Below, piece by piece: positions 1 through 64,000 of a stretch of DNA of 64,000 nt. Position numbers and translations under genes: made by a program. Where the stretch lies: assembly GCF_000023465.1 (NCBI RefSeq), contig NC_014041.1, positions 5,064,188 to 5,128,187 of the forward strand, given 5' to 3'. Origin of the DNA: Zunongwangia profunda SM-A87. GTDB lineage: Bacteria > Bacteroidota > Bacteroidia > Flavobacteriales > Flavobacteriaceae. Each line of letters starts with the position of its first letter. Position 1 is the first letter of the stretch. Below the pieces are notes generated by a model. The model saw only the letters and a program-made list of their open reading frames with translations, was not told the DNA's origin and did no database searches.

Positions 1-80
1 TCTTGCTCACAAAATCTCTTATGAGCTTTCTCTAGTGTTGCTTTTGCTTGCTTTAATGAATTTTCTACTATTTCATTCAT
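1..80 (-). CDS. 5' end of an unidentified gene downstream of hsdR (partial)
   Basis: An open frame begins with ATG at 80-78 and runs off the left edge after 26 codons (MNEIVENSLKQ...). It starts 26 bp after the hsdR stop on the same strand, so it is probably the next gene of the restriction operon. The visible part is a charged amphipathic helix. Too little remains to name a family, and the real start could differ. Confidence 0.5.
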   Translation of the reverse strand, partial: MNEIVENSLKQAKATLEKAHKRFCEQ

Positions 81-106
81 ATAAATCCTTTAACATCATT
101 ATTAAT

Positions 107-3100
107 CTATGCACTCCACTCACCAAACTGTCCCTCAGCCTGTTCCATAATGTCCTGTAGGATTTCGTTGAGTTTCGTGATGCTTATTTTACCCCGGAGT
201 TCTTTTTTAACCGCTAGGCGTATGCTGGCTTTGGCGTTCTCTTTTTTGGTCCAGTCTAATTGCAAATTGTTTTTTACGGCTTGAACCACGCCGTGTACAA
301 TGTCTTGAATAGGACCCTCTTCTTTGATGATCTCTTTTTTAGCTGCCAGAATATCGTAGAAGGCCAACTCTTCTTCACTCAAACCCAATTCTGCAATCCG
401 AGTGTCTTCTTTCTGTAAATCTTTTGCACGCTCTACCAACTCGGCTATGGTGGCATAACTATCCAAAGCGTTGTTATGATAACGGTCAATAACCTTTTCC
501 AGTTCTTCTTTAAGACTGGTGTACTTTTTTATGTTTTTATGCAGCCGCAGTTTGATCTCATCTTTTAAGATATTTTTGATGAGTTCTATTTTTAAAGCAT
601 TGCCATCTTTTTCTTGCTTGGCACCTAACAAAAAGGTATCGTCCAGAATGGCAATATCCGGTCGCTCAATACCGGCCATGGCAAATACATCTACGATGTC
701 CTCACTTTCTATACTCTGGCTGATGAGTTCTTTTACCTTCTCTTTTTGCTCCCCACGGGTGGTGGTTACACTTTTGGCATTGCGTACCGCTTTACTCACA
801 TGTTGCACAAATAAGACATCTACTGCAGTATGTTGTATGGCCGACTGACTTTTTACGATTGACAACAAGCCGCTCATCGTTTTTTCGGCTTTCATAAAGT
901 CCATAGAAGCTTCATCATCTTTAATGATGTGATTTAAAGCTGCTTTTACCAAAAGTACTTTATCGGCCTCCCGCAGACCTTTCCAATTGTGGTAATCTAC
1001 GTGTTCCGGCAAGTAGGCGATACAGCTTTGCAGCTGATCAAAAAACAACTCTAAGGCCTGTTCCATATCTACTGTAGGCTTGCCTTTACCTCCACTTCCG
1101 GTATATTTAGAGGTGGCTGTTTTAAGATTATCGCCAATGCCTATGTAATCTACAATCACTCCGTTTTTCTTATCCTTAAATACCCGATTGGTACGGGTGA
1201 TGGCCTGCATCAGGTTATGCCCACGCATAATTTTGTCTACATACATCGTATGTACACAAGGGGCGTCAAAACCAGTAAGCCACATATCTCTTACGATTAC
1301 AATACGCAACGGGTCTTCCGGATTCTTAAAACGTTTCTTGAGTGCTTCGGTACTGTGCTTGGTTCGGAAATGCTCATTCCATGCCACAGGATCTTTACTG
1401 ATGTTACCGGTCATCACTACGGCGATATCCGGGCAATCTTCCAGTTCCTTTAGCGCATCATACATCTTAACGCAGTTCCGCCTGCTCATACATACGATCA
1501 TTGCTTTTCCGTCAAGGGTTGCAATACGCTTGGTATAATGACTTAAAATATCTTGTGAAATCTTAGCGACCCGATCTGCACTCCCTGCAGCATCTTCGAT
1601 AGCCGCCCATTTTAAATTGGGGTTGTCTTCGTCTGCTTCGGTGATCGCATCAACCTCAGCATCTATATCTTCATTCCACAAATGCAGCTTAGCCAGACGG
1701 GGTTCGTAATAGATTTTTACGGTAGCATTATCCTCTTCGGCCTGGCGGATGTCGTAAATGTGAATCAGGTCTCCAAACACCTCCTGCGTATCGGCATCTT
1801 TGCTGTCTACAGGCGTACCGGTAAAGCCAATAAACGACGCATTGGGTAATGCCCTGCGCATATTACTGGCAAAGCCGTCCAGAAGTCCGTACTGCGTACG
1901 GTGGGCTTCATCTGCCATCACAATGATGTTTTCCCGCGTACTCAATACCGGATGCTCCAGTTCTTTTAACGTGTCCTCGGTACCGGTTTTAAGGCGGAAC
2001 TTCTCAATGGTCGTAAAAATCACGCCACCGGCTCCCGCACTCAGCAATTTGCGTAAATCGGCTGTGGTATCTGCGTGTTGCACATCGCCTACCAGATCTT
2101 TAGCCAATACAAAGTTTTCATAAAGCTGAAAATCCAGATCACTACGGTCTACCTGCACCACAATGGTTGGGTTTTTAAACTGCTGCATACTGCGCAAAAT
2201 GCCCGTATAGATCGCCATAAAAATACTCTTACCCGATCCTTGTGTATGCCAGACCACTCCAATACGCCCATTACCCACCGGCCGCACCGCTTTTTGTGCT
2301 GCTGCCACGGCGTAGCTTACGCCAAAATACTGATGGTACTTCGCTCCTTTTTTAATCAACGTACCGTTATGGTCTTCGTGAAAAATAAAGTTCTTGATGT
2401 AATCGAGAATACGCGCTTTAGGAAACAGCCCAAATAACAGGGTATGCATCTGGAAATCCTCATCGTTAAAGGTGGTTTTGCCGTCTATACTCTTCCAGGC
2501 TGCAAACCACTCTTGGCCGCTGCTGTACATCCCGTGTTGGGCTTCATTCCCATCGCTGATGATGGTTAATGCATTGTACTCAAACAGCTGCGGAATGTCT
2601 TTTTTATAATGTTGAATCTGGTTAAAAGCTTCTTTGATGTTGGTATGCTCATCATACCAGTTCTTCAGTTCAAAAACCACCAGCGGCAGGCCGTTGATAT
2701 AAATGATGATGTCGGGGCGGCGTTTGTTTTTACCGGTAATGCTGAATTGATTGACCGCCCAAAAGTTGTTATTGTCGGGGTTCTCAAAATCGATGGGGTA
2801 GATATGCACAGCTTTTTCTGCACCGGTTGCATCTTCATACGGAAACTCAACCCCTTTAGTCAATTTTAAATGAAAATCCCGATTGCGGTGGTCTAAGTCT
2901 GCACCTATATTATGCGTAAACGAAGCAACGGCAAACTCCTGAATATCCTGTGGGATATGCGGGTATTGCCGGGCAATAAAGGCAGCCAACTCGTCTTTAA
3001 GCACCACGCTCACATTGTTTTGCGGCAAGCTAGTACCCAGCTTATGCGTATAGCCCAGATCTTCTAACCAGTCTATACAGGCCTGCTCAATATTTGCTTC

Positions 3101-3109
3101 TGTAGTCAT
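107..3109 (-). CDS. hsdR: Type I restriction enzyme R subunit (HsdR)
   Basis: This 1000-residue protein is the motor and nuclease subunit of a type I restriction-modification complex. It translocates unmethylated DNA using ATP and cleaves it away from the recognition site. The N-terminal PD-(D/E)xK nuclease is visible as D133, E147 and K149 (VFELK), followed by a Q-x3-Y motif at 164-168. The helicase part has Walker A HTQGSGKS (288-295) and DEAH (401-404). Length and order of domains match the EcoR124-like group. It is the last complete gene of an operon read leftwards (hsdM, KAP NTPase, hsdS, hsdR). A 97-bp gap holding a palindromic repeat separates it from hsdS. Its base composition is clearly more GC-rich than the adjoining hsdS and KAP genes. 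Confidence 0.96.
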   Translation of the reverse strand: MTTEANIEQACIDWLEDLGYTHKLGTSLPQNNVSVVLKDELAAFIARQYPHIPQDIQEFAVASFTHNIGADLDHRNRDFHLKLTKGVEFPYEDATGAEKAVHIYPIDFENPDNNNFWAVNQFSITGKNKRRPDIIIYINGLPLVVFELKNWYDEHTNIKEAFNQIQHYKKDIPQLFEYNALTIISDGNEAQHGMYSSGQEWFAAWKSIDGKTTFNDEDFQMHTLLFGLFPKARILDYIKNFIFHEDHNGTLIKKGAKYHQYFGVSYAVAAAQKAVRPVGNGRIGVVWHTQGSGKSIFMAIYTGILRSMQQFKNPTIVVQVDRSDLDFQLYENFVLAKDLVGDVQHADTTADLRKLLSAGAGGVIFTTIEKFRLKTGTEDTLKELEHPVLSTRENIIVMADEAHRTQYGLLDGFASNMRRALPNASFIGFTGTPVDSKDADTQEVFGDLIHIYDIRQAEEDNATVKIYYEPRLAKLHLWNEDIDAEVDAITEADEDNPNLKWAAIEDAAGSADRVAKISQDILSHYTKRIATLDGKAMIVCMSRRNCVKMYDALKELEDCPDIAVVMTGNISKDPVAWNEHFRTKHSTEALKKRFKNPEDPLRIVIVRDMWLTGFDAPCVHTMYVDKIMRGHNLMQAITRTNRVFKDKKNGVIVDYIGIGDNLKTATSKYTGSGGKGKPTVDMEQALELFFDQLQSCIAYLPEHVDYHNWKGLREADKVLLVKAALNHIIKDDEASMDFMKAEKTMSGLLSIVKSQSAIQHTAVDVLFVQHVSKAVRNAKSVTTTRGEQKEKVKELISQSIESEDIVDVFAMAGIERPDIAILDDTFLLGAKQEKDGNALKIELIKNILKDEIKLRLHKNIKKYTSLKEELEKVIDRYHNNALDSYATIAELVERAKDLQKEDTRIAELGLSEEELAFYDILAAKKEIIKEEGPIQDIVHGVVQAVKNNLQLDWTKKENAKASIRLAVKKELRGKISITKLNEILQDIMEQAEGQFGEWSA

Positions 3110-3127
3110 AAATAATTATTTCCTTTC

Positions 3128-3147
3128 ATTCCCGCGCAGGCGGGAAT
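3128..3147. repeat. Short GC-rich palindromic repeat between hsdS and hsdR
   Basis: ATTCCCGC and GCGGGAAT form perfect 8-bp arms around GCAG. Elements of this kind are dispersed in many bacterial genomes. It lies in the only sizeable gap of the restriction operon and could fold in the mRNA between hsdS and hsdR. Confidence 0.7.
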
Positions 3148-3206
3148 CTCATTAGCCCACCCAAATTTTTCAATACAAGCGAAAATCTCAACCCAACACT
3201 CTTCTT

Positions 3207-4424
3207 TTAAATTTCACCCTCCAACACTTCCTCCAAATCAAATTCGTTTAAACGGACTTCCCCGCTTACTAATTTAGGGAGTAAGGTATCTCTGAGTTGA
3301 GTTAAGGTCTGTTTTTGTTGAGTATTCATTTCTATTTTTCTAAATATTTTAGCAATTTGAACACTAAATAAATTGATAATTGATTTTTCTGGCTTGACCA
3401 CTTTAATTCTGTGGACATCGTTTCTATTTAATGTAGGAACTGCTGAACCTGAATTAAACTCTTTTAAATCAATATTTTTTAAAACAAAAAATGCGTGATA
3501 AGGCGTACTGCTCCTATATTCTTTTATCCATAAAGAAGTATTTAGTGGCCAGAAATCTTCTGAAACAAAATATACATTTCCTAAAACTCCTGACCTTCCA
3601 GTGGTTACTCCTGGAGCTTCTACTTTATATTCATTATGATATGTTGATTTTCCACTTGCAGCATAAATAGGAACATTTCCTTCTATCCTCTTTTTCTTTG
3701 GTAAGTCAAAACCCCTCTGTAATACAAATAAATCTTCCAAATTAGCAACTACCCAACCCTCAGGAATCAACCCGAGTTCACTTTCTATAAACTTCCCATC
3801 CTGAAAGGGTCCAAAATCCACAAACCATTCTTTATACAGCGCCATGGCCATCTCTTCTAAGGTCTTATTGATGGCCAGGTTGTTTTCTATTTTGGCATCT
3901 ATAGCCGAAAGGATGTTGGCTATGGCTTTTTGTTCTGGGAGGGGTGGGAGAACTACTGACATATTATTTATGTCCTCCTTACCAATGTTTTGCTGTGCTG
4001 ATTGTGTTTGATTTGCTAATATTTGATTAAAGAAAAAATCAGACTTTAGGAATTGAAAAAAGTATTCCTTATTTAAAATATTTTCATTTAGTGGAATAAA
4101 ATTACCTACGCGATAGTTTTGCAATACAATCTCATCAAAATTAAATCTAGCTACTTTACCTATGGTGGCACCAGTAAGTGCAATTAAAATATCACCTTTA
4201 TTCAGAATAACTCTTTTAAATTCATCAATTCTATTAATATCTATGTAACTGCATGATGAGATATCTGCTATACCATCACCTTTTATTTGAGTGATTTTGA
4301 AAATCTTAATACCCTTATCAGTAAAATCATAATTTCGAAATTGATAGCCGTGCTTCAATTCTGCAACATTTCGAAAATCTACTACCTCCCAGTTTTCAGG
4401 AATTCTATTTAACGAGTTTAACAT
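3207..4424 (-). CDS. hsdS: Type I restriction enzyme specificity subunit (HsdS)
   Basis: This 405-residue protein gives the type I complex its DNA sequence specificity. Two target-recognition domains can be seen, about residues 5-165 and 220-370. Each is followed by a conserved helical spacer: the first contains LPEQKAIANILSAID and the KEWFVDFGPF stretch, and the second ends with LRDTLLPKLVSGEV. That two-fold arrangement is diagnostic of HsdS. The recognition domains are AT-rich and the spacer is less so, as expected for a gene that exchanges its variable halves. The start lies 24 bp downstream of the KAP NTPase stop. The recognised sequence cannot be read from the protein. Confidence 0.95.
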   Translation of the reverse strand: MLNSLNRIPENWEVVDFRNVAELKHGYQFRNYDFTDKGIKIFKITQIKGDGIADISSCSYIDINRIDEFKRVILNKGDILIALTGATIGKVARFNFDEIVLQNYRVGNFIPLNENILNKEYFFQFLKSDFFFNQILANQTQSAQQNIGKEDINNMSVVLPPLPEQKAIANILSAIDAKIENNLAINKTLEEMAMALYKEWFVDFGPFQDGKFIESELGLIPEGWVVANLEDLFVLQRGFDLPKKKRIEGNVPIYAASGKSTYHNEYKVEAPGVTTGRSGVLGNVYFVSEDFWPLNTSLWIKEYRSSTPYHAFFVLKNIDLKEFNSGSAVPTLNRNDVHRIKVVKPEKSIINLFSVQIAKIFRKIEMNTQQKQTLTQLRDTLLPKLVSGEVRLNEFDLEEVLEGEI

Positions 4425-4448
4425 AATATCTTTTCCAGTTTTGGGGTA

Positions 4449-7445
4449 TTAGTTTTTGGGTTGTTCTGAGATTAGTTTGAAATAGTGATTGGATTCCTTG
4501 GGTAGTAAGTTTTTACCTTCTTTAAAATCCTTTTCATTAAAGCTAAATTCAATTTCATTACCCTCAAGTTCCAATATTCGATTGAGTAAAAATGATAATC
4601 TATTATCAATTAAATGTTGAATACCCTCATCGGTTGTAGCCATAAATATGCTCAACTTCTCATCGAGAATTGTAAATTGAATATTAATAAAATTTTCTTG
4701 TGTATATAGTGATCGATTTTCTTGCCAATCGTTTTCTAGTTTTAAGAAGCTTGTTTCAAAGAAAAGCTGTTTTTTACCATGATATTCTTCTTGTGTATAT
4801 TGAGGATCATTTCGCTGACTTTCAATTTTCTTTTTCATCAACTCCGATTTTTCAAAAGTGAAGAATATTACACCACGGTATTCTCTACGTCTATATAAAT
4901 CAAAAAACTTTCGAAACTCCTTTATAGCTGGTCGATTAACTAACCCATGATCATTAACAAATTCAACAAATTCTCTTTTACTACCAAAATCATATTCTAT
5001 TCCATCTGATAATGTAAAACCTTGAATCGACCAAGGTTCTATATTTATACTTTGTACGCAAAGGAGTTCAATATCTTGAGAGGTCCAAAATTCTTTAGTC
5101 AGCCTCACTATTTCACTTTTTATGCTGCCAATTTTACTTAGTTTTTGACCTAAGTGATAGAAGGTGTAATTATTATACCTCCATAGCTTATCTTGGTATT
5201 TCCCAAGAAAAGTCTTATAAATGTCTACGCTAGTTTTAAAAATGTATTCATCTTTTAACCCCCATAAATGATTATTCTGTTTTTCTTCCCATAAGGCGGT
5301 CAGCATTCTAATTCTTGTTTCAAGACTCAAAATTTTATTTTCAAATAAATAATTCTTAATTGTCATTTTTAGGCCATCTTGCTCAGATATATTTTGATCA
5401 ATAAATCCTTGCACTTTTCTTCCTAATTCTTTGAACAGTGTATCTTCATACTGATTGTAATTATTTCTATTATCATATATATAGGCAAGGGTTTCAATAA
5501 GCGTTTTAAGTTCCGCTAATGAATCTGGTTTATAAAAGGTAATCCTATCTAATAATTGTGGTAGTTTATGAGACTCATATTTATCTTTAACAAGTTCCTT
5601 TAAAGCATCTCCACTATTATTAAATAAATCATGAAACTCATCATCTCCTAAATAATCTTCAAATAAACGCTGTTCAATTATCATATTGAAATTCGATAAT
5701 TTCTTAATGCTTTTAGTATCTTTAGTTTCATTTTCTTCTCCAAATAAATAAGCCAAAGTCTTAATAATCAAAACTTTGTCATCATGGGAATAGCGAAAAT
5801 AATGGTCGTCTTTACCATCTTCTAATTTAAAATCTTTATATAGTGAATATTTGTCCAAAATTTTATGATCAAAATTACTTTCATATCGAAAAAAATCAAG
5901 TAAATCATAACTGTTTTCCTGATTTTCATCATGTTCTAAAATGACCACATCCCTCTCTTTGTTATATTTTAAAAGCTTACTTTTATTTTCTTGTAAAATC
6001 TTTATAAAGTAAGGGTATTTTAATTTTAAATATATAAAATTGATAAGGTCCTTTAACTTTATAGCCTCTCCTGTGTAGGAATATTCAAGCGTTATTTGGT
6101 TTACTGCTCTTTTTACATCTCTTAAATTATGAATGTAATCATCAAATAAATTATGCTGATGATTTAAGGCTTCTTGAAGTTCAGTAGGAAATTCACTCCT
6201 AAACTGTTGAGTTTTTTCGGTAAGTAATTCTTTAAAAATGGTTCTCAAACTTTCTTTTCTTATAGCTGGTAAAAAGACCTCTAATTGAAAAAATTTATCT
6301 ATAAACCTGGCATTAAGAATTTCTTGCTTTCCAGTAAGGAGCTTAACAATATATTCTTTATCCATAGCTACAAGAAAAATTACGTTAGTAAAATCTGCAC
6401 TATTTCGTATCAATTTTAATACTTGTAATATTTCTTTAGCGTTTAAGCGATCTAAGTCATCTACAAAAACTATTATTTTTTTTCCGGTTTCTTTTAAGCG
6501 CTCATTAATGTCGTCATACATCTCTTTAGCCGAAGTCTTTTCAAAAGAAGTAATATGTTTTTCAAAAAAATTTAGATTAACTTTATTTTTGTACAGATCA
6601 ACAAGCCTTTTAGAATATTCTAAAACTAAATTGGAGAGCTTCCCATTATAAGGCTTTAATTTACTACTTAAAGCTCTAAAAAACTCTTTTATAAGATCTT
6701 CTTCCTGATGATTTAGATAGGGTAGAAAATGTATTATGAGGTAATCATCCAATAAATCCTTATTGAATATTTGATTAAATCGCTCCTTATAAGATAGGTT
6801 TGGCTCAAATTTATCTAATAACATCTGGATAATGCTTGATTTACCATTACCCCAAGGACCAACAAGTCCAATTGTTAATGATTTTCTACTTTCTTGATTG
6901 ATTAGAATTTGATAAAGTTTTTTTACCACTCGATCATATCCTAACAAATCTCTTTCATCCTTCTCCTTTGGATTATCTGAGGTTAAGCGATATTCTGGCA
7001 ATAATTTTCGTTGGATCTTTTTTACAGGTTTGAGAAAAGAATAAAAATGAATTAATAAAAATATGCTTAATGGAATTACCATCAACCAGATATATTCAAA
7101 ATTAGTATTTAATAAACCATGATAATTCCACTTATACTTTTCAGCTTCAAAAAAGAAATATAAGAGCAATACATTTATTGCTAACACACTATTAATTTGT
7201 GTATAAGATGCTTTGTAGACTCTGCGTCTAAATAAATAGATAAACCATAAGCTAAGGCAAAAAGAAGCTATAATAAAAAGAACATCTAATACAGGATTAG
7301 AAAAATCTTTAGGAACTAGTAAAACTTTATCTATTATAGAAACAATCCAAATCTCTTTAGCAAAAAAAACAACTACCAATATAAAAACTATTAGTACTCT
7401 GCGAGCTGTAAAGGTCTTTTCTATTTCCTCTAGGATTCTTTTCAT
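4449..7445 (-). CDS. KAP-family P-loop NTPase with N-terminal membrane segments
   Basis: This 998-residue protein has about four membrane segments near residues 17-38, 52-71, 86-100 and 118-138, then a P-loop NTPase domain. Walker A is GPWGNGKS (196-203) and Walker B is IVFVDDLDR (about 325-333), the DDxDR form typical of KAP NTPases such as phage-exclusion protein PifA. The C-terminal 500 residues have no domain I recognise. It abuts hsdM exactly (hsdM stop at 7446, this ATG at 7445) and precedes hsdS, so it is co-transcribed with the restriction genes. The gene is strikingly AT-rich compared with hsdM and hsdR, which suggests separate acquisition. An accessory defence role, perhaps abortive infection, is inference from context. 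Confidence 0.85.
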   Translation of the reverse strand: MKRILEEIEKTFTARRVLIVFILVVVFFAKEIWIVSIIDKVLLVPKDFSNPVLDVLFIIASFCLSLWFIYLFRRRVYKASYTQINSVLAINVLLLYFFFEAEKYKWNYHGLLNTNFEYIWLMVIPLSIFLLIHFYSFLKPVKKIQRKLLPEYRLTSDNPKEKDERDLLGYDRVVKKLYQILINQESRKSLTIGLVGPWGNGKSSIIQMLLDKFEPNLSYKERFNQIFNKDLLDDYLIIHFLPYLNHQEEDLIKEFFRALSSKLKPYNGKLSNLVLEYSKRLVDLYKNKVNLNFFEKHITSFEKTSAKEMYDDINERLKETGKKIIVFVDDLDRLNAKEILQVLKLIRNSADFTNVIFLVAMDKEYIVKLLTGKQEILNARFIDKFFQLEVFLPAIRKESLRTIFKELLTEKTQQFRSEFPTELQEALNHQHNLFDDYIHNLRDVKRAVNQITLEYSYTGEAIKLKDLINFIYLKLKYPYFIKILQENKSKLLKYNKERDVVILEHDENQENSYDLLDFFRYESNFDHKILDKYSLYKDFKLEDGKDDHYFRYSHDDKVLIIKTLAYLFGEENETKDTKSIKKLSNFNMIIEQRLFEDYLGDDEFHDLFNNSGDALKELVKDKYESHKLPQLLDRITFYKPDSLAELKTLIETLAYIYDNRNNYNQYEDTLFKELGRKVQGFIDQNISEQDGLKMTIKNYLFENKILSLETRIRMLTALWEEKQNNHLWGLKDEYIFKTSVDIYKTFLGKYQDKLWRYNNYTFYHLGQKLSKIGSIKSEIVRLTKEFWTSQDIELLCVQSINIEPWSIQGFTLSDGIEYDFGSKREFVEFVNDHGLVNRPAIKEFRKFFDLYRRREYRGVIFFTFEKSELMKKKIESQRNDPQYTQEEYHGKKQLFFETSFLKLENDWQENRSLYTQENFINIQFTILDEKLSIFMATTDEGIQHLIDNRLSFLLNRILELEGNEIEFSFNEKDFKEGKNLLPKESNHYFKLISEQPKN

Positions 7446-9068
7446 TTAAAACTTCTCAAAATTGGCCAAAATCTCCTTTTGTAAACGATCTCCTTCTGCA
7501 AACTGCTGTTTTAACTGCTTTTGTAAGCTTTGCATTTTTTCTTCAAAAGGGATGCCGTCGTCTTCTACTGCTTCGGCACCTACATAAATACCGGGAGTGA
7601 GTTTGTAGTCTTGGTTTTGTACTTCTTCCAAAGTAGCGCTGTAGGAGAAGCCGTCGGTGTTTTTATACTCGTTATGAGACCCTGAAACAAGTTCAGGCTG
7701 ACGTTCGGCGTCATTACGCCAGGCATGGTAGGTGTCGGTGATTTTGTTAATGTCCTGCTCGTTAAATACACGCAACTTGCGGCTTTCCATCGTTCCCATT
7801 TTACTGGTATCTATAAATAGGATTTCACCAGTACGTTTGCGGTGTATCCCATCTTTACCGTCGCGATTTTTACTCAGAATAAAAATACAAGCTGGGATTC
7901 CGGTGGTTAAGAACAGCTTGTCCGGTAGGCGCACAATACAGTCTACCATATTTTTTTCTACCATCAACTGGCGTACATTCTTTTCGCCTTTGTTGTTAGA
8001 GGTCATTGCGCCGTTTGCCATCACTACTGCCGCAGTACCTTTGTCGCTCAGGTGATGCCAAAAGGTTTGCATCCACATATAATTGGCATTCCCATCTGTA
8101 GTAAATTCTTCTTTGGGGCCAAAGAGTCTGGGATCATTCTCGGGTAAATCTTCGGGATGCCATTGGCTTACATTAAAAGGGGGGTTGACGATTATAAAGT
8201 CGGCCTTCAAATCAGGGAACTTATCTTGCAATAGCGAATCCCCCAAACGCACATCAAACGAAAGATCACGTAAAGCCAGGTTCATTTTACACAGTCGCAA
8301 AGTGCCGTCATAGCGCTCCTGCCCATAAATCGAGATGTTCTTTTTATCCCCGCCGTGGGCTTGTAAGAATTTCAGCGACTGTACAAACATCCCTCCCGAC
8401 CCACAAGCGGCATCAAAGATCTTACCTTCATAGGGTTCAATAAGTTCTACCAAAAGCCGTACAATACTGCCCGGCGTAAAGAATTGCCCCGCACCCGAGC
8501 CTTCGGCAATTGCAAACTTACCAATGTAATATTCATAAACGCGACCTAAAATATCACTATCGGGGTTTTCCTTTTCGGAGAGTTTGGGATTCGATAATAA
8601 ATTGATCAATCCCGCCACCTGTTTTGCCGTCAACTGACTTTTTACAAAAATACGGGGTAAAATTCCCTTAAGATCCGGTCTGTTGGCTGCAAGGGTTTCA
8701 TCAAGTATATCAAACGCCTCGTCTACCAGCACTTTGATGTTATCCTGCTCGGCATTGTCCTGCAGGTATTGAAAAGTGGCTTTTTCGGGGATGATGTACA
8801 CGTTTTTAGACAGGTATTCATCCGGGTCTTCTAAAACATAGTTTTGTTCCTCCTCATCTAACGTATAATAATCAGATGTCTGATCATTCAATTTCTTTTT
8901 AATCTCATCTTTTCGCATTTCATAACGCTCTGAGATATGTTTTAAAAAGATCAAGGGAAGTATATAGTCTTTATATTGATTTTCGGCTACAGCACCCCGA
9001 AGTTCGTTTGCTGCTTTCCAAAGTTCCTGCTCAAAATTGATGTCTGCCTTGGTAGTATTCTTTGCCAT
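7446..9068 (-). CDS. hsdM: Type I DNA methyltransferase subunit (HsdM)
   Basis: This 540-residue N6-adenine methyltransferase subunit protects host DNA and forms the core of the type I complex. The N-terminal helical domain (about 10-160) precedes the catalytic domain with QFFTP (195-199), the S-adenosylmethionine site DAACGSGGMF (219-228) and catalytic NPPF (295-298). It is the first gene of the operon. Residues about 451-469 look like an in-frame insertion encoded by a palindromic repeat, between the conserved TYHAWR and the DGFSYSATLEE region. The rest matches normal family length, and the insertion lies in the C-terminal part away from the catalytic motifs, so the enzyme could still be active. 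Confidence 0.96.
   Translation of the reverse strand: MAKNTTKADINFEQELWKAANELRGAVAENQYKDYILPLIFLKHISERYEMRKDEIKKKLNDQTSDYYTLDEEEQNYVLEDPDEYLSKNVYIIPEKATFQYLQDNAEQDNIKVLVDEAFDILDETLAANRPDLKGILPRIFVKSQLTAKQVAGLINLLSNPKLSEKENPDSDILGRVYEYYIGKFAIAEGSGAGQFFTPGSIVRLLVELIEPYEGKIFDAACGSGGMFVQSLKFLQAHGGDKKNISIYGQERYDGTLRLCKMNLALRDLSFDVRLGDSLLQDKFPDLKADFIIVNPPFNVSQWHPEDLPENDPRLFGPKEEFTTDGNANYMWMQTFWHHLSDKGTAAVVMANGAMTSNNKGEKNVRQLMVEKNMVDCIVRLPDKLFLTTGIPACIFILSKNRDGKDGIHRKRTGEILFIDTSKMGTMESRKLRVFNEQDINKITDTYHAWRNDAERQPELVSGSHNEYKNTDGFSYSATLEEVQNQDYKLTPGIYVGAEAVEDDGIPFEEKMQSLQKQLKQQFAEGDRLQKEILANFEKF
7662..7718. repeat. In-frame palindromic repeat inserted in hsdM
   Basis: The stretch encodes the peptide DAERQPELVSGSHNEYK in HsdM. 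It contains the inverted repeat CCTGAA-n5-TTCAGG (7681-7697). Such 'PELVSGS'-type peptides are translated dispersed repeats that I recall from many Bacteroidota proteins. The boundaries are estimated from where family conservation stops and resumes. Confidence 0.6.
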
Positions 9069-9181
9069 ATTGAGTGTTGGAAATCCTTTTATTTTATTGT
9101 CAGATACTCAAAAATACAATTTACTATGGAATTTCTTAGCTTCTCTAAATAATTAAACTCCTTAAACTTGAAAAACTGTTT

Positions 9182-10246
9182 TTAATAAAAACCTTCCCGA
9201 TAAAACTCTTCCCGTAACTCATAAGCTAATTGATTGATATAACGGAGATCCGGTTTTTCGGGTAAGTCGGATTTTTTAAAGGCCTCTTCCAGTTGAGCTT
9301 GTAGTTCATTTGCTTGAGCCAAAAGGGTTTCATAAGCAAATTTTCCGCTTTTAATTTCCAAAAGAAAATCGCGGTTGGGACGTTGTACGTTAATTTGTTT
9401 TTCTCTTGCAATTTCCAGCGCCATTTCTAACAATCTGAAGGTATGCATCATATTTTTAGCATCGTAGTGCTTTCCGTGGTTTTGGGTGGTTTGGTAGCGG
9501 TCTTCATTTCGATGCTTTACCCAATCCCAGTATTCTTTATATTCCTTGCAATAACTGGAATAGCCGTCTTTATTAAAGTAAAACAGCCCCTGCTGCTTTT
9601 CTTCTTTGGGAATAGCACTTAAACTAAGCTCGTTGGATTGCTCGTGCTGTATAATGCCTTTATAGCCTAACTGCTCACTGTAAAATAAGCCGTACATATC
9701 TTTCATATGTGGAATATTGATGAGTCCGCAGTATTCCTGTTTCCAGTTTTTTAAGGATAAATAATCCAGTAAGGGAATCGCTCCCTGTTCGTAATTTACA
9801 TAACAGAAAGATAGGACGCTCTTGCGTTCTTTTTCCACCGGATTAACGATCTTTTTCTTTAGGCCTTTGGCTTTTTTTATCTGGGAAATGGCAAATTTCC
9901 CAAAGGTATTTTTACAAAGTTTCGATAGGATACGCTTGGCATCGATACGCTCTAATAGCGGATGTTTATAACGCACGGCAGATGGCGGCGTATTCAGCAG
10001 TTCTAAAATATTGGGATTATTCACCGAAAGTAACTCTAGGTAACGCCCCAATTCGTAATACACGATATCATTAGTAGCATTGCTCACTTGCGGGATATAC
10101 TCTAATCCATAAAAATCTTTTTTGGGCAAGATAAACACGCCTTTTATATCGGTATCAGATGCCGGTGTATCTAACCCATAAGCTCTGCTTCCGCTAATAC
10201 ATTCTAAGATAATAAGCTTTTGCTGCTTTAAATCTTCAATCGTCAT
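9182..10246 (-). CDS. RlaP-type nucleotidyltransferase (354 aa)
   Basis: The N-terminus has the polymerase-beta nucleotidyltransferase signature GSRAYG (residues 19-24) followed by SDTDIKG, with two metal-binding aspartates, as in the RlaP/YcgL-type family (PF10127, COG3541). The remaining 250 residues are helical and charged, including a YYELGRYLELL segment typical of this family. The substrate is unknown. Family members are often found near RNA-ligase repair genes, but none is visible here. Its first codons overlap the last 11 bp of the next gene upstream, a second member of the same family, so the two are translationally coupled. Confidence 0.8.
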   Translation of the reverse strand: MTIEDLKQQKLIILECISGSRAYGLDTPASDTDIKGVFILPKKDFYGLEYIPQVSNATNDIVYYELGRYLELLSVNNPNILELLNTPPSAVRYKHPLLERIDAKRILSKLCKNTFGKFAISQIKKAKGLKKKIVNPVEKERKSVLSFCYVNYEQGAIPLLDYLSLKNWKQEYCGLINIPHMKDMYGLFYSEQLGYKGIIQHEQSNELSLSAIPKEEKQQGLFYFNKDGYSSYCKEYKEYWDWVKHRNEDRYQTTQNHGKHYDAKNMMHTFRLLEMALEIAREKQINVQRPNRDFLLEIKSGKFAYETLLAQANELQAQLEEAFKKSDLPEKPDLRYINQLAYELREEFYREGFY

Positions 10247-11012
10247 ACCGGTGTACCATTGTTAGAAAGAACGCATCCAGCTCGTTAAAACTACCGTTGG
10301 AAGCCGGTAAGGATTTTCGCTGGGCTTCAGCACGTTCTACACAGGAATGCATCAATGCAAAGAGGGGCGCTTCTCCTTCGTGCAAATAGCTTTCACTTTG
10401 GACGGCTTTTAAGGCGATTAGTTCTTCAATCCTGTTAACAAGCTGTTTTTCTAAAGGTAAGCCTGCCAGCATTTTCCTAAATTCTATAGGCGGCATTTGT
10501 TCTTTTTCGACAATCCATTTACAGGCCATCGCCGAACGTAGGGCGTAAAAGAATTTTTTAAGTTTATAGCTTTCGGTACTTTCCAGCTCGTCCAGGAACT
10601 TTTTAGCCATGCTCAGGTAATGATGAATCGTGGCAATTCTGGAATACTGGGTAGTGGCCAATTGCTGAATTTCCTTTACAAAGTCTTTATCGGCTTTATA
10701 GATGATTGGGGACTGGATCCGTTCCAACAAAGGCGGATTGGACTTTTGGAGAAGTCGTAACGACTTGCGTATATCCCAGCCGGTGATATCAATCTCGTTA
10801 TTCTCGAACATAAAATCCAGGCTATCCTTTTTCTCGGTCAGCGATAAATACCAGTCTTTGGGATGGATATAGATAATTCGGATATCAAAATCACTATCGG
10901 ACGAAGGAAATCCCCAGGCACGGGAACCGGTCTCGCAGGCCAACAGAATTTTTATTTGATGTTCTTGCTCGATCCTTTCTAAATACTGACTAATTTTTTG
11001 ATGCATTTCCAT
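10236..11012 (-). CDS. RlaP-type nucleotidyltransferase (258 aa)
   Basis: A second, shorter nucleotidyltransferase of the PF10127 type. TGSRAWGFPSSDSDFDIR (about 28-45) gives the GS motif and the DxD metal ligands, followed by IYIHPKDWYLSL, a typical continuation. It is the first gene of a two-gene operon with the 354-residue paralogue. The two are too diverged to be a recent duplication. It may act on RNA ends or on a small molecule, and the sequence does not say which. ATG at 11012 is preceded by AT-rich DNA but no promoter I can name. Confidence 0.8.
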   Translation of the reverse strand: MEMHQKISQYLERIEQEHQIKILLACETGSRAWGFPSSDSDFDIRIIYIHPKDWYLSLTEKKDSLDFMFENNEIDITGWDIRKSLRLLQKSNPPLLERIQSPIIYKADKDFVKEIQQLATTQYSRIATIHHYLSMAKKFLDELESTESYKLKKFFYALRSAMACKWIVEKEQMPPIEFRKMLAGLPLEKQLVNRIEELIALKAVQSESYLHEGEAPLFALMHSCVERAEAQRKSLPASNGSFNELDAFFLTMVHRYDD

Positions 11013-11377
11013 TATAAGTCCCGGTAGTTTATTTTTACTTGTTAGCCTGATAACTGATAACGAAAATAGGGAAAATCGGGGAATTTAAGGAGAGAGAATG
11101 GGAAGCAGCTGCATAAAAATAAGCTCGTATCATTCAGCGATTTATACTCATTTAGATTTTTACTGGAGCTATAAAATAGTGTTGTTGAAGGTACCTGGAA
11201 TACAGAACAAATATGGTTTAAGCTTATTAGCGCAGGATTTATCCGCTAACCGAGATTACATGCGCTGGTGCCGATAGTTATCGGGATGTCTCGTTTTAAA
11301 AATTCCTTGTTCAAATTAAATGCTTCGTGGGCCTATCCCGAAGATCCTTACTTCTTGCCCGGTAAAATTCATTTGCT
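11013..11377. other. Intergenic region, 365 bp, no gene found
   Basis: No reading frame of interest is present on either strand. It contains the short palindrome CCGATA-GT-TATCGG near 11272-11285, a motif also seen as scattered pieces elsewhere in Bacteroidota intergenic DNA. It separates the nucleotidyltransferase promoter side from the 3' end of the LytTR regulator gene. Confidence 0.5.
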
Positions 11378-12109
11378 TTAAAGGCTTAATTGCTCTTTAA
11401 ATAAGTAGGACTGCCTTCTTGAAATTTCCACTTCGTCTCCGGAATTCATTTCGATTTTTAGTTTTCCGTTAAACCAGGACACCACTTTTTTAACCTGATT
11501 GATATTGATTAGCTGCTGCCTGTTGGCTCTAAAAAAAATATCGTTTGGTAATTTTTCTTCGATTTTACCCAGGGATTTATAGATGAGTGGTTTATTGTTT
11601 TCAAAAAAAACACGGGTATAGTTTCCCACAATTTCAAACATAAAGATATCCTGAATCTTTACCAGCCAGCATTTTTCTCCGTCCTTTATAAAGATTTGCT
11701 TATCCAGGCGTAAAGCATTCTCATTTTTAGGATCTAAGGTTTCATTATGCCTCCCTTTTTCGAGCACTTTTTCTATAGACAGCGCAAAACGATTAGGGTT
11801 AATGGGTTTTAGTAAATAATCAAAGGTATTATACTCAAACGATTTGATCGCATATTCATCAAATGCGGTGGTAAAAATAGTTACGGGTACTTCATCTAAC
11901 ATTTCTAATAACTCAAACCCATCTTTCTCTGGCATATTGATATCCAGAAAAAGCAGATCTGGATTGCTTGCTGTGATCAAACTAAACCCCTCATCTACAT
12001 TTGCGGCTTCGCCAATAAGTTCTATTTCTTTATGGGAATTTAGAAGTTCTTTTAGCTCGTTTCTAGCTAAACGAGAATCTTCAACAATAACTGCTTTTAA
12101 GGTTTTCAT
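11378..12109 (-). CDS. LytTR-family response regulator
   Basis: This 243-residue protein has a receiver domain (1-120) with acidic pocket E10/D11 and phosphoacceptor D56 in LLFLDINMP. A LytTR DNA-binding domain follows (about 140-243), with the conserved EIVGNYTRVF and the FFRANRQQLININQV region. It is encoded with the sensor kinase upstream, with a 4-bp overlap, so the pair forms one two-component system. The output targets cannot be told. In Bacteroidota such systems often control neighbouring transport or surface genes. Confidence 0.93.
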   Translation of the reverse strand: MKTLKAVIVEDSRLARNELKELLNSHKEIELIGEAANVDEGFSLITASNPDLLFLDINMPEKDGFELLEMLDEVPVTIFTTAFDEYAIKSFEYNTFDYLLKPINPNRFALSIEKVLEKGRHNETLDPKNENALRLDKQIFIKDGEKCWLVKIQDIFMFEIVGNYTRVFFENNKPLIYKSLGKIEEKLPNDIFFRANRQQLININQVKKVVSWFNGKLKIEMNSGDEVEISRRQSYLFKEQLSL

Positions 12110-13185
12110 ACTATTGGGATGTTAATTGAGGCTATCACTTTATGTTCTATCTCCTGTAAATTAAAGGTCGCTTTTTCACCATAGAGCAATGCCAGGCGCT
12201 GTTTTATATTTTCTAAACCCAGTTGAGTGCTCTTATGGCCGGTTCTTATTGTTCCCGTATTGGTCACTTTTATCTGTAATTGGCTATCTTTTATTAGCGT
12301 GGAAAGCACTATTAGCCCCCCTTCTTTTAAACTGGAGATTCCATGCTTAATGGCATTTTCGATAAGCATCTGTATAATCATAGGAGGGATTAATTTCGTT
12401 AAGGATGCTTTGTCTATATCTTCTTTAAAGATAAGACGATCCTCCAGCTGAATTTTGGAGATGGCAATAAAATTTCTAACCATATCTAATTCGTCTTCTA
12501 ATGCTATAGCATCTACATTGCTTTTGGTTAAAGAATAGCGTAAGGTTTCTGATAGGCTGGTAAGCATATTTCTGGCTCTTGGAACATCTTCTAACATTAA
12601 ACCACGAATATTATTTAGGCTGTTAAACATAAAATGCGGATTAATTTGTCCCTTAAGGGTATTTAATTGAGATTCTTTAAGATTAGATTCCAGTTTCAAT
12701 CTAATCTCCCTGCTATTGTTAAGTTCCATTAGTCCTTTTATCGCCACATAGAATACCGTCCAAATCGTGAAATAGATAAAATAGTTCAGGATAAAAATCA
12801 TATTGTTTTTTAAACCCTGAGAGGTATGTTCTAACACATCTGTCCTGTTATAAACATAGGTATATATAAGTTCTATATATACTTCGTAAACCAGGTAGAA
12901 AAGAACCGTCGTTGTTAACAGGAAGCCCAGGCTAATAAATAAGTGCTTTAACCGAATCGCATCAAATTGAATACATTTGTTTAAAAGCCTTTTTAACTGA
13001 TGGGTGAAAAAAATGGATAACAGAATCACTACAGAAAAATCCAGAACAACCTGCCAGGCTTTTAATTGTAACTCGTTACTACCGGCCCAATAACTAAAAG
13101 CCATAACTCCCGACAGGAAGGACCAGAAAACAACCTGAATGATCCAGTAGGCTATTGTTTTTGAGTTCACGTGAATTAATTTCAA
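12106..13185 (-). CDS. LytS-type sensor histidine kinase
   Basis: The 359-residue protein has four predicted membrane segments (about 12-32, 46-62, 82-103, 128-150) and no large sensory domain. A His_kinase (PF06580) region follows, with phosphoacceptor H184 in NPHFMFNSLN. The ATP-binding N-box is QMLIENAIKHG (N277). It overlaps both neighbours by 4 bp, so the membrane protein gene, kinase gene and regulator gene form one tightly coupled operon. The signal sensed is unknown. Confidence 0.92.
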   Translation of the reverse strand: MKLIHVNSKTIAYWIIQVVFWSFLSGVMAFSYWAGSNELQLKAWQVVLDFSVVILLSIFFTHQLKRLLNKCIQFDAIRLKHLFISLGFLLTTTVLFYLVYEVYIELIYTYVYNRTDVLEHTSQGLKNNMIFILNYFIYFTIWTVFYVAIKGLMELNNSREIRLKLESNLKESQLNTLKGQINPHFMFNSLNNIRGLMLEDVPRARNMLTSLSETLRYSLTKSNVDAIALEDELDMVRNFIAISKIQLEDRLIFKEDIDKASLTKLIPPMIIQMLIENAIKHGISSLKEGGLIVLSTLIKDSQLQIKVTNTGTIRTGHKSTQLGLENIKQRLALLYGEKATFNLQEIEHKVIASINIPIV

Positions 13186-13676
13186 ATAAGTGATGTTTCG
13201 GTGGTTGCTAAGTGATTTACCTGGGATTCTATTTCCTTTACTTCATTTTTGATTTTTTGAAACAGAAAATTACCCAATACGATAAAGAGATACGTAAATA
13301 CCATAAAACCAAGTAATAAAAACAGATCTATATCTTTACCATATAGATAAGAAGGTGTTACAGTAAGTATCCAAATAAAGACAATGCCTGCTTCATATTT
13401 TTGCCGCTTTGCAAGGTATAATTTATACCTTTTTAGCTGAAGTTGAATGTTTTTATCATCAATAGTATAGTTTTTTAACCATAAATTATTGACGGTGTAG
13501 GCTATAAGCACTACAATACCTAAGGCCAGCGGAATGATATAGGTTACCTGTGCCCGCATTTGATATATTAATATTCCCGATAATACCATTAACATGATCG
13601 CGGAAATCTTTACGGATTCTGATGCCTTTAATAAATAGTTGAACTTTTCTACCGGTGTTTTTAGTGATTTTTTCAT
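13182..13676 (-). CDS. Small four-segment membrane protein in the LytS/LytTR operon
   Basis: This 164-residue protein has four hydrophobic stretches (about 25-41, 47-65, 98-114, 119-140) separated by basic loops, and a charged C-terminal tail. I recognise no family. Its stop overlaps the kinase start by 4 bp and it is the first gene of the operon, which suggests that it works with the kinase as a sensor accessory or is the thing being regulated. Confidence 0.75.
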   Translation of the reverse strand: MKKSLKTPVEKFNYLLKASESVKISAIMLMVLSGILIYQMRAQVTYIIPLALGIVVLIAYTVNNLWLKNYTIDDKNIQLQLKRYKLYLAKRQKYEAGIVFIWILTVTPSYLYGKDIDLFLLLGFMVFTYLFIVLGNFLFQKIKNEVKEIESQVNHLATTETSLI

Positions 13677-13974
13677 GTTGATTTTCTTTTAGTTGAATAG
13701 TGCTTGAATAATGAAATTCACGAATGCAATGATTAATACGAACATAACTGTTTGGTTTTTGATTGTGTTTAAAGGTAATCTGGCAATACTGAATAATAAG
13801 CCGAAATATGATAAGTGGTCAATTCTTTATGCTCTACGGAAATAACGGCACAACGTAAATTATCCCCGGGTAATGCGCCATTTATTAGAAAATCACTTTT
13901 TGTTTTGAAGTTTCCCGATTATCGAATAAAAGGGGCTTACATGAACATATCATGATAAGGCCTTTTTAATCAAC

Positions 13975-14100
13975 CTATTGAAGGTGTTTCGCGAAAAATC
14001 CTAACATGGTTTTGTATAGGGCTATTTTATTTTCTTCGTGATGAAAACCGTGACCTTCGTTGTATTTAACCGTATAAGGCAGCTCAATACCATTGTGGCT
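13975..14100 (-). pseudogene. C-terminal remnant of an S9-family peptidase
   Basis: The minus strand ending at the stop 13977-13975 encodes GIELPYTVKYNEGHGFHHEE and then a short helix ending FFAKHLQ. This closely resembles the last 40 residues of prolyl-oligopeptidase (S9) enzymes, including the GHGF segment around the catalytic histidine. No start or upstream catalytic domain is present in the adjoining sequence. I read it as the end of a gene truncated by rearrangement, possibly when the neighbouring mobile genes arrived. Confidence 0.6.
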
Positions 14101-14243
14101 AAAGTATATAAAATAGCGGTTTAATCGCTTAAACGAAACAAAATGAATAAATTAAAGGTCTATTATAATCCGAAAAAGTAGTGCGTAAAATCCCCTACTT
14201 TTCATATACAAGACCATTGGCTTTAATTTTTTATTAAGTGTTC

Positions 14244-14357
14244 GTAAACTAACAAGTTTACTTTTTTTAATTTTTGTAAACAGACATGTTAACTTATTTA
14301 TATATTTGTAAATAAATACATTTACAAAATATTTTTTTTGTAAAGTTAAAAGATTAC
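14244..14357 (+). promoter_or_regulatory. Four tandem operator-like inverted repeats, 32-bp period
   Basis: Four 18-bp sites of the form GTAAay-N6-rtTTAC start at 14244, 14276, 14308 and 14340. Site 1 is GTAAAC-taacaa-GTTTAC, site 2 is GTAAAC-agacat-GTTAAC, site 3 is GTAAAT-aaatac-ATTTAC, and site 4 is the weaker GTAAAG-ttaaaa-GATTAC. The spacing is exactly 32 bp (about three helical turns) each time, with AT-only linkers. The last site ends 4 bp before the ATG of the HTH gene, which makes autoregulation the natural inference. Confidence 0.8.
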
Positions 14358-14361
14358 AAAT

Positions 14362-14823
14362 ATGAGAAACAAACACTCACTTTTAATAGAACAGTTAGAC
14401 CAAAAACTGCAACCATTTGATCAAACTAAAAAAGCCCTGGTACCAGAACGTGGATGGATTAATACAATTCGGACCACGTTAAATATGACTATGGCCCAAC
14501 TTGGGACCAAATTAAATATTACACGACAAGGCGTCAAAAATCTTGAAAAAAGTGAGGCTAATGGCACTATAACGTTAAATTCTCTTAGGGATGTATCTAA
14601 TGCAATGGACCTAAAATTGGTTTATGCAATGGTTCCAAAGGATGGTACCATAAATGATTTAGTAAATGTAAAAGCAGAGAAATTGGCCCGAAGAATTGTG
14701 ATGAGGACCAATCAAAATATGAAATTAGAGGACCAAGGAATTGAAGAAAAAAAATTAGCCAAAACCATACAAGAACTTGCTAATGAGATTAAGCGCGAGA
14801 TGAGAAAATCACTATGGGACTAG
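14362..14823 (+). CDS. Mobile mystery protein A (XRE-type HTH regulator)
   Basis: This 153-residue protein matches what I know of 'mobile mystery protein A' (TIGR02612). The N-terminus has LLIEQLDQKL and VPERGWINTIRTTLNMTMAQLG, and an XRE-type helix-turn-helix lies at about 40-80 (MAQLGTKLNITRQGVKNLE). The family is found on mobile elements beside mobile mystery protein B, a Fic-domain protein, and the pair behaves like an antitoxin/toxin arrangement. Here the B gene overlaps by 10 bp but is cut short. Four periodic operator-like sites lie directly upstream, consistent with cooperative self-repression. Confidence 0.85.
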   Translation: MRNKHSLLIEQLDQKLQPFDQTKKALVPERGWINTIRTTLNMTMAQLGTKLNITRQGVKNLEKSEANGTITLNSLRDVSNAMDLKLVYAMVPKDGTINDLVNVKAEKLARRIVMRTNQNMKLEDQGIEEKKLAKTIQELANEIKREMRKSLWD

Positions 14824-14999
14824 AATTTGATTACAAAGATGGACAAACACCTTTAGATGATGATGAAAAGGAATCATCACCACAGAAAGCATCACGCAGA
14901 ACCAATTTCTCTCAAAAAATTAAAATTAAAAATTCAGTTAAAAATTTAAAAGCAACGCTGGAGAAACTTCAAATTGTAAAATTTCACTTTAAATTTTAA
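14814..14999 (+). pseudogene. Truncated mobile mystery protein B (Fic) start
   Basis: The first 20 residues (MGLEFDYKDGQTPLDDDEKE) match the characteristic N-terminus of mobile mystery protein B (TIGR02613). After residue 20 the similarity ends and 41 unrelated basic residues lead to a stop. A full-length partner would be about 200 residues and carry a Fic motif (HPFxxGNGR type), which is absent here. The break therefore lies near 14873. The overlap with the upstream gene is retained. I infer loss of the toxin-like partner by deletion or recombination. Confidence 0.7.
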
Positions 15000-15168
15000 T
15001 TCTCAAAAACTCCTCTCCCACTTCGAAAAAGCAAACAAGAGCACTAAAACAACTGTCGATATCTGGAAAAAAAGGGAATAAAAGACTATTTTTATGGAGA
15101 TATAAAGAGTTGGCAATAATTTATAGTTAATGTTCCTTAACGAAAACAAATTTCTTTAATTTGTAACA

Positions 15169-16236
15169 ATGTTAGATAGAATTAAAATAGAAGGTTATAA
15201 ATCAATCAGAAAATTAGAATTGGAATTGGAGCCAATTAATATATTGATTGGTTCTAATGGTGTTGGTAAATCTAATTTCATATCCTTTTTTAAACTTGTA
15301 AATAACATCTACGAACAAAGATTAAAACAATATTCATTAAAAAACGGTGCAGATAATCTATTATACTTTGGAAGAAAAAATACGAAGAACATAAAAGGGT
15401 ATTTAAATTTTGGTAATAATGCGTATTCATTTATTCTAGAACCAAATAACGACGGAGGACTTTTTATCGTAGAAGAAAATAGCATTTATCATCCAGCACA
15501 AAATAATTGGTCATTTTGGAATAAAGATGTCCAAGAAAGTGGAATTAAAGATTCAAGTTCGATAAGAGATAGATACCTAAGGGAACATCTTGAAACTTAT
15601 AAAATATATCATTTTCACGACACCAGTCCGAGCGCTCCACTAAGATCTCCAGCTAATATTAATGATAATAGAATTCTCAAAGAAGACGGCGGTAATTTAC
15701 CGGCATATCTATATTTGTTACAAGAGAAGTTTCCTAAAAATTTCAAAAGAATAGAGAAAACAATTCAATCGGTAGCTCCTTTTTTTGGTAGTTTTAATTT
15801 GCAACCAGACAGATTAGATGAAACCAGAATTAAATTAGTTTGGAATGAAGAGAATCATGAGGATGATTATTTCGATGCTTCTCATTTGTCAGATGGTAGT
15901 TTACGTTTTATTGCATTAACAACTCTTTTATTACAACCGAATTTACCTAAAGTCATTATAATAGACGAACCTGAATTAGGCCTTCATCCCGTCGCTGTAA
16001 ATAAATTGGCAGGTTTAATAAAATCAGCTTCTCAAAAAGATTGTCAAATAATAGTTTCAACACAATCAGTTAACCTGTTAAATAACTTTAAAGCAGAGGA
16101 TATTATTACAGTTGACAAAGTTGAAAATCAATCAAGTTTTGCAAGGTTAGATCAAGATGGTCTAAAAGAATGGTTAGACGACTATTCAATAGGTGAATTG
16201 TGGGTTAAAAGTGTAATTCACGGACAACCTAAATGA
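15169..16236 (+). CDS. AAA family ATPase (RecF/OLD-like, AAA_21)
   Basis: This 355-residue ATPase is of the RecF/SMC-like type. The N-terminus is IKIEGYKSIRKLELEL, with Walker A IGSNGVGKS (27-35), the ABC signature LSDGS (240-244) and Walker B VIIIDEPE with the D-loop ELGLHP (262-274). The usual switch histidine in this class is replaced in VSTQSVNLL (297-305). It is followed, with a 4-bp overlap, by a DUF4276 protein. Such ATPase plus TOPRIM-like pairs are found among phage-defence modules (OLD/Gabija/AbiL/PARIS-like). Assignment to one of these systems is inference. Confidence 0.87.
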   Translation: MLDRIKIEGYKSIRKLELELEPINILIGSNGVGKSNFISFFKLVNNIYEQRLKQYSLKNGADNLLYFGRKNTKNIKGYLNFGNNAYSFILEPNNDGGLFIVEENSIYHPAQNNWSFWNKDVQESGIKDSSSIRDRYLREHLETYKIYHFHDTSPSAPLRSPANINDNRILKEDGGNLPAYLYLLQEKFPKNFKRIEKTIQSVAPFFGSFNLQPDRLDETRIKLVWNEENHEDDYFDASHLSDGSLRFIALTTLLLQPNLPKVIIIDEPELGLHPVAVNKLAGLIKSASQKDCQIIVSTQSVNLLNNFKAEDIITVDKVENQSSFARLDQDGLKEWLDDYSIGELWVKSVIHGQPK

Positions 16237-16898
16237 AAAGACTTATAATCATAGTTGAAGGAGATACTGAGGAAGAATTCGTGAATTCCATTCTCCGACC
16301 GTATTTCTATTCCAAAGGTTTTTACCAAATTGATTGTTTTAAAATTAAACATTCCAAAGGAGGAATGTCAAAATATCGACATCTCAAAAAGGATATTCTA
16401 AATATAATTTATGAAAATAACGTTGTCGTTAGTACGCTCATAGATTTCTATGCTTTGCCCACAGACTTTCCTAAATTTGAGGATTCAAAGCAAATCCAGA
16501 ATAAATCCGATAGAATAACCTTCCTTGAAAATGCAATAAAAAAAGAAGTAGAAGAATCTCAAAATGCCAACTTCCCAAATCTGATACCCTATATTCAACA
16601 ACATGAATTTGAGGCATTAATTTTTAGCTCTATTAAAGGAATTGAAGAACTCTTTGAAAAGTCGGAGGCAAATTTCAAAGAGATTGAGAAAATAATACAA
16701 GCTTATCCCAATCCCGAAGACATCAATGATAATCCAAATACAGCTCCTTCCAAAAGATTAATTCAAAATATTAAAGGTTATAATAAAGTTATAGATGGGG
16801 TCTCAATAATTGAAGAAATTGGACTGCCTGAAATTCTAAATAAATGCTCGCGATTTAGAAACTGGATTGAAATTTTAGAAGATGCTTTAGGGGAATAA
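16233..16898 (+). CDS. DUF4276 protein (TOPRIM-like), partner of the AAA ATPase
   Basis: This 221-residue protein has the DUF4276 pattern (PF14103). An N-terminal strand IIIVEGDTEEEFV (5-17) carries the acidic residue expected of a TOPRIM-like fold (E9), a second acidic strand is STLIDFYALP (67-76, D71), and YIQQHEFEALIFSS follows. TOPRIM-like partners of RecF-type ATPases usually act as metal-dependent nucleases. The ATG overlaps the ATPase stop (ATGA), so the two proteins are made together. A defence function is inferred from the pair and the surrounding island. Confidence 0.8.
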   Translation: MKRLIIIVEGDTEEEFVNSILRPYFYSKGFYQIDCFKIKHSKGGMSKYRHLKKDILNIIYENNVVVSTLIDFYALPTDFPKFEDSKQIQNKSDRITFLENAIKKEVEESQNANFPNLIPYIQQHEFEALIFSSIKGIEELFEKSEANFKEIEKIIQAYPNPEDINDNPNTAPSKRLIQNIKGYNKVIDGVSIIEEIGLPEILNKCSRFRNWIEILEDALGE

Positions 16899-16902
16899 AC
16901 TA

Positions 16903-17037
16903 TTGCCAACAAAGACGGTTCACCGCAAATAACGGGTAGCTTGTTGAAAATTGTTATTTTAGAGACCAATTATTATTACTAATCCGACAAATCCGCGTCC
17001 CTACTCCCGCAACTTGCGAACCGCAAACCGTTGTAAA
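16903..17037. repeat. attC-like cassette repeat, copy A
   Basis: The region starts TTGCCAACAA and ends with CCCGCAACTTGCGAACCGC followed by AAACCGTTGTAAAC. The terminal CAACGG/CCGTTG-type complementarity and the conserved CCGCAACTTG part resemble the degenerate repeats that separate small gene cassettes in some Bacteroidota. Copy B (17500-17575) carries what looks like the other half of such a unit. I recall the motif but cannot align it here. Confidence 0.45.
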
Positions 17038-17125
17038 CTAGAACTTATGAAGTCTAATAAAATTATTTATTAACCCAAAAAACCTGATTTGATTATAATT
17101 TATATTTTTTAGAAATCTTGTAACT

Positions 17126-17165
17126 TATTTAACAATTTAAAATAATTATTTTAAATTGTTAAATA
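17126..17165. repeat. Perfect 40-bp AT-rich palindrome
   Basis: The 40 bases are identical to their reverse complement with no central spacer: the centre is AAAATAATTATTTT and the outer arms are TATTTAACAATT and AATTGTTAAATA. It ends 19 bp before the ATG of a 55-residue membrane protein gene. It could be an operator, a cruciform-forming site or a terminator-like hairpin lacking a U tract. Confidence 0.9.
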
Positions 17166-17184
17166 CAACTGAAAAATTTTAAAA

Positions 17185-17352
17185 ATGGGAAACTCTTCAT
17201 TTGGAGCTGGAGCAAAATGGGCCGCAGAACAAGCTGCAAAACGTCCGAATAAATTAGGTTTAATTTATGGTATAGCTGGCGGAATAGTTGTTGGTGTCGC
17301 TAGTTTATTTACAGCCCAAAAAATTAAAAAGAAAAAAATAAAGAATACTTGA
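17185..17352 (+). CDS. Small single-pass membrane protein (55 aa)
   Basis: The reading frame begins MGNSSFGAGAKWAAEQAAKR, continues into one hydrophobic segment (GLIYGIAGGIVVGVASLF, about residues 25-42) and ends with a very basic tail (KIKKKKIK). It is short, but a Rho-independent-type hairpin with a T-rich tail lies 20 bp after its stop and a perfect palindrome lies just upstream. It sits alone between attC-like repeats, like a gene cassette. The AAKWAAEQ start looks amphipathic. I recognise no family. Confidence 0.65.
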   Translation: MGNSSFGAGAKWAAEQAAKRPNKLGLIYGIAGGIVVGVASLFTAQKIKKKKIKNT

Positions 17353-17371
17353 AATTAGATTATCTCGAACA

Positions 17372-17412
17372 AGGCCATTTATATTAAACAGTACAAATGG
17401 CCTATTTTATTT
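17372..17412 (+). terminator. Rho-independent terminator after the 55-residue gene
   Basis: AGGCCATTT (17372-17380) pairs with AAATGGCCT (17395-17403) across a 14-nt loop and is followed by ATTTTATTT. It fits termination of the small membrane protein gene. Confidence 0.75.
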
Positions 17413-17499
17413 AAAAATTTAAATTGATAAATATCTTATAGTAGTTCAATGAATTGCAAATACAACTACTCCATAATTTTTGACTTATTAAAAAATTGT

Positions 17500-17575
17500 G
17501 ACCATCGTTCCAGTTTACACCAACGGTTATAATTCATTTCGGCGGGACCTTTGTACACCATTCTTTAACTGAAAA
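17500..17575. repeat. attC-like cassette repeat, copy B (half unit)
   Basis: The core is ACACCAACGGTTATAATTCA followed by TTTCGGCGGGACC and TTGTACACCA. It precedes the 193-residue gene by about 35 bp. Its CAACGG end is complementary to the CCGTTG end of copy A. This is the form I associate with the leading half of Bacteroidota cassette repeats. Confidence 0.45.
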
Positions 17576-17609
17576 CTGTGATTAAAATCTTAAACAAATA
17601 AACACGAAT

Positions 17610-18191
17610 ATGACTGCTACCGAATACCAAGATTATTTGACTCCTACAATGATAGAAAATTTTGGTGATTTAGAAGTTCAAAGTGAATGGAGAGCTTTTC
17701 AAGGTTTACCATATCAATATTGTCCGAGAGTTGATATTGCTGTTGGACCTTTTAATGTTGCTCCTAGTCCCAATCGAACTGAAGAATATAACCAGATTGT
17801 ACGAAGAGATAATATTAGCGAATTCTTGAGAGAAATTTATAATCTACACATAGAGAACATTGGTGATGAATGGCTAAATGAGGTTAGAATTCCTGAATTT
17901 GAAAGAATAATCGAAAAGAATCAAAATGCGCGATGTCTAATTGCTATAGAAATTGAAAATAGTAGCACAAAAAAACATATAATGGGTAGTATGGTCAATG
18001 CTGCTTCACTAGGCAGAATTGGTATCGGAATCGCTTATAATGAAAGTGTATTAAGGACTTTTAGAAGAATGCTTAACTATATGGGATTTCTAAAACGAGT
18101 TGAAAAAAATACTTATGACACTACTAATTTTTTGATTGTAACAAAAGACCAATTTGAAGATATTGTAACTAAAAACTTAGATGAGGAATAA
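17610..18191 (+). CDS. Hypothetical protein, possible PD-(D/E)xK-like fold (193 aa)
   Basis: I do not know a named family for this protein. It has RVDIAVGPF (40-48) and, 70 residues later, CLIAIEIENSSTKKHIMG (109-126). An aspartate on one strand (D42) and an E-x-E plus lysines on the next (E114, E116, K121/K122) resemble the spacing of PD-(D/E)xK nuclease cores, and the following GSMVNAASLGRIGI would be the helix and strand after the active site. That reading is inference. There is no signal peptide or membrane segment. The gene stands alone in the cassette-like region, and its stop is followed directly by a group II intron remnant. Confidence 0.7.
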   Translation: MTATEYQDYLTPTMIENFGDLEVQSEWRAFQGLPYQYCPRVDIAVGPFNVAPSPNRTEEYNQIVRRDNISEFLREIYNLHIENIGDEWLNEVRIPEFERIIEKNQNARCLIAIEIENSSTKKHIMGSMVNAASLGRIGIGIAYNESVLRTFRRMLNYMGFLKRVEKNTYDTTNFLIVTKDQFEDIVTKNLDEE

Positions 18192-18202
18192 TAAACAGTG
18201 TA

Positions 18203-18590
18203 CAATCGAGTGGATGAGTACGCCAACAAATAACGGAGTGCACCCCTCACACTACCGTACGTACGCGGTTCATATACGGCGGTTCATCATCCATCTTTTC
18301 AATCACTCTTTACTCCAATTGAAACTATTCCATACTTTAAGTAATAGACTACACACTTTCTAAGGAATCGGCCACCCTTTAAAGAAAATCTATGCTCCTA
18401 TTCTAATTTCCGAAAGGACAATGTTCAGTACTTCTCCATGTGTGAGACCTGTGCAATATTTTACACCTCGTCACTTTGAATACAACGACTTCGGCTGGCT
18501 TCAAAAGATTTTTAAATCTTTTCAGTTAAAGAATTACATAAATTTTCTTAAAAAACCTATTCATAACCACTCCACTCGATTTTATTTTAA
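18203..18590 (-). mobile_element. Degraded ORF-less group II intron
   Basis: On the minus strand a hairpin made of AACCGCCGTA and TACGGTAGT (18253-18285 region) is followed by GTGTGAGGGGTGCACTCC and then an end CATCCACTCGAT. This is the layout of domains V and VI and the 3' boundary of bacterial group II introns as I remember it. The upstream part (GACGAGGTGTAAAATATTGC, then CTGAACATTGTCC) also looks like intron RNA. No reverse transcriptase frame survives. The two short open frames here, at 18181-18363 and 18421-18612, are not genes. The 5' limit is uncertain. Confidence 0.5.
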
Positions 18591-18662
18591 AAATAAATCT
18601 CTCTATTTATAGATGGATAATACTTAATAAAATGTTGTACATATGTTGTACCCAAGAAGAAA

Positions 18663-18690
18663 CAAAAAAGCCTTACATCTCTGTAAGGCT
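18663..18690 (-). terminator. Terminator of the tRNA(CAU) gene
   Basis: On the minus strand, AGCCTTACA and TGTAAGGCT form a 9-bp stem around a 4-nt loop, followed by six T residues. It lies 10 bp beyond the tRNA 3' end. Confidence 0.85.
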
Positions 18691-18699
18691 TGATTTTAC

Positions 18700-18776
18700 T
18701 GGTGGTCCCACCTGGGCTCGAACCAGGGACCCCTTGATTATGAGTCAAGTGCTCTAACCAGCTGAGCTATAGGACC
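18700..18776 (-). tRNA. tRNA with CAU anticodon (Ile2 or elongator Met)
   Basis: The minus strand from 18776 folds into a full cloverleaf. The acceptor stem GGTCCTA pairs with TGGGACC (two G-U pairs), a D-loop contains AGCTGGTTAGA, the anticodon stem CTTGA/TCAAG encloses the loop CTCATAA, and the T-arm contains GGTTCGAGCCC. The CCA end is encoded (18702-18700). The CAU anticodon could read Met, or Ile after lysidine modification. The stem is similar to both and I leave it open. It marks the edge between the accessory region on its 3' side and core genes on the other side. Confidence 0.93.
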
Positions 18777-18999
18777 AGTCCATAAATTAATTATGGGTGC
18801 GCAAATTTAGATAAATCCCCGTTATACGCCAAACATTTTTTTAATTTACTCACCAATAAATATTTAATGTTTTGATACTAAATAACCTAGATACAATCCC
18901 ACACGCTATAAAACCCTAAAACCCTTTTACAATATCCAGACAAGCCTCAGGAGATTATCGCCTTTTGTAGGTGTCAGGAAATGAGTTCAGCTAAAAAAA

Positions 19000-19401
19000 T
19001 TAGCGGATTTCCTGGCAAAGTTCGATTAAAACTCCATTGGCATCCTTAGGATGCATAAAGGCCACCAGCTTGCTATCTGCTCCCTGTTTTGGTTGTTCAT
19101 TTAAAAGTCGAAAGCCTTCGTTTTTTAATCTATTGATCTCTGCTTCGATATCATCTACCGCAAAAGCAATATGATGTATGCCCTCCCCTCTTTTCAGAAT
19201 AGATTTTGCAATGGCACTATCGGCTGATGTTGCTGCAAGTAATTCGATCTTACTTTCCCCTATTTCAAAAAAAGAAGTATTTACCCCTTCGCTAAGTACG
19301 GCTTCGGTTTTATAATGTGGTTTTCCCATTACTGCCGCGTAGGTTTTAATGGCAGCTTCAAGATCACTCACGGCAATGCCTATATGTTCTATCTTTTTCA
19401 T
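19000..19401 (-). CDS. mce: Methylmalonyl-CoA epimerase
   Basis: This 133-residue glyoxalase-fold protein interconverts the (R) and (S) forms of methylmalonyl-CoA between methylmalonyl-CoA mutase and propionyl-CoA carboxylation. Two beta-alpha-beta-beta-beta modules are visible. IEHIGIAVSDLEAA (4-17) begins the first with metal ligand H6, and GEGIHHIAFAVDD (72-84) begins the second with the conserved histidine pair. E127 near the C-terminus (GVLIELCQE) would be the other ligand. Length is normal. It stands alone, divergent from rbfA. Confidence 0.92.
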   Translation of the reverse strand: MKKIEHIGIAVSDLEAAIKTYAAVMGKPHYKTEAVLSEGVNTSFFEIGESKIELLAATSADSAIAKSILKRGEGIHHIAFAVDDIEAEINRLKNEGFRLLNEQPKQGADSKLVAFMHPKDANGVLIELCQEIR

Positions 19402-19491
19402 TTCAGTATATTTAATCTCGATTATCGAGCAAAGATGATACTAAAATAATTATTCTTATCTTCAATAAATCTACAGCTAAGTTTAAAGTAC

Positions 19492-19499
19492 TATTTTTG
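19492..19499 (+). promoter_or_regulatory. Bacteroidota -7 promoter element of rbfA
   Basis: TATTTTTG matches TAnnTTTG and ends only 4 bp before the rbfA ATG (19504). Transcription would begin at or next to the start codon, so the mRNA may be leaderless. I see no clear -33 TTG. Confidence 0.45.
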
Positions 19500-19503
19500 C
19501 AAC

Positions 19504-19896
19504 ATGGAAACAAACAGACAGAAAAAAATAGGAGGCGTTTTGCAGAAAGATCTGGCAGAAATCTTAAATAACAATTTAAGGGATGCCGGGATCAATGGAA
19601 TTTTAATTTCTGTTTCTAAAGTTAAAGTAACTACAGATCTTAGCATTGCCAAAGCCTATCTAAGCGTATTTCCGCAGAAACACGCCGGTGATATTTTAAC
19701 CGAATTAAACGAAGTTAAATCTAAAATAAAACATCAAATGGCATTACGTACCAAAAATCAGCTACGTAAAATGCCCGATCTTAGCTTTTTTATCGACGAC
19801 TCTTTAGAATATATCGAGAACATCGAAAAATCGATGAAAGGCGATGAGAACCCAATTAGCAATCCAGATCTATTAGACCGCAGGAAAAAGTCATAG
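19504..19896 (+). CDS. rbfA: 30S ribosome-binding factor RbfA
   Basis: This 130-residue assembly factor binds immature 30S subunits and helps maturation of the 16S rRNA 5' region. The N-terminus METNRQKKIGGVLQKDLAEI and the central ISVSKVKVTTDLSIAKAYLSV have the KH-like fold pattern of RbfA, and MALRTKNQLRKMPDLSFFID matches the conserved C-terminal strand. It is followed one base later by an ABC-transporter permease gene, so they form an operon, an arrangement common in this group. Confidence 0.95.
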   Translation: METNRQKKIGGVLQKDLAEILNNNLRDAGINGILISVSKVKVTTDLSIAKAYLSVFPQKHAGDILTELNEVKSKIKHQMALRTKNQLRKMPDLSFFIDDSLEYIENIEKSMKGDENPISNPDLLDRRKKS

Positions 19897-19897
19897 C

Positions 19898-21094
19898 TTG
19901 AAATTCCCTTTTTACATCGCCAAACGCTACCTGTTTTCTAAAAGCAGTAATAATGCGATTAATATTATCACCATAATCGCTGCTATTGGCGTTTTTGCCG
20001 GTGCTTTTTCTTTATTTATAGTACTATCCGGATTCTCCGGACTTCGGGAATTTAGTCTTGCTTTTGCCAATGAGTTTGATCCCGACTTAAAAGTGATTCC
20101 TAAAACAGGGAAAACCATCACTTTTTCTAAAAATCTGGAAGAAGAATTCGCTAAAATCGATGGCATTGCAAACTATAGCAAAACAATCGAAGAACGGGTT
20201 TTCCTGGAATATAAAGAAAAAACAGCCTGGGCGTTTATAAAAGGGGTAGATGAAAGGTATCAACAGGTTACGGTTATCGACAGCTCTGTAGATGGCACCT
20301 GGTTTACCTCTTCTGAACCACAGGTGGTAATTGGTGCGGATATTTCCCGAAAACTAAATCCCGGGATTTTTAATTATAACCGACCTATGCGGTTAATAGT
20401 TCCTAAACCTGGAAAAGGACAGGTAACCAATCCTGCCGATGCTTTTAACCAAAAAAGTGTGGTGGTAAGTGGGATTTATAATATCAATTCAGACCTTAAC
20501 GATAAATACGTTTTCTCGAATATCGCTTTTGCACAAAGCCTTTTAGATTTAGATAAAAACACCTACAGCGCCATAGAGGTTAAATTAACCGCGGAAGCTG
20601 ACGCCGAAAAAGTAAAAGCCGCGATCTTGAAATTGTTTGGCAATTCGGTTGAAATACGAACCCGTGCGCAGCTTAACGATGTGCTCTACAAAATGCTAAA
20701 TACCGAAAACCTTGCGGTATACCTGATTTTTACACTGGTTCTAATTATCGCATTGTTCAATGTGGTAGGATCGATTATTATGGTTATTCTCGATAAAAAA
20801 GAGAACATTAAAACCCTGCAAAGTCTGGGCGCGTCGCCAGGCCAAATCAAAAATATCTTCTTTACCCAGGGCATGTTAATGTGTAGTATTGGCGGGGCTA
20901 TCGGACTTTTATGTGCGATCTTTCTTATCTACCTGCAAATGCAGTTTGATCTGGTAATGATTACCCCAAGCTTAGCTTATCCCGTAACTATTGAAATCAG
21001 TAATATTCTAACCGTCATCCTTACTATTGGTATACTTGGTTTATTTGCCTCTTTCCTCGCCGCAGGTCGCAGTAAAAAAGCTTTAGAAGAATAG
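19898..21094 (+). CDS. LolC/LolE-family lipoprotein-releasing permease
   Basis: This 398-residue FtsX-type permease has one N-terminal membrane segment (about 22-46), a large periplasmic domain (about 47-265) and three C-terminal segments (about 270-295, 320-345, 365-388). The opening FYIAKRYLFSKSSNNAINII is the characteristic start of LolC/E proteins, which extract lipoproteins from the inner membrane with the LolD ATPase. The start is TTG at 19898-19900, chosen because it follows the rbfA stop by one base and gives the family N-terminus. No LolD is in the window. Confidence 0.9.
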   Translation: MKFPFYIAKRYLFSKSSNNAINIITIIAAIGVFAGAFSLFIVLSGFSGLREFSLAFANEFDPDLKVIPKTGKTITFSKNLEEEFAKIDGIANYSKTIEERVFLEYKEKTAWAFIKGVDERYQQVTVIDSSVDGTWFTSSEPQVVIGADISRKLNPGIFNYNRPMRLIVPKPGKGQVTNPADAFNQKSVVVSGIYNINSDLNDKYVFSNIAFAQSLLDLDKNTYSAIEVKLTAEADAEKVKAAILKLFGNSVEIRTRAQLNDVLYKMLNTENLAVYLIFTLVLIIALFNVVGSIIMVILDKKENIKTLQSLGASPGQIKNIFFTQGMLMCSIGGAIGLLCAIFLIYLQMQFDLVMITPSLAYPVTIEISNILTVILTIGILGLFASFLAAGRSKKALEE

Positions 21095-21104
21095 TAACGA
21101 ATGT

Positions 21105-21557
21105 TTATTCTCCTTCGTACATAGCAGGAGTAACATCTATATTAGTTATAAATTCACCATTTTTATCGAAATAGTTATAACTCATCGTGATTTTATGCTT
21201 TCTAAATTCTTTTAAATCAGAAGAAGTTTTTACACTTTTCGTAAGATTTGGTTTCATGTAGTTATTAAATTCTTCAGAATTTATTTCACTTTTTTCCAAA
21301 TTCAATAAAGTATAGTGGTACTTAAAAATTTTATCTGAAACCGTCGAAGCACTATCCAGACGGGTATCCTCATCTATTTGCTGTGGAGAAATTTCATTAA
21401 GTTCTTGGGCAGCATCCTTAAGTTTATCCTCTAAATTAGCATCAAAAAATAAATATTGCACTGCAAAATAAGCCACAATAAAGGAAATCCCAAAGGTAAT
21501 TCCTTTAATCACTTTTTGTTTGGTAGTTGTTTGTTCTTCTGTTTTCATATTATCCAA
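21105..21557 (-). CDS. Hypothetical membrane-anchored protein (150 aa)
   Basis: I do not recognise a family. After a short polar N-terminus, a hydrophobic segment at about 21-38 (ITFGISFIVAYFAVQYLFF) anchors the protein, and the remaining 110 residues are charged and probably outside the cytoplasm. It contains helical (LEDKLKDAAQELNEI) and strand-like (KHKITMSYNYFDKNGEFI) parts. It is convergent with the permease gene (10 bp between stops). Its start faces the large repeat field, so any promoter lies in or next to repeats. Confidence 0.75.
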   Translation of the reverse strand: MDNMKTEEQTTTKQKVIKGITFGISFIVAYFAVQYLFFDANLEDKLKDAAQELNEISPQQIDEDTRLDSASTVSDKIFKYHYTLLNLEKSEINSEEFNNYMKPNLTKSVKTSSDLKEFRKHKITMSYNYFDKNGEFITNIDVTPAMYEGE

Positions 21558-22042
21558 TACTAACGGGTGGTTTAAATTTAAAAACTTCCATCCTGTTTAT
21601 TCCTGATTCTCTCGTATATTTTCTAGACTTTCACTAAAAAAAGATTTCTCCATTTCGCTACGCTTCAGTCGAAATGACAACCTTTAGAATGCAATGTTTA
21701 AGGTTTAAAGTTCAAGGTTTTAAAGTTTTATCCAGCGTCTTGTAGATTCTAGATTCTAACAGTCTAGCAGGTCTATATTTAGAACTTTACAGTTTACGGT
21801 ATACAGCAATCAGATTTCAGAAGTACATTCAAAATTCAGCATTTAAAATTCAACATTTTAATCTTGACTCCTGGTTCTTGCGTCTATTCTCTCTTTTCTA
21901 GGTTCTAACTAAAAAGATCTCTCCACAAGGTCGAGATGACACCTTTTGCGTTCAAAACTCAACATTTTAACCCTGACTCCTGGTTCTTGCTTCTTGTCTC
22001 TGACTTTTCTACTTTCTAACTTTGATACTTTCAACTTCTATT

Positions 22043-22221
22043 GATGTTTTTTCTTTTTTCCATTGACGAAAAAAGAAACAAAAAAGTCTAGGCTTACGAA
22101 CCTTGCTCTAAATTGTACATTCGGAAGCTAAATTTTAGGAACTCGCTTCGCTCAAACAGCCTAAAATTTTAACGCTTCTCTCATTTTCAATTTCACGATC
22201 AATCTTCGATAGGCCATTACT
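22043..22221 (-). repeat. Conserved hairpin element, copy 1
   Basis: A unit with the terminal hairpin TTTCTTTTTTC/GAAAAAAGAAA, then AAGCCTAGAC on the minus strand, a stem around AACTCGCTTCGCTCAAACAG, and ATAGGCCATTA at the end. I remember closely similar elements in other Flavobacteriia. Copies also occur at 22736-22947 and, inverted, at 36808-36993. Confidence 0.7.
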
Positions 22222-22735
22222 AACTCAAAATTCAGCATTTAAAATTCAACATTTTAATCCTGAGTCTCGGGTCTTGTTTCTTTTGGTCTATTTTCCCTAT
22301 TCTAATAGCGAAGCATCTAAATTTAGGATACAAATTATCATTTCCTAAGATTTTGTCATTTCGAGCGCAATGAAATGAAGTCGAGAAATCTCAATCAACT
22401 AGATTTCTCCATTTCGCTTCGCTTCAGTCGAAATGACAACCTTTGGAGTTCAATGTTTAAGGTTTAAAGTTCAAGGTTTCAAAAGTTATTGTATTGAGAA
22501 GTCTGTTTTCAGTATACAGTTTACATATACAGCCATTCAAAATTCAAAATTTTTGTCTTGTTTCCTGATTCTCTCGTCTATTCTCTCTTTTCTAGGTTCT
22601 AACTAAAAAGATCTCTCCACAAGGTCGAGATGACACCTTTTGCGTTCAAAACTCAACATTTTAACCCTGACTCCTGGTTCTTGCGTCTTGTCTCTGACTT
22701 TTCTACTTTCTAACTTTGATACTTTCAACTTCTAT

Positions 22736-22947
22736 TGATGTTTTTTCTTTTTTCCATATGCATTCCTCTCCCTACAGTCGTCGGATGCAATAAAAAGAAA
22801 CAAAAAAGTCTAGGCTTACGAACCTTGCTCTAAATTGTACATTCGGAAGCTAAATTTTAGGAACTCGCTTCGCTCAAACAGCCTAAAATTTTAACGCTTC
22901 TCTCATTTTCAATTTCACGAGCAATCTTCGATAGGCCATTACTAACT
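22736..22947 (-). repeat. Conserved hairpin element, copy 2 with altered loop
   Basis: Nearly identical to copy 1, except that the loop of the T-rich/A-rich hairpin (six bases in copy 1) is replaced by about 34 bases (ATGCATTCCTCTCC...GGATGCAAT) that themselves carry short inverted ends. Confidence 0.65.
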
Positions 22948-23355
22948 CAAAATTCAACATTGAGAATTCAACATTTTAATCCTGACTCTTGGCTCTTGCT
23001 TCTTTTGATCTATTTTCTCTACTCTAATAGCGGAGCATCTAAATTTAGGATACAAATTATCATTTCCGAAGATTTTGTCATTTCGAGCGCAATGAAATGA
23101 AGTCGAGAAATCTCAATCAACTAGATTTCTCCATTTCGCTATGCTTCAGTCGAAATGACAACCTTTAGAATGCTATGTTTAAGGTTCAAAAGTTGTTGTA
23201 TCTAGAAGTCTGTTTTCAATATACAGTTTACATTGTACAGCCATTGAAAATTCAAAATTCAGCATTCAAAATTCAACATTTTAATCCAGACTCCTGGTTC
23301 TTGCGTCTTGTCTCTCACTTTTCTCTTTCCAACTTTGTACTTTCTAACTCAAACC

Positions 23356-24348
23356 TCAAACAAACTCATATCCCGCGAAATCTCTTTCAACCTCATCAAA
23401 AGCGGCAAAAACATCGGCAGCATCGTCGCTGGTGACCATTTTCATACGATATTCTTTAAAATGGGGTATGCCTTTAAAATAGTTGGTATAATGCCTTCTG
23501 GTTTCAAAAACTCCAAGCTTCTCCCCTTTCCAGTCGATCGACATCTGTAAATGCTTTCTTGCGGCCTCCACACGTTCCTGTAAAGTAGGTGGTGACAAAT
23601 GCTCGCCGGTCTTAAAATAATGCTTTACTTCTCTAAAAAACCAGGGATTCCCAATACTAGCCCGACCGATCATGGCCCCGTCCAAACCATATTGATCACG
23701 CATTTCTACGGCTTTTTCAGGCGTATCTACATCTCCGTTTCCAAAAACCGGAATATGCATTCTGGGATTGTTTTTCACGTCGGCAATTGGTTTCCAGTCG
23801 GCCACACCTTTATACATCTGGGCTCTGGTTCTTCCGTGGATAGAAATCGCCTTACATCCAACATCCTGTAAGCGTTCAGCAACCTCCATAATCTTAATCG
23901 AATCGTGATCCCAGCCCAAACGCGTTTTTACGGTAATGGGTAAATTAGTATGCTTTACCATGGCTTTGGTTAAAGAAACCATCAAATCAACATCCTTTAG
24001 AATACCTGCACCGGCACCTTTAGAGACCACCTTTTTAACCGGGCAGCCAAAGTTAATATCGATAATATCAGGACCTGATTTTTCTACAATTTCAACAGAT
24101 TCCAGCATTGATTCCAAATTCGCACCAAAAATCTGAATTCCTACCGGACGCTCTTTTTCATAAATATCCAGTTTCATCACACTTTTAGCCGCATCCCTAA
24201 TCAAACCTTCAGAAGAGATAAATTCTGTATACACCACATCTGCACCCTGCTCCTTACATAAGGCTCTAAACGGTGGATCACTCACATCTTCCATCGGTGC
24301 TAAAAGCAATGGAAACTCTCCTACATCTATATCTCCTATTTTTGCCAC
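23356..24348 (-). CDS. dusB: tRNA-dihydrouridine synthase (DusB-type)
   Basis: This flavoprotein reduces specific uridines in tRNA D-loops. Visible are LLLAPMEDVSDPPFRALC (FMN-binding start), YTEFISSEGL, the active-site INFGCPVKKVVSKGAGAGIL with its conserved cysteine, and later VFGNGDVDTPEKA and DGAMIGRASIGNPWFF, all standard for DusB. I chose GTG at 24348-24346 as start (VAKIGDIDVGEFPLLLAP), since family members begin with this segment; an upstream TTG at 24372 would add eight residues. The 3' end runs directly into repeat field 1. Confidence 0.93.
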   Translation of the reverse strand: MAKIGDIDVGEFPLLLAPMEDVSDPPFRALCKEQGADVVYTEFISSEGLIRDAAKSVMKLDIYEKERPVGIQIFGANLESMLESVEIVEKSGPDIIDINFGCPVKKVVSKGAGAGILKDVDLMVSLTKAMVKHTNLPITVKTRLGWDHDSIKIMEVAERLQDVGCKAISIHGRTRAQMYKGVADWKPIADVKNNPRMHIPVFGNGDVDTPEKAVEMRDQYGLDGAMIGRASIGNPWFFREVKHYFKTGEHLSPPTLQERVEAARKHLQMSIDWKGEKLGVFETRRHYTNYFKGIPHFKEYRMKMVTSDDAADVFAAFDEVERDFAGYEFV

Positions 24349-24778
24349 AATCTTTTGATTTAGAAAGTGCAAAATTACTAAATAAGATTGAACAATTTAA
24401 AATTCAGCTAAACTACCTCTGGGTAAACCTCTGAGGCATTTCTTAGGAACAATTTTTTATTTCGAGATATCCAGATCCTGATAGCTATAGGGATCGGGAA
24501 TCGAGCATTTCATCTCCACTATCGAGCAAAGCTTATTCCAATTCCTTTACAACATGTACAACATACTTCAGTAAGGTTTTTGGATACCATGCAATAATCA
24601 AGAACCTCGGGGAATTACCCCCTCAATGATGGATTAAAAGGATACCTTTGCACTGTTGAATGGACAACAAATTCTTCAGAAAAAAAGAAAGCAAAAATCA
24701 ACAATTTCAGCAGCCATTGTTATGAGCTTTAAGTTGAAAATTCAAAAAATATCACCGAATAAAACGCTCCATAAGCAA
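24349..24778. repeat. Intergenic DNA with a diverged repeat shared with 42.4 kb
   Basis: No gene is seen. From about 24418 to 24640 the sequence shares blocks with 42366-42486: GAGGCATTT, a poly-T stretch ending TTTATTTCGAG, ATCGAG, and CCTCGGGGAATTACCCCCTC followed by AATGATGGATTAAAA. The second copy reads CCTAGAGGAATTAAACCCTC and then AATGAGGGATTAAAA. In both places the element lies at the 3' side of a minus-strand gene. Confidence 0.55.
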
Positions 24779-27214
24779 TTAATCTAACACCTGTCTTTCT
24801 TTAAGTCTGGTTTCTTCATCTGCATTAATGGCACGGTTATTATCGTTTAACCTGAAATTTCCAAAATTGTAACGCACTCCAAACGTTATTCTTCTGGTTT
24901 CAGAAATCGCATAGAATCCGTTATCCTGATTTAAATACTGGCTTTGCATCGGGATGTTCATGGTTCTCAGTATATCTTCAGCATTGATAGAAACCGAAAT
25001 TTTATTATTCATAAAGGTTTTGCGGAGTCCCAAATCCAAACCAAACTGTGGATTCTCGTATTTATACGATCCCGCCAGAATATTAGGTAAAAAATACGTA
25101 TTCACATTTCCGCTAAAGGTACCATCTCCACCAAAATAAAAATAGTTCCCAACATTAAGAAAAGCGCTAAAAGTATCGATTGTATAGGTTTCAGCAGCAC
25201 TTTCCCTGGCGTAAATCTGGTTTTCCATATAAAACCCGGAAAGATAGCCATAGAGGTAATACCAATTGGTCACAAAATTAGCATAGGTAATATCCAGGCT
25301 AAATTGCTGGGTATAATCTAAGTTATCATTTACCGTTCTTAACAGCTGATTTTGGTTATCCTGAAATGATAAGACCGAAGGTGAATGATCTACCCTATCC
25401 CAGTATAAATCAAAAAACAATGCCCCTTTATAGGAATAATTAAATAATACTTTATTAGCAATTCCCGGTACTAAAGCAGGGTTTCCTTCTTTTACATTAT
25501 TCTCGTTAATGTAGTATTGAAACGGATTTAAACTCTGAAACCGGGGACGTTCAATTCTCCGGTTATACTCCAGGCTTATCGAGCTTTCTTCTCCTAAACT
25601 TCGCATCGCGTAAAACGTGGGAAATAACTGAAAATAATCCTGATCGTTTACAAGTCCGTTTTGAGCCGAAATCCCGCTGATATCAGTATACTCTCCTCGT
25701 AAACCCGCTTTTAGGCTCCATTTTCCCAATTCTTTAGACGTGCTAAAATAAGCCGCATAGATATTCTCATCGTAATCCAAAGCATCCGAAAGTTCGTCTA
25801 CCTGCAAAGCAAACGTGTTATTGTAAAAATCAAGGGCGCTATTCGAAGTAATTCCGGCATATTTTATTCCGGTTTCAACAGGAAGACTTCCCATGTTTGT
25901 GGTAATATCTACCTGACCCGTATAAATATCTGAGTTTTGCATGGCTCTGGTCATGATGATATTATTTCTAATCTCATCGCCATTGCCATAAAAATAAGTG
26001 GTGTTTAAATCCTGATCCTGATCTTTATCATAACGAATATAATTGACCTGAGCTGATAATTTAGCCCCGTTTTCTCCTAAGCTGGTTGAAAAATCAGCAT
26101 TAAAAAGCATGTTTTTAGCTTCATTTTCCAGACGGCTATCGGTAGTAAATAAGGAATCTAAACTCCCGGAAGCACTGTAAATATCTGTTTGCCCGTTTAA
26201 ATCTGAATCGTTCTTTGGAGTGAAATTTAAATTGGCACTCAGGCTTAAACTACTTTTTTCTGAAAGCGTAAAATCTAAAATCGTATTTAAACTATGAGCA
26301 TAGTTTTTAGTATCACGCTCAAAATCCCCAAGCCAGGTAGAATTTTCTGAACCATCCGGCTCAAAATACGTCACATTGCTTTCGTCGTTTTTATAGATAT
26401 TATTTGCGTTGAAGTTATAACTTGCAAAAGCATTTAGATTATTGGTTTTATAATACTGGCTGGTTCCCAAACTGTATTTAGGTAACACCGCAACAGTGTT
26501 TGAAGCATTTACACTTCCTTTATAACCAATCGATGGATTTTTGGACATTACAATATTTAAAATCGCACCGCTACCTTCAGCTTCATAGCGTGCCGGCGGC
26601 GTGGTAATCACCTCTACAGATTTTACATTTTCACCACTTAATCCAGAAAGTAACTGCTCTAATTCTGCGGTGGATAAATACACCTTGCGATCGTTGATAT
26701 ACACAGTTGCAGGACGGTTTTTTACCAGTAATTCACCCTGACTAACAATTACCCCCGGAGTACGTTTTAAAATTTCGTAAGTGTTTAAACTAGAGATAAC
26801 CGAATTTTCCACATTAAATGAAATTCGGTCTATTTTTCGTTCAATTTTCGGCTTTCTGGCTTTTACGGTAACCTCATCTAAACTGTTACTGGTTTCCTGA
26901 AGTTCGATTTTCCCAAGATTAGTATTCCCTTCAACCTCAAAACGCTTTATATAATCTGCAAAACCTAAAAAACTGATTTTTAAGACATAGGGACGGTTTT
27001 CTATTTCCTCGAAGAGAAAACTCCCGTCATCTTCAGAAATCATTCCTTTTATTACCGAAACAGAATCTTTAGCATTTAACAAAACAACATTCGCAAAACT
27101 AACCGGCTGATTCTCTTTATCTACGATTTGCCCTCTAACCTGATTTTGCGAAAACACACGGTTAGGTATAAATACAATAAACGCTAAGAGTATTAAAGGT
27201 AGAAATGTTTTCAT
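24779..27214 (-). CDS. TonB-dependent outer-membrane receptor (811 aa)
   Basis: A signal peptide (about 1-22) is followed by a carboxypeptidase-regulatory-like domain (about 25-110), a plug domain (about 130-225; PGVIVSQGELLVKNRPATVY and GAILNIVMSKNP) and a beta-barrel of the OMP_b-brl_2 type. It lacks the SusC/RagA signature and no SusD follows, so it is a stand-alone receptor or a TonB-independent barrel with the same fold. The substrate is unknown. A TAnnTTTG-like element lies 27 bp before the ATG. Confidence 0.88.
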   Translation of the reverse strand: MKTFLPLILLAFIVFIPNRVFSQNQVRGQIVDKENQPVSFANVVLLNAKDSVSVIKGMISEDDGSFLFEEIENRPYVLKISFLGFADYIKRFEVEGNTNLGKIELQETSNSLDEVTVKARKPKIERKIDRISFNVENSVISSLNTYEILKRTPGVIVSQGELLVKNRPATVYINDRKVYLSTAELEQLLSGLSGENVKSVEVITTPPARYEAEGSGAILNIVMSKNPSIGYKGSVNASNTVAVLPKYSLGTSQYYKTNNLNAFASYNFNANNIYKNDESNVTYFEPDGSENSTWLGDFERDTKNYAHSLNTILDFTLSEKSSLSLSANLNFTPKNDSDLNGQTDIYSASGSLDSLFTTDSRLENEAKNMLFNADFSTSLGENGAKLSAQVNYIRYDKDQDQDLNTTYFYGNGDEIRNNIIMTRAMQNSDIYTGQVDITTNMGSLPVETGIKYAGITSNSALDFYNNTFALQVDELSDALDYDENIYAAYFSTSKELGKWSLKAGLRGEYTDISGISAQNGLVNDQDYFQLFPTFYAMRSLGEESSISLEYNRRIERPRFQSLNPFQYYINENNVKEGNPALVPGIANKVLFNYSYKGALFFDLYWDRVDHSPSVLSFQDNQNQLLRTVNDNLDYTQQFSLDITYANFVTNWYYLYGYLSGFYMENQIYARESAAETYTIDTFSAFLNVGNYFYFGGDGTFSGNVNTYFLPNILAGSYKYENPQFGLDLGLRKTFMNNKISVSINAEDILRTMNIPMQSQYLNQDNGFYAISETRRITFGVRYNFGNFRLNDNNRAINADEETRLKERQVLD

Positions 27215-27240
27215 GAGTATGGTTAGTTTAGTTTGTTTAG

Positions 27241-27248
27241 CAAATATA
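27241..27248 (-). promoter_or_regulatory. Candidate -7 promoter element of the 811-residue receptor gene
   Basis: On the minus strand the sequence is TATATTTG, matching TAnnTTTG, at the same distance from the ATG (about 27 bp) as the promoter-like elements before the two susC genes. No convincing -33 element is seen. Confidence 0.4.
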
Positions 27249-27361
27249 TAGTTTTGATCAGAAAAGAATAATCATTTCTCTATAACTTTACTTAAAATCA
27301 GGGGGATAAACTAAATAAAACCTACATAATAACAAGAACATTCCTGTCTTTAGTCGAAATA

Positions 27362-30310
27362 TTATTTTTTTATAGCATCATATAACACCTGCTGAATTTG
27401 CGTGCGGGTATTTAAGCTGTAGAGCCGTGTATTGTCTCTTGTGGGTAAAACCCTGTTTGATAAAAACACAAAAAGCAAATCTTGTTTAGGATCCATCCAA
27501 ACCATGGTTCCGGTAAAACCGGTATGCCCAAAACTAGCGGTACTGGCGTCTTTTGCGGTATTATTGTTAGGTCCCGCATATTCTAAATTAGGTTTATCAA
27601 AGCCTATGGCACGACGGTTATTATTATCAGGAAATTGTGTTTTGGTCCATTCCTTAAACGTAGCTTCTGTAATATAACGCTCTCCCCCGTATTCGCCCAT
27701 ATTCAAATACATTTGCATGAGTTTTGCCAGGTCGTTTGCATCAGAAAAAAGGCCGGCATTTGCTGAAACCCCACCCATCATTATCGCACCTTCATCATGC
27801 ACACTCCCATGAATGGGTTTATGCCGAAAATCAAAATCACTTTCTGTAGGCACAATTCTGGCAAGTTCAAAGCTTTCCATTGGGCGATAACCTAAAGTTG
27901 TCGCTCCTAATTTCGAATAAAAATTATCTTTGAGGTACTTGCGATAATCTTCTCCGGTCAAGTTTTCTACAATCTGCGGAAGCAGGTAAAACGCGAGTCC
28001 GGAATATTTATATTCTGCTTTATCTTCTAAGGGAGACTTTTTTATGGCCTTATATATTTTCTTTTTGTAATTGCGGTGCAACCACATATTCTCACTTACT
28101 TTTACCGGAAAGCGGGCTGAAGAATCTTTTTTAAAGGTATTCCATTTATAACTTCCGTTTTTTCTTAAGGTATTTTGCCAGTATGCAATCCAGGGTTTAA
28201 ACCTTGCCTGATGTGCAAATATTTGCCGAAACGGAATACCCGCTTTATTGGAATTTCTAAAATACGGCAGGTACTCATCAATCCCTTCTTCTAAACTGAA
28301 CTTCCCCTCATCCTGTAATTTCATCAGGGCCGGTAAAGCTGAAGAAATCTTAGTTACCGAGGCCAGATCAAAAATATCTGATGTTTTTGTTTTTACCGTA
28401 TCGCTGTATTTATGTAAGCCATAAGCCTTTTGAAATACGATCTTTTCATCTTTGGCCACTAAAACCACTCCGCCGGGAATCGCTTTGGCATCCATCGCCT
28501 GCTGCATTAGAGAATCTATCCCACTTGCTAAAAAATCTGCATTCATTCCTGCATCTTGAGGAGTGGTATAGGCAAATCTTATTTTTTCGGATGTTTCTAG
28601 ACCATCACCGGCTTTAAATTTCTTTCCTACACTTACCGGTAGTTTTCCGTCTGCTTTAAATCCGCCAAAAATAAGTTGCGCTACTTTTTGTTCGGATAAT
28701 TCAGAATCCTGGTAAGCTTCAATTAAAACCGCCGCATCTTCAATATTATCCATTTTATTTAAGGTATACGGATTTTTAAAAACGCTAAAAATCGTATGCT
28801 CGTTTTGGGCAATTTCAGCAATAAATTTTAAAACCGCATCAGAATACCGAATGACGTTTCTTGGGTATTTACTATGATCATGTAAACCGGCAATCACTAC
28901 ATTATAATCTTTTAATTTTTCTTTTACTGCAGAAATCTGGCTCGCGGTAGCTTTATCTTTAAGCTGAAAATGATCGATTTTGGTATACCACCCTAAATTT
29001 TCCTGAAAAGCTGTTTTCTTATCGGCGCCTATAGAAATACTGGCAATTTTTAACGTATCCAATCTTCGAAGCGGAATAAGTTCCTGATCGTTTTTTAAAA
29101 CCGTAAGGGACTTTTCCACTAATTTCTGCTGAATATATTCAGCATACGAATTATTCAGCTCTTTATCGATATTGGCTGTTTTTAGCGGCTCATAATGGTT
29201 TAGACCTACCCATTGTTTTACGGCCAGTACTTTTCGGCATTTTTCATCGATAGCTGCCTGAGAAATGATACCCTGATCGATCGCTTTTCGAATTTCGGCA
29301 ATTGCTTTAGGCACATCCTCGGTAAACTCTAACAAATCGTTCCCGGCAATGATCGCTTTTTTGTCTACCACTCCAGGTTCATTTCCAGTTGTCACCCCTT
29401 TCATGTTCATGGCATCTGTTACGATCAAACCTTTAAAGCCAAGTTTCTCTTTTAAAATTCCGCTGATGATCTTCTTAGATAAAGTAGAAGGAACACCACT
29501 GCTATCCAGGGCCGGAATATTTAAATGGGCGACCATCACACCACCAATCCCGGCATCGATTAATTTCTTAAACGGATACATCTCTAAGCTATCCAATCTT
29601 GTAAATGGATGGTTTATTTGTGGCAGCGCCTTATGCGAATCGGTATCGGTATCGCCATGCCCGGGAAAATGTTTGGCAGTGGTCAGGATTTTTTGATCCT
29701 GCATTCCTCTCATATACGCGATGCCTTTTTCGGCCACTTTTTCTTTATTCTCGCCAAAGCTTCGGTAATTAATCACCGGATTATTCGGGTTATTGTTCAC
29801 ATCTACAACGGGAGCAAAATTCATGTGCAAACCGGTTCGCTTAACCTGTCGCGCCACTTCTTCCCCCATCTTGTATAATAAGGTATCGTTCTGGATAGCA
29901 CCTAATGCCATTTGATACGGGAAACTGATAGTATTATCCAATCGCATTCCCAAACCCCATTCAGCATCGATAGCGCCCAAAAGCGGCACTTTAGATACTA
30001 ACTGATAATCGTTCATTAACTGCACCTGCTTTTTCGCCGTTCCCTGAAAAAAAATGAGTCCGCCTATTTTTTGCTCTTTAATGAGTTTTAAGATCGCTTC
30101 TTTATGTTTTAAATCCCTGTTAGAATAAGCCGCCACCATAATAAGTTGCGCAATGCGTTCATTAGGCGTTAAATCCTGCATTATAGAATCTACCCATTTA
30201 CTATTGGTATACTCTAAAAATTCGGGCTGTTGTTGGGCATAGGAATTCAATTGGATTCCGCAGAAAACAATTAAGGTTAAAACGAGTTTCGTAAGGGAAA
30301 ATAATCGCAT
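27362..30310 (-). CDS. GH3 beta-N-acetylglucosaminidase fused to a beta-lactamase-fold hydrolase
   Basis: This 982-residue secreted protein has a signal peptide (about 1-25). The N-terminal GH3 domain (about 35-370) has the NagZ-like loop KHFPGHGDTDTDSH (213-226), with its acid/base His-Asp pair, and nucleophile D299 in VTDAMNMKG. A middle domain (about 395-565) resembles the second GH3 domain. The C-terminal serine hydrolase (about 590-975) has S651-V-T-K654 as the SxxK motif, a YSG at 769-771 in the place of YxN, and an HTG near the end. NagZ enzymes release GlcNAc from muropeptides, and SxxK enzymes act on D-Ala bonds or esters. The fusion suggests that both sugar and peptide parts of wall fragments are attacked. 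It is the second gene after the NagX-like gene, with 10 bp between. Confidence 0.92.
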   Translation of the reverse strand: MRLFSLTKLVLTLIVFCGIQLNSYAQQQPEFLEYTNSKWVDSIMQDLTPNERIAQLIMVAAYSNRDLKHKEAILKLIKEQKIGGLIFFQGTAKKQVQLMNDYQLVSKVPLLGAIDAEWGLGMRLDNTISFPYQMALGAIQNDTLLYKMGEEVARQVKRTGLHMNFAPVVDVNNNPNNPVINYRSFGENKEKVAEKGIAYMRGMQDQKILTTAKHFPGHGDTDTDSHKALPQINHPFTRLDSLEMYPFKKLIDAGIGGVMVAHLNIPALDSSGVPSTLSKKIISGILKEKLGFKGLIVTDAMNMKGVTTGNEPGVVDKKAIIAGNDLLEFTEDVPKAIAEIRKAIDQGIISQAAIDEKCRKVLAVKQWVGLNHYEPLKTANIDKELNNSYAEYIQQKLVEKSLTVLKNDQELIPLRRLDTLKIASISIGADKKTAFQENLGWYTKIDHFQLKDKATASQISAVKEKLKDYNVVIAGLHDHSKYPRNVIRYSDAVLKFIAEIAQNEHTIFSVFKNPYTLNKMDNIEDAAVLIEAYQDSELSEQKVAQLIFGGFKADGKLPVSVGKKFKAGDGLETSEKIRFAYTTPQDAGMNADFLASGIDSLMQQAMDAKAIPGGVVLVAKDEKIVFQKAYGLHKYSDTVKTKTSDIFDLASVTKISSALPALMKLQDEGKFSLEEGIDEYLPYFRNSNKAGIPFRQIFAHQARFKPWIAYWQNTLRKNGSYKWNTFKKDSSARFPVKVSENMWLHRNYKKKIYKAIKKSPLEDKAEYKYSGLAFYLLPQIVENLTGEDYRKYLKDNFYSKLGATTLGYRPMESFELARIVPTESDFDFRHKPIHGSVHDEGAIMMGGVSANAGLFSDANDLAKLMQMYLNMGEYGGERYITEATFKEWTKTQFPDNNNRRAIGFDKPNLEYAGPNNNTAKDASTASFGHTGFTGTMVWMDPKQDLLFVFLSNRVLPTRDNTRLYSLNTRTQIQQVLYDAIKK

Positions 30311-30320
30311 TAGCTTGGGT

Positions 30321-31436
30321 TTAAACTTTGATATAAATTTTCTTTTTGTCTAAAATATAGGCAATAAGCCACATAAGTATTAAAAATAATAACGCATACA
30401 AAAGCGATGCATTATAAGGAGATAACCAGCTTAAAAATACATTTTGGTAAATCCAGCCTTTTAAGGAGGTATCGCCAATAAATATAAGTCCCATTGTTAA
30501 CACTACCACACCGGAGAGCACAAAAATGAATAACGGATTTTTACCAAAAGGTTCAAAAAACCTGCTCCATGATTTAAATTCGGCGATTTCTAATATTCCT
30601 ATAAGGGCGCCAAGAATTATAAAATCCCATCCGGTGCTTAGGATGACATAAGAACTGGTCCAGATTGGTTTATTAACAGGTAATATTACATCCCAGACCA
30701 GCGCGAGGCTAATCATTGCTAAACCGGCAATAACCAATTGGATAACCAGTTTTTTCTTATTTACACTTTGCTGGATAAACCTGCCGGCCAGATAACCAAA
30801 TATCACATTGACTACCGCCGGAAGACAACTTAATAAACCTTCGGGATCAAAAGGAATTCCAAAACCATGATAAAGGTTTTCTTCATTAAACACCAAAAGA
30901 TCAAATTTTAAAGCAGCGTTTGCTTCAAGACTATAGGGAGCGCTACCGCCAAAATACCATAATAAGAACCAGTACAACAACAGGATAAAAACCGATAAAA
31001 CAACAAGCCATTTTTTCTTTAGAAACCGAATAGCGATTGCTGCCAGCAAATAACAAACAGCAATACGCTGTAAAACACCCATAATCCTAATATCCAGAAT
31101 ATTCTTTAGGATAAATTCTCCGTCTGTACGCCTAACAAAAGGATAATAGGAGAGCCCTAAACCAATAAGAAATATAATTGCCGCCCTTTTAAATGTTTTT
31201 GTCAGGAATTCAGGAGTACTCCACGAATTCATTTTTTTAAAACTAAAACTCATCGCATTCCCAACTACAAATAGAAAGGTAGGAAATACCAGATCTGTTA
31301 GTGTAAATCCATGCCAGGCAGCATGCTTAAAAGGCGCATAAATCGTAGCCCAACTTCCCGGATTATTTACCAGTATCATAAGGGCAACCGTCATTCCGCG
31401 CAGAATATCCAGGGATAAATAACGAGAGCGAGCCAT
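30321..31436 (-). CDS. NagX-like membrane acyltransferase (DUF5009 family)
   Basis: This 371-residue protein has about ten membrane segments. The opening RYLSLDILRGMTVALMILVN followed by HGFTLTDLVFPTFLFVVG matches the heparan-alpha-glucosaminide N-acetyltransferase/NagX family. Bacterial members are linked to chitin or GlcNAc use, though whether they transport or acetylate amino sugars is not settled. It is first in an operon with the GH3 fusion, divergent from the ROK regulator, and both lie in an amino-sugar gene cluster. Confidence 0.85.
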   Translation of the reverse strand: MARSRYLSLDILRGMTVALMILVNNPGSWATIYAPFKHAAWHGFTLTDLVFPTFLFVVGNAMSFSFKKMNSWSTPEFLTKTFKRAAIIFLIGLGLSYYPFVRRTDGEFILKNILDIRIMGVLQRIAVCYLLAAIAIRFLKKKWLVVLSVFILLLYWFLLWYFGGSAPYSLEANAALKFDLLVFNEENLYHGFGIPFDPEGLLSCLPAVVNVIFGYLAGRFIQQSVNKKKLVIQLVIAGLAMISLALVWDVILPVNKPIWTSSYVILSTGWDFIILGALIGILEIAEFKSWSRFFEPFGKNPLFIFVLSGVVVLTMGLIFIGDTSLKGWIYQNVFLSWLSPYNASLLYALLFLILMWLIAYILDKKKIYIKV

Positions 31437-31637
31437 AGATTTTAAAATAAAATAAACAATTATTGCTTTCTCTAAAAGTACAAAATTTAATTAAACAACC
31501 AATCTTTACTAAAATTTTACATTAAGTCTTTTGTAAACTAAATTTTTTATATACTTTTATTTTTCAGAAATTTAGTTCTTTGCAAAAAGAATTGAATTTT
31601 TAACGAAAGGCTAAAAGCTTTGTATTGTCCGACGTAT

Positions 31638-32909
31638 ATGAGTCTAAATTTACAGGATTTTCTAATAGAAGATGCTCAGTTAGAAGAAATGAGCAATGTT
31701 GAACGTAAAAAGGTTCATCAAAAAACAAGAATCATAAAACATATGTTTCTAAATGGTGATACCTCTAATGCTGAAATCTGTTCAAAATTTGGCATTAGCC
31801 TTCCAACCTCTATGGCGCTTATCAATCAGTTGCTGGATGATGGGATCGTAATTAAAAAAGGACGCGGAAAATCTGAAGGTGGTCGTAAACCCGATCTTTA
31901 TGGATTAAAAGAGCATTCTTTTTTCGTGTTAAGTATCCATATAGAGCGCTTTAAGATTAAACTGGCCCTTATAGACAACAATCATAGTATTGTAAAAGAA
32001 GAGGTGCTTGAAACGCAAATTTCCCCAAATTCTAATATTGTAGATCTCTTATATGATTTTGCTGAAGCCTTTTTAAAAGCCTCGGAAATCGATCATAAAA
32101 AGATAATGGGCGTAGGTATTAGTATGCCAGGCCTGGTATCTTCTGAAGAAGGAAAAAACTTTACCTACTACCTTACCGAGCAGGATCCCGCTTCACTTAG
32201 AGATAAATTTGAAGATCGCTTTAAGAAGCCTGTTGCTATTTTAAACGATGCCAAAAGTGCTTCTTTAGCTGAATTTCATTTTGGACTCGCCAAAGAAAAA
32301 GAAAATGTACTGGTTATCTCGATGGATTGGGGTGTTGGTTTGGGTATTATTATGGGCGGAAAGATACAAACCGGTGTTTCCGGATTTGCCGGTGAATTTG
32401 GCCATATTCCAATGGTAGAAGATGGTACGCTTTGTCATTGCGGAAAAAGAGGATGCCTGGAAACCGAAGCCTCTGGTCTGGCGCTGGTTAGAAAAGTAAA
32501 AGAAGGCCTGGAGCAGGGACAAACTTCCGTATTAAATACGCTCTCGGATGAAGCACTCGAAAAACTCGAACCAGATACTATTGTAGAAGCCGCTAATAAA
32601 GGTGATCAATTTGCGATAAACTCGCTTTCTGAAATAGGCATAAGCCTGGGAAAAGGTATTGCTATTTTAATACAAATCTTTAACCCGGAACTTATCGTTC
32701 TTGAAGGAAAAATTGCAAAAGCCAAACAATTTATTACCACTCCTATTCAGCAATCCATGAACATTTATTGCATGATGCAGCTGAAGGAAAAAACGAATAT
32801 AGAATTATCGAATCTTGGAAATAATTCCAGCCTGTATGGTGGTACCATTGCGGTTATGGATAGTATTTTCAGGAATCAGATTACAATGATAAAATCACAT
32901 TTAAGTTAA
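31638..32909 (+). CDS. ROK-family transcriptional regulator (NagC-like)
   Basis: The protein has a winged helix at the N-terminus (about 25-85; SNAEICSKFGISLPTSMALI) and a ROK domain with the ATP-binding-like DWGVGLGIIMGGK and the zinc site CHCGKRGCLE. Regulators of this kind sense phosphorylated amino sugars and repress uptake and catabolic genes. I chose ATG at 31638 (MSLNLQDFLIEDA); an in-frame TTG at 31620 would add six residues. It lies 11 bp before nagB and is divergent from the NagX-like gene, so it could control both. Confidence 0.9.
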   Translation: MSLNLQDFLIEDAQLEEMSNVERKKVHQKTRIIKHMFLNGDTSNAEICSKFGISLPTSMALINQLLDDGIVIKKGRGKSEGGRKPDLYGLKEHSFFVLSIHIERFKIKLALIDNNHSIVKEEVLETQISPNSNIVDLLYDFAEAFLKASEIDHKKIMGVGISMPGLVSSEEGKNFTYYLTEQDPASLRDKFEDRFKKPVAILNDAKSASLAEFHFGLAKEKENVLVISMDWGVGLGIIMGGKIQTGVSGFAGEFGHIPMVEDGTLCHCGKRGCLETEASGLALVRKVKEGLEQGQTSVLNTLSDEALEKLEPDTIVEAANKGDQFAINSLSEIGISLGKGIAILIQIFNPELIVLEGKIAKAKQFITTPIQQSMNIYCMMQLKEKTNIELSNLGNNSSLYGGTIAVMDSIFRNQITMIKSHLS

Positions 32910-32920
32910 AATAAATACTC

Positions 32921-34840
32921 ATGGCCAGATTAAATCTCTTAGAAGAAACACGTTTTGAGAAGCTCCCTGTAAAAGTATATAAGGACGAGCAAGCCGCTTC
33001 TGTAAAAGTTGCAAAACGTATTGCTAAGATTATTAAAAAAAAGCAGGAAAAAGGAAAAAAAGCTGTTTTAGGTCTAGCAACCGGAGCGACTCCTGTAAAA
33101 GTTTATGAAGAGCTTATCCGACTTCATAAAGAAGAAGGGCTTAGCTTTAAAAACGTTATTACCTTTAATCTGGACGAATATTATCCCATGCAGCCGGATG
33201 AAAACCAGAGCTATGTAAAGTTCATGGACGAAAATCTGTTTAATCATGTGGATATCCCAAGAGAAAATATCAACATCCCGGATGGTACGCTAGAAAAAGA
33301 TGCTATTGCTGAATTTTGCCTGGCTTATGAAAGAAAAATTACCGAAGTTGGTGGTTTAGACTTACAAATCCTTGGTATTGGTAGAACAGGGCATATTGGT
33401 TTTAACGAACCGGGATCTGCACCAAACAGTGGTACTCGTTTAGTTACACTGGATGATCTTACCAGGCGTGATGCCTCCCGTGATTTTGGGGGTAAAGAAA
33501 ATGTACCTACCAAAGCCATCACGATGGGAATTGGCACCATCTTTAAAGCGCGTGAAATTATTTTAATGGCATGGAGCAAGAAAAAAGCACCCATCATTAA
33601 AAAAGCGGTTGAAGGTGAAATTTCTGGCAGTGTACCCGCCACCTACCTGCAGTTAAATGAGCATGTTGAGTTTATCTTGGATAAAGATGCTGCCTCAGAA
33701 TTAACAAGATTCGATACCCCATGGTTAGTAAAAGACTGTAGCTGGGATAAAGAGCAAATTAAAAAAGCAGTAATATGGTTATCTAACGAGGTGGAAAAAC
33801 CGATCCTGAAGTTAACCGACGAAGATTACAACAGTCACGGTATGGCACAACTGGCCACCGAAAAAGGACCGGCTTATAACATCAATATCGACGTATTTAA
33901 CCAGTTACAACATACCATCACCGGTTGGCCTGGTGGTAAACCTAATGCTGATGATACCCAACGCCCGGAACGTGCCGAACCCGCTAAAAAGCGATCGATT
34001 ATTTTTAGTCCGCATCCTGACGACGATGTAATTTCTATGGGAGGTACGTTTATTAGACTGGTAGATCAGGGACATGATGTTCATGTGGCTTACCAAACCT
34101 CTGGAAACACTGCAGTTTGGGATACCGATGTTTTACGTTATGTAGAATTTGCCATCGATTTTAATAAAAGTATTGGGGAAGACACCGCCAAACTTGAAGA
34201 AATTTACGAGAATATAAATACGTTTATTACCGAAAAACGTCCTAATGATATCGATCTTCGTGAAATCATGGATGTTAAAGGTTTTATACGTAAAACCGAA
34301 GCTATTGCCGGTGCGCGATATGCCGGTCTTGTAGATGAAAACATTCATTTTATGGCCTTACCGTTTTACGAAACAGGTAAAAAAGTAAAAAGCCCGGTAA
34401 CTGAAGAAGACGTTAAGATTACGATGGAGCTACTTCAAAAAGTAAAACCTCATCAAATCTTTGCAGCTGGTGATTTTGCCGATCCTCATGGTACCCATAT
34501 CGTTTGTTTCAACATTATTTTAGAGGCTATGAATCGTCTTCGTGAAACAGAAGAATGGACCAAAAACTGCTGGTTATGGATGTATAGAGGTGCATGGCAG
34601 GAATTTGATATCCACGATATCGAAATGGCCGTACCGCTTTCTCCACAAGAAGTAGCTAGAAAACGCGAAGCGATCTTTAAGCACCAGTCGCAAAAAGATA
34701 CTCCGGTATTCCCCGGTGACGATGAACGCGAATTCTGGGTACGTGCCGAAGAAAGAAACAGCGAAACCGCAATGGCTTACCATAACCTGGGACTTGCCAA
34801 TTACGAAGCTATTGAGGCTTTTGTTCGCTGGAAATTTTAG
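32921..34840 (+). CDS. nagB: Glucosamine-6-phosphate deaminase fused to a PIG-L deacetylase domain
   Basis: This 639-residue protein has two parts. The N-terminal NagB domain (about 15-270) has GLATGATPVKVY (51-62), catalytic D85 in NLDEYYP, and GRTGHIGFNEPG (154-165), and would convert GlcN-6-P to Fru-6-P plus ammonia. The C-terminal part (about 355-620) is a PIG-L/LmbE-type deacetylase with zinc-binding PHPDDD (364-369) and a later DPHGTH. The two-domain form is usual in Bacteroidota. The second domain may supply GlcNAc deacetylation, in place of a separate NagA, but that is inference. It follows the ROK regulator in an operon. Confidence 0.93.
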   Translation: MARLNLLEETRFEKLPVKVYKDEQAASVKVAKRIAKIIKKKQEKGKKAVLGLATGATPVKVYEELIRLHKEEGLSFKNVITFNLDEYYPMQPDENQSYVKFMDENLFNHVDIPRENINIPDGTLEKDAIAEFCLAYERKITEVGGLDLQILGIGRTGHIGFNEPGSAPNSGTRLVTLDDLTRRDASRDFGGKENVPTKAITMGIGTIFKAREIILMAWSKKKAPIIKKAVEGEISGSVPATYLQLNEHVEFILDKDAASELTRFDTPWLVKDCSWDKEQIKKAVIWLSNEVEKPILKLTDEDYNSHGMAQLATEKGPAYNINIDVFNQLQHTITGWPGGKPNADDTQRPERAEPAKKRSIIFSPHPDDDVISMGGTFIRLVDQGHDVHVAYQTSGNTAVWDTDVLRYVEFAIDFNKSIGEDTAKLEEIYENINTFITEKRPNDIDLREIMDVKGFIRKTEAIAGARYAGLVDENIHFMALPFYETGKKVKSPVTEEDVKITMELLQKVKPHQIFAAGDFADPHGTHIVCFNIILEAMNRLRETEEWTKNCWLWMYRGAWQEFDIHDIEMAVPLSPQEVARKREAIFKHQSQKDTPVFPGDDEREFWVRAEERNSETAMAYHNLGLANYEAIEAFVRWKF

Positions 34841-34885
34841 TACGCCTTTCACCAGGATTCCTTATTTTAGGAATAAAATGCGACA

Positions 34886-35845
34886 ATGACATATTTTAGA
34901 AAAATTTTGATTTTAGGAGGTTTGGGTTTGTTGATCTCATGTTCTTCAAACCCTTACCGTACTACCAATAAAATATATAAGAAAAAGGCGAAAGCCTATG
35001 CTAAAGAACTTAGTAGATTCCCACTAGAGGAAAACCCTAATGATTCCGCACTCAATTACGGTGAGTATGCTGTGGGAACTACTAATTTCAACCTTAGACG
35101 ACCCAATTTTGTAGTAATCCATCATACCGCACAGGATTCTACAATTCAAACCTTAAATACATTTACTATTCCCAGAACCCAGGTGAGCTCACACTACGTG
35201 ATTGGTGATGACGGAGCGGTTTTTCATATGCTTAACAATTATTATCGTGCCTGGCATGGTGGTGTTGGGCAGTGGGGACATACTACCGATCTTAATTCGG
35301 CTTCTATAGGAATCGAACTCGATAATAACGGAAAAGAAGCCTTTTCTGAGGCTCAAATTTCAAGTTTACTGGATGTATTAAAACAACTCAAAGAAGACTA
35401 TAAAATACCTGCGGCAAATTTCGTAGGGCATCTTGATATCGCTCCCGGCAGAAAAACTGATCCAAGCGCCGATTTTCCCTGGAAACGCCTCGCTGAAGAA
35501 GGCTACGGAATATGGTATGATGCCGAGCGTATCGAAAATATCCAGTTTGAGCACCAATTTTTTACAGAGAATCATCTGAAAATCGATAATATCAATCCTG
35601 CTTTTAAACAACGTATCCCGTTACTGGATCGATATCTATTTCCAGATGTGATCCCATCTGACTTTACCATCGCGGAAGCCTTAAGAATTATAGGTTATAA
35701 CATTGATGATCTTGATGCCGCGATTAAAAGCTTTCAGATCCATTTTCTTCAGGAAAAAGACCATGTAAACGGAATTTTAAACGCTGAAGGAATAAAAATT
35801 CTTTATGATTTATATCAAAAATCGCTTTTGGAAGCACGAAGTTAG
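34886..35845 (+). CDS. N-acetylmuramoyl-L-alanine amidase lipoprotein
   Basis: A lipoprotein signal ends at C19 (GLLISCS). The Amidase_2 domain (about 70-215) has FVVIHHTAQDS with zinc ligand H79 or H80, WHGGVGQWGHTTDLNS, IGIELDNNG (E144) and FVGHLDIAPGRKTDPSADFP with H182 and D192. A C-terminal helical part (about 245-315) resembles a peptidoglycan-binding domain. It cuts the bond between MurNAc and the stem peptide, like AmiD, at the outer membrane. It follows nagB by 45 bp and may share its transcript. The 3' end leads into repeat field 2. Confidence 0.92.
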   Translation: MTYFRKILILGGLGLLISCSSNPYRTTNKIYKKKAKAYAKELSRFPLEENPNDSALNYGEYAVGTTNFNLRRPNFVVIHHTAQDSTIQTLNTFTIPRTQVSSHYVIGDDGAVFHMLNNYYRAWHGGVGQWGHTTDLNSASIGIELDNNGKEAFSEAQISSLLDVLKQLKEDYKIPAANFVGHLDIAPGRKTDPSADFPWKRLAEEGYGIWYDAERIENIQFEHQFFTENHLKIDNINPAFKQRIPLLDRYLFPDVIPSDFTIAEALRIIGYNIDDLDAAIKSFQIHFLQEKDHVNGILNAEGIKILYDLYQKSLLEARS

Positions 35846-35859
35846 AAAACTGTAAACTT

Positions 35860-38021
35860 TCTGAATGAAGACCACAGCGCTGTTAGAATCTAGAAAATAG
35901 ACCAAAAGAAGCAAGACCCGAGACTCAGGAACCAAGACAAAAATTTTGAATTTTGAATGCAAAAGGTGTCATCTCGACCTTGTGGAGAGATCTTTTTAGT
36001 TAGAACCTAGAAAAGAGAGAATAGACCCCAGACTCAGGAAACAAGATAAAAAATTTGAATTTTGAATGCTGAGTTTTGAATGGCTGTACAATGTAAACTG
36101 TATACTGAAAACAGACTTCTCGATACAATAACTTTTGAACCTTGAACTTTAAACCTTAAACATTGCATTCTGAAGGTTGTCATTTCGACTGAAGCGAAGC
36201 GAAATGGAGAAATCTTTTTTTAGTGAGAGTCTGGAATCTGGAAAATAGACAAGAGAATCTGGAATCAGGAAACAAGATTAAAATTTTGAATGTTAAATGT
36301 TGAATTTGGAATGACTTTTCAACGTACAACAACTTTTGAACTTTCTAACTTAAATTGTTGATTGAGATTTCTCGGCTTCATTTCATTGCGCTCGAAATGA
36401 CAAAATCTTAGAAAATGATAATTTATATCCTAAATTTAGATGCTTCGCTATTAGAATAGGGAAAATAGATCAAAAGAAGCAATACGCAAGAACCAGGAGT
36501 CAGGGTTAAAATGTTGAATTTTCAATGGCTGTACAATGTAAACTGTATATTGAAAACAGACTTCTCGATACAACAACTTTGGAACCTTGAACCTTAAACA
36601 TTGCATTCTAAAGGTTGTCATTTCGACTGAAGCGAAGCGAAATGGAGAAATCTAGTTGAGTGAGATTTCTCGACTTCATTTCATTGCGCTCGAAATGACA
36701 AAATCTTAGGAAATGATAATTTGTATCCTAAATTTAGATGCTTCGCTATTAGAATAGAGAAAATAGACCAAAAGAAGCAAGATTCAGGATTAAAATGTTG
36801 AATTTTGAATTAGTAATGGCCTATCGAAGATTGCTCGTGAAATTAAAAATGAGAGAAGCGTTAAAATTTTAGGCTGTTTGAGCGAAGCGAGTTCCTAAAA
36901 TTTAGCTTCCGAATGTACAATTTAGAGCAAGGTTCGTAAGCCTAGACTTTTTTGTTTCTTTTTTCGTCAATGGAAAAAAGAAAAAACATCAATAGAATTT
37001 GGAAGTGAATAGTGAGAATCTAGAATCAGGAACCAACACAAAAATATTGAATTTTCAATGGCTGTACAATGTAAACTGTATATTGAAAACAGACTTCTCG
37101 ATAAAACAACTTTTCAACCTTAGACATTGCATTCTAAAGGTGGTCATTTCGACTGAAGCGTAGCGAAATGGAGAAATCTAGTTGATTGAGATTTCTCGAC
37201 TTCATTTCATTGCGCTCGAAATGACAAAATCTTAGGAAATGATAATTTGTATCCTAAATTTAGATGCTTCGCTATTAGAATAGGGAAAATAGACCAAAAG
37301 AAGCAAGAACCAAGAGTCAGGAACCAAGACAAAAATTTTGAATTTCGAATGCTGAGTTTTGAATAGCTTTACAATGTAAACTGTATACTGAAAACATACT
37401 TCTCGATACAATAACTTTTGAACCTTGAACTTTAAACCTTAAACATTGCATTCTAAAGGTGGTCATTTCGACTGAAGCGTAGCGAAATGGAGAAATCTTT
37501 TTTTTAGAATCTAGAATCTAGAATCTAGAGAATAGAAAATAGACAGGAGAATCAAGAATCAGGATTAAAATTTTGAATGTTGAATGTTGAATTTTGAATG
37601 ATTTTTCACCGTACAACAACTTTTGAACTTTCAAACTTTTTACTTAAAAGAGACTTCTATATAGAACAACTTTTAAACTTTCTAACTTAAATTGTTGATT
37701 GAGATTTCTCGACTTCATTACATTTCGCTCGAAATGACAAAATCTTAGGAAATGATAATTTTTATCCTAATTTTTGCTGTAAACTATATATTGAAAACAG
37801 ACTTCTTGATACAACAACTTTTCAACCTTAAACTTTTAAACTTTAAACGCTATTGTCCTCCCGGGCACTTCGATACGATTTCTTCGAAATCACTCAGTGA
37901 CCTAAATTCAATACTGAAGTTGAAAGTACCAAAGTTAGAAAGTAGAAAAATCAGAGACAAGACAAAAATTTTGAATGTTGAATTATTTTGACTGCCGGTT
38001 TTTTCTGTTCACTATTCACTG
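35860..38021. repeat. Mosaic repeat field 2 (about 2.2 kb)
   Basis: The modules of field 1 recur here in inverted orientation: hairpins with TCGAAATGAC/GTCATTTCGA arms at about 36178, 36362, 36615, 37142, 37462 and 37698, the AAACTGTATATTGAAAACAG block several times, AAAAGAAGCAAGA followed by CAGGA, and one copy of the conserved hairpin element. It follows the 3' end of the amidase gene. The open frame at 37752-37991 is repeat sequence, not a gene. The IS3-type element is inserted at its right end. Confidence 0.9.
36808..36993 (+). repeat. Conserved hairpin element, copy 3 (inverted)
   Basis: This is the same element as 22043-22221 in the opposite orientation, with GCCTAGACTTTTTTG and then TTTCTTTTTTC-gtcaat-GGAAAAAAGAAA at its end. 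The sequence is almost unchanged although the copies are 14 kb apart. Confidence 0.7.
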
Positions 38022-38067
38022 TGACTAAGACTGAAATAAGTTGCCCTTTTTCTTAAACTTTTAAACA

Positions 38068-38424
38068 ATGGAAAAAGGTAAACAACGCCGGGTTTTTAGT
38101 GTTGAGCTAAAACTTGATTTAGTGAAAAAAATCGAACAGGGTGACCTCCGGGTTTTGGATGTCACCAATGTTTACGGAGTGAGTCGTACCGCCGTTTACA
38201 AATGGCTCAGAAAATATTCCGATCTTTACCGCAGCGAAACCAGGGTTATAGTGGAACAAAAAAGTATGAGCAAAAAGAACAAAGAACTGCAAGATCAGAT
38301 CAAGAAACTTGAGCAAGCCCTTGGTCAGAAACAGATGCGAATTGATTACCTGGAGAAGGTCGTTGAATTTGCTTCGGAACGTTCTGGGGAGGATATCGAA
38401 AAAAAGAACAAACGGCTGTCCTAG
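38068..38424 (+). CDS. IS3-family transposase OrfA
   Basis: This 118-residue protein has a helix-turn-helix (about 22-52; VLDVTNVYGVSRTAVYKWLR) that binds the IS ends, and a leucine-zipper-like coiled coil (about 65-105; KNKELQDQIKKLEQAL). The frame holds A-AAA-AAG at 38400-38406 near its 3' end. A -1 shift there opens a frame without stops into orfB, so an OrfAB transposase is expected by programmed frameshifting. Confidence 0.92.
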   Translation: MEKGKQRRVFSVELKLDLVKKIEQGDLRVLDVTNVYGVSRTAVYKWLRKYSDLYRSETRVIVEQKSMSKKNKELQDQIKKLEQALGQKQMRIDYLEKVVEFASERSGEDIEKKNKRLS

Positions 38425-38435
38425 AATATTTCCGA

Positions 38436-39305
38436 ATGAACAAGTCAAGTTTTAATGGTTCCATGACAGCATTATATAACATGCTAGGGATAACCAAGCA
38501 GGCTCACTATAAGCGGGTTAAACAACAGGCTCACTTGTCAGGGATTGCTCAGGAAGTAATTGCATCTGCTCAAGAAATCCGTAAGAAACATAGGAATATG
38601 GGGTGTCGCAAGCTTTATGATCAGATCAAGCCCGAGAGGATAGGCAGGGATAGGTTTGAAGCAATCCTTCTCGCCAATGGATTTAGGGTAGCACGTATAA
38701 AAAGCCATCACCGTACGACCTATGCAGGTAAGCGGTGGTATCCAAACCTGATAAGTGGCACTACAATAAAGAAAGAAAACAGGCTCTTGGTGAGTGACAT
38801 AACTTATATATCGGTTTATATAGGATGCCATTACTATCTTACCCTGGTGCTAGATGTTTATAGCCGAATGATTACAGGATGGAGCTTATCGGCCAACATG
38901 ACCACAGAGGACACCGTTGTTCCAGCCTTTAAGATGGCTGTAGCAGGTCTAGACAATCAAGAACGCAAAAAACTTATTTTTCATTCAGACAGGGGCAGCC
39001 AGTATGGTTCAGACAAAATGGAACAACTCCATAAGCACTATTCAACCACCCCTAGCATGGGAGGGAAAGCCTGGGAGAATGCCCATGCAGAGTCTATAAA
39101 TGGGATACTTAAGAATGAGTATATCAATTTCGAAAATATGAATATATCACTTAAACAAGCTCAAAAGTTGGTAGAAGAGGCCATTTATTTATATAATTTT
39201 GAGCGGCCACATGGTTCACTGAAAAATAGGAAACCACAAGAATTTTTAAACTTTGTTCAGCGCTTAGCTACTGAACAAAGACCAGTATTTAAAATAAATT
39301 ATTAA
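38436..39305 (+). CDS. IS3-family transposase OrfB (DDE integrase)
   Basis: This 289-residue catalytic part of the transposase has an N-terminal HTH_21-like region (KKHRNMGCRKLYDQIK) and an rve integrase core. The DDE residues are the aspartate in LLVSDITYIS, the one in IFHSDRGSQYGS, and the glutamate in NAHAESINGILKNEYI. The usual family ending FERPHGSLKNRKPQEF is present. It lies in the -1 frame relative to orfA and is probably made mainly as an OrfAB fusion. Confidence 0.95.
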   Translation: MNKSSFNGSMTALYNMLGITKQAHYKRVKQQAHLSGIAQEVIASAQEIRKKHRNMGCRKLYDQIKPERIGRDRFEAILLANGFRVARIKSHHRTTYAGKRWYPNLISGTTIKKENRLLVSDITYISVYIGCHYYLTLVLDVYSRMITGWSLSANMTTEDTVVPAFKMAVAGLDNQERKKLIFHSDRGSQYGSDKMEQLHKHYSTTPSMGGKAWENAHAESINGILKNEYINFENMNISLKQAQKLVEEAIYLYNFERPHGSLKNRKPQEFLNFVQRLATEQRPVFKINY

Positions 39306-39368
39306 CTTGAAAAAAGGCAACCTTATTCAGGCAAGGTCACTGTGCATCCAACGTATATTGTAAACTAA

Positions 39369-39414
39369 AAACCTCACAATCCCTTAAACTATCGGGACTG
39401 TGAGGTTTGTTTTA
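39369..39414. terminator. Strong hairpin terminator, possibly bidirectional
   Basis: AAACCTCACAATCCC (39369-39383) pairs with GGGACTGTGAGGTTT (39394-39408) with one mismatch, around a 10-nt loop. On the plus strand it is followed by GTTTTAT, and on the minus strand by TTAGTTTA after the closing T run. It lies beyond the 3' end of the minus-strand receptor gene and 30 bp from the IS. Confidence 0.75.
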
Positions 39415-39486
39415 TAGCTTCCTGGAGAACATATATAATTACGTTATTAGAAGAAAGCTGAACTTCTTAAGCCTTAACGCTTTGTT

Positions 39487-42345
39487 CTATTGTAATTTTA
39501 AATTCAACCTTGCAAACAAATAACGACCGCCTATACCAAACTGGGCGTTTCTGGGCCAGTCGAATCTTCCGCTACTTCGGTTATCCTCTATTCTATTTCT
39601 ATCGGGATATAAATCGAATAAATTGTTAGCCCCCAAGGTTAAATTAATCGATTCTGAAAAGTTATAGCCTACCGAAAGATCGGTTACTACTTTTCCTGAA
39701 TATACCTCTTGATTCGCCAATGTATTGGAAGGTTGTGTTACCTCACCAAAATACACATTCCGAAGGAAGAAATTAAAGTCTTCTACAGTAAGAACATTGG
39801 TTAAATTAATCTTCGTTCTGGGTACCGCTTCTTCTAAATAAATACGATTATCTTCAGAAAAATAGGTATCCAATTTATTTTGTAATAAAGGTGACGCATG
39901 AATATCGCCTACCCGTTGTGTCCTGGTAAAAGTTCCTGCAAGATCATTTTTCAACTTCCAGCCATTATCGAAATAGGTGTTTTGTGTAAGAACAATATCT
40001 AAACCTTTGGATTCGGTATCTATGGCATTCGCAAAAAAGGCTGCTGCTTCAGCATTCGCACTTCTAAGAATCTGACTAATTTCCGAATCCGGATCATCAT
40101 CACTAAAACGTCCTGTATATACTACACGATCATCAATCGCTACAAAATAAGCATCGGCGGTAATGGTTAAATTGGCATCCGGGATTTTAGCGGTTATTCC
40201 TAAACTGGCACTTTTCGAGGTTTCTTCTTTTAAATCTGGAATGCCCAGCAATTTCGCCGCCCTACTATCATTAGAAAAAGTTCCTACCTGTACCGGATTT
40301 CCTTCATCATTAAAAACCGTAGAAGTAGAATTATAATAAATCTGGTGTAGCGAAGGTGCTCTAAAGCCTGTATTCACCGCTGCTCTTAAATTTATATTAT
40401 CAGTAAGTTTATATCGGGAAGCTACTTTAAAATTTAAGGTAGATCCAAAATCTGAATAGTTTTCGAATCTTCCGGCAAAGGTGAGTAGCAAGTCTTTAGT
40501 TACATCGGCTTCAAAATCGGCATAGGCCGCTACACTATTTCGCTGTCTGGAGATAGCATTATCAGGACTAAAACCGGGAAAAACCTGTGCTCCTCCTGCT
40601 CTGGCATTTCCGAAGAAATCTGTAGTAGGTTGCTGGCTGGCATTGGTGATAACAGTGCCGTCCGCAGTATATTGCGCATAAGATTTTTCTTCCCCGGCAA
40701 TGATATTATAATTTTCCAGGCGATACTCACCGCCAAAAGCAACATTAAAGCCTTCGAACAATTGTGGAAAAAACTGCGAAACATCAAGATTGGTCGTATT
40801 TTGAGAAAAAGAAAATCCGCCGGCATCAAAACTGGTAGGACTGGTACCTTCTAAAGAAGCATTAGAGGTATTGTCTATAAAATACATAAACTCATTTTCT
40901 CCCCAGGTATTACTAAAATCGACATCCCAATCGCCTACTTTACCACGTATTCCGGCAGCAAAAGATTTGTCACTGATTTTAGAGTTTATTTCTGGTAAAA
41001 ACCCGTTGATATAATATGGGGTATAGGTACGGCTTTGATTGGGTAATCTATAAAATCCTGCCGCATTTCCTTTTCTGGAGCTTAGCCCACTAAACGCATA
41101 AAGCTCGGTTCCATTATCATCTAACGGTAGGGCAAAATTAGCGAATAAACGACCGCCACGTAAAGCAGACTGCCCTACTCTCATATTAAAATCAGATCGG
41201 TTTAAACCTCTTGCAGCCAATTCCTCTTCAGTTACATTTCTCCCTAACAGGTTTTGTAAGGTAGCCCGATCGTTCGCCTGAGCTATTTCATTTTTAAAAT
41301 CAGCAGAAAAATAATCCACCTCTTGTGCATAATTCTGAATTTGCTGATTGGATAAACTGCTAAGATCTGCATTATCCTGATAGGCCTGCCACTCTACCGC
41401 ATTATAAGCATTAAATATACTTCCTTCCCAGGCTTTCATGCGGTTATAAGCATCACGGTAATCAAAATCTCCTGAAAAGTTTATAAAACCACCTTTATCT
41501 CCTAACGGAATACCATAACTAGCGGCGACATTGATACTTTCACCATCCATACCGCCGGTTTGCTCATTGGCATTTCTGGATACATTAGCCCCGGTGGTTA
41601 CATTAATATTAAGCGTATTCACCTCATCTTTCAAAACCACATTTATTACGCCGGCAATCGCATCAGATCCATACTGGGCAGCGGCTCCATCTCTTAGTAC
41701 TTCAATTCTCTTGATTGCCGCAGCAGGTATTGCATTTAAATCGGTACCTACACTCCCTCTACCAAAAGTTCCGTTTACATTAATCAGGGAAGAGGTATGG
41801 CGACGTTTCCCATTAATCAATACCAAAACCTGATCGGGCCCTAAGCCTCGCAACGAAGCGGGATCGATATGGTCTGTTCCATCTGATAAAGATTGGGTTG
41901 TAGAGGTAAACGAGGGGGCTACATAATTAAGAATCTGGTTAACATTTACCTGGGGTACCGAGACCTGTAGCTCTTCTACATCCAAAACATCTACGGGTAC
42001 GGCAGACTCGGTCACCGTCCTACTTCGATTCCTCGAACCTACCAGCACCACTTCTTCCAGGTTTGTACCGCTTACCAACTGCACGTTGATAGTGGTGGTG
42101 GTAATTTCTACCTCCTTTTTTTCGAAACCTACGAAGGTAAAAACAAGTGTTTGCCCTAATTCAGCTTTAATATTGAAATTTCCGTCGAAATCGGTAACCG
42201 TTCCGGTTTGTGTTCCTTTAAGCTGGATGGTCACTCCTGGTAAGGCTTGTGCATTCTCATCGGTGACATTTCCGGTAATACTTTCCTGTTGTGCGCTTAA
42301 GCTTAAACTTATTAGCAGGAAAAACAGGGTAAAAATTCTATTCAT
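39487..42345 (-). CDS. TonB-dependent receptor (952 aa)
   Basis: A signal peptide (about 1-18) is followed by a carboxypeptidase-regulatory-like domain (about 22-95), a plug (about 115-245; LRGLGPDQVLVLINGKRR and IERIEVLRDG-like IKRIEVLRDGAAAQYGSDAI) and a 22-strand-type barrel ending FGIGGRYLFARLNLKL. It is not of the SusC type and no SusD adjoins it. The substrate cannot be named. It lies downstream of the gamma-glutamyltransferase gene on the same strand with a 135-bp gap holding a repeat, so an operon is uncertain. Confidence 0.92.
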   Translation of the reverse strand: MNRIFTLFFLLISLSLSAQQESITGNVTDENAQALPGVTIQLKGTQTGTVTDFDGNFNIKAELGQTLVFTFVGFEKKEVEITTTTINVQLVSGTNLEEVVLVGSRNRSRTVTESAVPVDVLDVEELQVSVPQVNVNQILNYVAPSFTSTTQSLSDGTDHIDPASLRGLGPDQVLVLINGKRRHTSSLINVNGTFGRGSVGTDLNAIPAAAIKRIEVLRDGAAAQYGSDAIAGVINVVLKDEVNTLNINVTTGANVSRNANEQTGGMDGESINVAASYGIPLGDKGGFINFSGDFDYRDAYNRMKAWEGSIFNAYNAVEWQAYQDNADLSSLSNQQIQNYAQEVDYFSADFKNEIAQANDRATLQNLLGRNVTEEELAARGLNRSDFNMRVGQSALRGGRLFANFALPLDDNGTELYAFSGLSSRKGNAAGFYRLPNQSRTYTPYYINGFLPEINSKISDKSFAAGIRGKVGDWDVDFSNTWGENEFMYFIDNTSNASLEGTSPTSFDAGGFSFSQNTTNLDVSQFFPQLFEGFNVAFGGEYRLENYNIIAGEEKSYAQYTADGTVITNASQQPTTDFFGNARAGGAQVFPGFSPDNAISRQRNSVAAYADFEADVTKDLLLTFAGRFENYSDFGSTLNFKVASRYKLTDNINLRAAVNTGFRAPSLHQIYYNSTSTVFNDEGNPVQVGTFSNDSRAAKLLGIPDLKEETSKSASLGITAKIPDANLTITADAYFVAIDDRVVYTGRFSDDDPDSEISQILRSANAEAAAFFANAIDTESKGLDIVLTQNTYFDNGWKLKNDLAGTFTRTQRVGDIHASPLLQNKLDTYFSEDNRIYLEEAVPRTKINLTNVLTVEDFNFFLRNVYFGEVTQPSNTLANQEVYSGKVVTDLSVGYNFSESINLTLGANNLFDLYPDRNRIEDNRSSGRFDWPRNAQFGIGGRYLFARLNLKLQ

Positions 42346-42365
42346 AGCGTTTTTGGTTTAGTAAA

Positions 42366-42480
42366 TTACCTTAGGGCAACCCCAAAGGCATTTGTTTAGA
42401 AAATTATTTTTATTTCGAGGCATCTCGATTATCGAGTAGATCAATCAGAAACCTAGAGGAATTAAACCCTCAATGAGGGA
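42366..42480. repeat. Diverged repeat shared with 24.4-24.6 kb
   Basis: Contains AAAGGCATTT, TTTTTATTTCGAGGCATCTC, ATTATCGAG and CCTAGAGGAATTAAACCCTC, matching blocks of the intergenic element at 24418-24640. The block ends with the ggt stop codon in GGGATTAAAA. Confidence 0.55.
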
Positions 42481-44193
42481 TTAAAAACCGATAGCGGTAT
42501 CATCACCTCTAGGGTCGGCCCCTCCTTCTAAATTACCGTTGGGTAATACTTTTATCGCATCTACTTTACCGATAATCCTAGATTCTTTTTGATTAATTTT
42601 ATATCCTTTTTGCTGCAGTTCTTGTATGGTCTCTTTTGCAAATCCTTCAGGCTCCATCATAATTTCGTCTGGCAACCACTGATGGTGAAAGCGTTTAGCT
42701 GAAACGGACTCCTGCATCGATAAATCGAACTCGGCAACATTTAAAAAGGTTTGTAACACTGAAGTAATAATGGTAGAACCTCCCGGAGATCCTACTACCA
42801 TCCATAATTTCCCGTTTTTTTCAATAATTGTGGGTGTCATCGAACTCAGCATTCGTTTTTCCGGTTCAATCGCATTAGCTTCAGCTCCTACCAATCCAAA
42901 CATATTAGGGACTCCTGGTTTTAGGCTGAAATCATTCATTTCATTATTCATAAAAAAGCCTAATTCAGGAATATATAATTTTGACCCATAGGCTCCGTTT
43001 AAAGTAGTAGTTACAGAAACAGCATTGCCCATCGCATCTACAATCGAATAATGGGTTGTTTCATTACTCTCATAACCGCTAATGGTACCATGTGTTATTG
43101 TTGAAGACGGCGTTGCCTGCTCAAAACTGAAATCCGACATTCTATCACTTAAATAAGCATCGGCTAATAAACTGTCCTGCGGTACATCATAAAAATCGGA
43201 ATCTCCAAGGTAAAAACTCCTGTCGGCGTAGGCCCGGCGTTCTGCTTCGGTTAATACCTGTATGTATTTTGCCGAATTTGGTTGATATCCGGCTAATGGA
43301 TAAGGCTCGATCATTTTTAAAATTTGTCCTAATACGATTCCACCACTAGAGGGAGGCGGCATCGAAATTATTTGATATTCTTTATAGGGAATACGAATAG
43401 GATCACGCCATTTGGCCTCGTATTTCAGTAAATCTTCTTCAGTGAGAATTCCGCCCCGCTGTTTAAGGAATTCCAGCATTTTTTTTCCTGTCTCACCAGC
43501 ATAAAATTCGCTTCGTCCGTTGGCAACTATTCGCTTCAGGGTATGCGCTAAGGCTATATTTTTAATGGTATCCCCTTTTTTATAAGCTTTTGTATAAAGA
43601 GTCATATCCTGATTCACTTGCAGTAAAACATCACGATATTTTTGTAATCGCTCCTGCTGTTTTTGCGTCACAATCACTCCTTTTTCGGCTAATTCGATAA
43701 CCGGTTGTACTATTTCCTGAATGGGTAAACTGCCAAATTTTTCATGTACTTTAAAAATTCCGGCAATGGTTCCCGGTACTCCCGATGCCATTGCCCCTAA
43801 GGTACTTTTACCTTCGATAACTTCGCCATTTTCGTCCAGATACATATTTTTTGAAGCAGCCAGAGGCGCTTTTTCGCGATAATCTAAACTTCCTGTGTTG
43901 CCATCAGCAGTACGATAGACCATAAAACCCCCACCTCCTAAATTACCGGCAAAAGGATAACTTACCGCCAGGGCCATTTCGGTAGCCACCATAGCATCGA
44001 AGGCATTTCCGCCTTTTTTCATGATATCGACGCCTATTTTGGAAGCTTCTCTTCTGGCAGAAACAAGCATTGCTTTTTCAGCCACTTCCCCGGTTTTATT
44101 TTTTTCTGTTGTTTCTGGTAATTTCGATTTACAGGAAACAAACAACAAACCCGATAGAATTACTAGGTTAATAGAAAACGAAATTTTAGTCAT
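42481..44193 (-). CDS. ggt: Gamma-glutamyltransferase (lipoprotein)
   Basis: This 570-residue enzyme hydrolyses or transfers gamma-glutamyl groups from glutathione and related peptides. A lipoprotein signal ends at C21 (LFVSCKS). Family motifs are NLGGGGFMVY (84-93), DYREKAP (104-110) with substrate-binding R106, and the autoprocessing site ETTHYSIVD (378-386) with nucleophile T379. The precursor would cleave before T379 into two chains. SMPPPSSGGI and GSPGGSTIITSVLQ are also conserved. Its location beside muropeptide genes raises the possibility that it handles gamma-D-Glu peptides, which is inference. Confidence 0.95.
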   Translation of the reverse strand: MTKISFSINLVILSGLLFVSCKSKLPETTEKNKTGEVAEKAMLVSARREASKIGVDIMKKGGNAFDAMVATEMALAVSYPFAGNLGGGGFMVYRTADGNTGSLDYREKAPLAASKNMYLDENGEVIEGKSTLGAMASGVPGTIAGIFKVHEKFGSLPIQEIVQPVIELAEKGVIVTQKQQERLQKYRDVLLQVNQDMTLYTKAYKKGDTIKNIALAHTLKRIVANGRSEFYAGETGKKMLEFLKQRGGILTEEDLLKYEAKWRDPIRIPYKEYQIISMPPPSSGGIVLGQILKMIEPYPLAGYQPNSAKYIQVLTEAERRAYADRSFYLGDSDFYDVPQDSLLADAYLSDRMSDFSFEQATPSSTITHGTISGYESNETTHYSIVDAMGNAVSVTTTLNGAYGSKLYIPELGFFMNNEMNDFSLKPGVPNMFGLVGAEANAIEPEKRMLSSMTPTIIEKNGKLWMVVGSPGGSTIITSVLQTFLNVAEFDLSMQESVSAKRFHHQWLPDEIMMEPEGFAKETIQELQQKGYKINQKESRIIGKVDAIKVLPNGNLEGGADPRGDDTAIGF

Positions 44194-44494
44194 TTTAGAT
44201 CTATGCTTAATTTAGAATCACAAAGAACTAAATTAAAATATGATTTAGGAAATGTAAAGAATAGAAATTATTGAAAAAGATATAAGGCCTATTGATACAG
44301 CATGATGAAATCTGAATCTAGATGGATATGTTTTTAGAAAATAGAGCAAAAGAAGCAAGAGCCGAGACTCAGGAAACAAGATAAAATGTTGAATTTTGAA
44401 TGCTGAATTTTGAATTAATTTGTGCTGAAAGCTTTATGCTTACTGCTAATTAATTATTGATAATTGTAACCTGAGACTGCCTAGCTGAAAAAAG
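44194..44494. other. Intergenic DNA with a short mosaic-repeat fragment
   Basis: No gene is seen. Positions about 44336-44420 are a small copy of the field-2 type repeat (AAAAGAAGCAAGAGCCGAGA, then AATTTTGAATGCTGAATTTT). The rest is AT-rich and includes the ggt promoter region near 44200-44280. Confidence 0.6.
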
Positions 44495-45703
44495 CTACTC
44501 CGTAAAAATATCCTCATCTTTTAAATATTGTAATCCTTTATCTTTTTCGTTTAGAATCCTTTTGGTACGCAGGTATCGGTTATAATTATATTCATCGAAA
44601 TCTGTGGCAGTGGTATCCATGGTGCTGATATGTACATCGCCCATAGAATGTATAAATTTATGATCACCAATCCACATCCCTACGTGAATCACGCGTTCTT
44701 TAGTAGAATCTGTGGCAGGTCTTCCAAAAAACAATAAATCACCCGCAACAAGATTTTCGAAATTCCTGGTTGAATCTACTAAAACTCCGGTATGTACTTG
44801 TTGAGAAGCATCACGTGGAATCACCATTCCATTTAAAAAATATACCGTTTTGGTAAAACCGCTACAATCTACTCCTTTTGGCGAGGTACCGCCCCATAAA
44901 TAAGGAAGGCCCATTAATTTTTCGCCGGTCATCACCAGTTCTTCACCATCAACATCTAAATCAGCTAACCAGGTTTTATAAGGTTTTGCATCTGTCTTTG
45001 GAACAAAAGCGCTTCTACCGTCTGGATAAGCAATCTCGTAGAAATTTCCTTGTTCAGCTGTCAGTTCTAAAATATCTCCGGCCACAAGGTCTGAAACCAC
45101 CTCAGCATTATTTTTAGCCGATTTTAGCGATTTTCCGTAAGGATTCAGGTAAATTAACTTGTCCTTCGATTTCCAGTCAGCAAACTGTTCTTTGGTCATA
45201 TTCTGGATACCACCATAATCTACCCAGGCCAAATACCCGTCTGGCGTTTGAATATAGTACCAGCTTCCCTGTTTTTTATACACTTTTACCGGCATTCCCA
45301 AGGTAGTTTGCGTTACCAGTTGCGCGGCATGGCGTGGTTCTTCGCGAAGATTCGCTACCGAAATTTTAATCACACCCATCGTTTGATTCTCTAAACCTTC
45401 AGCATCGGGTAAGGTCTGAATATTTGCAGTGTATTTTATGCCTTTTTGGTTTAGTGTATTTTCTAGATCTTTAGCGGCCTCAGGGAGGTTGGTTTCGCCT
45501 TCAATATTAAATCCGTCGGTTTCTTTTTTAGCTTCAAAATCGAATAAAGCTACCCTTCCATCGGGAGCATACACATTTTTTAAACTATCAATGACTACCT
45601 GCGCTTCGTTTTTTTCTTCAACAGTAGTTTCGGTTTTCTCATTACAACTTGCTAGCACTGCTGCTAAAACCAATGTCCAAAAACTATATTTTTTTATCTT
45701 CAT
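44495..45703 (-). CDS. NlpC/P60 endopeptidase lipoprotein with SH3 domains
   Basis: This 402-residue protein has a lipoprotein signal ending at C20 (AAVLASC). Two bacterial SH3-like domains follow (about 105-165 and 185-240), then an NlpC/P60 cysteine peptidase (about 255-375) with catalytic C280 in GVDCSGF, H340 in HVGMWIG and polar H352. Enzymes of this layout cut gamma-D-Glu-diamino acid bonds in stem peptides, for example in L-Ala-gamma-D-Glu-DAP. It is 17 bp downstream of the dipeptide epimerase gene, whose substrate L-Ala-D-Glu would be its product. That pairing is strong functional evidence. Confidence 0.93.
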   Translation of the reverse strand: MKIKKYSFWTLVLAAVLASCNEKTETTVEEKNEAQVVIDSLKNVYAPDGRVALFDFEAKKETDGFNIEGETNLPEAAKDLENTLNQKGIKYTANIQTLPDAEGLENQTMGVIKISVANLREEPRHAAQLVTQTTLGMPVKVYKKQGSWYYIQTPDGYLAWVDYGGIQNMTKEQFADWKSKDKLIYLNPYGKSLKSAKNNAEVVSDLVAGDILELTAEQGNFYEIAYPDGRSAFVPKTDAKPYKTWLADLDVDGEELVMTGEKLMGLPYLWGGTSPKGVDCSGFTKTVYFLNGMVIPRDASQQVHTGVLVDSTRNFENLVAGDLLFFGRPATDSTKERVIHVGMWIGDHKFIHSMGDVHISTMDTTATDFDEYNYNRYLRTKRILNEKDKGLQYLKDEDIFTE

Positions 45704-45720
45704 TTTTACTGATTTTCAAT

Positions 45721-46740
45721 CTATTCAAATTTAAACAATTTTACTCCAGTGCCATTTTCTGAAGGATAAATGACTTTTTCTGAAGTAATTTTTACACCCG
45801 TTGCGGTATCATTTTTTAAAAGCAAAGCACCATCCATATCTACATAATCCAACATGGGCGCGAGTTGCGCAATGGCTGAAATCCCAACGGTCGATTCGGT
45901 CATACAGCCTACCATGGTTTTTAATCCCAGGGCTTTTGCTTTTGCAATCATTCGTAAGGCAGGTGTAATTCCGCCACATTTTGTAAGTTTAATATTTACA
46001 CCATGGAAATATTCGGCACACTTTTCAACATCACTTTCTACAATACAGCTTTCGTCGGCAATTACCGGTAAGGCAGAATTTTGATAGAGCAACTTCTGTC
46101 CTTCAAGATCATCTACCGCTAAAGGCTGCTCTAAAAACTCCACATTTAATTCTTTTAAAACATGGCTGTTTTCAATCGCCTGATAGGCTGCCCAGGCTAC
46201 ATTGGCATCGATCCTAAAAACCGAATTGGTATGCTTTCGAAGCTCTTTTATAATTTCGATATCATGATCGGTTCCTAACTTGATCTTGTATAATGGCCAC
46301 GGAAAATCTTTAATCTTACGAATCATCTCTTCGGTTGAAGCAATTCCAATCGTATAACTTGTTTGCGGTACCTTGGCAGGATCTAAATTCCACAACTTAT
46401 AAAGCGGTTGTTGCTTTCGCTTTCCATAAAGGTCATGCAACGCCATATCTAAGGCACATAACGCGAAAGTTTCGGTTTTTAATTCAGGATAAATTTTTTC
46501 CCATATGATTTCCGGAGGTTCTTCAATATGATTTTCGACAATTTGCTCCACTTTTTGTAAAGCCTTCATCATACTTTCTACCGTAACTCCGTAATACGAA
46601 GTTGCGGCCGCTTCCCCAAAACCGGTAACCCCATCGTGCGATACTGAAACTACCAAACTTGGCTGCACATCACGCGAAGCATGACTAATCCTAAAGGTGT
46701 CTTTTAACTGCAGTTGATATTGGTGATATTCGATCTTCAT
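45721..46740 (-). CDS. L-Ala-D/L-Glu epimerase (enolase superfamily)
   Basis: This 339-residue protein has an enolase-superfamily capping domain (about 1-120) and barrel. The catalytic KIKLG lysine pair (K152, K154), metal ligands D178, E204 and D229, and a second lysine in NIKLTKCGG (K251/K254) are all present. The C-terminal DMD (301-303) is the DxD motif that binds the dipeptide amino group in L-Ala-D/L-Glu epimerases. It turns L-Ala-D-Glu from murein into L-Ala-L-Glu for use as nutrient. It lies between the GHL10 and NlpC/P60 genes with 9- and 17-bp gaps. Confidence 0.93.
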   Translation of the reverse strand: MKIEYHQYQLQLKDTFRISHASRDVQPSLVVSVSHDGVTGFGEAAATSYYGVTVESMMKALQKVEQIVENHIEEPPEIIWEKIYPELKTETFALCALDMALHDLYGKRKQQPLYKLWNLDPAKVPQTSYTIGIASTEEMIRKIKDFPWPLYKIKLGTDHDIEIIKELRKHTNSVFRIDANVAWAAYQAIENSHVLKELNVEFLEQPLAVDDLEGQKLLYQNSALPVIADESCIVESDVEKCAEYFHGVNIKLTKCGGITPALRMIAKAKALGLKTMVGCMTESTVGISAIAQLAPMLDYVDMDGALLLKNDTATGVKITSEKVIYPSENGTGVKLFKFE

Positions 46741-46749
46741 TTTTTAAGC

Positions 46750-48411
46750 TTATTCTAAAATAATTTCTTTAAAATCACTTTGATTTCCGGTACGGTCTAC
46801 CGCCGTCATGCCTATTTTAGACAATTTTATTTTCTTTTCTCCTACCAGGTAGGAAAGCGTGGTTTTAAGTTCTGAAAACTGCGCTTTATTTAGGATTTTA
46901 AAATCCCATTTACTGCCTTCATACTGAAAATACAATACCCATCTAAAAACATCATTTTGATCGGGATGCTCCCAGGAAATTCTTAGTGTATTTCCATCAA
47001 GCTGAGTAAAAACTTCTGGTGATTTTGGTGCTTTATTATCCATCCACGGACTTGGCGGTACCAATGCCGGTTTTCTAAAATAACTTTCGGCTAAAGCTTT
47101 TTCAGTTTCTTTATCGTTCATCAGGGCTTTAAGATTCCAGAGTACGGCGCCAGGATCATCTGCCAGCATTCCCCGGGTAATCATTAGCTGATTAAACAAT
47201 TCGTTCTCATAACCTTCTTCTTCGATAAGCCCGGCGTTTATCCCCGGCCAGATATGTCTATCTTTGGTATTTTCGCTTTCCCACCAGTGTAATAGCACCG
47301 GGAAACTCTGCGCAATCTGATCTGTTTTCCAGTATAACTGCGGAGTGAGATAATCTACCCAGCCTTCATTAATCCATTTTTTAGCATCGGCATATAGTTT
47401 TTCATACTGGTCATAACCGGCAATGGATTGTGGATACCCGGGACGCCAGATCCCAAACGGGCTAATTCCGAATTTCACAAAATTCTTCTCTTTTTTGACC
47501 ACTTTGCCTACACGTGCAATAAAATCATCAACATTTTTACGACGCCAGTCTCCCCTACTTAATTTTCCGCCGGTATTTTTATAGGTATTCCATGTTTGAT
47601 CGTCTGGGAAATCTTTGCCGCCGTTATAGCTATCGTATGGATAAAAATAATCGTCAAAATGAATACCATCTACATCGTATCGCTTTACCAGGTCTTCTAC
47701 CACTGCAGTGGTACGATCCTGAACATCCTTACGAGCAGGATCCATCCAGTACATTCCGTTTTGTAGTTTCACGACCATCTCTGGATTGGTTTTTACAACG
47801 GAAGCTGCGCTGATTTCTCCCCCGGTGGTATGATAGGCCCGGTACGGATTTAACCAAACATGAAGTTCCATCCCGCGTTTATGGGCTTCGTTAATCCAAA
47901 AAGTAAGCGGATCGTAAAAAGGTTGAGGTGCTTTTCCCTGCTGCCCGGTTAAAAAATACGACCAGGATTCGATATCACTTTGGTATAAGGCATCGGCTTG
48001 TGGACGTACCTGAAAGATCACTGCATTATAATTATGATTCGCTAAAAAATCCAGTAATTTTATCGCTTCGCCCTGTTGCTGTGCGGTTGGCAAGCCAGAG
48101 CGTGACGGCCAGTTGATATTGGCTACTGTGGCAATCCACGCCGCCCTGAATTCAGCCACATCTAGTGGAGGTTCGCTTTTTATAATTTCTTCTTTTACCG
48201 TAACTTCTTCTGGTAATTCTTCTTTTGTGACCTCAGCAGGTTTTGTGGTATCAGGCTGTTCTTCCTTTTCTTCTACAGGCATTGGGTTCTCTACAACTTC
48301 TGGCTGATTTTTTGGCGTTGAAGATTGTACTGTTTGCTTCGTTTTACAGGAGGAAAAAAGCAGGGAAAATAATACTAATACTGCTGCTGAGTAGGAAATC
48401 GTAGTTTTCAT
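46750..48411 (-). CDS. GHL10-family glycoside hydrolase lipoprotein (DigH/YngK-like)
   Basis: From the chosen ATG (48411-48409) the protein has 553 residues and a lipoprotein signal ending at C22 (LLFSSCK). A longer frame to 48522 exists, but its extra 37 residues would hide the signal. A Pro/Glu/Lys-rich linker precedes the GHL10 barrel (about 90-425), with EFRAAWIATVANINWPS, NAVIFQVRPQADA, DGIHFDDYFYPY and YLTPQLYWK, and a Fn3-like domain at the end. E. coli DigH of this family cleaves peptide-free peptidoglycan strands, which fits the operon. The gap upstream to DUF4397 is 88 bp, the downstream gap 9 bp. Confidence 0.9.
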   Translation of the reverse strand: MKTTISYSAAVLVLFSLLFSSCKTKQTVQSSTPKNQPEVVENPMPVEEKEEQPDTTKPAEVTKEELPEEVTVKEEIIKSEPPLDVAEFRAAWIATVANINWPSRSGLPTAQQQGEAIKLLDFLANHNYNAVIFQVRPQADALYQSDIESWSYFLTGQQGKAPQPFYDPLTFWINEAHKRGMELHVWLNPYRAYHTTGGEISAASVVKTNPEMVVKLQNGMYWMDPARKDVQDRTTAVVEDLVKRYDVDGIHFDDYFYPYDSYNGGKDFPDDQTWNTYKNTGGKLSRGDWRRKNVDDFIARVGKVVKKEKNFVKFGISPFGIWRPGYPQSIAGYDQYEKLYADAKKWINEGWVDYLTPQLYWKTDQIAQSFPVLLHWWESENTKDRHIWPGINAGLIEEEGYENELFNQLMITRGMLADDPGAVLWNLKALMNDKETEKALAESYFRKPALVPPSPWMDNKAPKSPEVFTQLDGNTLRISWEHPDQNDVFRWVLYFQYEGSKWDFKILNKAQFSELKTTLSYLVGEKKIKLSKIGMTAVDRTGNQSDFKEIILE

Positions 48412-48499
48412 AAAATTAAATAGGCATCGCACAATATTAAACAAAAGAAAGAGATATAGAAATGAATCTATTCTCTTTCTTGAGCAAACTAAACTGAAA

Positions 48500-49291
48500 T
48501 TATCTATCCCTCCAGTAGTCAATATGACTTGAACCTGGATCTTCAGTATACGTCCCTCTTATCTGCGTGGTATAAACTCTTCCTAAACTTGCTAAAGTTA
48601 ATCCATGCTCTAAAAACGACTCTGATTCCTGAGGATCGTAATCTGTTCCTGAAGGAAATACTTTAAAGGTGTAACTGCCCGGTGCTAACTCTGTATATTC
48701 TCCAGAACTTTTATAAGGTATTCCCTGTCCTAAAGAAATAACGCGGGCATCCTCTGCAGGCGAATTTTCAGTTGCTGGTACTGCTGCTCTAATGGCATAA
48801 ACATCTACACTAAATGGAATATTTGCCATGGTATTCACAAATCTCCAGTAAATTAAATCGTGATTAGGTTCTGGTAAATTGTCCTTAATAAAGGCGATTT
48901 CATAATTCTCTGAAGTTCCTACCAGGTACGCCGAATAATGATTTTGTGCTTCTGTAGTAATACTTGTTGAGGCCAGGTTTTGTGCCTCTAAAGTTCTTAC
49001 CTCCAATTCCCCACTGCCGGAAGGAATAACAGCATAAGCATTACTCGGATAAACTGAAGTATAGTCTAAAGCCTGTTCCTGGTCTTCACCAGAACTATTT
49101 TCCGCAGTTACTTTCTCATCATTAAAAAAGAATCCTGCATTTGGTGCGTCTTCTGCATGAAAAAAGAATTTCACGTAACTCATATCCTCAGCTACGGGTT
49201 CTGTAACCTCGGGAATGGCATTTTTTTCGCATCCCAGAACGAGTAAAGCTAAAAATGCTATGATTAAACAATTTGCTGATATTTTTCTCAT
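48500..49291 (-). CDS. DUF4397-domain lipoprotein
   Basis: This 263-residue protein has a lipoprotein signal ending at C21 (LLVLGCEKN) and a region (about 135-255) with the DUF4397 pattern: RFVNTMANIPFSVDVYAIR, GIPYKSSGEYTELAPGSYTF and a final beta strand. DUF4397 proteins are secreted beta-rich proteins of unknown function. It is the third gene after susC and susD, with 9 bp to susD. That is the place where many Bacteroidota loci keep a surface glycan-binding lipoprotein, so such a role is a reasonable inference. Confidence 0.85.
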   Translation of the reverse strand: MRKISANCLIIAFLALLVLGCEKNAIPEVTEPVAEDMSYVKFFFHAEDAPNAGFFFNDEKVTAENSSGEDQEQALDYTSVYPSNAYAVIPSGSGELEVRTLEAQNLASTSITTEAQNHYSAYLVGTSENYEIAFIKDNLPEPNHDLIYWRFVNTMANIPFSVDVYAIRAAVPATENSPAEDARVISLGQGIPYKSSGEYTELAPGSYTFKVFPSGTDYDPQESESFLEHGLTLASLGRVYTTQIRGTYTEDPGSSHIDYWRDR

Positions 49292-49300
49292 AATCTTTTT

Positions 49301-50926
49301 TTATTCGTTGATACTAAACCAGGTTTCGTAAGTATGGTAATCTTCTTCAAAAGCATTTAATTTTTCCAGTGCCTCCTGATTCCACATATATTCTGAATTG
49401 TATCTTGGTCTTGCTCTATAAGCAGGATTCCCGTTATTAGCTTCAAACAAAGGATCTGGCAGCGTAAACCCCTGATAAACGGCTTCGCTTTCATCTTCTA
49501 CACCTAAATCGTAGTGATATCTTCTCATATCAGACCAGGTTTCGAAGAACCCCCATCCCCAGGTCGCGATATATTTTTGAAGCATAATTTTTGAAAGTGT
49601 TAATCCAGCAGAGGTTTCGGGAAAAACAACATCACTACTTTCCATTAATGCTCTTCTTTGATCGTAAATTTCCTGGTCTGGCGAGTAGGGTCTGGCAAAA
49701 TCTAAATGTGCATTTACGCCCTCTTTATAGGCTTCTAATGCTATTGCCATATCGCCAGCCAGGTAAGCTGCTTCAGATTTTATAAATTGTAATTGAGAAA
49801 AGGTCATTAGTGGAAATTGGGCATCATTATTAAAGAAATAAATTTGCGGTGAAGGATTACTGCCTCTATAGCCTACTTCATTCCAAAAGTTTTTAGGTAC
49901 CATAGCAGCTTCAGCAGTTGTCCATTCGTTAATACCAACCTCTGGTGAAATTCCACGATATAATCCATCGGGCGAGGTAGCTAGCATTGATGTAATTCTG
50001 GGATCATTTAAATATTGTTCTTCCGCAGTAAAGACCGGATCCTGTCCTAATAAGTCGGGATCCTGAAATGCAGGATTGCTCCCGTTAAGTAATCCTAAAA
50101 TAAATTTTGTTTGCCTGTAATAACCAATATTACCTCTTAGCGGCCCAAAGAAATTCGTGTTCGCGCTAACGGTTCCCTGGAATCTGATTAAAGCATTATC
50201 CTGATTACCCACAAGTGCCTGATCTACATACTCAATAACCTGCTGAGGATCATAACTGCTTTTATTGGTTAATCGATGCGCATTGATCGCTAAAAGTCCA
50301 TAGGCCAGTTTTTTCCATCTTTCTTTATCTCCCTGATAAATTAAATCTGCTTCTGTTAATCCAGAATCTTCCGGACTTAAACCATCTGTTCTATCCAAAC
50401 TTTCTATGCCTAGTAAAAGTAATCGCTGAATTTCTTCGTAGGCTACAGATTGCTCATCATAATCAAAAGTTCTTCTATCTGGATCGAATGCCTGAGTAAC
50501 AATTACAGGACCGTGATAATCTGTAAGCATTTGCCAGCCAAAAGCTCTTAAGATATATCCTACTCCTACAAATCCATATTTCTCATTAAGTTCTCCACTT
50601 CTAATCATGTCTGAAAGGTTGTACCCCATACTCCAGTATACGGCTCTCCACAGTTGTGCATAAGAATCTGATAACGGATTAGAATGTAAGTTTAACGAAT
50701 ATGCATTCCCAGAGGTATACGCCCAGTTTTGGGTGTAAAAGCCTGTAAATCTTCCATCCCATTGTATAGCTACTGCAAGCTCTGATTCTATTTGAGGAAG
50801 AAAAAGTTCTGGTTGTAAAAGCGCATCTGGACCATTGGGATTGGTGTTTACATCCAGATAATCCTCGCAACTAATGCTGCATGTACCCATTAATAAAAGT
50901 AATGCTATATATATTCTATTTTTCAT
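49301..50926 (-). CDS. SusD/RagB-family lipoprotein (locus 1)
   Basis: This 541-residue surface lipoprotein has a signal ending at C20 (CSISCEDYLDVNTNPNGP), the usual SusD opening. The body has SusD-like helical repeats, including YGFVGVGYILRAFGWQMLTD, GDKERWKKLAYGLLAINAHR and FIKSEAAYLAGDMAIALEAY (TPR-like). SusD proteins cap the SusC barrel and bind the nutrient. It starts 11 bp after the susC stop. The family appears closer to SusD-like_2. Confidence 0.93.
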   Translation of the reverse strand: MKNRIYIALLLLMGTCSISCEDYLDVNTNPNGPDALLQPELFLPQIESELAVAIQWDGRFTGFYTQNWAYTSGNAYSLNLHSNPLSDSYAQLWRAVYWSMGYNLSDMIRSGELNEKYGFVGVGYILRAFGWQMLTDYHGPVIVTQAFDPDRRTFDYDEQSVAYEEIQRLLLLGIESLDRTDGLSPEDSGLTEADLIYQGDKERWKKLAYGLLAINAHRLTNKSSYDPQQVIEYVDQALVGNQDNALIRFQGTVSANTNFFGPLRGNIGYYRQTKFILGLLNGSNPAFQDPDLLGQDPVFTAEEQYLNDPRITSMLATSPDGLYRGISPEVGINEWTTAEAAMVPKNFWNEVGYRGSNPSPQIYFFNNDAQFPLMTFSQLQFIKSEAAYLAGDMAIALEAYKEGVNAHLDFARPYSPDQEIYDQRRALMESSDVVFPETSAGLTLSKIMLQKYIATWGWGFFETWSDMRRYHYDLGVEDESEAVYQGFTLPDPLFEANNGNPAYRARPRYNSEYMWNQEALEKLNAFEEDYHTYETWFSINE

Positions 50927-50937
50927 CTTTTTTTATT

Positions 50938-53900
50938 TTAAAATCCTGCTCTTATACCAATATTGTAACCTCTTGGTAAAGGAAAGTTACCATAATCAAG
51001 ACCTACACCTCCAGCTCCTCCAACTGCAGCAGAGTTTCCGTTTCCTACCGGATCCAAACCAGAATAATTAGTTACCAAGAATAAATCTGTACCGGTTAAG
51101 AACACACTTGCATTTTTAAGAACATTGGTTTTTTTCAACAATTTGGAAGGGAAATTATAGGAGAAAGTGACATCCCGTAACCTCATCCAATTGATATCTT
51201 TTTCTATAAAACTTTGATAAGGATAAATTGCAGACCAATAGCTGGAATTTCTGGAAAGGTCTATTGGTATATTATTTTGAGTAGGGTTTGAAGTATTTTC
51301 GAGTCCGTCCTTTAAAACGCCGTCTACAATTCTTGGTGTTTCTCTATTCAATGTTCTTTTACTTAATCCTCTTGTGGTTAAATAATATTCCGTTGCATTG
51401 TATACGTCTCCGCCAACTCGAAAATCCAATAAGAAATCTAATGCAAATTGCTTGTATCTAAACGTATTAGAAAGGCCTATTCTAAAATCCGGATTGCGAT
51501 CTCCTACGACTACCCATTCTTCAGTATTTAAAATTGGTAATCCTGAAGATGGGTTTACCAAAACTTCACCCGCTTCATTTCTTTGATAATCATATCCTGT
51601 GAAGGTAGTTAAAGGTCCGCCTACCCTGGATCCAACCCTAACATTTCCATAAAGCCAGGTATCTGAATTATAAAATTCTTCTACATCTGCCGGAAGACTT
51701 ACTAACTCACTCCAGTTTTTGGTAAAGTTTGCCCTTATATCCCAGGAAAAATCTTTATTAAGAACAGGTGTTCCGTTTAATTGAAGTTCTATACCTTCAT
51801 TTTTTATCTCTCCTGCATTAAAGGTCATTAACACAAAACCGGTAGCATAACTCAATCTCAGATTTTGTACAATCTGGTCTTCAGACTTCTTATTGAAATA
51901 CGTTGCATCTAGACTTAATCTATTATTAAAAAATTTAAGTTCGGTTCCGAATTCATAAGATGTGGTCATCTCTGGCATTAAATTTAAACTTGGGCCGGTA
52001 AACCCGTATTTAAAACCTCCACCGGTTGTTTGTGCCGGTTCGTAATAAGGTCTTATACTATATGGACGCGCATCTTTACCTACCTGAGCGATAGATCCTC
52101 TTAACTTCCCATAGGTTAAAACATCGCTGTCTTTAAACATCCCTAATTCTGAGAAAATGAAACTTAAACCTGCAGATGGATAGAAGAAAGAGTTATTTTG
52201 TACGGGCAATGTAGAACTCCAGTCATTTCTTCCGGTTAATGTTAAAAATAGCAGGTCGTTATAGCCAATATTCAAGCTACCAAAAGCGCCTACTAATCTT
52301 CTTTCGGTTAAATTATTAAATGCTCTATGGGTTTCGAGATCTGTATTGTTGATAGACCAAAGATCTGGCGCCTGAAAATCCTGGCCACTGGCCGCAGCAC
52401 TAAAAGTATTATAATCGTATACCGCACTTCCTAATTTAAAATCTATGCTTATATCTTTATCGAAAATTGTTTGAGTATGAAATTGTGCATAATATTGATA
52501 CGTTAAATTTCTGGTCGTAATAAGTGCCTGATCAAACAAGCCACCATAATTTATCCCCGTATTTGATTCCGGATGTCTTACGATAGTATTTTTCTGGGTA
52601 AAATAATCCACTCCCACCTGTCCTACCATTCGAAGCCAATCTGTAGGTTCTGCTGTTACTCGAGTATTTAATTTATATCGATCTACTAAAGAATTAAATT
52701 GATTACTATTTACATTAAAAAAAGCATTTTCTACAGCATCTGCATATTCCGCATAATTACGACGATCACCTCCCTCTGTTAAATATACACTGGCATCATC
52801 TGTAGAAGGCCATAATAATAAATGTAACAAGGGCCCTCCACTACCTCTAAAAGCCTGTTCATTATCAGATCTTGTGTAATCAAAAGTTACATCTGCGGTT
52901 AGAAAATCTAAAAAGTTAGCTGTTACTGCTGAGGATAAATTTAGCTTGTCTAAACTTGTATTTGGTACAAAACCCTGAGCATTGGTATTTGAAGCAGAAA
53001 CTCTATACTGTGTTTGTTCAGATCCTCCAGAAAGGGATATATTATGTTTTTGAGTGAAGGCATCCTGAAAAAAGTTCCCTATGTTATCGTAAAACCGGGT
53101 TCCCTCTGGATATTCAGCGCCAAAATAATATAAACTTTCATCAGCATCACTGGTAAACCCATTGGCTCCTCTACCATATTTTTGCTGAATTTCCGGATAT
53201 TTAACGATTCGGTCTAATCTAAAACTATTACTATAATCTAGTTTACTAACCCCGGCTTTTCCTCTTTTTGTAGTGATCACAACAGCTCCAGAAGCAGCTT
53301 CTATTCCGTATAAAGCCGAAGCCTCAGGCCCTTTAAGGATAGTAATATTCTCAATATCCTCAGGATTAATATCTGCTCCCCTGTTGGTAAAATCGACCCC
53401 GCGATTGTTCAAAGCAGTTCCGCTATTTAATGACGAAGCAAATACGCCTGTAGAGGTTGTAGCGTTACTAATTGGTAAACCATCTACCACAAATAAGGGT
53501 TGGTTACTGCCGCTTAATGAGCTTATCCCCCTTATAACCATAGATGTTGAAGCTCCCGGTAGCCCTGAAGTTGAATTAATTTCTACCCCGGGAACCCTAC
53601 CTGCCAGTGCATTAATAAAATTCTCTCGTTGTGTTTGCGCAACTGTTTCACCTTTAACTTCGGTTACTGCATAACCCAGTGCTTTTTTCTCCTGTTTGAT
53701 TCCAAGGGCAGTTACGACCACCTCATCCAAACTTTCCCTGTCTACAGCCATCGTGACAAGAAATTCCCTTTTATCCCCAACTCTAAGTTCTTGTTTTTTA
53801 AAACCGACTGAAGAAAATACCAATACAACATCACTATCTGGAATAAATAGCGTAAAGTTTCCATCAAAATCGGTTACAGCACCCAAAGACGAATCTTTTA

Positions 53901-54036
53901 CACGTACCGTAACCCCTGGAAGCGGAATTTTATCCTCATCCATTACTTTTCCTGATATTCCAATCTCTTGAGCCCAACCGGTAGCTGAAATCAGCAAAAG
54001 CATAAAGAAGAATGGTCTACATAGTTGTTCTTTCAT
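50938..54036 (-). CDS. SusC/RagA-family TonB-linked outer-membrane transporter (locus 1)
   Basis: This 1032-residue transporter has a signal peptide (about 1-22), a carboxypeptidase-regulatory domain (about 25-105; GAVTDFDGNFTLF), and a SusC plug with ALAGRVPGVEI, GSNQPLFVVDGLPIS and PEDIENITILKGPEASALYG, then the barrel ending NIGIRAGF. It imports oligomers captured by SusD. It heads a run of six minus-strand genes (susC, susD, DUF4397, GHL10, epimerase, NlpC/P60), and all gaps but one are under 20 bp. The likely ligand is a peptidoglycan fragment, inferred from these partners. Confidence 0.95.
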   Translation of the reverse strand: MKEQLCRPFFFMLLLISATGWAQEIGISGKVMDEDKIPLPGVTVRVKDSSLGAVTDFDGNFTLFIPDSDVVLVFSSVGFKKQELRVGDKREFLVTMAVDRESLDEVVVTALGIKQEKKALGYAVTEVKGETVAQTQRENFINALAGRVPGVEINSTSGLPGASTSMVIRGISSLSGSNQPLFVVDGLPISNATTSTGVFASSLNSGTALNNRGVDFTNRGADINPEDIENITILKGPEASALYGIEAASGAVVITTKRGKAGVSKLDYSNSFRLDRIVKYPEIQQKYGRGANGFTSDADESLYYFGAEYPEGTRFYDNIGNFFQDAFTQKHNISLSGGSEQTQYRVSASNTNAQGFVPNTSLDKLNLSSAVTANFLDFLTADVTFDYTRSDNEQAFRGSGGPLLHLLLWPSTDDASVYLTEGGDRRNYAEYADAVENAFFNVNSNQFNSLVDRYKLNTRVTAEPTDWLRMVGQVGVDYFTQKNTIVRHPESNTGINYGGLFDQALITTRNLTYQYYAQFHTQTIFDKDISIDFKLGSAVYDYNTFSAAASGQDFQAPDLWSINNTDLETHRAFNNLTERRLVGAFGSLNIGYNDLLFLTLTGRNDWSSTLPVQNNSFFYPSAGLSFIFSELGMFKDSDVLTYGKLRGSIAQVGKDARPYSIRPYYEPAQTTGGGFKYGFTGPSLNLMPEMTTSYEFGTELKFFNNRLSLDATYFNKKSEDQIVQNLRLSYATGFVLMTFNAGEIKNEGIELQLNGTPVLNKDFSWDIRANFTKNWSELVSLPADVEEFYNSDTWLYGNVRVGSRVGGPLTTFTGYDYQRNEAGEVLVNPSSGLPILNTEEWVVVGDRNPDFRIGLSNTFRYKQFALDFLLDFRVGGDVYNATEYYLTTRGLSKRTLNRETPRIVDGVLKDGLENTSNPTQNNIPIDLSRNSSYWSAIYPYQSFIEKDINWMRLRDVTFSYNFPSKLLKKTNVLKNASVFLTGTDLFLVTNYSGLDPVGNGNSAAVGGAGGVGLDYGNFPLPRGYNIGIRAGF

Positions 54037-54064
54037 AAAATTAAGTTAATAATTGGTTATCTAA

Positions 54065-54107
54065 CAAACTTATCGTTTAAATATCTTAAATGCAATATTT
54101 AATTGCA
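54065..54107 (-). promoter_or_regulatory. Promoter of susC locus 1 with overlapping inverted repeat
   Basis: On the minus strand the -7 element is TAAGTTTG (54072-54065), 20 bp from TTG (54095-54093). It lies 29 bp before the susC ATG. The inverted repeat TGCAAT-n5-ATTGCA (54091-54107) overlaps the -33 element and could be an operator. The word ATTGCAAAAT occurs farther upstream at 54165-54174 and again before the second susC. The geometry equals that of the second susC promoter. Confidence 0.6.
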
Positions 54108-54299
54108 ATAAATTCAACAATTTAAAAGATTAAACCTGTAGTTTATCTATAATTGCGACTTTTTATTGCAAAATGATTGTGTTTCACATCAATAAGATCA
54201 GAAATAAATAAAAGTTTTTAACGTAATTTTTCAATATATCCTTAAGTTCGAAATTCATGATGATCCTAAATATGTTTATAAAAAAGGATGATGTTATTA

Positions 54300-54606
54300 G
54301 ATGATTATTTCTCTATTTTAATAGCGAAGCATCTAAATTTAGGATACAAATTATCATTTCCGAAGATTTTGTCATTTCGAGCGCAATGAAATGAAGTCGA
54401 GAAATCTCAATCAACAATTTAAGTTAGAAAGTTTAAAAGTTGTTGTACGGTGAAAAGTCATTCCGAATTCAGCATTCAAAATTCAAAATTTTAATCCTGA
54501 TTCCAGATTCTCACTAAAAAAAGATTTCTCCATTTCGCTTCGCTTCAGTCGAAATGACAACCTTTAGAATGCAATGTTTAAGGTTTAAGGTTTAAGGTTG
54601 AAAAGT
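54300..54606. repeat. Mosaic repeat fragment upstream of susC locus 1
   Basis: Contains the TAATAGCGAAGCATCTAAAT block, two GTCATTTCGA-type hairpins (54371 and 54524 regions) and the AAGGTTTAAGGTTTAAGGTT block, in field-1 orientation. The IS copy 2 is inserted at its right edge. Confidence 0.85.
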
Positions 54607-54640
54607 TGACCTTGCCTGAATAAGGTTGCCTTTTTTCAAG

Positions 54641-55510
54641 TTAATAATTTATTTTAAATACTGGTCTTTGTTCAGTAGCTAAGCGCTGAACAAAGTTTAA
54701 AAATTCTTGTGGTTTCCTATTTTTCAGTGAACCATGTGGCCGCTCAAAATTATATAAATAAATGGCCTCTTCTACCAACTTTTGAGCTTGTTTAAGTGAT
54801 ATATTCATATTTTCGAAATTGATATACTCATTCTTAAGTATCCCATTTATAGACTCTGCATGGGCATTCTCCCAGGCTTTCCCTCCCATGCTAGGGGTGG
54901 TTGAATAGTGCTTATGGAGTTGTTCCATTTTGTCTGAACCATACTGGCTGCCCCTGTCTGAATGAAAAATAAGTTTTTTGCGTTCTTGATTGTCTAGACC
55001 TGCTACAGCCATCTTAAAGGCTGGAACAACGGTGTCCTCTGTGGTCATGTTGGCCGATAAGCTCCATCCTGTAATCATTCGGCTATAAACATCTAGCACC
55101 AGGGTAAGATAGTAATGGCATCCTATATAAACCGATATATAAGTTATGTCACTCACCAAGAGCCTGTTTTCTTTCTTTATTGTAGTGCCACTTATCAGGT
55201 TTGGATACCACCGCTTACCTGCATAGGTCGTACGGTGATGGCTTTTTATACGTGCTACCCTAAATCCATTGGCGAGAAGGATTGCTTCAAACCTATCCCT
55301 GCCTATCCTCTCGGGCTTGATCTGATCATAAAGCTTGCGACACCCCATATTCCTATGTTTCTTACGGATTTCTTGAGCAGATGCAATTACTTCCTGAGCA
55401 ATCCCTGACAAGTGAGCCTGTTGTTTAACCCGCTTATAGTGAGCCTGCTTGGTTATCCCTAGCATGTTATATAATGCTGTCATGGAACCATTAAAACTTG
55501 ACTTGTTCAT
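54641..55510 (-). CDS. IS3-family transposase OrfB (copy 2)
   Basis: This 289-residue DDE integrase is identical in protein sequence to the copy at 38436-39305. The catalytic frame is intact, but the matching orfA is broken, so an OrfAB fusion cannot be made from this copy in the normal way. It could still be moved by the transposase of copy 1. Confidence 0.95.
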   Translation of the reverse strand: MNKSSFNGSMTALYNMLGITKQAHYKRVKQQAHLSGIAQEVIASAQEIRKKHRNMGCRKLYDQIKPERIGRDRFEAILLANGFRVARIKSHHRTTYAGKRWYPNLISGTTIKKENRLLVSDITYISVYIGCHYYLTLVLDVYSRMITGWSLSANMTTEDTVVPAFKMAVAGLDNQERKKLIFHSDRGSQYGSDKMEQLHKHYSTTPSMGGKAWENAHAESINGILKNEYINFENMNISLKQAQKLVEEAIYLYNFERPHGSLKNRKPQEFLNFVQRLATEQRPVFKINY

Positions 55511-55521
55511 TCGGAAATATT

Positions 55522-55879
55522 CTAGGACAGCCGTTTGTTCTTTTTTTCGATATCCTCCCCAGAACGTTCCGAAGCAAATTCAACGACCTTCTCCAGGTAA
55601 TCAATTCGCATCTGTTTCTGACCAAGGGCTTGCTCAAGTTTCTTGATCTGATCTTGCAGTTCTTTGTTCTTTTTGCTCATACTTTTTTGTTCCACTATAA
55701 CCCTGGTTTCGCTGCGGTAAAGATCGGAATATTTTCTGAGCCATTTGTAAACGGCGGTACGACTCACTCCGTACACATTGGTGACATCCAAAACTCGGAG
55801 GTCACCAATGTTCGATTTTTTTCACTAAATCAAGTTTTAGCTCAACACTAAAAACCCGGCGTTGTTTACCTTTTTCCAT
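55522..55879 (-). pseudogene. Frameshifted IS3 orfA (copy 2)
   Basis: Compared with copy 1, CAGG is replaced by CATTG after codon 23, giving one extra base. The frame then reads ...KKIE-H-W-stop. The rest is preserved in another frame from 55791 (89 residues, starting DVTNVYGVSR). The changed bases make ACATTGGTGAC (55775-55785) a perfect 11-bp partner of GTCACCAATGT (55801-55811), where copy 1 has an imperfect pair. This suggests a templated quasipalindrome mutation. Confidence 0.9.
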
Positions 55880-55925
55880 TGTTTAAAAGTTTAAGAAAAA
55901 GGGCAACTTATTTCAGTCTTAGTCA

Positions 55926-56510
55926 AGTTTTATCCTGCGTCTTGTAGATTCTAGATTCTAACAGCCAAGAGGTCTATATTTAGAAAGTTTACTGTTTACA
56001 GTATAGCGCAATCAGATTTCAGAAGTCAATTCAAAATTCAGCATTCAAAATTCAAAATTTTTGTCTTGGTTCCTGATTCTCAACTCTTGCTTCTTTCGGT
56101 CTATTTTCTCTATTCTAATAGCGGAGCATCTAAATTTAGGATACAAATTATCAATTACTCAGATTTTGTCATTTCGAGCGCAATGAAATGAAGTCGAGAA
56201 ATCTCAATCAACAATTTAAGTTAGAAAGTTCAAAAGTTGTTGTACGGTGAAAAGTCATTCCAAATTTAACATTTAACATTCAAAATTTTAATCTTGTTTC
56301 CTGATTCCTGATTCTCTTGTCTATTTTCCAGATTCTAGATTCTCACTAAAAAAAGATTTCTCCATTTCGCTATGCTTCAGTCGAAATGACAACCTTTGGA
56401 ATTCAATGTTCAAGGTTCAAAAGTTGTTGTATCGAGAAGTCTGTTTTCAATATATAGTTTACATTGTACAGCCATTCATAATTCGACATTCAAAATTCAA
56501 CATTTTCCTC
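55926..56510. repeat. Mosaic repeat fragment right of IS copy 2
   Basis: This is the continuation of the repeats on the other side of the IS: ATTCAGCATTCAAAATTCAA, TAATAGCGGAGCATCTAAAT, hairpins at about 56167 and 56357, and a final TCTGTTTTCAATATATAGTT block. It lies downstream of the susD of locus 2. From 56511 to 56700 the DNA is AT-rich and I see no gene. Confidence 0.85.
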
Positions 56511-56700
56511 CGGCTTTGAAGTAGTGTCTGCTTTGGAGGTTTATAACTTTTTAGGAGTGGTTTTGAAATTTATAGCAGTTGCAGAGTTTCTAGCAAAAAA
56601 CTATAAACACGGAATAAAATTCTATAAAGCAGGGTCATTTACTCATTAAATACTGAAGCAAAAAATCAGTACTTAAATAATCTGATAAGTCTATTAAAAC

Positions 56701-56742
56701 ATAAAGCTTGCCCAAAATTAATTAATCCTGAGCAAGCTTTAT
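56701..56742 (-). terminator. Terminator downstream of susD locus 2
   Basis: ATAAAGCTTGC (56701-56711) and GCAAGCTTTAT (56732-56742) form a perfect 11-bp stem with a 20-nt loop. On the minus strand it is followed by GTTTTAATAG. It lies 20 bp beyond the susD stop. Confidence 0.75.
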
Positions 56743-56762
56743 CACAATCTAACCTGAAAAAA

Positions 56763-58262
56763 TTATTCTTCTACATCCCACCAAACCGGTGTGGTTAACC
56801 TAACTGCGGGATTGTTATCTGGCATATTTTCGTAATTTCTGTCTTCTTCATTATATTCATACATCATCGCTTGCAACCAGTCGTCTTCGTTTGGAAATAG
56901 ACTAATGTTTACGTTATCCGGACGCTCCAAGCCAGGATAAATATCAGCACTATAATCCACTCTTCTAAAATCTACCCAGGTTTCTGGATTGAGCATATTG
57001 GCAATATATTTCTGAACAAAAATCTGGGAAAGATCAAAGTTAGCCTGGCCTATTTCAGTATCAATTTTAGTCATATAGGTTGTAATCTCTTCAGAAGAAA
57101 CATTTAGTTTTTGAAGGTCTGCTTCTACACCGGTTTTATAAGCAGCATAGGCCCCAGCAATATCACCATTTCTAAATCTCGCTTCAGCTTCAATAAATTT
57201 CACTTCAGAATACGTCATCATATAAGTTGGTGAATCTGGCGAAGTATAAAATCCTCCATTCCCTAACGAATAATCGTCGGCAAGCTCAGCATCTACACCT
57301 GCACCGGTCTTCACTCCCTGATAGCCTCCGTTTACCGCCTCAGGAACAATGATAGACAGTCTTGGATCTTCAAATTCTTCCTCGATAGTTAATGGATCTT
57401 TAAGCAAGTTCACAAAAAACTCTGAGAAATAATCGAATCGTGTAGAACCATATCCATTCACGCTAAAAGGCTGATTATCATTCACGGCGGTTCCACCACC
57501 ATAAGATATTAAAGCATTGTCCTGATTAGAGGCCAAACCATTTTGAGTTGCTTGGATTACAGCCTGGGGATCGTAGGCAAATTCACCGGACGACTTTTTG
57601 GTAAGATGGTTTAAATACCGTGCTTTTATAGAATAAGCAAAACGTTTCCATTGCGCAAGATCTCCATTGTAAAGAATATCACCCTCTGCAGCTTGCAGGG
57701 AAATTTCGCTGTCCATATCGAGTTCGGCAATTGCTTCATCCAATAGTGTAAAAATTAATTGATATACTTCTTGTTGTGATACAAATTCGGGTTCCAGCTC
57801 TATCGTTCTTTCGGGATTATAACTATCATCTGTAACTATAGAACCATATTGATCAGTAGCCATTCCAAAAAGATAAGCTCTTAGAATCTTTCCTACCGCC
57901 GTATAGTGAGGAGAATTATATTCTTCTCCCAGATAGATCAAATCTGCGGTATTAGGTAAAGCATAAACATACACGTTTTGCCATAAGAAATAACTTCCCG
58001 TGGTTAAAAACGTATTCCAGGATTCCGAATAATAGGCAGGCACATTTTGAGAACCATACTGTACCACACCCAGTACTTCTCTAGTCCCTCTGTACTGAGC
58101 GGTAGCTACCGTATTTTCTATAGCTCCCTCAATACGATATTGCGGCGCCAATCCAGTATTTGTTGGATTTGTTAGCGAATTATTTACGTCTAAATAGTCC
58201 TGGCAACTAAAAAATGTTGTGACAAAGCCTAAGAGGCAAAAATATTTATATCTCTTTTTCAT
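56763..58262 (-). CDS. SusD/RagB-family lipoprotein (locus 2)
   Basis: This 499-residue lipoprotein has a signal ending at C20 (TTFFSCQDYLDVNNS). SusD-like features include VGKILRAYLFGMATDQYGSI, GDLAQWKRFAYSIKARYLNH and FIEAEARFRNGDIAGAYAAY. It begins 6 bp after the susC stop and is the last gene of a two-gene operon closed by a terminator. Its partner susC resembles locus 1, so a related substrate is likely. Confidence 0.92.
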   Translation of the reverse strand: MKKRYKYFCLLGFVTTFFSCQDYLDVNNSLTNPTNTGLAPQYRIEGAIENTVATAQYRGTREVLGVVQYGSQNVPAYYSESWNTFLTTGSYFLWQNVYVYALPNTADLIYLGEEYNSPHYTAVGKILRAYLFGMATDQYGSIVTDDSYNPERTIELEPEFVSQQEVYQLIFTLLDEAIAELDMDSEISLQAAEGDILYNGDLAQWKRFAYSIKARYLNHLTKKSSGEFAYDPQAVIQATQNGLASNQDNALISYGGGTAVNDNQPFSVNGYGSTRFDYFSEFFVNLLKDPLTIEEEFEDPRLSIIVPEAVNGGYQGVKTGAGVDAELADDYSLGNGGFYTSPDSPTYMMTYSEVKFIEAEARFRNGDIAGAYAAYKTGVEADLQKLNVSSEEITTYMTKIDTEIGQANFDLSQIFVQKYIANMLNPETWVDFRRVDYSADIYPGLERPDNVNISLFPNEDDWLQAMMYEYNEEDRNYENMPDNNPAVRLTTPVWWDVEE

Positions 58263-58268
58263 GATTTT

Positions 58269-61200
58269 CTAAAATTTAAAGCGTATTCCTAAATCAAAAC
58301 CTCTGGTATTTGGAGTTCCTAAATTATCAATCCCCACAGAGCCAGTACCCTGAACACCAGCACCAAAGGTATTTACCTCGGGATCTACACCACTATAATC
58401 TGTAATAGTAAAAAGGTTTCTTCCGGTAAGTGAAATTTGAGCGGAAGCAATATTGAGTTTTTCCAGAAAGTCTTTTGAAAAATTATAGGTTAAAGTTGCA
58501 TATCTCAATCTTGTAAAAGAGGCATCTTCTATAAAATTTTCTGCGTCTTGAGAATAATACTGTTGATAATAGTCCATTTCAGTTACTTCCCTGGTGTTAG
58601 GGCTTCCATTTGCAGTTACACCTTCAACTAATCTAGTGCCGCCTGGATTTCTATTCAGTGTTTCATCTGCCAAGCCGTAAAATGCCAAAGCAGATTTAGT
58701 AGCATTATACGCTTCCTGCCCTTGTACTAAATCTAGTAAAAATGTGAAATCAAAGTTCTTGTAAGAAAGGGAATTGGTAATACCTAAAGTCCAATCTGGC
58801 AATCTGTTAACATCATCAAATATAACGGTTTCCAATTGAGGTAGGCCATTAGAACCAATTACAAGTTCTCCTGCATCAGTTCTTACCGCCCTGTAACCTC
58901 GCAATCCAAAAAGAGAACCACCAAGGATGGCAGCACCTGCTGCGCTATTCTGAAAAGTCCATGAATCAGAATTATATACCTCATCTAATTGCCCTGGAAG
59001 TCCTTTAACTTCATTTCTATTCACACCTAAGTTATAGGTCATATTCCACTGGAATTCATTTTGTCTCGGAAATATTTTTGCAGTTATTAAAGCTTCCAAT
59101 CCTTTATTCACAATTTCTCCACCGTTAAGCGTTGCCAGGAATGTCCCGGAAGAAGGGGGAACCCTAATATCCTGCAATATTTGATCTGTAGATTGAGCGT
59201 AATACATTCCAAAATCTACAGCTAATCTATTCTGAAAAAAACGAGCGTCAAAACCTACTTCATAAGTATCTGTAAATTCTGGAACCAGTTCTGGATTTCC
59301 AACACCTAAACCACTAAAAGCATAGGCAGAGGTGGCCAAAGGATTAATATTTGTACTAACCAGTGTTTGTAATAAGCCTGGCGAAGGAGCATCTTTTCCG
59401 GCCTGAGCATAAGTAGCTCTTAATTTTAAATAAGAAAGACCATTATCTGAGGTTATATCATTACCGTTCTGTTCAAATATTTCAGTAATAATTGCAGAAC
59501 CACCTATAGAAGGATAAAAGAAAGACCAATCCGACTGGGGTAAAGTGGAAGACCAATCATTTCTTCCGGTGACATTTAAAAAGAATGCATCTCGATATGA
59601 CAATTTTAATTCCCCAAACACACCAATATTTCTTCTTCTTAAAATAACCTCGGTTACACTTTGATTTTCCTGTGCAACATTACTTATAGATGTAATCCCG
59701 GGAGCAAGAAATCCATTCCCATATGTATAAATGGAATGGTTTCGAACATCTTCCACTGTATTACCTACTAGAGCTTCTAACTCGAAATCTTCTGTTATCT
59801 CCTTTGTATAGCGTAGAATTAAATTAGAAGTAGTTCTCCTGAATTCTCTTTCAGACTGATTGATATAACCATCTGACCTATTTTCAATAAGAGATCCTTG
59901 CCCAATGACCATTTTATTAAATTCCCTGTAATAATCTGTACCTAGCTTATAGGATAGGTTGAAATCATTAAGAAAATCATAGCTCAAATTCAATATTCCT
60001 AATAAGCGATTTACTTTATTGTCGTTAGGACTATTTTCTAAACTCCAATAAGGATTATCAAATTGCTGATCACTATAAAAAGTAGATTGCGAACCATCTT
60101 CATTTAAGTAATCATTTATATCTACATTGACAGGATACGACAATAAACTATTAAAACTACTTCCTGAGACGCTTCCCTGCCGGGTACTGCCAATTTCAGT
60201 AACAATATAATTTGCCGAGGCGCCTATAGTTAAATTATCTGTAACATTAGAAGAAGTATTTATTTTAAATGAAGTTTTGTCATAACTGGTACTTTCAATA
60301 ACCCCTTGCTGCGATAGATCTCCTATAGAAAGATACATTGTGCTATTCTTAGTACCTCCAGAGTAGCTAATATTGTGATCTTGAGTATATGCAGTTTTAT
60401 AAAAATCCTTAATGTGGTCATAAACCTGTATTGCTGAAGATATTTGAGGTCCCCAGGTAAAGGGAGAGTCCGTATTATAATTAAATCCATCAGTACTTAA
60501 AATTTGCTGACCCTGCCCATATCTCTGTTGAACATCTGGTGTTCCTAAAATGTTATCTATGGAAAAAGTTCCTGAATAAGTAATACTACTAACGCCTGGT
60601 TTTCCGTTTTTCGTAGTAATCACCACGGCTCCATCAGCCGCCTGAATTCCATATAATGCCGCAGCCGCTGGTCCTTTAAGAACAGAAATACTTTCTATAT
60701 CCTCGGGATTCAAATCGGCAGCCCGGTTAATACTTGCTACTGTAGTACTAGCACCAGTAGAGTTATCCATCGGGATACCATCTATTATAAAAAGCGGCTG
60801 ATTATTACCAGTTATCGATGTTCCTCCTCTGATGAAAATACTGGCTGATGAACCTGGCGCCCCACCAGAATTGGTAATAGAAACTCCGGCTATTTTACCC
60901 TGCAAACCACTTACCACATTCTTCTGATTTCCTTCTTGTAGTTCTTCGGCTTTTATATCCTGAATGGCATATCCTAAGGATTTTTTGTTTCTCTCAATCC
61001 CAAAGGCAGTGACCACCACCTCGTTTAAACTCTCAGTATCAACTTCCATAGAAATATTCAAGGAAGTTCGATTTCCCACTGTTACTTCTTTGGTAGTAAA
61101 ACCTATAGAGGAAAATACTATTACCACTCCATCAGTATCCGGTATAGATAAACTGAAGTTACCGTCAAAATCTGTAACTGTACCGATGTTCGAATTTTTT

Positions 61201-61337
61201 ACCCGAACGTTCACTCCTGGAAGTGGAATTTGATCCTCATCCACAACCGTTCCTGAAATTTCTTTATCCTGTGCCCAAATTTGTATTGAAAACAATAAAA
61301 ATAGGAACAAGACTGGTTTTTTGAATTGTCTTTTCAT
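58269..61337 (-). CDS. SusC/RagA-family TonB-linked outer-membrane transporter (locus 2)
   Basis: This 1022-residue transporter has the same layout as that of locus 1: signal peptide (about 1-22), regulatory-like domain with IGTVTDFDGNFSLS, SusC plug with GLQGKIAGVSIT, GNNQPLFIIDGIPMD and PEDIESISVLKGPAAAALYG, then the barrel ending LGIRFKF. It is clearly a paralogue of 50938-54036. It is divergent from a DeoR-type regulator gene, which probably controls it. The neighbouring murQ and GH20 genes suggest amino sugars or muropeptides as substrate. Confidence 0.95.
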   Translation of the reverse strand: MKRQFKKPVLFLFLLFSIQIWAQDKEISGTVVDEDQIPLPGVNVRVKNSNIGTVTDFDGNFSLSIPDTDGVVIVFSSIGFTTKEVTVGNRTSLNISMEVDTESLNEVVVTAFGIERNKKSLGYAIQDIKAEELQEGNQKNVVSGLQGKIAGVSITNSGGAPGSSASIFIRGGTSITGNNQPLFIIDGIPMDNSTGASTTVASINRAADLNPEDIESISVLKGPAAAALYGIQAADGAVVITTKNGKPGVSSITYSGTFSIDNILGTPDVQQRYGQGQQILSTDGFNYNTDSPFTWGPQISSAIQVYDHIKDFYKTAYTQDHNISYSGGTKNSTMYLSIGDLSQQGVIESTSYDKTSFKINTSSNVTDNLTIGASANYIVTEIGSTRQGSVSGSSFNSLLSYPVNVDINDYLNEDGSQSTFYSDQQFDNPYWSLENSPNDNKVNRLLGILNLSYDFLNDFNLSYKLGTDYYREFNKMVIGQGSLIENRSDGYINQSEREFRRTTSNLILRYTKEITEDFELEALVGNTVEDVRNHSIYTYGNGFLAPGITSISNVAQENQSVTEVILRRRNIGVFGELKLSYRDAFFLNVTGRNDWSSTLPQSDWSFFYPSIGGSAIITEIFEQNGNDITSDNGLSYLKLRATYAQAGKDAPSPGLLQTLVSTNINPLATSAYAFSGLGVGNPELVPEFTDTYEVGFDARFFQNRLAVDFGMYYAQSTDQILQDIRVPPSSGTFLATLNGGEIVNKGLEALITAKIFPRQNEFQWNMTYNLGVNRNEVKGLPGQLDEVYNSDSWTFQNSAAGAAILGGSLFGLRGYRAVRTDAGELVIGSNGLPQLETVIFDDVNRLPDWTLGITNSLSYKNFDFTFLLDLVQGQEAYNATKSALAFYGLADETLNRNPGGTRLVEGVTANGSPNTREVTEMDYYQQYYSQDAENFIEDASFTRLRYATLTYNFSKDFLEKLNIASAQISLTGRNLFTITDYSGVDPEVNTFGAGVQGTGSVGIDNLGTPNTRGFDLGIRFKF

Positions 61338-61365
61338 AGTAGTCCGTTAACAATTAGTTATGAAA

Positions 61366-61396
61366 CAAACATATTATTAAAATTAAAAAAAAGCAA
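61366..61396 (-). promoter_or_regulatory. Promoter of susC locus 2
   Basis: On the minus strand the -7 element is TATGTTTG (61373-61366), 20 bp from TTG (61396-61394), and 29 bp before the ATG. The spacing is the same as for susC locus 1. The word ATTGCAAAAT is at 61466-61475 and TGCAAT at 61424-61429, in the divergent region shared with the DeoR-type gene. Confidence 0.6.
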
Positions 61397-61590
61397 TAAG
61401 AAACTGCATAAGTTCAATTTAAATGCAATTTATATGCTAATTAGATATAATTTATGCTATAAAAAATTGCAAAATATAAAATTTATATAATTTTACAGAA
61501 ATTTAAATTTTTAACATTTTTTGTAGCTTAATAGGATTCTTAAACCAATACAAAAGACTTAATTAGTAATTTATAAATACATACCCCTAG

Positions 61591-62346
61591 ATGAAAAAAA
61601 AAGAAAGACGCGAGATTATTCTTAACGAAGTTCATTTACATAATAGAGTATTGCTAAGTGATTTAACCAATATTCTTAATGTCTCTATGGATACTGTACG
61701 AAGGGATCTAATGGAATTAGATAAACACAAATTGCTCAAAAAGGTTCATGGCGGTGCAGTATCCAATGGTTTTAATATTCATTCTGATCAAAACCGGGAA
61801 ATTTATGAATACGAAAACAAATCGATTATTGCCAAAAAAGGAATTTCGCTTTTAAATCATGGGGATGTTGTACTAATAACCGGCGGTTCTACCAATTTGG
61901 AATTGGCAAAATTGCTGCCACAAAAAATGAATCTTACATTCTTTACTCCCAGCCTTCCTATGGCAGTAGAATTACTTAATAATTCATCTATGCTAAGCGA
62001 AGTCCATTTAATCGGCGGTAAATTATCTAAAGGATCACAACTAGCTACCGGTGGAAATTCCATAAATACCTTAGCTGAAATTACTGCGGATATTTGCTTT
62101 TTAGGTACCGGTTATATGGATTTAGATAAAGGAATTACTGAAATTGACTGGGAAATTGCCCAGATGAAAAAAGCAATGGTCAATGCTTCCAGAAAAATCG
62201 TGTCGCTAAGTATTTCTAAGAAACTGGATACCATTAACCGGTATAAGATCTGTGATCTTACTCAGGTAGATACTCTGGTGACCGAGTTAGATCCTTCTGA
62301 TAAAAGTCTTGAAAAATACCAAAAAGCAGGTTTAAAGCTACTTTAA
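61591..62346 (+). CDS. DeoR/GlpR-family transcriptional regulator
   Basis: This 251-residue regulator starts with the DeoR helix-turn-helix (about 5-60; RREIILNEV, LLSDLTNILNVSMDTVRRDL, LLKKVHGGAV), followed by a DeoRC sensor domain (about 75-235) with LITGGSTNLELAKLLP, the phosphosugar-binding type sequence. Members respond to phosphorylated sugars. It is divergent from susC locus 2 and convergent with murQ (21 bp between stops), so regulation of SusCD and possibly murQ by MurNAc-6-P or GlcNAc-6-P is a reasonable inference. Confidence 0.92.
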   Translation: MKKKERREIILNEVHLHNRVLLSDLTNILNVSMDTVRRDLMELDKHKLLKKVHGGAVSNGFNIHSDQNREIYEYENKSIIAKKGISLLNHGDVVLITGGSTNLELAKLLPQKMNLTFFTPSLPMAVELLNNSSMLSEVHLIGGKLSKGSQLATGGNSINTLAEITADICFLGTGYMDLDKGITEIDWEIAQMKKAMVNASRKIVSLSISKKLDTINRYKICDLTQVDTLVTELDPSDKSLEKYQKAGLKLL

Positions 62347-62367
62347 ACTAAATACCGTAATTTGATT

Positions 62368-63195
62368 TTATTTCAGTTCTTTTTGGTAATTCAGCAATAC
62401 ATTTCTTACACTACCGTGTTTCAGCAGTAAATCTTTTGCTTCGGTTTCCGGCACCTGGAGTTCATCCATAATCATTTGTGCACCGCGACCCACCAGTTTC
62501 TTGTTAGAAAGCTGCATGTCTACCATACGATTTCCCTTTACTCTGCCTAGTTTTATCATAGTACTGGTGGTAATCATATTTAAAACCATCTTTTGGGCGG
62601 TACCGGCTTTCATCCGGGTACTGCCGGTAACGAATTCAGGGCCGGTAACTACTTCGATAGGAAATTCTGAAGCCTCTCCCAAAGGGCTTCCACTACTACA
62701 GGCTACACATCCCGTGGAAATCCCACGTTTTCTGGCTTCTTTAATTCCTCCTATCACGTAAGGGGTTGTTCCAGAAGCAGCAATACCTACAAGCGTATCG
62801 TTTTCTGAAATTTGATATTTCTGAAGATCTTTCCAGGCCTGAGAAGTATCGTCTTCTGCATTTTCTACAGCATTTCTTAAAGCAGTGTCCCCACCTGCAA
62901 TTAAGCCAATGACCATATCTGAAGTTACGCCAAAAGTCGGTGGACATTCTGAAGCATCTAATACCCCCAATCTCCCACTGGTGCCGGCACCAATATAAAA
63001 TAACCGACCTCCTTTCTGCATGTTTTTAACAATGACATCTACCAGTTTTTCTATAGCCGGTAACTGGTTTTGTACATTTTTAGCAATTGTTTGATCTTCT
63101 TTGTTGATGTTTGCCAGCAATTGGGCTGTGCTCATCTTTTCAAGATCATTATATTTTGATTGCTTTTCGGTATCGGGTTGTTTACTCTCCATCAC
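62368..63195 (-). CDS. murQ: N-acetylmuramic acid 6-phosphate etherase
   Basis: This 275-residue SIS-domain enzyme removes D-lactate from MurNAc-6-phosphate, giving GlcNAc-6-phosphate. The phosphosugar site GAGTSGRLGVLDASE (69-83) and ENAEDD (111-116) carry glutamates at positions that match those reported as catalytic in E. coli MurQ (E83, E114). VTGPEFVTGSTRMKAGTAQK is the usual second motif. It follows the GH20 gene by 26 bp on the same strand, so they form an operon. No MurNAc kinase or MurP transporter is in the window. Confidence 0.95.
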   Translation of the reverse strand: MMESKQPDTEKQSKYNDLEKMSTAQLLANINKEDQTIAKNVQNQLPAIEKLVDVIVKNMQKGGRLFYIGAGTSGRLGVLDASECPPTFGVTSDMVIGLIAGGDTALRNAVENAEDDTSQAWKDLQKYQISENDTLVGIAASGTTPYVIGGIKEARKRGISTGCVACSSGSPLGEASEFPIEVVTGPEFVTGSTRMKAGTAQKMVLNMITTSTMIKLGRVKGNRMVDMQLSNKKLVGRGAQMIMDELQVPETEAKDLLLKHGSVRNVLLNYQKELK

Positions 63196-63221
63196 ATCAA
63201 ATTAACTCTCGCAAGTTCCGA

Positions 63222-64000
63222 TTATTTTTCTACTGTTGAAAATACTCCTTTAATTTTTGTTGTATTCCATGGCACATCTGGGGTTTTATAAAAGTTAACA
63301 CCCATATAAACCAGTCGTTTACCATGTATACCTAAACGTTTAACAAACTCCGTATAATCTTTCTTTTTAGGCGAAGACCATCCCACTTCTGCAACGGCAA
63401 TACTTCGTGGCCAAAGACGATCGTCTGCGGTGGCATCGCTATGGACAAGCTCTGTCCAAAGGGCTCCCTCTACACCTATTGCTTTCTTATTTTCAGACAC
63501 AAAATCGTATACGTTTTTTAAAGAAACTCCGTCTTTTTTACACCAGCTATACGTGTTTGGCTGATCGGGAATATTCCCGTGATCTAAATAGAAATTTTTA
63601 CAAATCGATTCGATTATTCTGGTATCCACCACACTTTTGGTGGTTCCCGTCCAACGCTGACTAATAAACGAATCGTCTACCTTAGCCTGGGTAACTTCTT
63701 CCCAACCAATGGCTGTTTTACCGTTTTCACGTACTATTTTTTCAGCTTTTACTACAAATTCCTTATAGTGTTCATCTTCGATTTCATCTCCTCCAATATG
63801 AAGATAAGGCCCATCGGTAATTTTGGCAAGTTCGGCAATAACATCGTTTACAAAATCATAAACCACCGGCTTTTCCATACAAAACTTGCTCCACCCCACC
63901 TCGGTGCCATGAAAAGGCGCTGGTGGTGTCGCACGTATTGGATCCAGATTTTCGAAATTCTCGCAGCTTAATTCCGGATATCCCTGTAATGCGGCATAAG
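63222..64000 (-). CDS. GH20 beta-N-acetylhexosaminidase (3' part, cut by window edge)
   Basis: The frame is open to the right edge, and the visible 258 codons are the C-terminal part. Reading inwards from the edge: YAALQGYPELSC, FHGTEVGWSKFC and GPYLHIGGDEIED, the last being the catalytic HxGGDE motif of GH20 (Asp-Glu pair), then GWEEVTQAKVDD and GVEGALWTELV. GH20 enzymes remove terminal GlcNAc or GalNAc. The GTG at 63899 is not the true start, because coding similarity continues upstream. It is the first gene before murQ, consistent with supply of amino sugars. Confidence 0.93.
   Translation of the reverse strand, partial: YAALQGYPELSCENFENLDPIRATPPAPFHGTEVGWSKFCMEKPVVYDFVNDVIAELAKITDGPYLHIGGDEIEDEHYKEFVVKAEKIVRENGKTAIGWEEVTQAKVDDSFISQRWTGTTKSVVDTRIIESICKNFYLDHGNIPDQPNTYSWCKKDGVSLKNVYDFVSENKKAIGVEGALWTELVHSDATADDRLWPRSIAVAEVGWSSPKKKDYTEFVKRLGIHGKRLVYMGVNFYKTPDVPWNTTKIKGVFSTVEK

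Follow-up and report, generated by a model that had tools for sequence, protein, structure and literature searches.

A predicted peptidoglycan-fragment utilisation locus with two SusCD pairs in Zunongwangia profunda SM-A87

The window, the whole stretch of 64,000 nucleotides analysed here, contains a locus that probably (we put the probability at roughly 0.78) serves the uptake and breakdown of peptidoglycan fragments as a polysaccharide-utilisation-type locus (PUL), judged from its gene families and their neighbourhood. Its core consists of six genes:

50,938-54,036, minus strand: SusC, the predicted outer-membrane importer of the SusC-SusD-DUF4397 trio (TonB barrel and plug by Pfam; TIGR04056)
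49,301-50,926, minus strand: SusD lipoprotein of the trio (PF12771, SusD-like_2, 116.8 bits)
48,500-49,291, minus strand: DUF4397 lipoprotein (PF14344)
46,750-48,411, minus strand: GHL10 (DigH/Cwp19-like) lipoprotein (PF02638, 207.9 bits)
45,721-46,740, minus strand: dipeptide-epimerase-like enolase-superfamily protein (Pfam MR_MLE N- and C-terminal domains)
44,495-45,703, minus strand: SH3b-NlpC/P60 lipoprotein, dipeptidyl-peptidase VI/YkfC-like (Pfam SH3 and NLPC_P60)

The layout agrees gene by gene with the original prediction of six genes in one direction, with gaps from SusC to NlpC/P60 of 11, 9, 88, 9 and 17 bp, the 88-bp gap assuming that GHL10 starts at the ATG at 48,411 and not at the upstream TTG (48,522) of the open reading frame list. 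The six genes as delimited in that prediction are only part of the locus, which is larger and holds two SusCD pairs, together with the following features upstream and downstream:

L095 914-2,173, across the contig end from GH20: NagP-like MFS permease
63,222-63,998, minus strand: GH20 beta-N-acetylhexosaminidase, interrupted by the contig end (the rest at L095 1-764)
62,368-63,192, minus strand: MurQ, N-acetylmuramic acid 6-phosphate etherase (TIGR00274, 325.2 bits, cut-off 302)
61,591-62,346, plus strand: DeoR-family regulator, divergent from SusC2 (PF00455, PF08220)
61,366-61,396, minus strand: promoter match upstream of SusC2, of the same architecture as at SusC
58,269-61,337, minus strand: SusC2 of the second SusCD pair (TIGR04056, 670.3 bits)
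56,763-58,262, minus strand: SusD2 of the second SusCD pair (PF12771, 189.1 bits)
56,701-56,742, minus strand: weak terminator-like hairpin directly after SusD2
54,065-54,095, minus strand: promoter match of the flavobacterial type TTG-N20-TAnnTTTG, located 59 bases upstream of the start of SusC
42,481-44,193, minus strand: gamma-glutamyltransferase (TIGR00066, 563.1 bits)
39,487-42,345, minus strand: TonB-dependent receptor adjoining the gamma-glutamyltransferase (PF00593)
34,886-35,845, plus strand: Amidase_2 lipoprotein, N-acetylmuramoyl-L-alanine amidase (PF01510, 110.2 bits)
32,921-34,840, plus strand: NagB-like glucosamine-6-P deaminase with a PIG-L domain (NF002557, 1083.4 bits, cut-off 384)
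31,620-32,909, plus strand: ROK-family NagC-like protein (NF047937, 211.6 bits, below the cut-off of 650)
30,321-31,436, minus strand: NagX/HGSNAT-like membrane acetyltransferase (PF07786; NF046061, 162.7 bits, below the cut-off of 480)
27,362-30,310, minus strand: GH3 glycosidase with a C-terminal beta-lactamase-family domain

SusC, which scores 676.5 bits against TIGR04056 (cut-off 368.25), and the adjoining SusD identify a SusCD locus, to which glycan-degrading enzymes (GHL10, GH20 and GH3) and the DeoR regulator are linked as in a PUL, while MurQ, above its cut-off, and the muramoyl amidase point to the catabolism of N-acetylmuramic acid (MurNAc). The SusD of the trio shares 64-91% identity with the SusDs of 18 aligned loci. 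The DUF4397 lipoprotein is the probable surface partner of SusCD; its AF2-predicted structure consists of two beta-sandwich domains (pLDDT 80.5), and a PDB sequence search gave no match up to E 1. A promoter match in the same place before SusC or SusC2 was found at 8/8 Zunongwangia sites compared. The evidence for the hairpin after SusD2 is weak, because 12 terminator-like sites were found versus 13.5 expected in shuffles. Amidase_2, GH3 and the NagB-like gene lie 9-17 kb downstream of the six genes, the amidase at about 8.6 kb; in Z. atlantica (L108) the amidase gene comes next after NlpC on the opposite strand, and elsewhere its relatives are neighbours of the cassette in further species and occur near the trio in 5/22 loci. 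The gamma-glutamyltransferase is found close downstream of the cluster in four of six congeneric genomes.

Recurrence argues for peptidoglycan as the target. A gene-order search in relatives, the check suggested with the original prediction, bore it out, as the SusC-SusD-DUF4397 trio, with the DUF4397 gene in every case, was found in 22 named loci from 7 genera, although those of Gelidibacter (five) and Pontibacter (ten) do not count as independent. Over the approximately 20-22 kb covered per locus, all 22 contain a peptidoglycan enzyme and 18 at least two kinds, whereas none was seen in a control of 40 20-kb stretches with other SusD genes from three genomes; within the limits of this control, the association exceeds chance. 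GHL10 is present in 20 and MurQ in 15 of these loci and peptide enzymes in only four, so that the MurNAc glycan is the common denominator and the peptide enzymes, on which the original prediction had laid the stress, are present here as an addition. For example, in Pontibacter locus L120 the trio is surrounded by NamZ, GHL10, a deacetylase, Amidase_2 and MurQ, and the Pontibacter loci have NamZ relatives in 9/10 and relatives of the amidase described here in 10/10 cases. The five Gelidibacter loci contain, within stretches of about 20-22 kb each, only GH20 and GHL10, plus the amidase in two, and no MurQ. Within the genus, all six sampled genomes have GHL10-epimerase-NlpC after a SusCD; at this locus one genome has the trio alone, three have pair 2 alone and two have both. 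In three congeneric genomes SusD2 directly precedes GHL10. Against the peptidoglycan reading, such markers accompany only 4/14 of the more distantly related cassettes from other families. The PUL-type locus targeting peptidoglycan that had been proposed is well supported by MurQ, the amidase, GH20, DeoR and the comparative context.

Cumulatively, the gene content suggests the following route. MurNAc-containing wall fragments would cross the outer membrane through SusC, together with SusD as its lipoprotein lid and the lipoprotein DUF4397, and SusC2D2 would be another importer for substrates of this class. Once the amidase had removed the peptides in the periplasm, GHL10 would cut the glycan strands thus exposed, N-acetylglucosamine (GlcNAc) would be trimmed by GH20 and GH3, and the YkfC-like NlpC/P60 enzyme would free L-Ala-D-Glu. 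The NagP-like permease may carry the sugars into the cytoplasm, where AnmK or a sugar kinase would yield MurNAc-6-P, MurQ and the NagB-like enzyme could channel the sugars into central metabolism and the epimerase would convert L-Ala-D-Glu to L-Ala-L-Glu. AnmK, present in 9/9 genomes tested, is here encoded outside the locus; a kinase candidate is a BadF-like 285-aa protein (30.2 bits, just under the Pfam cut-off of 31.5). The DeoR repressor probably governs the SusC promoters, with an amino-sugar phosphate as the presumed inducing signal.

Some of the enzymes match solved structures. GHL10 aligns with Cwp19 (5oq2, 234.6 bits) and is a probable glycan-strand-cleaving enzyme acting on peptidoglycan. 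The NlpC/P60 protein matches 3npf (277 bits), 3pvq (271.5 bits) and 3h41 (107 bits), with which its Cys/His/His residues align, and combines SH3b domains with NlpC/P60 as do YkfC and dipeptidyl-peptidase VI.

MurQ is present in 235/249 of the family and, being near-universal, on its own marks recycling and not import. The enzymes could accordingly constitute an operon that recycles turnover products of the cell itself, SusCD merely recapturing lost fragments and not feeding on foreign walls, a reading that overlaps with the preferred one as the ligand is the same and the purpose different. The single MurQ match in this genome means that the locus supplies a housekeeping enzyme, with AnmK located elsewhere, but two importers, amidase, GH20 and deaminase resemble a nutrient locus, and several other genomes have a second MurQ, with SusCD adjoining MurQ in loci from some of them (e.g. 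G132, G250, G288, G323), which makes recycling alone rather doubtful. Among 20 Flavobacteriaceae MurQ neighbourhoods, chosen by similarity to the MurQ of the window, 11 contain SusC, one of these probably being a trio locus already counted; proximity of a SusCD to MurNAc genes is no rarity in this family, which corrects the original prediction.

The designation as L-Ala-D/L-Glu epimerase has to be relaxed to dipeptide-epimerase-like. Among 39 aligned proteins, the one encoded here retains the KxK, D/E/D, Lys and DxD motifs (taken to include the catalytic lysines and the metal ligands), and its closest solved chain is 3iji (231 bits), but it reaches no curated NCBIfam cut-off, with 145 bits (cut-off 500) and 143.7 bits (cut-off 343) for two L-Ala-D/L-Glu epimerase models. 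As no signal peptide was seen by eye, it is probably cytoplasmic. That it is instead an N-acetyl-D-glutamate racemase (DgcA), its top NCBIfam match with 228.9 bits (below the cut-off of 400), is improbable: NlpC/P60 lies immediately downstream in 11/39 epimerase-like loci compared, those of the window and the genus included, the protein belongs to a clade of eight members, all with NlpC (support 0.71), and DxD is retained, though also in other groups. A neighbour resembling DUF1611, the partner of DgcA, was noted by eye in one locus (L094, 36% identity).

GH20 and the NagP-like, NagB-like, NagX-like and ROK genes belong to general GlcNAc catabolism, and GH9 and GH20 occur in 11/22 and 10/22 trio loci, as would be expected if the import substrate of the trio were chitin or another GlcNAc oligosaccharide, with only the amino-sugar catabolic end shared by the cell-wall enzymes. 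On the other hand, MurQ, NamZ, GHL10 and muramoyl amidases, of which some kind occurs in every trio locus, target MurNAc-containing material, no chitinase was seen among the annotated genes, a subset of the genes of the trio loci, and the sole GH18 seen belongs to a MurQ locus with another SusCD, leaving chitin little probability. Peptide import by the trio, in the manner of the BT_2264 system, with the downstream enzymes recycling the cell's own wall, is very improbable, as BT_2264 (5fq6_B, 429 bits), which we take to be a peptide importer, is the closest solved chain to SusC but also to SusC2 and thus unspecific, the 5fq6 entry group is absent among the ten SusD matches at E <= 0.1, and the trio retains GHL10 far more often than peptide enzymes.

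Returning to import of peptidoglycan fragments, we lean slightly towards the view that the trio founds an importer class dedicated to them, often with a DeoR sensor of amino-sugar phosphate, and that several SusCD pairs in Flavobacteriaceae converged on a MurNAc salvage core (AnmK, NamZ, MurQ, GH3); other SusCD pairs of the family accompany NamZ, MurQ, AnmK, SSF, GH3, NagB or DeoR. To our knowledge, passage of wall fragments through the Bacteroidota outer membrane has rarely been assigned to a particular importer. Peptidoglycan makes up a sizeable share of marine organic nitrogen, and, if such a class exists, would count among the regular substrates of PULs throughout marine Bacteroidota. SusC-SusD-DUF4397 beside GHL10, MurQ or NamZ provides a signature for finding such systems, and the conserved importer-enzyme-regulator cassette offers named genes for genetics and biochemistry.

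Compared with known systems, the locus resembles Bacteroidota PULs in that SusC lies next to SusD and is clustered with a further lipoprotein, enzymes active on glycans and a regulator, but its enzymes are predicted to act on peptidoglycan and its peptides, and its regulator is of the DeoR type, whereas PUL regulators are usually hybrid two-component or ECF type. SusC is nearest to BT_2264 of the BT_2261-2264 SusCD complex of Bacteroides thetaiotaomicron, from which the locus differs in that its SusD matches other SusDs first, its DUF4397 protein is without a PDB match and its context is one of peptidoglycan enzymes. With the MurNAc utilisation operons murTKQ of Tannerella and murQ-namZ-nagZ of Bacillus it has in common, in this or sister loci, MurQ, a sugar permease and relatives of NamZ and GH3, while it also incorporates predicted SusCD importers of the outer membrane, GHL10, amidase and NlpC/P60. 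As in YkfABC, responsible for muropeptide peptide catabolism in Bacillus, a YkfC-like SH3b-NlpC/P60 gene adjoins a dipeptide-epimerase-like gene, but here NlpC/P60 is a lipoprotein, judging by its lipobox, and linked to predicted outer-membrane import and glycan enzymes.

The original prediction of six genes on a common strand (SusC, SusD, a DUF4397 lipoprotein, a GHL10 glycosidase, an epimerase and an NlpC/P60 endopeptidase) with gaps of 11, 9, 88, 9 and 17 bp was confirmed from the open reading frames of the window, with each gene name supported by a Pfam match and the GHL10 start being the ATG at 48411, as required by the 88-bp gap. The SusD is 91% identical to its nearest named relatives, which belong to Zunongwangia atlantica and Z. 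pacifica. SusD, DUF4397, GHL10 and NlpC carry lipoboxes readable in the sequence (SC-EDYL, GC-EKNA, SSC-KTKQ and SC-NEKT, respectively); according to the acidic lipoprotein-export rule, SusD and DUF4397 would face outward and GHL10 inward. In the epimerase no signal peptide was seen by eye. Most of the structure model of DUF4397 (48500-49291) resembles the tandem extracellular domains found in mammalian PepT1/PepT2, with the first domain resembling also the luminal domain of HGSNAT. A gene of the HGSNAT family is also present in the window.

With its 64,000 bases the window forms the end of a single contig of 5,128,187 bases, and the gene set around the six genes continues at the contig's other end:

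34886-35845: amidase (PF01510, 110.2 bits)
44495-54036, minus strand: the six genes, SusC first in reading direction
56763-58262, same direction as the six genes and just upstream of them: SusD2, of a second SusCD pair
58269-61337, same direction as the six genes: SusC2, of the second SusCD pair
61591-62346, divergent: DeoR regulator
62368-63192: MurQ (TIGR00274, 325.2 bits, cut-off 302)
past MurQ, running into the contig end: GH20, with the remainder at the other end
other contig end, after the rest of GH20: NagP-like MFS permease (NF046060, 402 bits, below the cut-off of 625; above the gluP cut-off)

The amidase is located together with NagB-like, ROK, NagX-like and GH3 genes approximately 9-17 kb downstream of NlpC. 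In Z. atlantica (locus L108), NagP-like, GH20, MurQ, DeoR, SusC, SusD, DUF4397, GHL10, epimerase and NlpC genes follow each other uninterrupted, with amidase, NagB-like and ROK genes past NlpC on the opposite strand. An IS3-type element is present in the window in two 99.6% identical copies (54607-55928 and 38018-39339), the first of which lies between SusD2 and SusC and leaves the SusC promoter match intact. Dispersed repeats of 62-309 bp, 84-97% identical, surround both copies (37181-37839, 54308-56506). A gamma-glutamyltransferase and a TonB-dependent receptor (39487-44193) follow NlpC in four of the six genus genomes.

A scan with the SusD alignment led to 22 named loci, distributed over Pontibacter (10), Gelidibacter (5), Zunongwangia (2), Gillisia (2), Salegentibacter, Cesiribacter and a Leeuwenhoekiella MAG (1 each). 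Within the stretch examined per locus, SusC, SusD and DUF4397 were present (each 22/22), as were GHL10 in 20/22 and MurQ in 15/22 (one partial), but the epimerase and NlpC pair recurred in only 4/22; counting called ORFs only gives 21 DUF4397 and 13 MurQ. All 22 loci contain one or more of the markers MurQ, GHL10, NlpC, epimerase, amidase and NamZ, and 18 contain at least two kinds, while the same scan (E 1e-10 for both sets) gave 0/40 on other SusD stretches of 20 kb from three genomes (27 from the window's own genome, 5 from G149 and 8 from G219, which possesses the second pair and lacks the trio). Excluded from this control were the trio, the second pair of the window and of G219, all G218 places and some G219 places; part of the control SusD places score below the Pfam cut-off of PF12771, and stretches overlap or touch in L143/L149, L146/L153, L135/L142 and L166/L167. 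The markers NamZ, Ami2P and Ami3P came from the test loci themselves; with the window-derived markers only (MurQ, GHL10, NlpC, epimerase, amidase) the count is still 22/22, with L118 counted through a MurQ match that is partial, at the stretch end, and L116 through the amidase alone. These observations argue for a locus for uptake and breakdown of MurNAc-containing peptidoglycan fragments.

The Pontibacter block L120 consists of NamZ, SusC, SusD, DUF4397, GHL10, GH9, deacetylase, Amidase_2, phosphoesterase, MurQ and an SSF symporter. As SusC retains 70-73% identity in Pontibacter versus 37-39% for GHL10 (an additional copy in L119 reaching 42%), the importer is, by sequence identity, the more conserved element. 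A GH9 protein is found in 11 of the 22 trio loci (e.g. L033:15469-17280, L120:14177-16036), in several with an SSF symporter alongside. GH9 enzymes are usually classed as cellulases; a glucosaminidase is a candidate role in the trio loci.

Within the genus, the epimerase is present in all six sampled genomes, and GHL10, epimerase and NlpC follow a SusCD in each, namely, at this locus, the trio only in one, the second pair only in three and both in two, which suggests that either importer can take the other's place before the same enzymes. The genus and named-locus sets overlap, as genomes G218, G220, G149 and G131 probably correspond to loci L109, L108, L110 and L113.

The close trio is uncommon, with such a SusD in 3/100 family genomes and profile relatives (E <=1e-70) in 15/395 phylum genomes, own genome included in both. 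Among the other 14, more distant relatives of the cassette, DUF4397 is recognizable as third gene in 10 and DeoR is near in 10, while peptidoglycan markers (E 1e-5) occur in only four, two further loci, where the Amidase_3 matches are weak (24 and 38 bits), not being counted; one locus contains GH20. The cassette of DeoR, SusC, SusD and DUF4397 is thus wider than its peptidoglycan setting, which speaks against a ligand that stays fixed over such distances. One distant cassette, L187/L041 (G087:C12), has NamZ in its vicinity and a relative of the epimerase at a distance of about 9 kb from SusD. Five other epimerase loci (L039, L044, L078, L085 and L093) lack NlpC; in these, the epimerase and its PLP-transferase-like neighbour are directly followed by a distant SusCD pair (29-35% identity).

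MurQ is encoded in 235/249 family genomes. Twenty MurQ neighbourhoods, chosen for the highest identity to the window's MurQ rather than at random and several cut by contig ends, contain SusC in 11, NamZ in 8 and DeoR in 7 (E 1e-8); L205 is probably the Gillisia trio locus L112, so that a SusC not of the trio is found in 10 of the 19 others. AnmK, GH3 or a NagX/HGSNAT-like gene occur in some blocks. Of four SusD candidates, two match SusD_RagB, one belongs to SusD-like_2, the Pfam family of the trio, yet scores no more than 72 bits against SusD2, and the fourth, lacking a Pfam match, is a SusD by place only. If a MurNAc salvage core sets the substrate, different importers attached to one core would be expected, as is seen. 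Among these neighbourhoods (L188-L207) a second class of MurNAc loci can be distinguished, e.g. L192, L194, L196 and L198, which combines varying sets of DeoR, NagX-like or AnmK, SusC, SusD, NamZ, SSF, MurQ and GH3 and whose SusCDs are not close relatives of the trio; L196 additionally encodes a GH18 protein that carries a Por secretion tail.

With respect to transcription, a TTG-N20-TAnnTTTG match is located 59 bases before the start of both SusCs at 8/8 Zunongwangia sites compared, followed by similar bases, and none is present in the 88-bp gap before GHL10, which is consistent with an operon beginning at SusC. As the two strands of the window together contain 17 matches to this pattern, weight is placed on the conserved position and not on the match. 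Sigma-70-type promoter (44 versus 63.3 in shuffles) and terminator matches (12 versus 13.5) do not exceed shuffled counts and carry little weight. TTGCA-like boxes, candidate DeoR boxes, precede both SusCs in Zunongwangia; as they are lacking before the NagP-like gene in four upstream stretches examined, a DeoR regulon covering these genes stays a guess. Before SusC of the Salegentibacter, Gelidibacter and Gillisia loci compared, neither these boxes (by eye) nor the promoter match were found. An element, AAAAAAGTTTCTTTTTTTTGTA, is kept between Zunongwangia and Salegentibacter, within L095:2174-2628 (at the other contig end) and ahead of the NagP-like gene in L098, L050 and L033.

In the proposed breakdown of peptidoglycan fragments, roles of MurQ, amidase, GHL10 and the YkfC-like NlpC/P60 are supported by families and context, and that of a BadF-like kinase (285 aa) weakly so. 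The epimerase might instead be DgcA, which we keep as a rival to a dipeptide epimerase. The nearest relative of GHL10 is Cwp19, an enzyme that releases anhydro-ends; should GHL10 do likewise, AnmK, encoded elsewhere in the genome (9/9 genomes), would serve the pathway. All components belong to known families, and the locus is a variant of polysaccharide utilization loci, distinguished by the combination of SusCD importers with MurNAc/peptidoglycan catabolic genes.
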